Virus record (IMG/VR): IMGVR_UViG_3300032164_000047
Location: 1-31,273 of that record
Length of the DNA stretch: 31,273 nucleotides
Source: a virus
Direction: 5' to 3' (one strand)
Position 1 is the stretch's first letter; each line of letters opens with the position of its first letter. The notes under the pieces are model-generated. The model had not been told where the DNA came from. It did no database searches and saw nothing but the letters and a program-made list of their open reading frames with translations. The position numbers were made by a program, and so were the translations under genes. Below are positions 1 to 31,273 of the stretch, piece after piece.

Positions 1-2544
1 CGTCATAGCATCGCTTTCTTTAAGAATAGACTTCCATTCCTCCGGCGTCATCAACTCCGGTGCCTTGGCCTCACCCCCAGCGGCTTCCTGAGACGCTACG
101 GGCTTCTGTACGGCCTCGGCGGCAACGGGGGGCGGCGTAACTGTCTCGGCCCTCTGCGATACCGGAACCGGCATCTTGACCTTCTTGGCTTCCGCACGGG
201 CCTTGGACGCTTCGGCAAACTTCTGGCGGGCCGCCAACTGGGCAGGACTCGCTTCGCCCTTCTTCCTGAGCGGCGTAATGGGCTTCACTGGTTCTGAAAG
301 AACAGCACCGGCAGATGTGGCCTGCGGCGGCGGGAATATAACCTCGGTCGTCGGCGGTTGTTCTCCGGCTACCTGACGCGGTGCTATTAAAGTGGTGGGG
401 GTTGGCTGTTCCCGTACCTGCTGTTCTGCTTCCACGGCTGGCGTGGCAGTAGCCAGTTCAACGCTGGGCTGGACAACGGGGGCTTCCGTGGCCGATTGGG
501 CATCGGTGGTGGCGATAGGCTGTTCTACGGGCAATTGGGCAATCTCAGCGTCGGGAATACCGGCCCTGACGTAATCGGCAAGGCGTTCTCCGGGTTCCAG
601 CGTGAATTCCGTGTCTGGCAATGCGCCTTCGTGCTGTACGCCCGCTATTACCCGGCCATCTGGCATGACGTGGTATGTGGTTTGTCCCTGCTTTTCGGCC
701 TGCAAAGCCTCTATCGGCACGGATATTCTCAATCTTGCGACGGGAGCAGGGGCTTCTTGGTCCTGCTGGACTGCGGCGGCCGGCGGCTGTTCGGCTTCCT
801 GTGCGGCGGCCCGGACTTCATCGGCCCGACCGTCCTCTACGAGTTTGATCTTGCCATCCACGATGTTGTCGTTCATGGCGGCTTCGGCCTTGGTAAGCGG
901 TGCGCCCTTGCGGAGTTCTTCCATCTCTATGAGTTCGTTGACGGTCAATACGCGACCTGATTCCCGCGCGCCGTCGAGCTGGTTCAGTCGGTTCGCCATC
1001 ATGAAGCGTTGCACATTCGCGGTGTCAGCGGGTCCGGTGACATTCTTGAGTTGCCCGAATTCAAGGGCTTCTTCTGTGGACAAGGAACCTTGGTCAATGC
1101 TTTTCTGTTCCAAGTCGTTGAGCCTTGCAAGTCGCGCCATTGCGGCATTGAATTCTTCGGTTTCTGCGGCTTCCGGCATGTTCTGTTGCACAGAATCAAT
1201 GACGGCCTTCTGCACAGCCTGCTTGCCCTGCTGAGTCTTCTGCGCGAGGTCGATTGCCGCACTGGCCGCGAGGTTGCCGCCACCAAGCCACATCATTGAC
1301 GGCACGGATTGCGTGAATGCCTGAACGCTGTTTTTGTAGATATTGGCAACTGCTCGCGGGATTTCCTTGGTCGCAACCAGATCGTCAAGGACGCGGCCCA
1401 AGAGAATAAATCCCTCTTCCGTACCCGTCTGACCCAATTCCTCGCCCGACTCCTTGACTACCTGTACGCCATAATCAATTAGCTTCCGAAGATACGCGCT
1501 CTTGATCTTGCCAGTGAACTTGCTTGCCACGGGGCCAAGACCGGGAACCCAGTTGATGTTGTCGTTGACGAATTCAATGCCCGTATAGATACCGGCTCCG
1601 GCAAGCGTAAGCGGCTTGGCGATACGAGGATCAACGCCAGCCGATTCCATGCCGCGGTCAATGTCGGCAGTAGCCTGGTTCATCCAGTATTCGAGCTGGC
1701 CCGCGGTCATGCCCCACTTGAACGCCACCGGTGCCAGTTCGGGAGCGCCAAGTAAAGCTGACCCAACAGCCAATGTTCCACCCATGACCGCGCCTTCGCC
1801 TAATCCACGAACCATTCTGGTCGAGGAACCCAATGCGCTAAGGAAGGATTTGCCCAAGCCGGTCTTGGCAACGCCGGAAGGTTCTCTGTATTCCAGATCC
1901 GCAAGCAACTGTTCGTATCGGCGGGCTTCGTCTTTGGACGTATCGGTTAAGAACGCCTGTGTCCTCAAACGGTCGGCTTTTTCCTGTTGCAACGCCCTGT
2001 TGACGGTGCGCGGTATCTGCTTGAGGAATCCACCAATACCGCTTGTGGCTTCGGCGACACGGATTTCGTGCATCACTTTGCCAATGTCTTCCGTCTTGGC
2101 GCGGGCGAGCAGGTCAGTCGAAGCAATACCGGGCTCGGAAGGTGCCGGACTCGGCTGAGGCTTACCCGGCGCAAAGCGTTCCATCAGCCCCATGCTGGCG
2201 TCGCTGTCGCTCTTTATCGGGCCGAACGGCTGAAAAGGTGCAGGCTGTGGAGCCGACGGGGCGGCCGGTGAGGTGTCCGGCACTTCGGACACAGCCTGCT
2301 TGGTGCGGGGCGCGAGAGATTCGGCTTCCTGAGCGATTCGGTCTATCTCGGCGGCAATACCGGGAGATGGCTGTCGGCCCGATGCGGGAGCGGGTTGACC
2401 CCATGACTCTGCTTCCTTGGCGGCCTTTTCGATCTCATCCCAGAATGACTGAGGCGGTGGTTGAATAGCATTGAGCCCGGCGGGTGGTGCCTGGTTTTGT
2501 TCCATTTCGAGCGCGACTCGGTCTATTTCGTCGTAGATAGACAT
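1..2544 (-). CDS. large ejection-type internal virion protein, partial (C-terminus beyond left edge)
   Basis: An open frame of 848 codons runs from ATG at 2544 to the window edge with no stop (it begins MSIYDEIDRVALEMEQ). The N-terminal 150 residues are acidic and proline-rich. Residues about 228-281 and 313-340 and a stretch near 411-431 are glycine/alanine-rich and hydrophobic, and between them lies a GEELGQTGTEE segment. That layout is typical of membrane-interacting regions in large phage internal or polyvalent proteins. From about 540 the chain is a Pro/Ala/Glu/Gln-rich linker, so further domains probably lie outside the window. It starts 4 bases after the stop of the preceding gene, so it is co-transcribed with the two other putative ejection proteins. 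No catalytic motif is seen in the visible part. The role (injected core protein) is inferred from position, size and composition. Confidence 0.7.
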   Translation of the reverse strand, partial: MSIYDEIDRVALEMEQNQAPPAGLNAIQPPPQSFWDEIEKAAKEAESWGQPAPASGRQPSPGIAAEIDRIAQEAESLAPRTKQAVSEVPDTSPAAPSAPQPAPFQPFGPIKSDSDASMGLMERFAPGKPQPSPAPSEPGIASTDLLARAKTEDIGKVMHEIRVAEATSGIGGFLKQIPRTVNRALQQEKADRLRTQAFLTDTSKDEARRYEQLLADLEYREPSGVAKTGLGKSFLSALGSSTRMVRGLGEGAVMGGTLAVGSALLGAPELAPVAFKWGMTAGQLEYWMNQATADIDRGMESAGVDPRIAKPLTLAGAGIYTGIEFVNDNINWVPGLGPVASKFTGKIKSAYLRKLIDYGVQVVKESGEELGQTGTEEGFILLGRVLDDLVATKEIPRAVANIYKNSVQAFTQSVPSMMWLGGGNLAASAAIDLAQKTQQGKQAVQKAVIDSVQQNMPEAAETEEFNAAMARLARLNDLEQKSIDQGSLSTEEALEFGQLKNVTGPADTANVQRFMMANRLNQLDGARESGRVLTVNELIEMEELRKGAPLTKAEAAMNDNIVDGKIKLVEDGRADEVRAAAQEAEQPPAAAVQQDQEAPAPVARLRISVPIEALQAEKQGQTTYHVMPDGRVIAGVQHEGALPDTEFTLEPGERLADYVRAGIPDAEIAQLPVEQPIATTDAQSATEAPVVQPSVELATATPAVEAEQQVREQPTPTTLIAPRQVAGEQPPTTEVIFPPPQATSAGAVLSEPVKPITPLRKKGEASPAQLAARQKFAEASKARAEAKKVKMPVPVSQRAETVTPPPVAAEAVQKPVASQEAAGGEAKAPELMTPEEWKSILKESDAMT

Positions 2545-2548
2545 GGAT

Positions 2549-3937
2549 TTAGAGTCCAGATTGCCCCGCCAGTTGCTTCGCCTGCTCCCTCGTGATGAGA
2601 TTATTGCGAAGCATCGTCATAATGGCTTGCGTCAGTTCGTTGGTGTCCCCACCCGAGGCCATTGCCGATACCTTGGGTCCGGCTTGTGGCGACGGTGCCT
2701 GTGGCCCTGGCGGTCTGAGCGTCGGTGGTGTAGCCTTTGTCTGCGGTGCCATCATGGGTCCGGGCGTCGGAGCTTGTCCGGGCCTGACTGGCGAAACAGG
2801 CGGAGGCCCGTTTCGCACTTGGTCCTGAATCTGGGCTTCAGACAGCGGCGAAGCAGGGGGTTGTGCAGGCTGTGCAGGAGTTGCTTGGGCCGGAGGTTGT
2901 GCTGGCATTCCGGTTGTCAAGCCGCCTTCTTCCTGCTCTGTGGCCTGTCTCGCCTTCATTTGCGTCTGTGCTATCTTCAGGAAGGTTTCCAAAGACTGTC
3001 GCCTAGCAACGGCTTTTTCGTCCTTTGTGGCAGGTGTATTGGCAAGATCGGCGGCCGCTTGCGCCACAACTCTTTGTGCCACGTCAAAGGGTAACAGCGA
3101 CATCGAATTGAGAGCGGCCTGATATTGAGGCTTGTCGCCATACGCATACAGCGCTTCGTTGACCTTGTCTAGGACGGCTGAGACATCTTTCCTCTCTGCC
3201 AAACTCAGACGCGCCTTTTCGCCGGGTTTCATGCCGCCGCCGGAACTAGCTCGTGCGTCGATACCGGCTTTCACCTTGTCTGCCCAGTTCTTTGTCTTGG
3301 CGGTTTCCAACTCCACGGGGTTCATGCGTTCGGCCTGCTCGTTTGCGGCGTTCAAACCAGTAGTTTTGGCTTGTTCCCCACGAGCTTCAGCGCGACTTTT
3401 GGCTATGCGGTCGGGGCTGGTGACAAGGTCTTCTTCGGCCTTCCATAACGCTTGGTTGGCATCTATTTCGGATTTACCGGCATCGGCTTTGCTTTTGGCA
3501 ATCCGCGACTGCTCAGTTCCCATAGCCACGTTGGCGTCAGCACCGGCACCTCTCGCTTGATACTCAGCACGCATCATATCCCATTGCTTTTTGCCTTCCT
3601 CAAGAGGATCGTCTACTTTCTCAGACAGCGCATAGGCTATGTTCTCGGGCTCCATCAGGGACACATGGCCAGCGTCGTCTATTGCGACAAAACCGCCTGT
3701 CGGTTGCCCGGCGTCGTCCTGTGCTGGCTTAACCGTTACCCACTTGTTCTTGGTCTTGCCCTGATTCATGATGTCGAGGAAGCCGTCGGTGTTCCCATAC
3801 TTCAACTGTTTAATCGCTCTTGGGAATCTGGATTCCTCAAGTTGCTCGTCTTCTTTCTCGCGAACGCGACGAGTTTCCTCATTCTCGCGTCGGTTGCTAC
3901 GCAAAGTTTGAAACGCTGATAATAGTCCTCCGGCCAT
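2549..3937 (-). CDS. putative internal virion/ejection protein, coiled-coil and Pro-rich
   Basis: 462 residues starting MAGGLLSAFQTLRSNRREN. A short hydrophobic start is followed by a long charged helical region rich in Lys, Glu, Ala and Gln (about residues 130-330) that should form coiled coil. After it comes a Pro/Ala/Gln-rich tract (about 340-425). The last 30 residues are a helical patch (ELTQAIMTMLRNNLITREQA). A good ribosome site (AAGGAGATCGCT) precedes the ATG. The gene sits 15 bases after the 450-residue protein and 4 bases before the large partial protein. This three-gene run after the tail genes matches the place where short-tailed phages keep core proteins ejected into the host. 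The family is not recognised and the role is inferred from context. Confidence 0.65.
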   Translation of the reverse strand: MAGGLLSAFQTLRSNRRENEETRRVREKEDEQLEESRFPRAIKQLKYGNTDGFLDIMNQGKTKNKWVTVKPAQDDAGQPTGGFVAIDDAGHVSLMEPENIAYALSEKVDDPLEEGKKQWDMMRAEYQARGAGADANVAMGTEQSRIAKSKADAGKSEIDANQALWKAEEDLVTSPDRIAKSRAEARGEQAKTTGLNAANEQAERMNPVELETAKTKNWADKVKAGIDARASSGGGMKPGEKARLSLAERKDVSAVLDKVNEALYAYGDKPQYQAALNSMSLLPFDVAQRVVAQAAADLANTPATKDEKAVARRQSLETFLKIAQTQMKARQATEQEEGGLTTGMPAQPPAQATPAQPAQPPASPLSEAQIQDQVRNGPPPVSPVRPGQAPTPGPMMAPQTKATPPTLRPPGPQAPSPQAGPKVSAMASGGDTNELTQAIMTMLRNNLITREQAKQLAGQSGL

Positions 3938-3952
3938 AGCGATCTCCTTGTT

Positions 3953-5305
3953 CTACCCGGTGGCCCATTTGAGCCAATCAAGGGTTGTGTCTTTAGCTCC
4001 TTCTTTAGCGGCCTTTACGTTCGATGCGCCTTTTTCAAGGAGCCCATACCAGTCTATCATGCCGCTGTACGGGCTCGTGTACAAGCCAGCCCTGTCGCTG
4101 GCCGTACCTGCCGCGCTGGTGTAACCTTGTTCGGCGGAACTCAGGCCCGACAAGCCACCAGCGGTCATGCCCGCCGCAGAGCCCGTAGTTGACACGGCCT
4201 TGCCTGCATAGGGTTCGCCAAGACCGACGGCGTATTTCTTCTTGTCCCAGTTCTCGGTGCGGGTTGTGTCCCGTGCGGTATTCATGGCCCCGGCTTGTGC
4301 GGCTGTCCCGGCGATGTCGCGCAAACGCTGTGCGCGTTGCCACGTCGGGTCTGCGGAGGAAAGCCCTGCACTGAGAAGGCCCGCTTCCTGTTCCTGCCCA
4401 AGTTCGTTGAACTTCTGCTTGACCCCGGCCCCGGCGCGTTCTGCGGCGTAGTCGAGTGGCGTACCAGCTTGGCTCTCTTTGACGAACTGGGTTTCAAGCG
4501 GCTCATAGACGGTCTTCCAGCGGTTCCACAAGTCCTCGGAACGGCCCTCCTGCTTCTTGGCAAGTTCCATCTCGAAGTTGTTGCGGGTTTCAGCAATCTT
4601 GGCAATCTTGTCGGCAGTTTTGAGTTGCGAGTTCTGAATGCCCTTGATCTCGTTGGCGTAGGCATCCATGCGGGCCATCCAATTGCTGAACTGGAATTGC
4701 GTACCCTGTGTGGGCGTCACGTCTTGGGCTGGTAGATATGAACCGCCGCCACCGGGAACAGTTCCGCCACTATTGACGCCAGAGACTGATGTTGGACTGA
4801 CGTAGTTGCCTTGCTGGTCTCTGGTTCCGCCGGGAAGCACGGGATTAACGCGGTTGCCGCCGCCTGGTCCGGTTCCGTCTGACGTGGAGTTCGGAAGATA
4901 CGGTGACTTGAGTGTGTAATACACGCCGTGGGAAGTAGTGATCGTCCTGTATTGACTCTGCTGATCGGCTGGCAACTTCTTCCAGTCGTCTCTCCCTATG
5001 GTCGTAGGGGCCGGATTCCGAGCAGGCATCGTCCTCGGATCGTTGCCACCTCGATTCCCGCCAGTCCCTCCGCTGGAGCCTCCGGCTGATACGAAGTCGC
5101 CGCCGTACAAGCTGTTCATTTTCTGCTGTAACGCGGAATTGGTGGGGTCTTTCGTGAAGGCGATGTATGCGTCAACATACGGCATATTGCGCGGCTGTCC
5201 TTCGCCGCCAGTCGTGAGTGCAACATGGCCTTGCTGGTGATTGTAGATTAACGCTTGTCGTGAATTCGGAAATGAATCCCATTGCGATTGTGACCAGTTG
5301 CCCAT
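3953..5305 (-). CDS. putative internal virion protein, Gly/Ser-rich
   Basis: 450 residues (MGNWSQSQWDSFPNSRQAL). The first 200 residues are rich in Gly, Ser, Asn and Pro and low in complexity. Residues about 205-330 are a charged helical segment, followed by an Ala/Gly/Ser-rich C-terminal third with little charge. The ribosome site AAGGAGCGC lies upstream of the ATG. It is the first gene of the three-gene ejection-protein run and has the largest upstream gap nearby (96 bases), in which a TTGACA-type -35 box is present. Such low-complexity, Ala-rich sequences are common among virion core proteins of short-tailed phages, but no named family is recognised. Confidence 0.6.
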   Translation of the reverse strand: MGNWSQSQWDSFPNSRQALIYNHQQGHVALTTGGEGQPRNMPYVDAYIAFTKDPTNSALQQKMNSLYGGDFVSAGGSSGGTGGNRGGNDPRTMPARNPAPTTIGRDDWKKLPADQQSQYRTITTSHGVYYTLKSPYLPNSTSDGTGPGGGNRVNPVLPGGTRDQQGNYVSPTSVSGVNSGGTVPGGGGSYLPAQDVTPTQGTQFQFSNWMARMDAYANEIKGIQNSQLKTADKIAKIAETRNNFEMELAKKQEGRSEDLWNRWKTVYEPLETQFVKESQAGTPLDYAAERAGAGVKQKFNELGQEQEAGLLSAGLSSADPTWQRAQRLRDIAGTAAQAGAMNTARDTTRTENWDKKKYAVGLGEPYAGKAVSTTGSAAGMTAGGLSGLSSAEQGYTSAAGTASDRAGLYTSPYSGMIDWYGLLEKGASNVKAAKEGAKDTTLDWLKWATG

Positions 5306-5364
5306 GATAGCGCTCCTTGTCCCTATCGGCCATCATGGCGGCTCATGGAGAGACGTTGATATGT

Positions 5365-5393
5365 TGCTTTACTCTGTTTTTCCTATTTGTCAA
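5365..5393 (-). promoter_or_regulatory. weak candidate promoter upstream of the ejection genes
   Basis: On the minus strand a perfect -35 box TTGACA (5388-5393) is followed after 16 bases by TAAAGC (5366-5371). The -10 match is poor and lacks the TGn extension seen at other candidate promoters in this window. It lies in the 96-base gap before the 450-residue gene, where a promoter would make sense. Confidence 0.25.
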
Positions 5394-5401
5394 TCATGTT
5401 T

Positions 5402-5932
5402 TTAGGTTCCCTGCTTCGCCTGCATCATCAGCATCAGCGCGTAGCGGTCAAAGCAATATTCCTTCAACGCCGCGAGTTCCGTCCGGTACTGCTGTGGAAT
5501 GAACACGTCACAGGGCATGGCCCGTACTTCGTCCGGCACAAGGTCAATGTTGTGATCGCCTTGGTTAAGGTCTCTCCACGCCGACAACCCGAAGTTCCGC
5601 ACAGCCCGTTCCATGATCCACGCCATTGCCTTGCCGGTACGGTCGCACTTGGCGGCTTCCCTGAGCATCCTGTCTGCCTCTATCTGCGAACGCAACTGAT
5701 ACATGTATGCCGTGTCATGTGGCGCGGCGGCGCGGCGGTATAGGCCCGTATAGGGGCTTCCGAAGATGGTCCAGCCGAAGCGGGGGATTGTTGCGCCGTC
5801 GATGATGTCGCCCCTGAAGCACGGCCAGAGCCTGCCATCCGAATCGAGGAAAGCGAAGTCGAAGTACACGACCATTTGCAACTTGTCGTGTGGTATCTCT
5901 TCGAGAACCAGCCTGCCCAAGAACTCGCTCAT
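5402..5932 (-). CDS. DUF1353 family protein
   Basis: 176 residues. The core IDGATIPRFGW followed by GSPYTGLYRRAAAPHD and a later EADRMLREA segment is the signature of DUF1353, a family common in tailed phages and often found near late or lysis genes. The biochemical function is unknown. The conserved Asp, Arg, His and Asp of this core (residues about 45-75) are all present and look like a potential metal or active site, but that is inference. The start overlaps the stop of the preceding 70-residue gene by ATGA, so translation is coupled. The family assignment is strong and the role open. Confidence 0.8.
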   Translation of the reverse strand: MSEFLGRLVLEEIPHDKLQMVVYFDFAFLDSDGRLWPCFRGDIIDGATIPRFGWTIFGSPYTGLYRRAAAPHDTAYMYQLRSQIEADRMLREAAKCDRTGKAMAWIMERAVRNFGLSAWRDLNQGDHNIDLVPDEVRAMPCDVFIPQQYRTELAALKEYCFDRYALMLMMQAKQGT

Positions 5933-6141
5933 GTTCCAATCCTCGCGTTATGCGCCGCTGCCATCTCGCACTCCTCACGCCATGCTCGCGTCTTGTCCAT
6001 CGCGTCAATGTCTGTGCGTATCGCCGCCAGCGTTGCTCGTGCCGCGTCCGTCATTTGAACTTGCCCCTCAAGGCGTTCGAGCTTCACCCGAAGCTGGCTG
6101 AGAAACAGATGCAGTTCGTGACAGTGCGAGATTAGATTCAT
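5929..6141 (-). CDS. small helical protein, overlaps membrane-protein gene
   Basis: 70 residues (MNLISHCHELHLFLSQ). Predicted to be almost wholly helical, with heptad-like Leu spacing (LSQLRVKLERLEGQV) and no membrane segment. Its first 74 bases overlap, in another frame, the end of the 154-residue membrane-protein gene. AGGGAACATAGCAC precedes the ATG, giving it a ribosome site inside that gene. Its stop overlaps the start of the DUF1353 gene (ATGA). A small coiled-coil product overlapping a membrane-protein gene is reminiscent of lysis cassettes, but no signal anchor or lipobox is present, so spanin identity is not supported. Confidence 0.55.
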   Translation of the reverse strand: MNLISHCHELHLFLSQLRVKLERLEGQVQMTDAARATLAAIRTDIDAMDKTRAWREECEMAAAHNARIGT

Positions 6142-6532
6142 GTGCTATGTTCCCTATGGCGATCTTGTTCGAGCCGATGAGGTAGATGAGGTAGAACACG
6201 GAAATCAGCAGGATAAGCCTGTTGATGTCGCGCAGTGAATCTTTGTCCGCGAATTGCACCTTGGCCCCACCGGGAAGCGTGAGGGTCCGCCTGCCGTTGC
6301 CGTTTCCGTGGCCGTTGGTTTTGGCGACTTGCTTTGCGACTTCGGCGGGCAACAAACTCACGGCTTCGGACAGTTCGCCGATGTCCTTGCGTACCGCGAT
6401 GCAATGGCGGATCGTGAACTTCTGCGCTCGGACAACAGAACTATGCCCGGCGGGTCCACAATCCTTTGCGTCGAGGTCCGCAATGATATCCTCGGCTTCT
6501 CTTTCAATCACATTGTCAGTTGCCTCTGTCAT
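6068..6532 (-). CDS. single-pass membrane protein, unknown (holin or tail-associated candidate)
   Basis: 154 residues. The N-terminal 100 residues are charged and soluble (EREAEDIIADLDAKDCGPAG, then a Gly/Asn/His-rich linker near 73-81). One strong membrane segment lies at about 103-120 (INRLILLISVFYLIYLIG), followed by a short polar tail. GAGGGAGAGC precedes the ATG. It lies between a secreted small protein and the overlapping helical/DUF1353 pair. The layout (one helix, soluble N-terminal domain) could fit a holin-like or accessory membrane protein. No family is recognised. Confidence 0.6.
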   Translation of the reverse strand: MTEATDNVIEREAEDIIADLDAKDCGPAGHSSVVRAQKFTIRHCIAVRKDIGELSEAVSLLPAEVAKQVAKTNGHGNGNGRRTLTLPGGAKVQFADKDSLRDINRLILLISVFYLIYLIGSNKIAIGNIAHESNLALSRTASVSQPASGEARTP

Positions 6533-6562
6533 GCTCTCCCTCTTTCCCCTTGTGCCGCTCTG

Positions 6563-6958
6563 TTATTTGTCTGCCAGGACAGTCCAGCCCAGTTTCGCAA
6601 GGTCTATCCTTGCCGACTTGGCTTGGCTTTCAATCTCACGCTTCTGGTCGTCGGTCATTGTCAGCTTCAGCGCAATGATAGATTCAATGGCAAGTTGCAG
6701 GGTTTTGCATTCCACGATCTTGTGCGGCGTGTACGTCGTGCTTCCGGTGAAGTACGGCTCCAGCACAAGTGCCTTGCCGTTGTGCACGAATCGCCAGCAC
6801 TCGATTTTCGATGAGCTGTAATCCGTTACCACCTTGCCTTTTGCCGACGTAAAGATATTGGTCTTGCTGTTGACAACGACATCTGCGGAGAGTGTTGCCT
6901 GTCCGTAGCTGACTACTGCTATCAACGCCATGGCGATAATGGTGCATAGTGTTTTCAT
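6563..6958 (-). CDS. small exported protein, unknown
   Basis: 131 residues with a clear Sec signal peptide: a Lys after Met, hydrophobic core TIIAMALIAVVS and probable cleavage after SYG (MKTLCTIIAMALIAVVSYGQ). The mature part is mixed, with a beta-like first half and a helical C-terminal third (DDQKREIESQAKSARIDLAK). It starts one base after the stop of the BspA-like repeat gene (TAA C ATG), so it belongs to the same transcription unit as the adhesin-like genes. No family is recognised. It is one of five proteins with an export signal in the virion gene block. Confidence 0.6.
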   Translation of the reverse strand: MKTLCTIIAMALIAVVSYGQATLSADVVVNSKTNIFTSAKGKVVTDYSSSKIECWRFVHNGKALVLEPYFTGSTTYTPHKIVECKTLQLAIESIIALKLTMTDDQKREIESQAKSARIDLAKLGWTVLADK

Positions 6959-6959
6959 G

Positions 6960-8420
6960 TTAATTCACCGTCACAGTCCATGTTTTCGCCCTAAGATTTG
7001 TAACCGCCACATACCCTGCCGCGTTAGCCGCTTGATTTGAAATGCCCACTGTGGTGCCGCCGACATTGATGGTGCCGTTAGTTGCACCGGAATTGTCGAG
7101 GTCAATCAGGATTTGAGACACGTCATCTTGTACCAGCGAGCAGTTATCCCACCGCATTGTGAAGCCGTTTGTTTTGATGTTGTTGGCAAAGCATCCGGGT
7201 CGGTTGGTGTAAGTGAGTTTTGAATTGTAGCAGTCGAAGTCTACGATGTTTGTGCGCCAAGGAGTCCAATTGCCAACTGAGCCTGTGAGGTTAGAGCAGG
7301 AACGGAAACAGTCGTGAAAGGTTGTGCATTTAACCATTGTGGCGAAATTGGAGACGTTGCCTGTAAGGCCGGAGCACATACGGAATGTTTCAGAACAGGT
7401 TGTATTACTCACCATCGTGGAGAAATCAGACATCGAACCAGTGAGACCGGAGCAACCGGAGAAGGTGGCGCTAAGAGAAGTGTTGAGGACCATCGTGGAG
7501 AAGTCGGACATCGGACCCGTGAGACCAGAGCAACTTTGGAAGGTGGCGATAAGAGAAGTGTTGAGGACCATCGTGGAGAAATCGGACATCGGACCCGTGA
7601 GACCAGAGCAACCGTTGAAGGTGGTGTTAAGAGTAGTGTTGCTCACTATCGTGGAGAAATCAGACATCGGACCCGTGAGACCAGAGCAACCGTTGAAGGT
7701 GGCGCTAAGAGAAGTGTTGAGGACCATCGTGGAGAAATCGGACATCGGACCCGTGAGACCAGAGCAACTTTGGAAGGTGTAGCCAAGAGAAGTGTTGAGG
7801 ACCATCGTGGAGAAATCGGACATCGAACCAGTGAGACCAGAGCAACCGTTGAAGGTGCGGTCAAGAGAAGTGTTGCGTACCAAATTAGACACAACTGGCA
7901 TATTTGTAACACCAGAATCGCGCCACGAACTATTCAACGTGTTTATTGAAACCGGCAACAACTCGGCATTGCTCCAGCCAAAGCGGTTTGTGTTGTATGC
8001 CCATGAAATTGAAGCCAGTGCCGTCTGCGAATTAGAGACGCCACTGATAGTCACATTGGTTACGAATGCTCGTACCGTCGCTTGGTTGAAACTATACGCA
8101 GTTACTTTGGGCCATTGACTTATTGTGAGCGTGTACTGGCCTGCGTTTGTGAAGAAAGTAAATGGCGGGGTTTTGGTATTTGTAGTACTTGCATCAGGAG
8201 CAGTCCACAATATCTCAGGCCCGAAATTGGTGATAGTAGCCGCTGTTATTGTTGGAGGCACGTTGGTTGTATTGGCTTGAATGCCGAAAGTGAAGGTGGC
8301 TACGGGACCGCTGGGGCCTTGCGACAAATAACAAGCCGGGTTAACAAGCATCTGCACCCCTGCCGCTACGCAAGCGACAAGCAGACAGCCGCAGAGCAAA
8401 ACTGCAATTCGGGTTTTCAT
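6960..8420 (-). CDS. BspA-like 26-residue-repeat surface protein with lipoprotein-type signal
   Basis: 486 residues from ATG at 8420, chosen because it overlaps the previous stop (ATGA) and begins with a signal sequence, MKTRIAVLLCGCLLVAC. LVAC at residues 14-17 is a lipobox. Cleavage as an ordinary signal peptide after VAA is the alternative. Residues about 185-390 hold seven to eight copies of a 26-residue repeat with core CSGLTGPMSDFSTMV, each carrying one Cys. The period and the pattern F-x-G-C-S-x-L-T match the BspA-type/26-residue surface repeat (TIGR02167/DUF285 group), which forms a leucine-rich-like solenoid in bacterial adhesins. The C-terminus is Asn/Thr-rich. Position among tail genes suggests a fibre or a phage-encoded adhesin displayed on the host. 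The repeats are nearly identical at DNA level, so copy number may change by recombination. Confidence 0.75.
   Translation of the reverse strand: MKTRIAVLLCGCLLVACVAAGVQMLVNPACYLSQGPSGPVATFTFGIQANTTNVPPTITAATITNFGPEILWTAPDASTTNTKTPPFTFFTNAGQYTLTISQWPKVTAYSFNQATVRAFVTNVTISGVSNSQTALASISWAYNTNRFGWSNAELLPVSINTLNSSWRDSGVTNMPVVSNLVRNTSLDRTFNGCSGLTGSMSDFSTMVLNTSLGYTFQSCSGLTGPMSDFSTMVLNTSLSATFNGCSGLTGPMSDFSTIVSNTTLNTTFNGCSGLTGPMSDFSTMVLNTSLIATFQSCSGLTGPMSDFSTMVLNTSLSATFSGCSGLTGSMSDFSTMVSNTTCSETFRMCSGLTGNVSNFATMVKCTTFHDCFRSCSNLTGSVGNWTPWRTNIVDFDCYNSKLTYTNRPGCFANNIKTNGFTMRWDNCSLVQDDVSQILIDLDNSGATNGTINVGGTTVGISNQAANAAGYVAVTNLRAKTWTVTVN
7340..7880 (-). repeat. 78-base tandem repeats coding the 26-residue units
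   Basis: About seven tandem units with a 78-base period, for example GTGGAGAA on the plus strand at 7495 and again 78 bases on. The middle units are almost identical, and the outer units are more diverged. The period is a whole number of codons, so gain or loss of units keeps the frame. They lie inside the BspA-like gene. Confidence 0.85.
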
Positions 8421-9823
8421 GGGTAACTCACCTCGATAAAGCCGCTCCATTGATTTGTAGCGTTCCACGTCCCAACATTCGTGATGCACACGCACAACCG
8501 GGAATCGGCTCCAAGTGCGGTGGTATAGAATGCTGTGGTATTCAGGCCAGCCGCGTTGGCGGTGAGTTGACTCGCGCACGTTGCGGCGGTGTTGTTGCTC
8601 CAGTTGGCGAAGTAGTCCACTTGATAGCCAAGCGTGGACGGGCCTGCGCGCATGTACGAAGACACGCGCCGGAGCGTCGCGTTAGTCTTTGGAAACCACG
8701 TTACGGCCATGCCGTTTGTTGCGCCCACGACAGCGAACGATTCGCGATGCACGTTCCAGATGTTTGTCCGGGCCGTCAGGCTGTTGATGTTGCCCTGCAA
8801 GGTGTTGGTATCGGCATTGTGCGCCGCGATGGTCTCATACGGAGCCATGAGAACCGACGATGGAACGCTGAATCCGAAATGGCTCGCCATGTTCGTGCCG
8901 GTGCCGACGAGCATTTCTATGCCCGCCGCCGCCGTGCCGCTGGTACGCTTGAATCGCGCCCACAGGTCAAAGGCGTTCGTCTGAATCTGCGAGATCGGTA
9001 TTGAATATAGCACGGATTGTGGCGTAGCGTTGTCTGGCACGGTGAAAACAGTACCGCCTTCGCCCCATTCCGTGAGCAAGCCCGATGTGCGGTCGCGCAA
9101 GTAGAACTCCATCTTGCCGATGATAGTGCCTGCCCCGTTTTCAGAACACCAGAGCGTCCCTGAAATCTCCTGATCCGGCAATGATGTATACGCGGTGTTC
9201 GTGCAACCCCATGCGAACAGATATGCGCCGTTGGTCTGCGCGGCGTTCGTTGTCCACGCATTCGGGCCTAGTGTGGAAACTGGCTGATAGCATAGATATG
9301 TGTTGTTGGTAGGCCCGAAGAAGTTGGTATGGATGAGTGTCTTGGTGTTGGCCATGTAGACGACTAGCGGGGACACGAGCGACTGATCTAACTGGTTTTT
9401 CGTGACGAAGCCGTTTGTCACGTTGGCGTCCACGCCTACGACTGGTTGACTGAACGTGTTGTTACCGCTGAACGTATTGTTGCCAGTGACTACGCCGTTT
9501 GTGGCTTGCACGATCCGGGTCTCTGCGGCGTTACTGCTGATCGCAACGAGGTTCGTGGTGTCGATCCATAGCGTGTTGGTGCCAGAGCTTGCCTGCCTTA
9601 CCGTAGCGGCGGCGTTGGTCACGGTGCTTTCGCCGTTGAGTAGGACGATGTCGAAGCGGCCGGTTGTCGCGGCGAACTGGTTTGTGGGGTTCGTGAGGGA
9701 AACGGCGGCGTTCTTCTGTACCCGTGTAGTGGGGTCAACAACCATAATCTCGTTGTTCGTTGAAGCCGCTATCGCCAGCGAAGGCACACACAAAGCCACC
9801 AGAATTGTCGTGAGTATTTTCAT
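8417..9823 (-). CDS. putative exported tail fibre/adhesin, Asn/Thr-rich
   Basis: 468 residues from ATG at 9823, which overlaps the previous stop by ATGA and starts with a textbook Sec signal peptide (MKILTTILVALCVPSLAIA, cleavage before A). The mature protein is rich in Asn, Thr, Ala and Gly and beta-prone. It contains a repeated NNTFSGNNTFS motif near residue 118 and short Thr/Asn linkers. The last 110 residues form a distinct domain ending in FIEVSYP with several Cys (CITN, CVCITN). Composition and position after the nozzle gene suit a tail fibre or receptor-binding protein, but a signal peptide is unusual for a virion protein. No family is recognised. Confidence 0.65.
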   Translation of the reverse strand: MKILTTILVALCVPSLAIAASTNNEIMVVDPTTRVQKNAAVSLTNPTNQFAATTGRFDIVLLNGESTVTNAAATVRQASSGTNTLWIDTTNLVAISSNAAETRIVQATNGVVTGNNTFSGNNTFSQPVVGVDANVTNGFVTKNQLDQSLVSPLVVYMANTKTLIHTNFFGPTNNTYLCYQPVSTLGPNAWTTNAAQTNGAYLFAWGCTNTAYTSLPDQEISGTLWCSENGAGTIIGKMEFYLRDRTSGLLTEWGEGGTVFTVPDNATPQSVLYSIPISQIQTNAFDLWARFKRTSGTAAAGIEMLVGTGTNMASHFGFSVPSSVLMAPYETIAAHNADTNTLQGNINSLTARTNIWNVHRESFAVVGATNGMAVTWFPKTNATLRRVSSYMRAGPSTLGYQVDYFANWSNNTAATCASQLTANAAGLNTTAFYTTALGADSRLCVCITNVGTWNATNQWSGFIEVSYP

Positions 9824-10323
9824 ATGATTTGCGAAATCCTCCCATCCGCTATCGTCATGGTCATTGTCGTGCTGGTATGCGGGTCCGTCACGTCGTAGGT
9901 GCCGCTGGGCGAACACAGGCCCGATGCAACTACGACGGTATCGGTTGCCCCCGTGCTGGTCACGACTACGTCAAAACTGCCTGTGTACCCAATGACTTCA
10001 CCGTTTTCGACGAGGATGTGAATCGTGTGTCCTGTCGTGGTTTCGATGCAGGCGAAGATGCCGGTAAAGCCGCTGGGGGCCAGCAGGTGTTCAAGGAACT
10101 CATCAACTACCGGCTTGGACGGGTCATACAGATTGTCCTGATCCGAAATCGCCAGTATGCCAAGGTCCACAAGGTCCGATACTCGCACTGCCCGGTCCCG
10201 GAGCTTGCCCTGTGCGCCCTGGATCATCTGAAGGGCTTCCACGATAGAACTCAGGACTCGCCGGATTTCCGGGTCTCTGACGTTGCCTACCGATACGATG
10301 CCCTTTTTTGTTATCTCGGTCAC
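9820..10323 (-). CDS. putative tail protein, unknown
   Basis: 167 residues (MTEITKKGIVSVGNVRDPEI). The N-terminal 60 residues are helical (RRVLSSIVEALQMIQGAQGK). The rest is beta-rich with many Thr, Val and Gly and ends in a TMTMTIADGR strand. The gene is coupled by ATGA overlaps to the nozzle gene before it and the exported fibre gene after it. A short helical start with a beta-sandwich-like body would suit an adaptor that anchors a fibre to the tail. That role is inferred and no family is recognised. Confidence 0.6.
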   Translation of the reverse strand: MTEITKKGIVSVGNVRDPEIRRVLSSIVEALQMIQGAQGKLRDRAVRVSDLVDLGILAISDQDNLYDPSKPVVDEFLEHLLAPSGFTGIFACIETTTGHTIHILVENGEVIGYTGSFDVVVTSTGATDTVVVASGLCSPSGTYDVTDPHTSTTMTMTIADGRISQII

Positions 10324-12242
10324 GATACCACCTCGGTCATGTCGTTGGCTACCACGAGCGAATGCACGTCGTCATTGCAGACGATCTCGAATTCCCATGC
10401 CTTTTCGTTCCGCAAGAGCGGGATGCGCTGTGCTTCTTCGCCAGCGATCGTCACGGCCAGCACCGGGCTTGCGGCTTCGGCGGCGTAGATATTGACGGTC
10501 TGTGGATAGCTGTTGGCGATGAGTTGAACAACCGCGGGCGACCATTGCTTCGCCATCTGATACAGTTTCGACTTCCATGTGCCCGTGAGATTTGCCGCGC
10601 CGCCCCGCCACGACTTGATTGCCGCGCCAATAATCATGTACAGCGTGTCGGTTTCGAGGTCGGCATATAGGCCCGTGGGCTGAATGCTCGTTGTGCTGAC
10701 GGCCGCTGAGGCTTCCGCGAAGTTGAAGATGATGCTGTAGGCCGTAGTCCATGCGTAGTAAATGCCGTCGTGTTCGGCGGCAATCATGGTACTTGGCAAC
10801 AGCGCATTCCACTGTTCGCGCTTGTAGAACGGCTCGGTAATCAGGTTCCCATTCGGCCCCCGACACGCTACGAGGCCGTCCGGGCTTGCGTAGATCACGA
10901 CGCCATTGACCGTGACCATACTACGCTGGCTGATACACGACTGTTCCATTGCCATCTTGGTCTTGAACATCTCGTCGGGCTTCGTGCCTGTAAGCGCGTA
11001 GGTAGCGCCCTTGGTGCCGACAATCACGGTATTCTCTGTCACGGCGATGCTGATGATGTCGTAATCCACGGAAAGGCCGTAATCGGGCCATGCGTGGGGA
11101 TAACCGGGTTCCGAGAAGTACACGGTGCGCTTGCCAGACACGAAGCCCGCGAGGAATCCACCGGGCACGGCTACCAAGTTGGTCAACCCGGTCGGCGGCG
11201 CGTCCCATTCCGTAGACAGCAGGAATGCCCCGCAAGATGAATCCTTCTTGGAATCCGCATAGGTCGTTGTGCCGATAGCCTGCTCCACTACCAACTGATA
11301 TGCCGTACCGCCTTCGGTCGTTATCGTGCGATACAGCCTGATTTTCGTGATGTTGTAGTTGCCGGACGGCGCCGCCGCTGGCAATCCGCTGATATTGCAG
11401 TTCTGCGTAGGATCCACGGATACCACAAGCGAGGCCGGGCTTGGCGGACCTTCTTCGCCATAGGCGCTCAGGTATGTGTAGACGTAGAACCGGTCTACCT
11501 TGTAGTCACTGGCCCTGCTGGTGTCATAGGTCAGAGCGTAGGTGACATTGGGCGATGCCGTCGAGTTGACTTGGGCCGCCGATGCCGCCGCGCCGTCGAG
11601 ATAGAAGTCGGTTGTGCCCTTGTATGCGCTGATGTCGGGATAAATGCGGCCAAGCCATGAGCTGTTGGAATCGTAGGCGTCGAACCACATTGCGAACTTG
11701 TCACTGGCCCCCGCGGTTACGCGAGTCGGCATTGTAGCCAGCGTGTAGCTTTTGCCGGGAATCACTTCCACGACTTCCGTTGCCGCCGTGCCTTCAACGA
11801 GAGTACCCTGCTGTGTCACGGTCCCGGCGCTGTTCTCGAAGTAGTAGCCCCATGACCGCGTCCACGGCACAGAAGCCTTGGCTACTGCCGCACAGACTGG
11901 GGCCGCTGTGGGCGCCGGAAGGCCCAGGTCGTACTCGCCCAGGGTTCCCCGGACCTTCGGTACGCTGTTGTCGCTGTAGTAGATGCGGTCGTAGAGATCG
12001 TTGTCAATCGGGCTCTGTACCACGGTAACGTAGTTGTCCCAACTGAGCCAGCTTGAGCCATACTTGAAGATCGACAACCTCAAAGCGTCGGGCAACGTTG
12101 TTACATCGCCAACGTCCTTGATTGCACCCAGTTTGCCAGAAAGCAGGTCGCAGTTCTCGGCCTTCTGGGCTTCGCCGTCGCCCAATAGGCGCGGAGACAT
12201 TCGCGGTCGAAGTCCTTGGAAGTTGAGTATTGAGAACTTCAT
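10320..12242 (-). CDS. tail nozzle / stabilisation-type protein
   Basis: 640 residues. The start MKFSILNFQGLRPRMSPRLL, followed by GDGEAQKAENCDLLSGKLGAI, is the characteristic opening of nozzle or stabilisation proteins of short-tailed phages (T7 gp12 and P22 gp10 functional class), which cap the tail and hold DNA. A beta-propeller-like body follows (KVDRFYVYTYLSAYGEEGPPSPAS, ITVTE/TVIVGTKGATYALTG strands). It ends ANDMTEVVS and its stop overlaps the next start. Length is in the normal range. It follows the beta-helix fibre gene by 30 bases. Identification rests on the N-terminal pattern and on gene order. Confidence 0.75.
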   Translation of the reverse strand: MKFSILNFQGLRPRMSPRLLGDGEAQKAENCDLLSGKLGAIKDVGDVTTLPDALRLSIFKYGSSWLSWDNYVTVVQSPIDNDLYDRIYYSDNSVPKVRGTLGEYDLGLPAPTAAPVCAAVAKASVPWTRSWGYYFENSAGTVTQQGTLVEGTAATEVVEVIPGKSYTLATMPTRVTAGASDKFAMWFDAYDSNSSWLGRIYPDISAYKGTTDFYLDGAAASAAQVNSTASPNVTYALTYDTSRASDYKVDRFYVYTYLSAYGEEGPPSPASLVVSVDPTQNCNISGLPAAAPSGNYNITKIRLYRTITTEGGTAYQLVVEQAIGTTTYADSKKDSSCGAFLLSTEWDAPPTGLTNLVAVPGGFLAGFVSGKRTVYFSEPGYPHAWPDYGLSVDYDIISIAVTENTVIVGTKGATYALTGTKPDEMFKTKMAMEQSCISQRSMVTVNGVVIYASPDGLVACRGPNGNLITEPFYKREQWNALLPSTMIAAEHDGIYYAWTTAYSIIFNFAEASAAVSTTSIQPTGLYADLETDTLYMIIGAAIKSWRGGAANLTGTWKSKLYQMAKQWSPAVVQLIANSYPQTVNIYAAEAASPVLAVTIAGEEAQRIPLLRNEKAWEFEIVCNDDVHSLVVANDMTEVVS

Positions 12243-12272
12243 TCATGCGCCCTTCTTAAATGCAAAGATTTG

Positions 12273-13736
12273 TCAATGCGGCCAGATGCCGCCTTCATTC
12301 GTGTAGACGTTGGCTACTGTGCCGGTGGGCGAGCTTTCGTCGCCCCAGCTTGATCCATAACTTGCGCCAGCTAGGTCAATTCCGTACATGACGGCACCAG
12401 TTGAAACCGAACCTCTATTGTATATTCCTGCTAACAGGCGGCCGTGCAACGCCGACTTGACTGTTCCCGCCACGTTTGAACTTGACGCCACCACCGAGTA
12501 ATCCGCGCGGAAACCGTAGCCGAAATTCGTGACCTGACCTATGGTGCTACATCCCTGAACCAATATGTAGTCGGAATTGCGAAGCGCCCACACCCCGGCG
12601 TTGTAGTTTGTGGCCGGCGCACTGTTGTTGTAGACCTGGAACTTGATGCGGTCTACCTCGAAGCCAACGGAGTTCCGTTTGAGTTCCAGACAGTTGCCGT
12701 TGTAATTTGTGGACGTGAAGATAACGGCCTGATTGGTGTGTGCTATGCCGGTTTCCGACTGGTTGCCTCGGACGTAAATCGTGCCGCCGCCATAGAACCC
12801 CTCGAATACAATGGCGTTGGTGAAGAAGTACTCGCCGTCGCCAAACTGCACCACGATGTATCGGTCAGCCGGTACGAACCTGTTGTACGAGCTGATTTTG
12901 TTCTGGATAGTGGCGTAACTATCGGCTGTCGTGAACGTCACGCTGGCGTTGGTTGTGGGATCGAGCCTGAAGTTGCCGCCGTTCTCAGAGTTGATTTCGT
13001 TGGCGGTTACGCGGTAAACGTCTACGGTGCCGCCAGCAAATTGACTCGCCGTTACGGTTTGCAGCGTAGCCGTGCCACCGCTGATCGTTACGGTTGTGGC
13101 CGCGAGGTTGCCTACAGTCGCTTTTGTGAGGGTGCTGGTGCCTACGACGGCATTATCCACCACGGAAGTTGTGATTATGGCCTTGACTAACGTGCTGGTG
13201 CCGCCCACTACCCACTGAAAGGTTCCGGTCGTGCCGGAGACCATCGTAAAACTCTGCGTAAGCGAAACAGCTTGACCCAGTACGCCACTGCCGATGTTGA
13301 ACCTGCCGACATCGCCCCATTCCGTCCAGCGGTACAGGAAAGATGCCGCGCCAGTTGCGCTGCCAATGCCCGCAAATGCCTGATATGGCCCGGCGTCAAA
13401 GACGTTGTTGGAAAATGTTACGATATTCCCCGCGCTGATATTGAAGTAGCAATCCCGCGCCACGGCTACGCTGACATTGGTGGGAAAGCCAATGCTTGAA
13501 TTGATCGTCCACGGGCCGCCGTCAAAGATCAGCCTGTACTGGCGATTCGAGACCTTGCCTAGAATGGTCATGATCTCGCTCGATACCCGATTCGTGCCGC
13601 CTGCCGTAAAGTTGCGGACCAGAATATCGCTCGATACCCACTCCGAGAACTGGGCAAACGCTGTCAAGCCTATGGTTGCCATAACAAGCACCACGAGAAT
13701 CGTCCATATCGCCATTGCTTTTCTAAGTTTCGTCAT
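12273..13736 (-). CDS. beta-helix (pectate-lyase-like) tail fibre/spike with signal peptide
   Basis: 487 residues. The first 29 form a Sec signal peptide: basic TKLRK, core WTILVVLVMATIGLT, likely cleavage after AFA and before Q. The central part is Thr/Val/Gly-rich. The C-terminal half (residues about 285-470) has the short-strand pattern of a right-handed beta-helix (VVQFGDGEYFFTNAIVFEG, TIYVRGN, FEVDRIKFQVYNN, DYILVQGCSTIG). That fold is common in phage spikes that bind or cleave surface glycans. It starts one base after the stop of the 117-residue gene. No catalytic residues can be assigned. The export signal on a spike-like protein is unexpected. Confidence 0.65.
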   Translation of the reverse strand: MTKLRKAMAIWTILVVLVMATIGLTAFAQFSEWVSSDILVRNFTAGGTNRVSSEIMTILGKVSNRQYRLIFDGGPWTINSSIGFPTNVSVAVARDCYFNISAGNIVTFSNNVFDAGPYQAFAGIGSATGAASFLYRWTEWGDVGRFNIGSGVLGQAVSLTQSFTMVSGTTGTFQWVVGGTSTLVKAIITTSVVDNAVVGTSTLTKATVGNLAATTVTISGGTATLQTVTASQFAGGTVDVYRVTANEINSENGGNFRLDPTTNASVTFTTADSYATIQNKISSYNRFVPADRYIVVQFGDGEYFFTNAIVFEGFYGGGTIYVRGNQSETGIAHTNQAVIFTSTNYNGNCLELKRNSVGFEVDRIKFQVYNNSAPATNYNAGVWALRNSDYILVQGCSTIGQVTNFGYGFRADYSVVASSSNVAGTVKSALHGRLLAGIYNRGSVSTGAVMYGIDLAGASYGSSWGDESSPTGTVANVYTNEGGIWPH

Positions 13737-13737
13737 G

Positions 13738-14091
13738 TTACACCCCCGCCGTTATCGCGCTACTGACATCAATTCGCTGGAAGTATCCCCAGAGATACCA
13801 CGTACGAGCTGCACCTGAATTCGTGAACTCGATAGACTTGGTGCCGTTGGCCGCGGTATAGCCCTCAAATACCGTCTGTACGGGTTCTGTCGGCGTAGTC
13901 AGGCTTGGCGTGGGGTCCGTTGCTGAATCAGAAAGCCACAAGCTGTATTTGTAGACATCGGCTACAGGCATGGCGATTGACACCGTTGCCTTGAGTCCCA
14001 CGACGGCCACGGATAGAATGGCGTCAAGTTGCGTGATGGGCAGTACCGATATGCCGATGCCCGTTTCGGATGTATTGCATGACGTACCCAT
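13738..14091 (-). CDS. small putative tail protein, unknown
   Basis: 117 residues (MGTSCNTSETGIGISVLPIT). Beta-rich and poor in charge, with a Thr/Pro linker near the middle (SDSATDPTPSLTTPTEP). It has no signal peptide or membrane segment. AGGAGGCCAGAC gives a strong ribosome site. It sits between the Ig-like baseplate-type gene and the beta-helix spike gene, so a minor tail or fibre-attachment role is plausible. The family is not recognised. Confidence 0.6.
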   Translation of the reverse strand: MGTSCNTSETGIGISVLPITQLDAILSVAVVGLKATVSIAMPVADVYKYSLWLSDSATDPTPSLTTPTEPVQTVFEGYTAANGTKSIEFTNSGAARTWYLWGYFQRIDVSSAITAGV

Positions 14092-14107
14092 GTCTGGCCT
14101 CCTGTTC

Positions 14108-14443
14108 CTATGCGTCAGGAAATTCCTGATTGACCCTTACCGTGATGATGTCAAGCACGGTTTCCGGGAGCGAATTGTCCGTTACGGTGAACTCCAACTC
14201 ATACGACCCTGGATCAACGTCAAGCCCGGATGCCGGCACCTGGACACTGACGATGCCCTGTTCGGCCTTGACCTTCGTGCAAGTGGCTTCCCACAGGCTC
14301 TCGTCGGTGTCGCCGCGAGCCCTGAACTTGGCCGTTACGACAACGCCACTGTCGGAAAGGTCATAGACCGTCTCGTTGTAAAGGCGGTATAACTGGAAGT
14401 ACCGAATCGGCCTATCGTCTACTGTCCATGTGATGTCTGCCAT
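14108..14443 (-). CDS. Ig-like baseplate/neck protein (BppU N-terminal-like)
   Basis: 111 residues from ATG at 14443, chosen because GAGGCTGAT precedes it and the previous gene stops one base earlier. The sequence ITWTVDDRPIRYF, then VVVTAKFRARGD, GIVSVQVPASGL and PGSYELEFTVTD, is a run of beta strands like the N-terminal domain of BppU-type upper baseplate proteins, in which a prescribed-change phrase is followed by a GxYxxEF strand. Those domains attach receptor-binding proteins to the virion. It lies directly after the two connector candidates. The family call is by pattern only. Confidence 0.55.
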   Translation of the reverse strand: MADITWTVDDRPIRYFQLYRLYNETVYDLSDSGVVVTAKFRARGDTDESLWEATCTKVKAEQGIVSVQVPASGLDVDPGSYELEFTVTDNSLPETVLDIITVRVNQEFPDA

Positions 14444-14444
14444 A

Positions 14445-15074
14445 TCAGCCTCGCAATCCCGTGGTACGCCGAACATGTTTTCGGCTGGTTTCACACTTGG
14501 CCCTTGTCACGGCGTCGTTGTAGTCCGCAAGGTACTGGCCGGCCAGTCCGTTATCGCTCCACTTCTTGCCCGGCATTCGCAACAGTTCGTACATGGCCCT
14601 TGCAATGATGCCTTCGGCCCAGAGATTCAGAAAGGCCCGCGTCTGGTCATTGTAGTTGAACGGCCATTCGCCGATACGCGGCGCCATGACGACGTTGACT
14701 TCCAGCCCATTGGTTTCGTCGGACGCCGGGATGATCGTGGACCTGAGTTTCAGGATGTCCGGGGGATCAAAGTCGTAGTTCTCCGCGTCTTGTACGGTGC
14801 CGGGCTTGCCAAGAGCGGCGTTGTCTTCTGTGTTGAACCGGACTTCGTCAATACGAATCACGTCAGAACAAATGCGGCTCCAATCCAGAACGTACTCATC
14901 TTCTTCAGCCACAAGGTTCTGAGATTCAAGCGTTACAACCCAGCGTTCAGACGCCAAGCAGAACCGTCGCGCGCCCTGTTTTAGCTTCTGCTCGATAAGC
15001 GGTTTCCCGCAAGACGGCAACTCGGTCATGACATACTCGTAGAAGTCGGTGTAGCATTTCATTTTGCCTTGCAT
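14445..15074 (-). CDS. putative head-tail connector/adaptor protein
   Basis: 209 residues (MQGKMKCYTDFYEYVMTELP). Mixed helical, with a central acidic beta part (LRSTIIPASDETNGLEVNVVMAP) and a helical end (LWAEGIIARAMYELLRMPGKKWSD). A long helix carrying Tyr-Glu-Leu residues next to a DxxxxxN loop is what adaptor proteins of short-tailed phages often show near their C-terminus. It starts one base after the stop of the other adaptor candidate. A second possible start at 15062 (MKCYTDF) also has a ribosome-like AAGG. The role comes mainly from gene order between capsid and tail. Confidence 0.5.
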   Translation of the reverse strand: MQGKMKCYTDFYEYVMTELPSCGKPLIEQKLKQGARRFCLASERWVVTLESQNLVAEEDEYVLDWSRICSDVIRIDEVRFNTEDNAALGKPGTVQDAENYDFDPPDILKLRSTIIPASDETNGLEVNVVMAPRIGEWPFNYNDQTRAFLNLWAEGIIARAMYELLRMPGKKWSDNGLAGQYLADYNDAVTRAKCETSRKHVRRTTGLRG

Positions 15075-15075
15075 G

Positions 15076-15411
15076 TTATGCCCCCGATGCTTTCTGGTAG
15101 TGCAGGTTTGACTGAGCCATGTTTCCAGCGGATTCGCTGTCTTCGCTCAATATCCAAGAACATGCGTCGTGTATCAACGTCTCACGATACTCGTCGAGTA
15201 CTGGGATGACCGTTGCCGTTGCCGTGCTGGCGATGTCGGTCGGCGACGACGTGACAACAGTGGACACGTAAAACGCCTCGGGATGTGAACCCCAGAGGCG
15301 TTTCAGTGCGGTGTTAAGGTATGTGATCCAAACGGCTGTGCCCCAACGCCTTGTGCCAACCGCATCTTTTATCTGTCGCTCACCTAGCGCAATGAATTCG
15401 CTCACCGTCAT
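15076..15411 (-). CDS. putative head-tail adaptor (DUF6682-like)
   Basis: 111 residues from ATG at 15411. The frame is open further upstream to a TTG at 15441, but ATG with GAGGTGACGCCA in front is the better start. The protein has an N-terminal helix (EFIALGERQIKDAV), a central segment on HPEAFYVSTVV, and a C-terminal helix pair, IPVLDEYRETLIHDACSW followed by SESAGNMAQSNLHYQK. That ending (a helix, then an acid-rich turn, then a helix with HYQK) resembles the C-terminus of DUF6682-type phage adaptors that fill the portal-tail gap. It is shorter than most members. Confidence 0.5.
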   Translation of the reverse strand: MTVSEFIALGERQIKDAVGTRRWGTAVWITYLNTALKRLWGSHPEAFYVSTVVTSSPTDIASTATATVIPVLDEYRETLIHDACSWILSEDSESAGNMAQSNLHYQKASGA

Positions 15412-15458
15412 TGGCGTCACCTCATTCGCAAGCACCGACAAATAACGGCAGCGGCAGA

Positions 15459-16100
15459 TCAGACCTGTGCCATATTGGCTTGGTTCGCCATCTCAGCCAT
15501 CTGCTGTTCACGCTCCATTGCTTCTCGGGTCCGCGTTGTTCCCTGTTTACGCTCGGCCTCGAACTCGGCCCACGTGCCTTCTCGCACAATCTCGAAATTG
15601 TATGTCCTGATCTTCGCCACGACCTTGCGTGGTATGCCCGGCAACTGCTTGTACTGGGGGTATGTTCCGTTACGGGCAACATCCCAGTAGCGTTCCGGCA
15701 ATGGCACCAACTTGTCGCGCTCCATCTGGACGACTTCACCGTTGACGCTGAGGACTACTGTGTCGGAATCGCTTTCCTTCGACTTCGGAGCGAACCGGCC
15801 CCAGAAGACCTTCTCTTCGGCAACCTTTTCGACTGCCGGGGCAACCAACGTGCTTTTCTCTACTGCGCCCGACTCAACCGTCGGACTGATCCTGACTTGG
15901 CTCGGCTGTTGCGGAGGCAAGTCGTTCTTCTGCGAAATCGCAAAGCCACCCTGGACCTGTACGATCTCGTGAGTCTCGGGACTCAGCCCTTTCTTTCCCA
16001 TCACAAGCCCGGCGGCCTGCGCTGTGCTGAATGGGCGGCCCGCCATCGTAACGATCAACCCGGTCTGCTCTTGGCCTTTCTTCGGCTCTTGGCTACTCAT
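15459..16100 (-). CDS. putative virion-associated protein, unknown
   Basis: 213 residues. The acidic, Pro-rich middle (residues about 60-120) separates an N-terminal segment (LIVTMAGRPFSTAQAAGLVM) from a basic/aromatic C-terminal part (RYWDVARNGTYPQYKQLPGI, then IVREGTWAEFEAERK) and a helical Gln/Met-rich tail. AGGAAGGG precedes the ATG. It is the first gene after the rho-independent terminator at 16127-16160 and leads the connector genes, so it likely begins a distinct transcription stretch or relies on read-through. The family is not recognised. Confidence 0.55.
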   Translation of the reverse strand: MSSQEPKKGQEQTGLIVTMAGRPFSTAQAAGLVMGKKGLSPETHEIVQVQGGFAISQKNDLPPQQPSQVRISPTVESGAVEKSTLVAPAVEKVAEEKVFWGRFAPKSKESDSDTVVLSVNGEVVQMERDKLVPLPERYWDVARNGTYPQYKQLPGIPRKVVAKIRTYNFEIVREGTWAEFEAERKQGTTRTREAMEREQQMAEMANQANMAQV

Positions 16101-16126
16101 TGTGAACCCTTCCTGTTTGTTGTGCA

Positions 16127-16160
16127 GAAAAGGTGCGCCCCCGGTTAAGAGGGCGCACCT
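16127..16160 (-). terminator. rho-independent terminator after the head genes
   Basis: A perfect 10-base stem (AGGTGCGCCC / GGGCGCACCT, 16131-16160 with a 10-base loop) is followed on the minus strand by TTTTCTGC. The flanks GCAGAA and TTCTGC can lengthen the stem. It sits in the 78-base gap between the 241-residue head gene and the next gene, so it probably lowers expression of connector and tail genes relative to capsid. Confidence 0.8.
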
Positions 16161-16178
16161 GCAATTCTGCGTTGACTC

Positions 16179-16904
16179 CTACCTGCCGCTCGAACACCTG
16201 TCGAACGACCCAGCGCGAATCAGTGCGCGTTCGTCGTTTGCGTTGATGTCCGTGGTCGCGCTCATCTTGATGCCCGCGGGGGCAACCTTGCCGATCGCGA
16301 TCGGAAGCAGATCCCAGCGCCCGGTGATGCGGTAAATCGTACCGCTCTTCACGGCGCGACTCAGCGTCACTTCGTCAGCACTGATTCCCTGTCCGGCTGT
16401 CAGCACTTCGATTACGGCTTCCTTCTCGGCGCCGCCGGCTTCTTCCTTGATCAGGATGCGACTTCCCTCGCCGATCCTGTTGCCGCTCGCCGGCACGTCA
16501 CTGTTGAAGTGACCAGTCCGGTTCGCCGTCGTGTCCAGCGTCCACGAAGCAATGGCTTCGTCTTCGTAGCCGTAAGACGAATTGGATTTGTAGTCTCCGA
16601 TTTCGTCCCAGCCCAGATAGACGCCGTCGCCATACGCCACTGTCGTCTGGATCGTGGATGTCATCTGGTCGCCGCCTTCATACGGCTCAATGCCTGCACC
16701 GGCCGTATAGAGACTGGTCGCCTGCGAGCCGCCATGTTCCATGAAGCCGTTGTCAGACGCCGCGGTCGTGAAACCCTTGCTCCAGTGAGCATGAGCCACT
16801 TCCGCGTCGCCAACCGCGATGATGTCAACCCAGTCAGGAATGAACCCGATGCACAGGTAATATGCCGCTCCCGTGCTGTTGTATGTTGCTTCGATACTTC
16901 TCAT
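16179..16904 (-). CDS. putative head decoration/fibre protein
   Basis: 241 residues from ATG at 16904. A further in-frame ATG exists 18 bases upstream, but AAGGAGAAGGCACA precedes the 16904 ATG. The sequence is beta-rich with many Gly, Ser, Thr and Tyr (IEATYNSTGAAYYLCIGFIP, GDGVYLGWDEIGDYKSNSS). It has no signal peptide. It follows the major capsid gene by 92 bases and precedes a terminator, the usual slot for a decoration or head-fibre gene that must be made at capsid-like levels. The family is not recognised and the role is inferred from place. Confidence 0.55.
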   Translation of the reverse strand: MRSIEATYNSTGAAYYLCIGFIPDWVDIIAVGDAEVAHAHWSKGFTTAASDNGFMEHGGSQATSLYTAGAGIEPYEGGDQMTSTIQTTVAYGDGVYLGWDEIGDYKSNSSYGYEDEAIASWTLDTTANRTGHFNSDVPASGNRIGEGSRILIKEEAGGAEKEAVIEVLTAGQGISADEVTLSRAVKSGTIYRITGRWDLLPIAIGKVAPAGIKMSATTDINANDERALIRAGSFDRCSSGR

Positions 16905-16957
16905 TGTGCCTTCTCCTTGCATTCCCCTCTTCTACTGCGCGGGGGAGATCGGCGCTT

Positions 16958-17005
16958 TGGCGTCAATCGCCAGTTGAAACCCTTGTCCTACCATCATCAG
17001 GTAGG
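16958..17005 (-). other. two small hairpins at the 3' end of the capsid gene
   Basis: CCTACC/GGTAGG (16987-17005, 7-base loop) overlaps the capsid stop codon, and TGGCG/CGCCA (16958-16972, 5-base loop) follows. Neither has a T-run. They may protect the capsid mRNA 3' end or be RNA-processing sites. Confidence 0.3.
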
Positions 17006-18013
17006 TTCAGCAGTGGCGCCGACTTCGCAACGCGCTGCCCAGAGCTGTTGCAGAATCGCCGCGGCCTGCATGGTCTTCCACGACACGAACCCGCGCTGAC
17101 CCAGGGGGTCGCCAGGAACCGGCTTGCCGGGGTTGTACACCGCAGGCGTGATGGCATTCGAGCCCGCCAGCGGCACGATGCCGTAGGCGTTACGCGCCAC
17201 GATTACCAGCGGATACACGTCGCAGGGCGCCGCAACCGACACCTTGGACCCACCGCTAAGGTAGGTTGTGCCCGACGCGCCAGCCGAGTTGAACGGGTCC
17301 CAGAGTGCGCTCAGGAGGAACCGGACGCCCTCGACTTTGCCCAGCTCGCCTTCGATGGCCTTGCCGGAGTCCGCGTACTGCTCGGTCGGAACGAAGCCGG
17401 GGACGCCACGGATGTCAGGCGCGAGGTCCGTGTGACCCATCGCCCAGAATGCCGGAGCCACGGGCTCTGTAGAAATCTGAGACGAAGCCTTGATGAGCTG
17501 GCTGATTTCCATGGCCTTGTTGCGCTTGAAGCCGCGTACGACTTTGCGGAGCATCCCGCGCGTAATCGTGCCGTTCACGGTTGCCCGTGTCGTGCCCGTG
17601 CCGCCGTAGTAGACGTTCGTGCCGGCCTTGAGGACGGCAATACGCACCACTTCGACGGTCTCAGCCGCCTGCTCGCCGCAGACAGTTGACATCTGATCGA
17701 GAACCGGGTCTTCGTGGGTATCCGCGATCACGTCCGTGATCTGAACCCAGTCACCGTACTGCTCCAGTGTGGCTTCAACGTCCGTAATACGGACGATCTG
17801 CCCCGGAGGAGTTACGCCTTCAGCCAGCGGGGCCGTAGCGCGAGCAAGAGGCTCAAACCTTCTCCACTTGACCGTCTTGGTCTTGTTCTTGCCCTGAGGA
17901 TCAAACTGCCCGAAGCGCTCGGTAAACATGAGGTGTTTGCCGCGTTCGAGCATCTTCTTCGCCACACGAGCGGCCGTGCGGCTTCCAATGTCGCCATAGG
18001 TCGTTATAGGCAT
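16997..18013 (-). CDS. major capsid protein, N4-gp56 family
   Basis: 338 residues. It opens MPITTYGDIGSRTAARVAKK, then has FTERFGQFDPQGKNKTKTV, PLAEGVTPPG, QYGDWVQITDVI and VLDQMSTVCGEQAAETVEV. That series is diagnostic of the N4-gp56 major capsid family (HK97-type fold). Length is on the usual range for the family. ACAAGGAGACGACG precedes the ATG, so translation should be strong. Upstream are the Com-like and scaffold genes, and downstream is the putative decoration gene. No N-terminal delta-domain is fused, which fits the separate scaffold. This is the most secure virion identification here. Confidence 0.92.
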   Translation of the reverse strand: MPITTYGDIGSRTAARVAKKMLERGKHLMFTERFGQFDPQGKNKTKTVKWRRFEPLARATAPLAEGVTPPGQIVRITDVEATLEQYGDWVQITDVIADTHEDPVLDQMSTVCGEQAAETVEVVRIAVLKAGTNVYYGGTGTTRATVNGTITRGMLRKVVRGFKRNKAMEISQLIKASSQISTEPVAPAFWAMGHTDLAPDIRGVPGFVPTEQYADSGKAIEGELGKVEGVRFLLSALWDPFNSAGASGTTYLSGGSKVSVAAPCDVYPLVIVARNAYGIVPLAGSNAITPAVYNPGKPVPGDPLGQRGFVSWKTMQAAAILQQLWAARCEVGATAEPT

Positions 18014-18050
18014 CGTCGTCTCCTTGTGCTTGTTTGCTCACACGCGCAGG

Positions 18051-18068
18051 GGCTCGACGGCCTTCGGG
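18051..18068 (-). repeat. 5'-UTR stem-loop motif before the capsid gene (copy 3)
   Basis: The minus strand reads CCGAAGGCCGTCGAGCCCC about 38 bases before the capsid ATG. GGC-N6-GCC can pair. It resembles the motif before the portal gene and before the exported 245-residue gene, but less exactly than those two resemble each other. Confidence 0.4.
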
Positions 18069-18092
18069 CTCATTGGTGAGTATTATGTTTAA

Positions 18093-18281
18093 CTACATCT
18101 GTCTCACTCTGAAAAAGAAATGCTTGCCTTCCGCGTCGTAACATCTACGACACTGAATCTCTATCTCGGTTCCGGGTCCGAGCCTACCCTTGAACGCCAG
18201 CTTGTTACATTGTGGACAGCGCATTTCCTGAGACTGATCCACAACCACAATCTTGCGGCTATCAAGCTTTGTTGAACTCAT
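18093..18281 (-). CDS. Com-like zinc-ribbon protein
   Basis: 62 residues from ATG at 18281 (GGGAG ribosome site seven bases upstream). MRCPQCNK followed by IEIQCRRC is the four-cysteine ribbon of Mu Com-type proteins, small RNA-binding regulators that in phage Mu switch on translation of the mom DNA-modification gene. The first 20 bases overlap the end of the scaffold gene in another frame. Placement between scaffold and capsid is unlike Mu, where com sits next to mom. It may act on a phage mRNA (a methyltransferase or capsid message), which is inference. The zinc ribbon is clear and the regulatory role is not shown. Confidence 0.7.
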   Translation of the reverse strand: MSSTKLDSRKIVVVDQSQEMRCPQCNKLAFKGRLGPGTEIEIQCRRCYDAEGKHFFFRVRQM

Positions 18282-19302
18282 CTTCGAACTCCCGCTTGTC
18301 ATCGCCAATGCTTGTCGACGACGAACGCGAGGCCCGCAATCCGCTTTCATCCTTCAGCGAATCACCGAGCAGTCCGTCCTTCTTGGCCTTCTTGTCGGCT
18401 AACACGGCGTCCTTGCCTGCCTTGACGGTCCTTGCGCGGGCTTCCTTGAACGCGCTGATGACGCGAATGCCGTCGAGTCCATCCCATGAACCCACGACTT
18501 TCTTCATCATCGGTGGCAACTGCTTCTGCCATTCCGCGAATTCCTTGGTGTTCACGATTTCCTGGGCGTCCGGGTGGCCCTTGACGTAATTGCCTTCGGC
18601 GTCCCGGACACCGCGCTCGACGGTGTTCCAGAACTGCGTCTTCTGGATTTCATAGGCCAGCGCGTCATGCTGTTTCCTGACTTCGGCCACGGCTTCGTTC
18701 AGCGATCCATCTGCGGGCGCCTGTCCCTTCTTGGCAATCATGGTCGCCAACGCCACAACGGCTTGCATGACTTCGGGATACTCGCCAACCACAGTCTTGA
18801 CCGTGTTCTTGAGATCGCCGTCGGGCAGGCTGTCTACGAGTTGGGCCGGATCATCCAGTGCAGGAGCCGACGCGCCAGTCCGAGTCAAGCTTTCAGCGAT
18901 TTCGCGCCGCAGGGTCTCAATCTCAGATTCCAACTGCTTCTCACGGTCAGATACCGCGGGCGCGGCTGGATTGTCATCCTTGGGCGCAGGAGTAGAGGAT
19001 TTCTTCGACAATGTTTCGGCACGTTCCCGCATCCACTTCTCGTCAGCAGATTCGCTGGGGACAGGAGTAGTAGGCGTTGCTTCCGGCTTGGGCTTGCCAT
19101 CCTCGCCGTCTTCCGCACCCGACGCAGTGGCTACCGCTGGATCTGCCGGCGGCAGCTCGTTGGTGGCTTCCTTGGCCGGCGTTGCAGACTGGGCTGGAGC
19201 CGATTCGCTCTCGAATTCCTGCCGGAACGTGTCATCGTTCTCGACCGGACCCGATAGCGCAGCGGCTACTTCTGGGGCTTCTATTGTCGATGCTTCTGCC
19301 AT
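18262..19302 (-). CDS. capsid scaffold protein
   Basis: 346 residues, very rich in Ala, Glu, Pro, Asp and Lys, with no Cys and few aromatics. The long acidic/Pro-rich N-terminal half is followed by a helical part (residues about 120-230, KQLESEIETLRREIAES) and a basic/acidic C-terminal end. This composition, and its place immediately before the capsid gene, is that of a phage scaffold, which fills the procapsid and leaves before packaging. ACCAAGGAGACGAAC precedes the ATG. There is no recognised protease motif. The assignment is by composition and gene order, so 'internal head protein' remains the main alternative. Confidence 0.7.
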   Translation of the reverse strand: MAEASTIEAPEVAAALSGPVENDDTFRQEFESESAPAQSATPAKEATNELPPADPAVATASGAEDGEDGKPKPEATPTTPVPSESADEKWMRERAETLSKKSSTPAPKDDNPAAPAVSDREKQLESEIETLRREIAESLTRTGASAPALDDPAQLVDSLPDGDLKNTVKTVVGEYPEVMQAVVALATMIAKKGQAPADGSLNEAVAEVRKQHDALAYEIQKTQFWNTVERGVRDAEGNYVKGHPDAQEIVNTKEFAEWQKQLPPMMKKVVGSWDGLDGIRVISAFKEARARTVKAGKDAVLADKKAKKDGLLGDSLKDESGLRASRSSSTSIGDDKREFEDEFNKA

Positions 19303-19359
19303 GTTCGTCTCCTTGGTCGTCGGGTCTTCGTGACTCAGCGACTACTTGTGTGATGCAAC

Positions 19360-19524
19360 CTACTTGGCCTTGCTTGACTTCTTCTCGGTCTTCGCTTCGG
19401 GCGCAGGCGAGGCAACAGGTGCGGCAACTGCCGCTACCGGTGCCAGGCGCAACTCAGCCAGCAACTCTGCCTTCAGCTCGCGCTTGATATCTTCCTTGAG
19501 TGCCTGATCTCGTGATAGTGCCAT
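19360..19524 (-). CDS. small charged head-region protein
   Basis: 54 residues (MALSRDQALKEDIKRELKAE). The first half is a charged amphipathic helix (LKEDIKRELKAELLAELR). The second is an Ala/Pro linker ending in a Lys/Ser tail (KTEKKSSKAK). AAAGGGAGTCCGCAC precedes the ATG. It lies between the exported 245-residue gene and the scaffold. A helper of head assembly or a scaffold-associated peptide is possible. The family is not recognised. Confidence 0.55.
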   Translation of the reverse strand: MALSRDQALKEDIKRELKAELLAELRLAPVAAVAAPVASPAPEAKTEKKSSKAK

Positions 19525-19549
19525 GTGCGGACTCCCTTTTGCTTACGGC

Positions 19550-20287
19550 CTAGTAATCGCCGAGGTTGATTGAATGAGCGCGAATCGTTCCGTAGGTTAG
19601 ATTCGTGGTGCCCGTTGCGACGTAGTTACTGTCCACGCACACGTTCAGCCACATCTCTACGGGAGTCGTGGTGCCATCGAATGACGCCGGAGATGCCAAG
19701 CAGGCGTCAAACGTATTGGTGGCCTGTACCGTTGCGCCGGTAGGACACAGATTGACTGCCGTGCCCGACAGGCTGCTATTGGCTCCAGCGGCCGTGCCAA
19801 GCGCATACGTCACATGAGAGGTAGACGTCAACGACGCCGCGTTGGTGGTCATGCGGAAATCGTCCATCATCACACCAACAACGTAGATGCGACCAGTCGG
19901 CCATGCGCCTATCTTGACGCTGTACACTCCGTTACTCGACGGCCTGTTCGGCAGCTTGATCGACGTGCCGGATATAGCAATGGTGTCCTTGCGGAGATTA
20001 CCGTAATCCACAGAAGCCACTGTTGATCCGTTTGTTGAAATGCCAGCGAGACGCAATCCAGCTACGCCTTCGATCGTTGACGTAGTAGAGATTGCACCAT
20101 CCTTGGTCAGCCGGAATCCACCGTCTTTTTGAGTGATTGTCAGATTGCCGTTGAGATCAACATTGCCATTCTCGAAGACGTTATCGCCAGCATGAAGCCA
20201 GTTCTCGCGGTCATCGAGCGCGAAGGCCGGCGATATGATTGCCAGAGCGAGGGTTATACCGCAGAGGGACCGGAAGGCGTTCTTCAT
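19550..20287 (-). CDS. exported protein in the head gene cluster, unknown
   Basis: 245 residues with a Sec signal peptide (MKNAFRSLCGITLALAIISP, cleavage after AFA, before LDD). The mature protein is beta-rich: GNVDLNGNLTITQKDGGFRL, Ser/Thr-rich strands, and a C-terminal domain ending HSINLGDY. The phrase NGNLTIT in an otherwise Asn/Thr-rich protein recalls phage fibre or head-decoration proteins. AAGGAGACAGCTC precedes the ATG, and a 5'-UTR motif shared with the portal gene lies at 20312-20330. A Sec-exported product encoded between portal and scaffold is hard to reconcile with a role in the capsid. It may act at the cell surface. Confidence 0.6.
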   Translation of the reverse strand: MKNAFRSLCGITLALAIISPAFALDDRENWLHAGDNVFENGNVDLNGNLTITQKDGGFRLTKDGAISTTSTIEGVAGLRLAGISTNGSTVASVDYGNLRKDTIAISGTSIKLPNRPSSNGVYSVKIGAWPTGRIYVVGVMMDDFRMTTNAASLTSTSHVTYALGTAAGANSSLSGTAVNLCPTGATVQATNTFDACLASPASFDGTTTPVEMWLNVCVDSNYVATGTTNLTYGTIRAHSINLGDY

Positions 20288-20311
20288 GAGCTGTCTCCTT
20301 GTTTTTCATTG

Positions 20312-20330
20312 CGAGGCTCATGGGCCTTCT
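20312..20330 (-). repeat. 5'-UTR motif (copy 1)
   Basis: AGAAGGCCCATGAGCCTCG on the minus strand, with AGGC/GCCT able to pair around the loop CCATGA. It is about 25 bases before the ATG of the exported 245-residue gene. 17 of 19 bases match the copy at 22716-22734. Confidence 0.55.
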
Positions 20331-20342
20331 CGGTTAAATGCG

Positions 20343-20627
20343 TTATTTTGTTTTAGACTCTATCTCATCCTGCAACCGCTTAACTTCTGTCGGCAACTCC
20401 AGAATTAGATCGAGTCCATCGATGATGCCGAGCAAGTAACATACACTCTTCTTCATGTCAACACAATTTATTGACGGACTGTCATGGATTCTGCGATCCG
20501 TCTTGTCACGAGCAATCTGCGCGGCTTTGAGAATCACACGAGCGGCCTGGATTTCCTTGGCGTCAATGACTTCGCGCCACTGCGATCCGTCCGGTACGAG
20601 GTCTTTGATTTTGTACGCTGGATTCAT
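20343..20627 (-). CDS. small head-region protein, unknown
   Basis: 94 residues (MNPAYKIKDLVPDGSQWREV). Largely helical with a charged tail (LQDEIESKTK) and two Cys (NCVD, SVCY). It starts at the A of the portal stop codon (TAATG), so it is translationally coupled to the portal. No family is recognised. It holds an internal match to the window's promoter pattern (TTGACA at 20456-20461), which could feed the exported gene downstream. Confidence 0.6.
   Translation of the reverse strand: MNPAYKIKDLVPDGSQWREVIDAKEIQAARVILKAAQIARDKTDRRIHDSPSINCVDMKKSVCYLLGIIDGLDLILELPTEVKRLQDEIESKTK
20433..20461 (-). promoter_or_regulatory. candidate internal promoter
   Basis: TTGACA (20456-20461), a 17-base spacer that ends in TGT, then TACTTG (20433-20438) on the minus strand. 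It has the same -35/TGn/TA spacing as the candidates at 22753-22781 and 28869-28897, but lies within a gene. It would start RNA about 140 bases before the exported 245-residue gene. Confidence 0.35.
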
Positions 20628-22690
20628 TATGCCTGTTCAGGTTTCCCGGCGCCCTTCTCAAGATCGCGGATGAACTTCGCTTTCTCCATCCGCATCTTCT
20701 CAACCTTGAGTGCGGTGTCGGCTTCCTTCGCCTTGACATCCGACTCTGTCTTCGCGATCTCCAAAGGATTCGGAGGCTCGGGCGGCGGCGGCTGGGCCTG
20801 CGCCTGTTGCTGGGCCTGTTGCATCTGTGCCTGGGCTTCTGCCGCGGCCTGCGCTTCTTCCTGGCGTTCCTGCTCAGACTTGAGTGCTTGGTCCGGGTCC
20901 ATGTCGAGCGACTTGGCGATCTCCGTGATGATCCATGACCACTTGCCGTATGACGCCAGCATTGGATTCGACATCAACAGCGAAATAAACTGCATGATCT
21001 TGCTCACGCGCACAACGCGGTCGGTGAATGACGTGAAGCCCAGTGCGTTGACAACGAAGTTGCCTTTGCCCACCTGCACGTTCGGGTCGTCCATGTTGTA
21101 CTCGTAGACGTATTGGATGCCAGGCTCAATCGTGCTTTCATCGAGGTTACGGATTGCCGCGCCCACATACTTGCCCGCCTTCTCCATCATCGTTGACAGT
21201 TCATAGGCTGTCCTATTTCCGGCTGTGGCTTGGCCCTGTGCGATCTTGGGGACCAGTGATTCCTCGTCGTTCCACTGTTCCCACTTTTGCAGACCAGCCA
21301 CGATGCCGTTGATCATGTCGTTGAGTTGTATCTGCTGAACGGCCATGCGGGCGTCGGGACAATCTTCGCTGATGTCGAAGATCGTGCCGGGTTTCATGCC
21401 GTTCTTTTCGATGTCGTCGATGTTGGTGATGTACCTGCGCTTGACGCCAACCATGACATTGCCGGCCAGTTTGATGTTGTCTTCCATCGCCCGGACGAAT
21501 CCATTGAGGGCCGCCTGTGACTGCTTCATGTTGTCAGCCACACTGATGCCGCCGAGTGCGTCGAGGTCTTCTTCCCAGAACCCACGGTTGAATGGCCTGT
21601 TGCCCGGCGGTAACTTGACGTAGCGAATCACCATAGGCGTCTTGTCGGGTCCACTCTGCACGACACCAGCCATAATCTCAACCTCGTCACCAGCCTTGTC
21701 GCGTTCGCCCAGCACGTCGGTAAGGTCCGGCACGGAGTAATCGGGATTCTTCTGCGACTGCTTGGCCGTCAGTTCTGCCTCGAAGTCGTCGGCCACCTTG
21801 CGCGGCACACGGCCCCAATACTCAGCGTACAACACGTTTCTCGTGCGGAACTTGAGATTGCGGAACCGCGGAGGTAGTTCCGTTGTGTTCTTGCCGATCG
21901 TGTTCGTGTTCGTCGAGCCCGTTGTCAGCTCGTCGAGGATGGAGTCAATGTGGTCGTTGATGAAATAGCTCTTGCCCTTCTGGCCGCGTAGCCAGTGTGC
22001 AGATTCCGGCGTCTCCTGGTAGACTCCGGCGCCTTCCTGCAAGTCCGGGTCCTCAACGTCCCAGTACATGCTCCACACTGTACAAGGCAACCACGGAGAT
22101 GGTGACTTGTGCGTCTCTGTCGTGGATTCCCAAGAGGCCAATGTCGGGTCAGCTTGGGCTTCGGGCGCTATGCCTTCGGGCATGGTCTTGGTGTAGCCCG
22201 TGCGCGTTACGTCGATGATGCTGTTCTTTGACCAGTACTCGCCATAGATTGCCCCTGACAACACGATCTTCATGAGATGCCGGTCGGCCTTGCAGTCCGC
22301 AAGCTGCTGGTCAATCAGATCCGTCATGTCGTCAATATTCGCGTCGAGGCTCTGCTGTGTTTCGGGATTCTGGGCCGCCGCGTCAGAGTCTGCCGGGCTG
22401 GGCTTGAGCATATACGGAATCTTGCCGCCTTGCAGGATCATGTCGATGAACAAGGCGTAGACATAGGTGATCTTCTGCTTGGTCTTGTTCAGGAACCTTG
22501 TGGATCGCCAGCCTTCGGCCTCGCCTTCCTTCAACCGGTCTTCCTTCGGCTCGACTTCTGCTTTGTAGGCGGCGTAGTTGTCGTTCCACTTGTCTTCGAG
22601 GTCTTGCCGGTTCTGCCGGAATTCGTCGAGCTGATTCCACAGGAACCCGGCGAGCGTGTTTTTGTCGAGGGAGACGGTGTTGGCGGCCAT
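20627..22690 (-). CDS. portal protein
   Basis: 687 residues from ATG at 22690 (GAGAGGAACACACTT upstream). Features are those of portal proteins of short-tailed phages. The N-terminal helix DEFRQNRQDLEDKWNDNY is followed by a body with YGEYWSKNSIID, RNVLYAEYWGRVPRKVADD and RYVKLPPGNRPFNRG, and GTIFDISEDCPDARM. Then comes the channel-region helix containing AQGQATAGNRTAYELS (residues about 500-515) and a long Gln/Ala/Glu-rich C-terminal helix, probably the barrel. Portals of this class run about 500-750 residues, so the length fits. The 12 subunits form the DNA channel. No terminase gene adjoins it. Confidence 0.85.
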   Translation of the reverse strand: MAANTVSLDKNTLAGFLWNQLDEFRQNRQDLEDKWNDNYAAYKAEVEPKEDRLKEGEAEGWRSTRFLNKTKQKITYVYALFIDMILQGGKIPYMLKPSPADSDAAAQNPETQQSLDANIDDMTDLIDQQLADCKADRHLMKIVLSGAIYGEYWSKNSIIDVTRTGYTKTMPEGIAPEAQADPTLASWESTTETHKSPSPWLPCTVWSMYWDVEDPDLQEGAGVYQETPESAHWLRGQKGKSYFINDHIDSILDELTTGSTNTNTIGKNTTELPPRFRNLKFRTRNVLYAEYWGRVPRKVADDFEAELTAKQSQKNPDYSVPDLTDVLGERDKAGDEVEIMAGVVQSGPDKTPMVIRYVKLPPGNRPFNRGFWEEDLDALGGISVADNMKQSQAALNGFVRAMEDNIKLAGNVMVGVKRRYITNIDDIEKNGMKPGTIFDISEDCPDARMAVQQIQLNDMINGIVAGLQKWEQWNDEESLVPKIAQGQATAGNRTAYELSTMMEKAGKYVGAAIRNLDESTIEPGIQYVYEYNMDDPNVQVGKGNFVVNALGFTSFTDRVVRVSKIMQFISLLMSNPMLASYGKWSWIITEIAKSLDMDPDQALKSEQERQEEAQAAAEAQAQMQQAQQQAQAQPPPPEPPNPLEIAKTESDVKAKEADTALKVEKMRMEKAKFIRDLEKGAGKPEQA

Positions 22691-22715
22691 AAGTGTGTTC
22701 CTCTCAGTTTGTCGC

Positions 22716-22734
22716 CGAGGCTCACTGGCCTTCT
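22716..22734 (-). repeat. 5'-UTR motif (copy 2)
   Basis: AGAAGGCCAGTGAGCCTCG on the minus strand, 26 bases before the portal ATG, with AGGC/GCCT pairing around CAGTGA. It is near-identical to the copy before the exported 245-residue gene. Confidence 0.55.
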
Positions 22735-22752
22735 GTGTAACTATCGTTGCGA

Positions 22753-22781
22753 GCCGTAACATGCGACGGATGGAATGTCAA
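22753..22781 (-). promoter_or_regulatory. candidate promoter for the portal/head genes
   Basis: TTGACA (22776-22781) plus a 17-base spacer ending in TGT, then TACGGC (22753-22758) on the minus strand. It lies in the 98-base gap before the portal gene. The perfect -35 and TGn extension offset a weak -10. Confidence 0.45.
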
Positions 22782-22788
22782 GCATGTT

Positions 22789-23511
22789 TCATGTGCGACG
22801 CGGCGGATACAACGAAATGCCCGTCAATGCCGCGCCCAATGCAACGACTACGCGGCCAGGGTTGTTGCCGCGCTGAATGCGCCGCAGGTCCAGGGCCGTA
22901 GCCACCATGCCACCGCGCTTGTACTTGAGTCTGCCGGCGGCCATGGCTTCCCATATTTTGCGTTCGCATGTGTCTTCGGTCTCGCCCGGAACTGCGATGA
23001 AGTGCGGCTTGGGCTGGACTGACTTTGACCGAATGCAATCGAGCATGTATGGACGATGCACGGCGTCAGGCTGTACGATGTGGTAGGTGTCTGCAAAGAA
23101 GTCGGACCAGCACCGGTTGAAAAACGAGCCTGCTCCGACGTTGATGATCTTGCTCGACGTGTCGTCCGTGATGTTGTCGATAACAACGAAATCGTGCTCG
23201 TCAAATACGATACAGCCCTGGCTCTTGACGTTGAGCCCGACCATGACCGCGAAACCCGCGGCGATCCCGTTGGGCGACATAGGCGTGAGCGGCCAGCAGA
23301 TGCCACCGCGCATGTAGTATTCGCCGTTCAGCGGATTTTCCATTTCGGGCGCGGCCGGGAATTCCAGCAGGACCGTGCCTTGCTTGAGGTTAGCGGCCTT
23401 GCGATCGGGCTTGGTGATTGAGCTGGGGGGTTGTGGGGTCATGATCGTAGATGGCGTCCAGTACCTATGCAAACCGCTTGCATGTTCCATCGTCAGTTTC
23501 TGCATGGTCAC
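22789..23511 (-). CDS. phage protein of unknown function
   Basis: 240 residues (MTMQKLTMEHASGLHRYWTP). It is mixed alpha/beta with no signal peptide or membrane span. A beta-rich centre (ICWPLTPMSPNGIAAGFAVM, HDFVVIDNITDD) is followed by a region on RSKSVQPKPHFIAVPGETED and a final hydrophobic strand (RVVVALGAALTGISLYPPRR). It is the last gene of the accessory run, coupled by ATGA to the Cys-rich gene before it, and precedes the promoter-bearing gap before the portal. No family is recognised. A terminase-subunit role was considered and not supported. Confidence 0.55.
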   Translation of the reverse strand: MTMQKLTMEHASGLHRYWTPSTIMTPQPPSSITKPDRKAANLKQGTVLLEFPAAPEMENPLNGEYYMRGGICWPLTPMSPNGIAAGFAVMVGLNVKSQGCIVFDEHDFVVIDNITDDTSSKIINVGAGSFFNRCWSDFFADTYHIVQPDAVHRPYMLDCIRSKSVQPKPHFIAVPGETEDTCERKIWEAMAAGRLKYKRGGMVATALDLRRIQRGNNPGRVVVALGAALTGISLYPPRRT

Positions 23512-23795
23512 TTCCCTCCTGTCGAATCGGACTGCGAACCAAGTGGTGGAGAGGTACGCGGCGAAGCGCCGTGCCCCTCACCACCGGCGTTCGGCTTCAT
23601 GCACCCCGGCTGGATTCGTTCTGACTGGACGAGCTTCAGAACCGTTACCGGACGGCCTTTCACGCAGAATGGACGACCATCCGCGTGTAGGAATGAATGC
23701 GGAAACTCCACGCACGAATGCCTGCACTCGGAGCAGTCGGACGCCGAACAAGCCACTGGACTTGACTGCTCACCCGCGCTTTTCTTCGTGTCCAT
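23508..23795 (-). CDS. Cys-rich small protein, unknown
   Basis: 95 residues from ATG at 23795 (AAAGGAGAACG upstream). The N-terminal half has CSASDCSECRHSC, a close Cys cluster, and later FCVKGRP and PGCMKPN, so a small zinc-bound fold is likely. The C-terminus is polar. The first 26 bases overlap the end of the preceding gene, and the stop overlaps the next start (ATGA). The function is not known. Confidence 0.5.
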   Translation of the reverse strand: MDTKKSAGEQSSPVACSASDCSECRHSCVEFPHSFLHADGRPFCVKGRPVTVLKLVQSERIQPGCMKPNAGGEGHGASPRTSPPLGSQSDSTGGK

Positions 23796-23967
23796 CGTTC
23801 TCCTTTCGCCGCAAGTCAGCGGCTGCGTTCGCATCAGACCACTTCCAACCACGCCTCAACCCCATCCACTCAAAACGGTTTTGTATCTTACGAAGTCCAA
23901 CGCAAAGTTGAATATGCGCGGGCATCAAAACGAATAGCCATTTGAAAATGCGAACAATGTGCTTCAC
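23770..23967 (-). CDS. small protein with hydrophobic N-terminus, GTG start
   Basis: 65 residues (MKHIVRIFKWLFVLMPAHIQ) starting at GTG 23967, chosen because AAGGAGG lies five bases upstream and GTGA overlaps the previous stop. Residues about 4-24 are hydrophobic and could be a membrane segment. The rest is basic/charged (RRKENDGHEEKRG). The end of the gene holds the ribosome site of the next gene. No family is recognised. Confidence 0.5.
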   Translation of the reverse strand: MKHIVRIFKWLFVLMPAHIQLCVGLRKIQNRFEWMGLRRGWKWSDANAAADLRRKENDGHEEKRG

Positions 23968-24419
23968 GTTACCTCCTTCCGCTCCGCTCCAGTTGGAACG
24001 TGAGCTTTGTCGTTGGGCATATCTTCCCAGTGCGGGAACAGCACGCCCACGTAGTATATCGTTTTCAGGTACTTCTCATCGGGGTGCGGGTCCCAGTGGT
24101 TGACAACACAATGCTTGCCGTCGTCAGGGTCAATGTAGTGATGGACGATGACCGAGTGCTTGCACCCTCTCGGCCCGTCGCCGGTGGCAATCATGTAGCA
24201 CGGCCCAACCCAGTGCCACGGTTGCGAGTCCTTGTCCCAGTTCCATTCGATGAAGCAGTATCCCAACGGATGCAGAATCTCATCCAGTTGCTTGAGCCAG
24301 TTGTCTTCGTTCCAAATCACGTCAACCTTCTCAATCGGAAGGTCAAGCAGCGTGGCGATGCAAGCGTTAAAGCAGTTGCCATCGCCCTTGTTGAACCTCG
24401 TCTGTCGTATTGGTCTCAT
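23964..24419 (-). CDS. papain-like cysteine-protease-like phage protein
   Basis: 151 residues. MRPIRQTRFNKGDGNCFNAC carries a Cys at 16 in a GNCF context, followed by a helix. GCKHSVIVHHY supplies a His (88), and NHWDPHPDE an Asp/His (about 110-112). That Cys-His-Asp order is the layout of papain-fold (C39/NlpC-like) proteins that are common in phages with unknown substrates. Its proteolytic activity is not established. The protein ends NDKAHVPTGAERKEVT. Its 3' end repeats, with changes, the 3' end of the gene at 29889-30086. It is preceded by a GNRA-loop hairpin at 24444-24463. Confidence 0.6.
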   Translation of the reverse strand: MRPIRQTRFNKGDGNCFNACIATLLDLPIEKVDVIWNEDNWLKQLDEILHPLGYCFIEWNWDKDSQPWHWVGPCYMIATGDGPRGCKHSVIVHHYIDPDDGKHCVVNHWDPHPDEKYLKTIYYVGVLFPHWEDMPNDKAHVPTGAERKEVT

Positions 24420-24443
24420 CGCGCCTTTCTGGCCAGTCGAACA

Positions 24444-24463
24444 GGGGAGGCTTGCGCCTCCCC
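24444..24463 (-). other. 8-base-pair hairpin with GCAA loop
   Basis: The minus strand reads GGGGAGGC-GCAA-GCCTCCCC, a perfect stem closed by a GNRA tetraloop, in the gap between the 93-residue and the cysteine-protease-like genes. No T-run follows, so it is more likely an mRNA stability or processing element than a terminator. Confidence 0.5.
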
Positions 24464-24476
24464 CGCCCGTGGGGTT

Positions 24477-24758
24477 TTAGAACCATTCCTTGCCCGGTTG
24501 GCATCGTTCGCTGCCGCACGTCGGGCGACAGCGATTGTTACGGGCTGGCACCAAAACCGTGCCATCCACACCGTGTCGGTGCGTCTCCAGCGTATCCTCG
24601 ATGTCCTGTTGCTTCTCGTGGGTTCTGCCTGCGACTTCTTGTCCCTGCCTGATGACAGTGCGAAGCCGTTCGACTTTCTCGGCATCCGTTATTTCGGACC
24701 ACGGCAAGCGGTCCCTCGAAACTTCCTTCGTCCTGATGTCTGCCTTCAACTCGTTCAT
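24477..24758 (-). CDS. small charged protein, unknown
   Basis: 93 residues from ATG at 24758 (AAAGGAGAACTGAC). Very rich in Lys, Arg, Glu and Asp. An N-terminal helical region (SEITDAEKVERLRTVIRQGQ) is followed by a Cys-rich end (CRPTCGSERCQPGKEWF). That tail, with three Cys, may bind zinc. It follows a 68-base gap containing an inverted repeat. The family is not recognised. Confidence 0.5.
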   Translation of the reverse strand: MNELKADIRTKEVSRDRLPWSEITDAEKVERLRTVIRQGQEVAGRTHEKQQDIEDTLETHRHGVDGTVLVPARNNRCRPTCGSERCQPGKEWF

Positions 24759-24786
24759 GTCAGTTCTCCTTTCCCCTGTTGTTGTT

Positions 24787-24817
24787 GCTGGCCGGGACGG
24801 GGAAACGCCCAACCAGC
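24787..24817 (-). other. inverted repeat with wobble pairs in a gene gap
   Basis: GCTGGTTGGG / CCCGGCCAGC on the minus strand (10 pairs including two G-T, 11-base loop) in the gap between 24758 and 24827. It is not followed by a T-run. A weak terminator, processing site or operator are all possible. Confidence 0.35.
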
Positions 24818-24826
24818 AAATGCTGC

Positions 24827-25078
24827 CTACTCCGCTTCTCTCCGAGGCAGATTTGTCGCGTTGGAACGACGATGCTCCCGACGAATCAACCGGATCTCGG
24901 TCAGTATCTCGCGGGCCATGTCGGTTACGCCGTTGCCCTCGGATTTCGCGCCCTTCATCTGTGCGCCGGGTCCGGGGATTCGGGGCCAGCGCGGGTCATA
25001 CGTCGGCCCGAACGCGGCGATGTTCTCGCGGCACAACTTGGCGATTCGCGCCAGCGCCTTCTTGCAGTCTCGGTTCAT
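24827..25078 (-). CDS. small basic protein, unknown
   Basis: 83 residues (MNRDCKKALARIAKLCRENI). Basic helices at both ends (CKKALARIAKLCREN and REILTEIRLIRREHRR) flank a Pro/Gly-rich loop (GPTYDPRWPRIPGPG). AGGAGGACGC precedes the ATG, which overlaps the previous stop (ATGA). A nucleic-acid-binding role would suit the charge. The family is not recognised. Confidence 0.5.
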   Translation of the reverse strand: MNRDCKKALARIAKLCRENIAAFGPTYDPRWPRIPGPGAQMKGAKSEGNGVTDMAREILTEIRLIRREHRRSNATNLPRREAE

Positions 25079-25449
25079 GCGTCCTCCTGATTCAGAGTTC
25101 CAACATCGGCCTGCACGCTATCGGCGCTCCGCGCCTCAACGTGAGGCCATGCGTTCGGTCTATCGTAAGCGTTACTGAACCTGCAATCGGCCCAGAACTC
25201 GGCCTCGGTCTTGAACGGATACCAGCCGCCGCCACTCCGTCCGCCGCGTCCGAATCCAGTCCAGCGGATCGCCACTCCTTGCAGTGCGCCGTCATCCTCT
25301 GGGTGTCCTCGAAAAGCCACGGCCTTCACCAGAAAACCGGAACTGAATCCGGCAAACTGGTAGCGCCGTCCTCGCGCCAATGGAGACTGAACCAGTGCAG
25401 GCACCGTACTGTCGGCCCGGCGCGCGCCGTTTGCGTTGTCAGTCGTCAT
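25075..25449 (-). CDS. phage protein of unknown function
   Basis: 124 residues from ATG at 25449. The start overlaps the previous gene by 11 bases, and the reading frame is also open upstream, where no suitable start with a ribosome site is found. The sequence is aromatic and Gly-rich (RYQFAGFSSGFLVKAVAFRG, RGGRSGGGWYPFKTEAEFWA), with a short acidic end. No domain is recognised. It sits within the accessory run. Confidence 0.5.
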   Translation of the reverse strand: MTTDNANGARRADSTVPALVQSPLARGRRYQFAGFSSGFLVKAVAFRGHPEDDGALQGVAIRWTGFGRGGRSGGGWYPFKTEAEFWADCRFSNAYDRPNAWPHVEARSADSVQADVGTLNQEDA

Positions 25450-25699
25450 TTCGGGCCTCCAGTCCGGTGCTGCTTTTGTTCGGCCTACCGCACGTCGGGC
25501 ACTTCGCAGGCGGAGCCTGCTTGACCTCGCCAACGGAGTTGCGCGACGGGTAAGTGTGCCCTGCGCTGCATCGGTCGTTTCCGTCCGGGCGGCGCTCGCG
25601 GATGATGCCATTCGCGCCACAGATCGGGCAGAATCCATAGGGGGCCGAACAAGCCGGTGCAGAACTACCGGCGGCCCGCGTTGCGTTTCTCTCAGTCAT
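25439..25699 (-). CDS. double zinc-ribbon-like small protein
   Basis: 86 residues from ATG at 25699, joined by ATGA to the Lar-like gene. FCPICGANGIIRERRPDGND and CSAGHTYP are followed by KCPTCGRPN, giving two CxxC knuckles about 40 residues apart. A compact zinc-bound fold is likely. No named family fits with confidence. A regulator or accessory host-takeover protein is plausible but unproven. Confidence 0.55.
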   Translation of the reverse strand: MTERNATRAAGSSAPACSAPYGFCPICGANGIIRERRPDGNDRCSAGHTYPSRNSVGEVKQAPPAKCPTCGRPNKSSTGLEARNDD

Positions 25700-25908
25700 A
25701 CGGTCTCCTTGTGGGCCGCCGGAGTCTGACCGGCAGCGTTGGCGTGACTCTGATTCCAGTACCACCGTGCCCGCTCTTCCGTGTCACAACGCGGCCCGGT
25801 CGCCCGGCACACCTCGCAGACGACGTACCATTCGCCCGCGCAGTATTCTTCGACGCGCTGATGCGCCGGATCGCACCGGCAGAACGGGCAATTGGTGCCT
25901 TTCATCTC
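25696..25908 (-). CDS. Lar-like restriction-alleviation family protein
   Basis: 70 residues from ATG at 25908. CPFCRCDPAH is followed by WYVVCEVCRATGP and then a WYWN motif. This CxxC-CxxC-RATGP-WN pattern is that of the Lar-type restriction-alleviation family (Pfam PF14354), whose founder in the Rac prophage reduces type I restriction. The ribosome site is GGGAGGCT, with GGGGAG overlapping close to the ATG. The pattern is good and the function inferred from family. The reading frame is open upstream into a repeated sequence, which is not part of this gene. Confidence 0.7.
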   Translation of the reverse strand, partial: EMKGTNCPFCRCDPAHQRVEEYCAGEWYVVCEVCRATGPRCDTEERARWYWNQSHANAAGQTPAAHKETV

Positions 25909-25960
25909 CCCAGCCTCCCTTCCTTCCTTCCATGGATTCTCTATGATCTCCCGTAGCTTC

Positions 25961-26014
25961 TTCGTTCCATCGGTCTCCTTGCTATGCGTCGTAACGCATA
26001 TTGCGCTGTTGGCA
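25961..26014 (-). repeat. copy 2 of the dam/ninG junction repeat (scar)
   Basis: 25961-25995 matches 27532-27566 in 34 of 35 bases, with weaker similarity continuing to about 26014. It carries the same ribosome site and ATG GAA CGA start (minus strand), but here the frame stops after nine codons. In the other frame it reads SAICVTTHSKETDGT against AIAVTTHSKETDGTN at the dam end, so it looks like a residue of a duplicated or recombined junction. Confidence 0.8.
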
Positions 26015-26422
26015 ATGAAGATTATGAAAGAGTCCATAAGAGCAACCCTCCGAGAACAACGTAAATCCCTGATAGTTGGATCATTAGCATATCTGCTAAC
26101 CGCATCCCTCGCGGCAATAGGGACCGCTTTGCCTTCTGGATGGCTGAGCACGTTGCCATCGAAGCCAATCCTACTACTGCTGGCACTATCCATTCTGCTG
26201 AACATATTGGTAACATGCTGGATTTACCTCCTTCTGCGTGAAGACAAACTGACTCTGCGCGATGCCGTGTATTGGGACAAGGCACACCAACCACACTGCC
26301 CAGCGTGTAAATCCCCAATATCGTTTCGCGGACTCAACGACGACAACACGACCTCCTATTTCTGTGTTCAATGCAAGTCCTTCGTGAAGGCGACTGGACT
26401 ACATCCGGTAGATGGGAAATGA
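26015..26422 (+). CDS. two-helix membrane protein with zinc ribbon, opposite strand
   Basis: 135 residues on the plus strand from ATG at 26015 (a second ATG at 26024 is also possible). The membrane segments are about 18-38 (LIVGSLAYLLTASLAAIGTA) and 51-74 (PILLLLALSILLNILVTCWI). A C-terminal ribbon follows: YWDKAHQPHCPAC, then FCVQC (Cys 95, 98, 117, 120). It is the only convincing plus-strand gene, less GC-biased in its codons than its neighbours, and lies just beyond a repeat scar. Its 3' end runs convergently into the DUF551 gene by 55 bases. It has the form of an independently transcribed cargo gene (moron), possibly for defence, superinfection exclusion or host modification. No clear promoter is seen. 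Confidence 0.65.
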   Translation: MKIMKESIRATLREQRKSLIVGSLAYLLTASLAAIGTALPSGWLSTLPSKPILLLLALSILLNILVTCWIYLLLREDKLTLRDAVYWDKAHQPHCPACKSPISFRGLNDDNTTSYFCVQCKSFVKATGLHPVDGK

Positions 26423-26685
26423 GAATTGCCAACCAGAGGCCGGACGGTATCGCGTACCCGCGAACCGTCAGCCTCGGCGTTCGGCATATCAGGAAGCGGC
26501 ATCCACCAATGCGGTTGTCTCGCTCGGTCACGCGACTTGCTGAATGGATCCCACGTTGTCCAGTATGGACGCGGCCTTTTTGTGTATTTGTCCGCATACC
26601 ACTGAGCTATTTCCACTCGCGTACCCATTACGCAAAGGATGCGCGTTTCATCCTTCGGTGCAGTCTCAATCGGTTGCCAGTTCAT
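26368..26685 (-). CDS. DUF551 family protein
   Basis: 105 residues. MNWQPIETAPKDETRIL and QPHWWMPLPDMP are the beginning and end patterns of DUF551, a family found almost solely in phages and prophages and of unknown function. GGAGGATCGACA precedes the ATG. DUF551 proteins normally end soon after the WMPLP motif, but here about 38 more residues follow (to KDLH) and overlap the plus-strand membrane gene by 55 bases. That suggests the 3' end was altered when the plus-strand gene arrived, which is inference. Confidence 0.75.
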   Translation of the reverse strand: MNWQPIETAPKDETRILCVMGTRVEIAQWYADKYTKRPRPYWTTWDPFSKSRDRARQPHWWMPLPDMPNAEADGSRVRDTVRPLVGNSHFPSTGCSPVAFTKDLH

Positions 26686-26700
26686 TGTCGATCCTCCGTA

Positions 26701-26874
26701 TTACTTCAGCAGAAACAACTTCGCCGCAATCGCAACCCAGCCCGTTACAAGGCTCACATAAGCCAGCACCCTAAGCACCGTCTGCCACCGCAAGACTTTA
26801 CACGCCACGGCCAGCATGATAGGCGCAAGCATCCAGCCGACCCCAAGCGCGACCTGAAAGACCAGCAGTTTCAT
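26701..26874 (-). CDS. small two-helix membrane protein (holin-like candidate)
   Basis: 57 residues from ATG at 26874, overlapping the previous stop by ATGA. Two hydrophobic helices (residues about 3-26 and 32-55) are joined by a short basic turn (KVLRWQTVL), and a single Lys follows at the end. The size and topology resemble small holins or superinfection-exclusion peptides. No lysis gene adjoins, so the role is unknown. Confidence 0.55.
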   Translation of the reverse strand: MKLLVFQVALGVGWMLAPIMLAVACKVLRWQTVLRVLAYVSLVTGWVAIAAKLFLLK

Positions 26875-26957
26875 ATCTTCGGCCCCCTGAACCACTCCCA
26901 CAGCGCGGGAAGCATTGCCGTGACTGCCGCCGCCAGTAAGACGAGCGTGAGTTTCAT
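26871..26957 (-). CDS. 28-residue membrane peptide
   Basis: A short frame of 28 residues (MKLTLVLLAAAVTAMLPALW...GPKI) whose start overlaps the stop of the NinG-like gene (ATGA) and whose stop overlaps the start of the 57-residue membrane gene (ATGA). GGGGGAGCCGAA lies in front of the ATG. It has one hydrophobic helix (residues 2-20) and a short polar tail. The exact couplings at both ends make it likely to be translated. A pair of small membrane peptides in tandem may act together. Confidence 0.5.
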   Translation of the reverse strand: MKLTLVLLAAAVTAMLPALWEWFRGPKI

Positions 26958-27541
26958 TTCGGCTCCCCCGCTTTTTCTGGATTGCAGATTGCGCAACCCT
27001 CCCCCGTCATGCGCTGGTTGAACGTGCATTTGCATAGAGGCACAACTTGTCCGCGCAGTTGCGCCAGCGCAATCTTTGTTTCCTCAATCAGCATTTCCAG
27101 TTGCCCGCCATGCCACAGCTTTGACTCCGTGCCTTCCCGGCGCAGTGCTTCCCATCGTTCCATGCCGTACTTGTTGATATACCACGCGACGTAGGGCCAC
27201 TGGTCTACCGTGTACTTGAACCTGAAATGCTGGCCGCCGTGTGTCACGTTGCATCTGTGGCAATTGCAGTGCAGGTTTCCATCTGGCCGCAGGTCAAAAC
27301 GAAGAGCCGACACGGTACGAGACAAAAGATGTCCACACTCCGCACTGGTCCAGTCTCCCTTCGTCCATGTAGGATTTCGTGTTCCGCAGATAACGCAGGT
27401 GTAGTCATCGCGCAGTCGGACGTACTGCGAGCAGAGCGTGTCCAGTTCCCGCTTGAGTTTCTTAATCGGCTCGTCGCTCAGGGACTTGAGGCTGTTGGTG
27501 CGCTTCAACCCGGTCTTACGCTTTAGCGGTGTTCGTTCCAT
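26954..27541 (-). CDS. NinG/Rap-like recombination nuclease
   Basis: 195 residues. A basic start (MERTPLKRKTGLKRTNSLKS), then YVRLRDDYTCVICGT, AECGHLLSRTVSALRFD and NLHCNCHRCNVTHGGQ, is the pattern of phage NinG (Rap, PF05766), a Holliday-junction and branched-DNA nuclease that aids recombination in lambda. Cys 49/52, His 71 and Cys 92/94/97 are present. AAGGAGACCG gives a ribosome site inside the end of the dam gene, which this gene overlaps by 26 bases. The length is close to that of NinG proteins. Confidence 0.75.
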   Translation of the reverse strand: MERTPLKRKTGLKRTNSLKSLSDEPIKKLKRELDTLCSQYVRLRDDYTCVICGTRNPTWTKGDWTSAECGHLLSRTVSALRFDLRPDGNLHCNCHRCNVTHGGQHFRFKYTVDQWPYVAWYINKYGMERWEALRREGTESKLWHGGQLEMLIEETKIALAQLRGQVVPLCKCTFNQRMTGEGCAICNPEKAGEPK

Positions 27542-28118
27542 CGGTCTCCTTGCTATGCGTCGTGACGGCTATTGCCATGTTCGGCAGAAGGATGAACGCC
27601 GCGATGTGGCGTCCAGTCCCTTTGCCCTTCGATCCGTCCTCAGTTGCCCGCCAGCGCACGTCCCCGAGGTTTCGGACGTTCACCGCTCCCGTGCTCTTGA
27701 GCATCATCAGCACCCACTTGTCCACGGGATAGACCACCACCGAGAGTTTGCCCTTGGCTTGCTCCTCGATGGCTTTCCGCATCCATGCGGTCGGGCCTTT
27801 CTTCTTGCCCATGTGCATGATGGATCCGAAGGGCGGATTTACCCAGTTGCGCTGTCCCCATTCGCACGTCAGCCCGTCGAAGTTGTCAGGCTTCGGGCAT
27901 GGGCACGGGTCGAAGTCGAACGGACCGTAGTCGGCCATCAGTTGAGTTATCGCGGGTTCATCCCACGGAGTCAGCCAGTAGTGTTTCCCGTCCTGCCCGT
28001 TCCCCTTGTGGAACTTGTTCATGGCGGGCGGAAGCTGCGATTGATGCGCCACAACGGCCGAACCAGTCGCTGCACACAACGGAGGCCCGGCGAGCGTTTC
28101 AGTGGATTCGAGAGTCAT
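27516..28118 (-). CDS. dam: phage Dam-type DNA N6-adenine methyltransferase
   Basis: 200 residues from ATG at 28118, which overlaps the methyltransferase stop (ATGA). YWLTPWDEPAI, FDFDPCP and NWVNPPFGS (motif NPPF at 94-97, the adenine-methyltransferase DPPY-type site) match the phage Dam family (PF05869). It transfers methyl from S-adenosylmethionine to adenine in DNA and may protect phage DNA from restriction. The last 26 bases overlap the NinG-like gene. The end, AIAVTTHSKETDGTN, is repeated at 25961-26014. Confidence 0.85.
   Translation of the reverse strand: MTLESTETLAGPPLCAATGSAVVAHQSQLPPAMNKFHKGNGQDGKHYWLTPWDEPAITQLMADYGPFDFDPCPCPKPDNFDGLTCEWGQRNWVNPPFGSIMHMGKKKGPTAWMRKAIEEQAKGKLSVVVYPVDKWVLMMLKSTGAVNVRNLGDVRWRATEDGSKGKGTGRHIAAFILLPNMAIAVTTHSKETDGTNTAKA
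27532..27566 (-). repeat. copy 1 of the dam/ninG junction repeat
   Basis: 35 bases spanning the end of dam and the ribosome site and start codon of the NinG-like gene. 34 of 35 bases match 25961-25995. Confidence 0.8.
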
Positions 28119-29887
28119 TGGGTCGGTCCTCCGTGTGTGAGCTTGTTGTTGGCCATCATACCCGCGATCCACGCCGACACATTGACGCAGACCGCATTCC
28201 CGAGCATCTTGTAGCGGTTGCTGTCGGAGAAGCCCGCCGTGTAATCTGGACTCCACCAGCGGCCAAGTTCGTCTTGCCATGCTCCAGGGTCGGTTGGATC
28301 GCATCTCCACTGAAAGCCCTGCAACCGCTCACAACATCGAGGCGTCAATCTTCTAACCTGCATAGCGGACTGTGCTGGTTGCGCTTGAACATGAGCGGGT
28401 CGCCGTACTTCTTGAAGCGCTGATAGTGCTTCTCGCAGTATCCAAGTCCCTTCTGCGGTTTTCCACACACCTTGCACGGCTCGCGTTTCTGGTGAATCAT
28501 GTTGTGGCACGAACGGCAAATCCGCAGAAGGTTCTCTGGCGTGTTGTTGTTCGTGTTCTTGTCCTTGTGGTGGACATCCCGCGCTGCGTCCCGCCCGCAC
28601 AATTCGCACGGCCCTTTGTCTTTCCTTTTCCTCGCCCTGGTCCTGCCGTTGCTCGGATTCGTTTCCGGTAAATGCTTCTCCATCCATCCCCGAACCATAC
28701 ACAGCCTGTCGCAATACTTCTGTCGGTTGAAATGCAGCAAGGAGAGAATCTCGCCATTCGACATACGCTTTCTCTCCATACGTTTTCCGCAATAGGCGCA
28801 GAATCGTTCCGGCGTCGGCTTCTGTGGCATTGGCATGACTAATCCTTTCTGTTATCGGTTGCAACAGCAAGGTATCAGTCTCGCGGGATTGTGTCAACGG
28901 TTTATTCTGCGTGACCGCCACCGGCACGGCCACCACGTCCATGCCGCGGTCGGCGCAAGGGCTGGAGTCATGCCGCGCCGCCAGCGTTCGGGCAACGTCG
29001 CCGCCAAACGCCACCGGAATCAGATGCCCCGCATCAACCGCCTGGTTGCAAGCGAATTTCCCCGCATCGTGTCCGGCTGGCCCGGTGTTGCATGACAACG
29101 ATCCAACCACCGGGATCACGCGCCCAGTGTATGCGTCCTGTCCGTTCAACCCGCCGCCGTTGTGCGCCCCGTCAGTCAGCGAGCCGCAGACGGCGGGTAA
29201 GGCAATCACCGGGTCTTGTCCTCGGCTTTCTCCGGTTCGCTCTGTGCCCCTGCCACTTGCTGCAAGGCATGGCGCAACGCTGTAGGTAGCTCCTTGCCCC
29301 GCTTCTCGGCGCGGCGCAGGATGCCCGCGCAGGCTTTCGCGGAGAGATAGTATTTCGGCGCAACGCTCGGCTCCAGAATCGAGGCGAGAGAACAGGCCGA
29401 AGACCCTTCTGCGGCGCTGGGCCACTCCGAGCCATTGAGCATCAAGCACTCGCCATGCTCCATGATACCCGATCCTGTCCATTTCCATGAGCACCCTTGC
29501 AAAGTCACGTCCCCCGTCGGAAGAGAGAAGTCCGGGAACATTCTCGAATAAGCAGTAAGCAGGCTTGATTTCATTGATTATCCTCGTCGCTTCATAGAAC
29601 AAACCGGAACGCCCTCCGGCCAGGCCCGCCCGTTTGCCGGCAACCGACAAATCTTGGCAGGGAAATCCGAACGTAATCACGTCGCACGGTGGCAGGTTAT
29701 GCGCCCCCGCCGTGCATACGTCATCTAGCGCAACCGCGTCCGGCCACTTCGCAGCCAGTAGTTTCCGGCAGTTGGCGTCCTTCTCCACGTGCGCCACCAC
29801 CCGAAACCCGGCCCGTTGAAAGCCGAGGTCAAAGCCGCCAATCCCGGCGAAAAGGGAGACTACAGAATGGCCAACCAGATGCTGCAC
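28115..29887 (-). CDS. DNA C5-cytosine methyltransferase
   Basis: 590 residues from GTG at 29887 (AAGGAGGCATAGA upstream). Motif I is SLFAGIGGFDLGF (11-23), motif IV GFPCQDLS (Cys 77 is the catalytic nucleophile), motif VI ENV (115-117), and motif VIII QRRRR (157-161). The target-recognition region is typical of phage enzymes (YSVAPCLAASGRGTERTGES and a Gly/Ala-rich loop). Motifs IX and X are LTPRCCERLQGF (514-525) and RYKMLGNAVCVNVSAWI (558-574). Methylation would protect phage DNA from restriction. Between residues 351 and 514 the gene also encodes an HNH protein in another frame. The enzyme frame there still reads as recognition-region sequence (GVWKTAEGTWILREALSALQ), so it appears intact. 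Confidence 0.88.
   Translation of the reverse strand: MQHLVGHSVVSLFAGIGGFDLGFQRAGFRVVAHVEKDANCRKLLAAKWPDAVALDDVCTAGAHNLPPCDVITFGFPCQDLSVAGKRAGLAGGRSGLFYEATRIINEIKPAYCLFENVPGLLSSDGGRDFARVLMEMDRIGYHGAWRVLDAQWLGVAQRRRRVFGLFSRLDSGAERCAEILSLRESLRGHPAPRREAGQGATYSVAPCLAASGRGTERTGESRGQDPVIALPAVCGSLTDGAHNGGGLNGQDAYTGRVIPVVGSLSCNTGPAGHDAGKFACNQAVDAGHLIPVAFGGDVARTLAARHDSSPCADRGMDVVAVPVAVTQNKPLTQSRETDTLLLQPITERISHANATEADAGTILRLLRKTYGEKAYVEWRDSLLAAFQPTEVLRQAVYGSGMDGEAFTGNESEQRQDQGEEKERQRAVRIVRAGRSAGCPPQGQEHEQQHAREPSADLPFVPQHDSPETRAVQGVWKTAEGTWILREALSALQEVRRPAHVQAQPAQSAMQVRRLTPRCCERLQGFQWRCDPTDPGAWQDELGRWWSPDYTAGFSDSNRYKMLGNAVCVNVSAWIAGMMANNKLTHGGPTQ
28345..28836 (-). CDS. HNH endonuclease nested inside the methyltransferase gene
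   Basis: 163 residues in the +1 frame relative to the methyltransferase. RFCAYCGKRM near the start, then CELCGRDAARDVHHKDKNTN and LLRICRSCHNMIH (His 89/90, Asn 97/98, His 111/115), form the HNH zinc-ribbon nuclease core. A third ribbon, CKVCGKPQKGLGYCEKHYQR, follows. AAAGGA lies seven bases before the ATG and a sigma70-like promoter lies at 28869-28897. It covers exactly residues 351-514 of the methyltransferase, ending at motif IX. Small HNH proteins nick or cut DNA and often act as homing enzymes. Here both frames look functional. Confidence 0.8.
   Translation of the reverse strand: MPMPQKPTPERFCAYCGKRMERKRMSNGEILSLLHFNRQKYCDRLCMVRGWMEKHLPETNPSNGRTRARKRKDKGPCELCGRDAARDVHHKDKNTNNNTPENLLRICRSCHNMIHQKREPCKVCGKPQKGLGYCEKHYQRFKKYGDPLMFKRNQHSPLCRLED
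28869..28897 (-). promoter_or_regulatory. promoter of the nested HNH gene
   Basis: TTGACA (28892-28897), a 17-base spacer ending in TGA, and TACCTT (28869-28874) on the minus strand, followed by AAAGGA and the HNH ATG at 28836. All lie inside the methyltransferase gene. Confidence 0.5.
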
Positions 29888-29888
29888 T

Positions 29889-30086
29889 CTATGCCTCCTT
29901 CGCTTCGCTCACTCGGCAAGAGTGAGCATTGTCGTTGGAACGTTTCTGTTTGACACACATAACCCGGACTGTGGATTGAAACGCGCACTCATGCCACAAC
30001 TGGCACCCATCGGCGTAGTGTTCCATCGTGCATGGGCAGTGGTGGCAACACTGATACCAACCCGCTTTCTTGCATCGTACTTTCAT
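29889..30086 (-). CDS. Cys-rich zinc-binding small protein
   Basis: 65 residues (MKVRCKKAGWYQCCHHCPCT). CCHHCPC in the first 20 residues and further Cys (YADGCQLWHEC, MCVKQKR) make a zinc-bound fold likely. It overlaps the previous 28-residue frame by ATGA. The end of the gene (NDNAHSCRVSEAKEA) holds an 8-base-pair hairpin (GCTCACTC/GAGTGAGC) and the ribosome site of the methyltransferase. A near-copy of this end occurs at the cysteine-protease-like gene. The function is unknown. Confidence 0.55.
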   Translation of the reverse strand: MKVRCKKAGWYQCCHHCPCTMEHYADGCQLWHECAFQSTVRVMCVKQKRSNDNAHSCRVSEAKEA

Positions 30087-30169
30087 GGATTACCCGTTCC
30101 AACAACCACTTGCAAATCGATAGGTATGAGTTTCCAACCGGCAGGCACCGTACACTGTTCTGGTTTCAT
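30083..30169 (-). CDS. 28-residue peptide, truncated PAGWKL-type phage protein
   Basis: A short frame, MKPEQCTVPAGWKLIPIDLQ and eight more residues. It starts at an ATGA overlap with the 93-residue gene and stops at an ATGA overlap with the 65-residue gene. The opening PAGWKL-I-P resembles the N-terminus of a common small phage protein family that is normally much longer, so this is probably a remnant kept for coupling or a very short product. Confidence 0.45.
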   Translation of the reverse strand: MKPEQCTVPAGWKLIPIDLQVVVGTGNP

Positions 30170-30447
30170 TGCGCCAGTCTCCCTTCCGCGATCTGGTTAT
30201 TCAACTCCGCGATCTGGCCTTGCGCCGCCTTGAGCAAGCCTTCGAGCCTGCCGATTTCCTCAGTCGCCTGCTTCTGCGCCCGCAAGCAATTCCCAAGCCG
30301 CTCGTCTGCCAGCAGGAACGCCCGGAACAGCGAGGACCGGAACGTCATCCAGAACGGCGCCGACGGCGAAAGCAGGGTGTCGGCCATGAGCTTGCTGATC
30401 GCGGCTTCTACGATGTCGCGGGGTGTTAGTTCGGTGGACGTGTTCAT
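30166..30447 (-). CDS. small phage protein, unknown (helical)
   Basis: 93 residues (MNTSTELTPRDIVEAAISKL). The first 45 residues are mixed helix with a PFWMTFRSSLFRAFLLADER stretch. The second half is a coiled-coil-like helix (QATEEIGRLEGLLKAAQGQI then AELNNQIAEG). ATGA overlaps join it to both neighbours. No family is recognised. The coiled tail suggests an oligomeric or adaptor protein. Confidence 0.55.
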   Translation of the reverse strand: MNTSTELTPRDIVEAAISKLMADTLLSPSAPFWMTFRSSLFRAFLLADERLGNCLRAQKQATEEIGRLEGLLKAAQGQIAELNNQIAEGRLAQ

Positions 30448-30635
30448 ATCTTGCCTTCTTCCTTAGCCTTCAAGTAGCCGCGAACGGCCTTGCTCACTTC
30501 CTCGTTGTGCCAGTTCATGCGACACGCATCGGAATCAAATCGCTGGCTAGCCCTGACCTTCGTGAACGGTGCGCCACACCAAAGACACGCCGCCTGCATT
30601 TTGTCCTTTACCCTGAATCCCGTCGTGCCTCTCAT
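30444..30635 (-). CDS. zinc-finger-like small protein
   Basis: 63 residues. ACLWCGAPFTKVRASQRFDS is followed by DACRMNWHNEE, giving a CxxC plus a Cys-His pair, a compact zinc fold typical of small phage regulators. It is the first gene after the candidate promoter/operator at 30706-30736, with GGAG eight bases before the ATG. A shorter start (ATG at 30602) with AGGA is possible. It may be a regulatory or host-takeover gene. Confidence 0.55.
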   Translation of the reverse strand: MRGTTGFRVKDKMQAACLWCGAPFTKVRASQRFDSDACRMNWHNEEVSKAVRGYLKAKEEGKI

Positions 30636-30705
30636 ATCGTGTTCTCCGTGCCCAGTCTTGCGCCTGCGTTGCGATAACCCGCTGTCTTACCGTCTTTAGG
30701 TACAG

Positions 30706-30734
30706 AGGCTATCAGAACCGTTACACCCGTGCAA
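30706..30734 (-). promoter_or_regulatory. candidate promoter of the accessory operon
   Basis: TTGCAC (30729-30734), a 17-base spacer ending in TGA, then TAGCCT (30706-30711) on the minus strand, in the 125-base gap before the 63-residue gene. The layout matches the promoters before HNH and portal, with an imperfect -35. An operator-like palindrome overlaps the -35. Confidence 0.45.
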
Positions 30735-30736
30735 CG
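30719..30736 (-). promoter_or_regulatory. palindromic operator candidate
   Basis: CGTTGCAC-GG-GTGTAACG: seven exact pairs plus one G-T pair in 8-base arms, spaced by two bases, overlapping the -35 box. The size and position suit a dimeric phage repressor. Confidence 0.45.
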
Positions 30737-30760
30737 CTTTTCTGCAAAGATTCACCTTGG

Positions 30761-30937
30761 CTACGTCTTGTTCATCCTCAGCCTGTCGCCCATCTTTGCG
30801 ATCCGCGCTATCGTCCCGCCGCCCTCTGAAAAGCGTTGCGCCGCCGCCGCGAGTTGTGCCGCAGAAAACTCGGTGGGGTAGATCATGGCTAGGTAATCGT
30901 CTAGCAGTTGCGCCGCGTCCAGCAATAGTTGTTTCAT
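30761..30937 (-). CDS. small phage protein, unknown (helical)
   Basis: 58 residues from ATG at 30937, which overlaps the stop of the repeat protein (ATGA). An earlier in-frame ATG at 31000 lies inside that gene and is not supported. Two helices (MKQLLLDAAQLLDDYLAMIY and FSAAQLAAAAQRFSEGG) are followed by a basic end (ARIAKMGDRLRMNKT). The family is not recognised. It ends the transcription unit that starts outside the window. Confidence 0.5.
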   Translation of the reverse strand: MKQLLLDAAQLLDDYLAMIYPTEFSAAQLAAAAQRFSEGGGTIARIAKMGDRLRMNKT

Positions 30938-31273
30938 CACTCCCCATCTCCCGGCTTCTCCATTGCGGCCACTAATTTCTTGCCCTTGAGCGTGTACCAT
31001 GTGTCAGCCTTGATCTTCTTGCCGTCCACCCTGGCGGTCTTTACGCATACAACGTGATGCTCTTTGTCGTACTCGGCCAGCACGATCCATGACCCCTTTT
31101 CGGCCCTGGCTTGTGAATGTTCCCCAATCGCCGCCGCAATCGAATCGTCCCCGCTTGTCGCGGAATGCGAGTAGTCCCCGCTTGTCGCGGAATGCGAGCT
31201 GTCCCCGCTTGTCGCGGAAGGCGAGTTGTTCCCGCTTGTCGCGGAATGCGAGCGGTCCCCGCTTGTCGCGGAA
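30937..31273 (-). CDS. 9-residue-repeat phage protein, partial (N-terminus beyond right edge)
   Basis: The frame enters from the right edge and ends at TGA 30937-30939. It carries repeated units of nine residues (SHSATSGDY type), then DDSIAAAIGEHSQARAEKGS and a C-terminal domain with WIVLAEYDKEHHVV and IKADTWYTLKGKKLVAAM. This repeat-plus-GIKADTWY ending is a recurrent phage protein type of unknown function, probably a stacked solenoid. Only the last 112 residues or so are visible. Confidence 0.65.
   Translation of the reverse strand, partial: SATSGDRSHSATSGNNSPSATSGDSSHSATSGDYSHSATSGDDSIAAAIGEHSQARAEKGSWIVLAEYDKEHHVVCVKTARVDGKKIKADTWYTLKGKKLVAAMEKPGDGE
31149..31273 (-). repeat. 27-base tandem repeats
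   Basis: About four and a half units of a 27-base repeat with core CCCCGCTTGTCGCGGAATGCG on the plus strand (given here as 21 bases less one: CCCGCTTGTCGCGGAATGCG), coding the nine-residue unit. They continue past the right edge. Confidence 0.85.

Follow-up and report, generated by a model that had tools for sequence, protein, structure and literature searches.

The assembly of tailed phages is generally placed in the cytoplasm, and in the known short-tailed phages it is there that adaptor and nozzle seal the DNA-filled head. Exported proteins encoded by phages are known among superinfection-exclusion lipoproteins, e.g. Llp of T5. In the filamentous phages (Ff/M13), pVIII and pIII of the virion carry cleavable type I signal sequences when synthesised, and they are exported prior to assembly (PMC4823517). 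A signal peptide has been predicted in pneumococcal PblB, and PblB of Streptococcus phage SM1 gets to the surface after lytic permeabilisation (PMC4508584). No tailed phage with an exported neck or nozzle was found in the literature searched, which left subscription papers mostly outside its coverage.

The DNA examined here (the window) is a stretch of 31,273 bp from IMG/VR virus record IMGVR_UViG_3300032164_000047. An initial annotation described five of its genes, here P1 to P5, as encoding proteins with export signals inside a virion gene block. This placement holds, as profile searches identified portal, capsid, connectors (phrog_437 and phrog_399) and nozzle around them (Table 1). Portal, N4-gp56-type capsid, adaptors and nozzle lie in one block and correspond to the podophage tail module of the P22/N4/BcepC6B type, the portal-adaptor-nozzle part being common to P22-, T7- and N4-like and BcepC6B-type podophages. 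The nozzle matches the six-chain virion protein of PDB entry 8jov, which we take to be that of Ralstonia phage GP4. The likeness to Ff/M13 would lie in virion proteins carrying signals, which are predicted ones here. However, Ff particles are extruded through the membrane with no preformed head, whereas the window, with its genes for portal, scaffold and N4-type capsid, belongs to a tailed phage with a dsDNA genome; an Inoviridae identity, which needs an ssDNA genome and pI/pIV-type extrusion genes, was rejected on the portal, capsid and nozzle genes. With PblA/PblB of SM1 and relatives, the likeness would be that of tail proteins also acting on the bacterial surface, but these phages are of Siphoviridae morphology and have no lineage-wide signal on neck and nozzle. 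For the window and its lineage we propose, with a probability of about 0.5, that the outer, tail-side parts are exported and are attached to the particles outside the cytoplasm, probably when the cell lyses. That the proteins are in fact exported and cleaved, are present on the virion and are joined to it at lysis is what we infer from the data below.

Table 1. Features of the virion gene block (positions in the window; SP, signal-peptide score)
Feature	Position	Strand	Evidence
Portal, P22-type fold family, no signal	20627..22690	-	phrog_332 3e-31; P22_portal match weak
P1, 245 aa, exported fibre-like protein (predicted), portal-scaffold slot	19550..20287	-	SP 9.4, AAGGAG SD
P1 signal peptide, 23 aa	20219..20287	-	cleavage AFA^LD, scorer
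Scaffold-like acidic protein, no signal	18262..19302	-	position and synteny
Major capsid protein, N4-gp56 type, no signal	16997..18013	-	phrog_1357 2e-56
Neck adaptor-type protein, phrog_399 family, no signal	15076..15411	-	SP -1.2 (longer start) / -1.9
Neck adaptor-type protein, phrog_437, no signal	14445..15062	-	profile match
P2, 487 aa, exported spike-like protein (predicted), just upstream of nozzle gene	12273..13736	-	SP 11.7
P2 signal peptide, 28 aa	13653..13736	-	cleavage AFA^QF, scorer
Tail nozzle, no signal	10320..12242	-	phrog_511 4e-126; PDB 8jov chain A 2e-62
g167, 167 aa, no signal	9820..10323	-	after nozzle gene in window, L095, L109
P3, 468 aa, Asn/Thr-rich (25%), exported (predicted)	8417..9823	-	SP 9.1, SD GGGAGGA
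P3 signal peptide, 19 aa	9767..9823	-	cleavage AIA^AS, scorer
P4, 486 aa, exported (predicted), eight 26-residue BspA-like (DUF285) repeats	6960..8420	-	SP 9.1, DUF285 5e-10
P4 signal peptide, 19 aa, or 16 aa with lipobox Cys17	8364..8420	-	scorer
P5, 131 aa, small exported protein (predicted), weakest signal of five	6563..6958	-	SP 8.1
P5 signal peptide, about 19-21 aa	6896..6958	-	scorer

Signals were scored with a home-made signal-peptide scorer combining n-region charge, h-region hydropathy and the -3/-1 rule, calibrated on E. coli K-12 proteins, for which the exported controls (n = 13) reach 7.3 to 9.7 and the cytosolic ones (n = 67) at most 6.0. P1 to P5 score from 8.1 to 11.7, compared to 4.6 at most for the 22 other window genes tested, and each of the five has a positive n-region, a hydrophobic h-region and a small-x-small cleavage site. 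Whole-protein shuffles reached the observed score in none of 3000 cases for P1, P2, P3 and P4 and in 3 of 3000 for P5. The mechanical ORFs at 8417 and 6960 had been begun too far upstream: the P3 start was moved from GTG at 9916 to ATG at 9823, with GGGAGGA upstream, and that of P4 to ATG at 8420, with GAGGTGA upstream and an ATGA overlap with the P3 stop. The signals on P1 to P5 are confirmed by these scores as real Sec-type signals, and export of the five proteins is predicted.

Some membrane proteins are also high-scoring with this scorer, and matches with later TM helices were therefore removed; membrane anchors are able to mimic signals. The N-termini could instead be inner-membrane anchors, with tails built on the membrane, heads docking to them and cleavage occurring late or never; exported or membrane-bound tail parts could then meet cytoplasmic heads before lysis, and a few called starts (a 466-aa gene of locus L017 and a 139-aa gene of L210, L numbers denoting compared loci) indeed show no convincing cleavage site. 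We consider this very unlikely, as the h-region is short in most of the proteins, with a small-x-small site after it and no TM helix further on, which is the pattern of cleavable signals, and as the bulk of the protein would still lie beyond the membrane.

The major capsid protein was used as the marker for a lineage tree, in which the window falls into a capsid clade with an SH-aLRT of 98. Among related IMG/VR phages, a signal-peptide protein lies in the gap between portal and scaffold genes in 24 of the 35 members of this clade versus 0 of 59 outside it; genes with a predicted signal peptide are hence not peculiar to one contig. As to whether homologues keep the signal, a check proposed in the initial annotation, the answer for the P1 slot is yes in most of the clade. 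The slot signal is absent in the remaining 11 of 35 members with the slot visible, and some members are without any signal, which indicates that the signal is not essential for the body plan. In the slot proteins, the N-terminal module is conserved and the C-terminus varies. The C-terminal half of P1 matches phrog_11997 and a full-length P1 homologue (L014:4088-4864, 27%, 1e-9) also carries a signal peptide, while a close-relative scan with P1 alone gave no relatives. A signal-peptide gene between portal and scaffold would be a testable sequence hallmark for this phage group.

For P2 the same check is positive throughout, since every homologue with a visible start (from L095, L109/L228, L014, L229 and L230) keeps the signal peptide and its position immediately before the nozzle gene. 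Between P2 and its L095 homologue the N-domain (residues 29-165) shows 75% identity and the C-terminal part 26%, and the signal peptides, identical at 54% (15/28), are yet both scored as such. P1 and P2 therefore follow the pattern of fibres and spikes, with a conserved virion-side N-terminus and a variable distal C-terminus; the AlphaFold2 model of P2 (mean pLDDT 40) was too poor to use. The tail blocks of the window and of L109 show no receptor-binding candidate other than the exported proteins. In L109, every fibre candidate located between the capsid gene and the ejection-type genes carries a signal, except the small g167. Moreover, a predicted exported protein of L122 bears a tail-spike S74 chaperone domain.

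Signals are conserved and restricted to tail-side and fibre genes. Inside the lineage they were counted in 11 of 21 genes for the second adaptor, 4 of 16 for the nozzle and 4 of 4 for P2, compared to 0/35 for the portal, 0/54 for the scaffold and 0/39 for the first adaptor; capsid and ejection-type proteins likewise never have one. Outside the lineage, relatives with the same module display no signal on second-adaptor (0/70) or nozzle genes (0/81). The signal-bearing adaptors form a branch (L017/L024/L123/L124/L126/L127/L135) within which L017, L024, L126 and L135 have signal-bearing nozzles as well. These adaptors belong to the phrog_399 family (8e-17), their signal is an extra N-terminal stretch ahead of where the homologues without signal begin, and a profile of them alone aligns over 180 residues to the 12-chain virion protein of 8jov (E 7e-4). 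Between L123 and L124, the mature parts of adaptor-2b are 98% identical and the signal peptides 42%, both still being signals ending ^G. The signal-bearing nozzles are homologous to the signal-free nozzle of L119 (3.7e-40), residue 75 aligning with residue 31 of L119; a PDB profile search with them gave nothing, and the AlphaFold2 model of the L017 nozzle (pLDDT 43) was too poor to use. A scan with a three-sequence alignment of the signal-bearing adaptors found no further phage with such an adaptor. Dual translation, giving an exported and a cytoplasmic form of one gene, was sought without success, no in-frame SD-preceded start being present after the cleavage site in 16 genes, and no second nozzle copy was seen in the loci with signal-bearing nozzles.

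The first explanation given in the initial annotation was display on the infected cell. In the form considered here, the exported proteins would stay on or around it without being virion parts, covering receptors to block superinfection, keeping progeny from re-adsorbing or altering attachment. Phage-encoded tail proteins acting at the surface are known (PblB of SM1), P4 has a lipobox, the slot protein of L139 begins with the lipoprotein-like LLLVAFLFTGCAG, and L019 and L167 contain short lipoprotein-like genes. Display would nevertheless leave unexplained the fixed slots beside portal and nozzle and the signals that the L017 branch carries on its only second adaptor and its only nozzle, and no candidate for a virion receptor-binding protein would be left in L109 or in what is visible of the window. 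As a general explanation it is unlikely, and it may apply mainly to the accessory P3 to P5, which have no close homologues.

The second explanation, fibres exported and then added outside the cell, gains support from four of the above results, namely the fibre slots conserved across the lineage, the conserved N-terminus and variable C-terminus of P2, the lack of another receptor-binding candidate in the window and L109, and the signals on neck adaptor and nozzle in the sub-branch. Given that the latter two have no obvious adhesin use, their signals favour the addition of exported parts to particles. According to this model, the five genes would encode tail-side and surface appendage virion proteins made as Sec preproteins, most likely folding in the periplasm or, if the host has a single membrane, outside the cell. 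Heads filled with DNA, together with their portal, first adaptor and internal ejection proteins, would be assembled in the cytoplasm. The exported parts would join the particle once the contents of the compartments come together, for which lysis is the simplest occasion. Export would be limited in the window to the appendages, namely P1 in the head slot, P2 next to the nozzle and P3 to P5 further downstream. The nested L017/L126/L135 sub-branch would export neck adaptor and nozzle as well and would hence build the greater part of its tail outside the cytoplasm. As adaptor and nozzle of the known short-tailed phages seal the head in the cytoplasm, an exported nozzle would require another plug. 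Tentatively, a dsDNA tailed-phage lineage may divide the building of its virion between two compartments, with heads made in the cytoplasm and with fibres, plus neck adaptor and nozzle in one branch, exported by Sec, the two being joined after the inner membrane is breached. If so, the rule of cytoplasmic assembly would be broken, packaged DNA would have to be retained differently in the head until the tail joins, and assembly would be tied to host secretion and lysis.

Roles could also be divided, P1 and P2 being virion parts added outside the cytoplasm and P3, P4 and P5 accessory envelope proteins of the infected cell. P3 to P5 sit between g167 and the ejection-type genes, a spot that is empty in L109, and P5 is unlike any fibre, with no homologue among the compared loci. 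P4 has two competing sites, an SPI-type CVA^AG and a lipobox LVAC at Cys17 ([LVI][ASTVI][GAS]C pattern), the only possible lipobox among P1 to P5, and could therefore be a lipoprotein. It would then resemble lipoproteins of the T5 Llp type, which are likewise phage-encoded and exported, but P1 to P4 differ from these as large fibre-like proteins in a virion block. The division is quite unlikely, for P3 is fibre-like in its low charge and Asn/Thr-rich composition and the P4 repeats are found in ordinary phage tail proteins. Indeed, tail-annotated proteins of Phapecoctavirus and of the Klebsiella prophage ST16-OXA48phi5.4 have the same BspA/DUF285 repeat (about 30-40% identity over part of it); unlike P4, they begin without a signal peptide.

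Among 50,697 phage records no isolate of this lineage was found, the best capsid identity being 40%, and phage records searched by tblastn with P1, P2 and P3 yielded no match; neither did a close-relative scan with the window nozzle alone give relatives. With regard to the host, the nearest sister capsids on the tree are those of Victivallales/Lentisphaeria prophages L159, L162 and L167 (SH-aLRT 93). In these, as in additional genome loci from those phyla, the block has no such signals with one exception, a small lipoprotein-like gene preceding the L167 nozzle. A member of the lineage itself, L158, lies on a contig of 3 kb that binning assigned to Deltaproteobacteria.

The window, an IMG/VR virus record of 31,273 bases, is a fragment of a short-tailed phage whose genes are read on the minus strand. 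The portal gene is followed by a gene of 94 aa and then by P1, scaffold and capsid; after several small genes come two genes of neck adaptor type, P2, nozzle, g167 (a 167-aa gene), P3, P4 and P5. Beyond these lie a gene whose product has a single predicted membrane segment, a DUF1353 gene and genes for ejection-type proteins that continue past the left contig end. The capsid can be assigned to phrog_1357 and the nozzle to phrog_511, both known families, and the nozzle also matches PDB 8jov (2e-62). In a set of 50,697 deposited phage records the nearest capsid has 40% identity, hence no isolate of the lineage is among those records.

P1 to P5, which the initial annotation had described as starting with Sec-type signals, were scored with a home-made scorer calibrated on E. 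coli K-12 proteins (7.3-9.7 for 13 exported proteins and no more than 6.0 for 67 cytosolic ones); membrane proteins may score > 8 and were removed by the presence of later TM helices. All five carry such signals, 22 other window genes scoring at most 4.6, and whole-protein shuffles reached the real score 3 times per 3000 for P5 and never for P1 to P4. The starts of P3 and P4 were corrected to ATG 9823 and ATG 8420; each has a good ribosome-binding site and overlaps the upstream gene. The P4 N-terminus displays a site for signal peptidase I or, alternatively, a lipobox (LVAC).

Features of the window and of related phage loci, with signal scores where calculated
Locus	Position	Strand	Feature	Score
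Window	30937-31272		open-ended ORF, SATSGDxSHSATSGD-type repeats
Window	20627-22690	-	portal
Window	19550-20287	-	P1	9.4
Window	15076-15411	-	neck adaptor-type protein (phrog_399)
Window	12273-13736	-	P2	11.7
Window	8417-9823	-	P3	9.1
Window	6960-8420	-	P4	9.1
Window	6563-6958	-	P5	8.1
Window	6068-6532		154-aa protein, membrane segment near C-terminus
Window	5402-5932		DUF1353 protein
L014	4088-4864		collinear with P1
L017	600-1208		202-aa protein, twin-arginine-like start (MNRRSFVKAI)
L017	1274-1831		start matching TIGR01409
L124	13257-16524		three adaptor-domain genes
L019	19676-20029		lipoprotein-like (...VYGCNSGG)
L167	18070-18507		lipoprotein-like (...ATGCASTSS)

Retention of the signal by homologues, a check suggested at the outset, was borne out for P2. 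A signal peptide starts every homologue (L095, with a capsid 81-82% identical, L109/L228, L014, L229 and L230), all directly beyond the g128/g117 genes and with the nozzle next where the contig continues; in L109 one more small signal-peptide gene separates the two. Between the window and L095, identity is 54% in the signal, 75% over residues 29-165 and 26% over residues 231-487.

Relatives were collected by capsid alignment (80 loci) and by a closer alignment (80 viral loci, including 63 new ones, and 50 loci from bacterial genomes), most of them partial, with genes called crudely and families typed by iterated profile search. Among loci with a visible portal, a signal-peptide gene lies between portal and capsid in 25/38 at a capsid identity to the window of 52% or more, in 2/30 at 47-52% and in 0/66 below 47%. 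On the capsid tree the window falls inside a clade of 55 rows (SH-aLRT 98), to which positives at the P1 position between portal and scaffold are confined: 24 of the 35 loci with this slot visible versus 0 of 59 outside (Fisher p about 3e-14 with no correction for relatedness, the counts being not fully independent because the contigs are related). The slot signal needs at least seven changes on this tree and therefore comes and goes. Slot proteins share a short module right after the cleavage site, approximately NERGnxxFtGxVnxxGxwxIKGTxVTATAAELN, past which they differ in length (103-826 aa) and sequence. On sequence grounds, they have the layout of fibre proteins, the base being conserved and the tip changing.

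The strongest result comes from beyond the window, namely the adaptor and nozzle signals of one nested branch. The second neck adaptor carries a predicted signal in L017, L024, L123, L124, L126, L127 and L135/L136; this signal precedes the point where signal-less homologues start and is explained by one change on the capsid tree. These adaptors belong to phrog_399 (8e-17), as does the window adaptor gene at 15076-15411, and a profile built from the signal-bearing members alone gives an alignment along the 12-chain protein in PDB 8jov (E 7e-4). Furthermore, a signal is also borne by the next large gene, of 850-880 aa, in L017, L024, L126 and L135/L136. This gene is a nozzle: it matches by profile (3.7e-40) the signal-less nozzle of L119, whose start aligns well inside it. 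No second nozzle was seen in these loci, and an SD-preceded in-frame start past the cleavage site, a possible cytoplasmic form, was looked for and not found. In the adaptor shared by L123 and L124 the mature parts are 98% identical and the signals only 42%, both signals being good and of the same cleavage-site type. What is conserved is the character of a signal, not its letters.

Counted by family, no signal occurs in the portal, the scaffold, the first adaptor or any of the small head genes; the sole capsid-family positive is a separate 202-aa protein, and the long downstream ejection-type proteins of L208, L209 and L210 show no signal. A signal-bearing L122 protein contains an S74 chaperone domain, which is typical of tail spikes. 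This distribution follows compartments, with inside or head-side parts lacking signals and tail-side parts sometimes having them.

A two-site assembly is the simplest account, in which we infer export, cleavage, virion incorporation and timing alike. The signalled proteins would be exported by Sec and fold outside the cytoplasm, and lysis would bring them together with the heads, to which they would be added. In the window appendages alone would be concerned (P1, P2, perhaps P3-P5), in the L017 branch most of the tail. In P22-type phages it is normally the nozzle that closes the filled head, so that with an exported nozzle some other plug would be required, for which the first adaptor is a possible candidate; this is the main difficulty. 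Assembly may also be tethered to the membrane. Alternatively, the exported proteins may be displayed on the infected cell, which would explain P4 and P5 well but not why the sole adaptor and nozzle carry signals, and which would leave L109 without a virion receptor-binding candidate. P3-P5 sit between g167 and the ejection-type genes, where L109 is empty, and are therefore accessory; for P3 and P5 no accompanying homologue was found among relatives. P4 has eight 26-residue BspA/DUF285 repeats, which also occur in proteins, annotated as tail proteins and starting without signal peptide, of ordinary phages of E. coli and Klebsiella. A mixed role, with P1 and P2 in the virion and P3-P5 in the envelope, is plausible.

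As for known parallels, Ff coat proteins are exported with type I signals (PMC4823517), but Ff particles lack a head. In phage SM1, PblB gets to surfaces through lysis, and a signal has been predicted for a pneumococcal PblB (PMC4508584). The literature searched, outside which lie many subscription papers, yielded no tailed phage whose neck or nozzle is reported to be exported.

Several further features were observed. The three successive L124 genes, which share one adaptor domain (231, 230 and 618 aa), each have their own signal peptide. The 202-aa L017 protein contains a segment like the N4-type capsid N-arm (TIGR04387, E 4e-5), which small signal-less proteins encoded 5' of the L123 and L124 portal genes also have. 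A second L017 gene start matches the twin-arginine model above cut-off, so this phage may use Tat besides Sec. The repeat ORF of the window lies at the right contig end. The 154-aa protein 3' of P5 and the DUF1353 protein beyond P5 are possibly part of a lysis region, and the small lipoprotein-like genes in the tail blocks of L019 and L167 are possible spanin or exclusion proteins.
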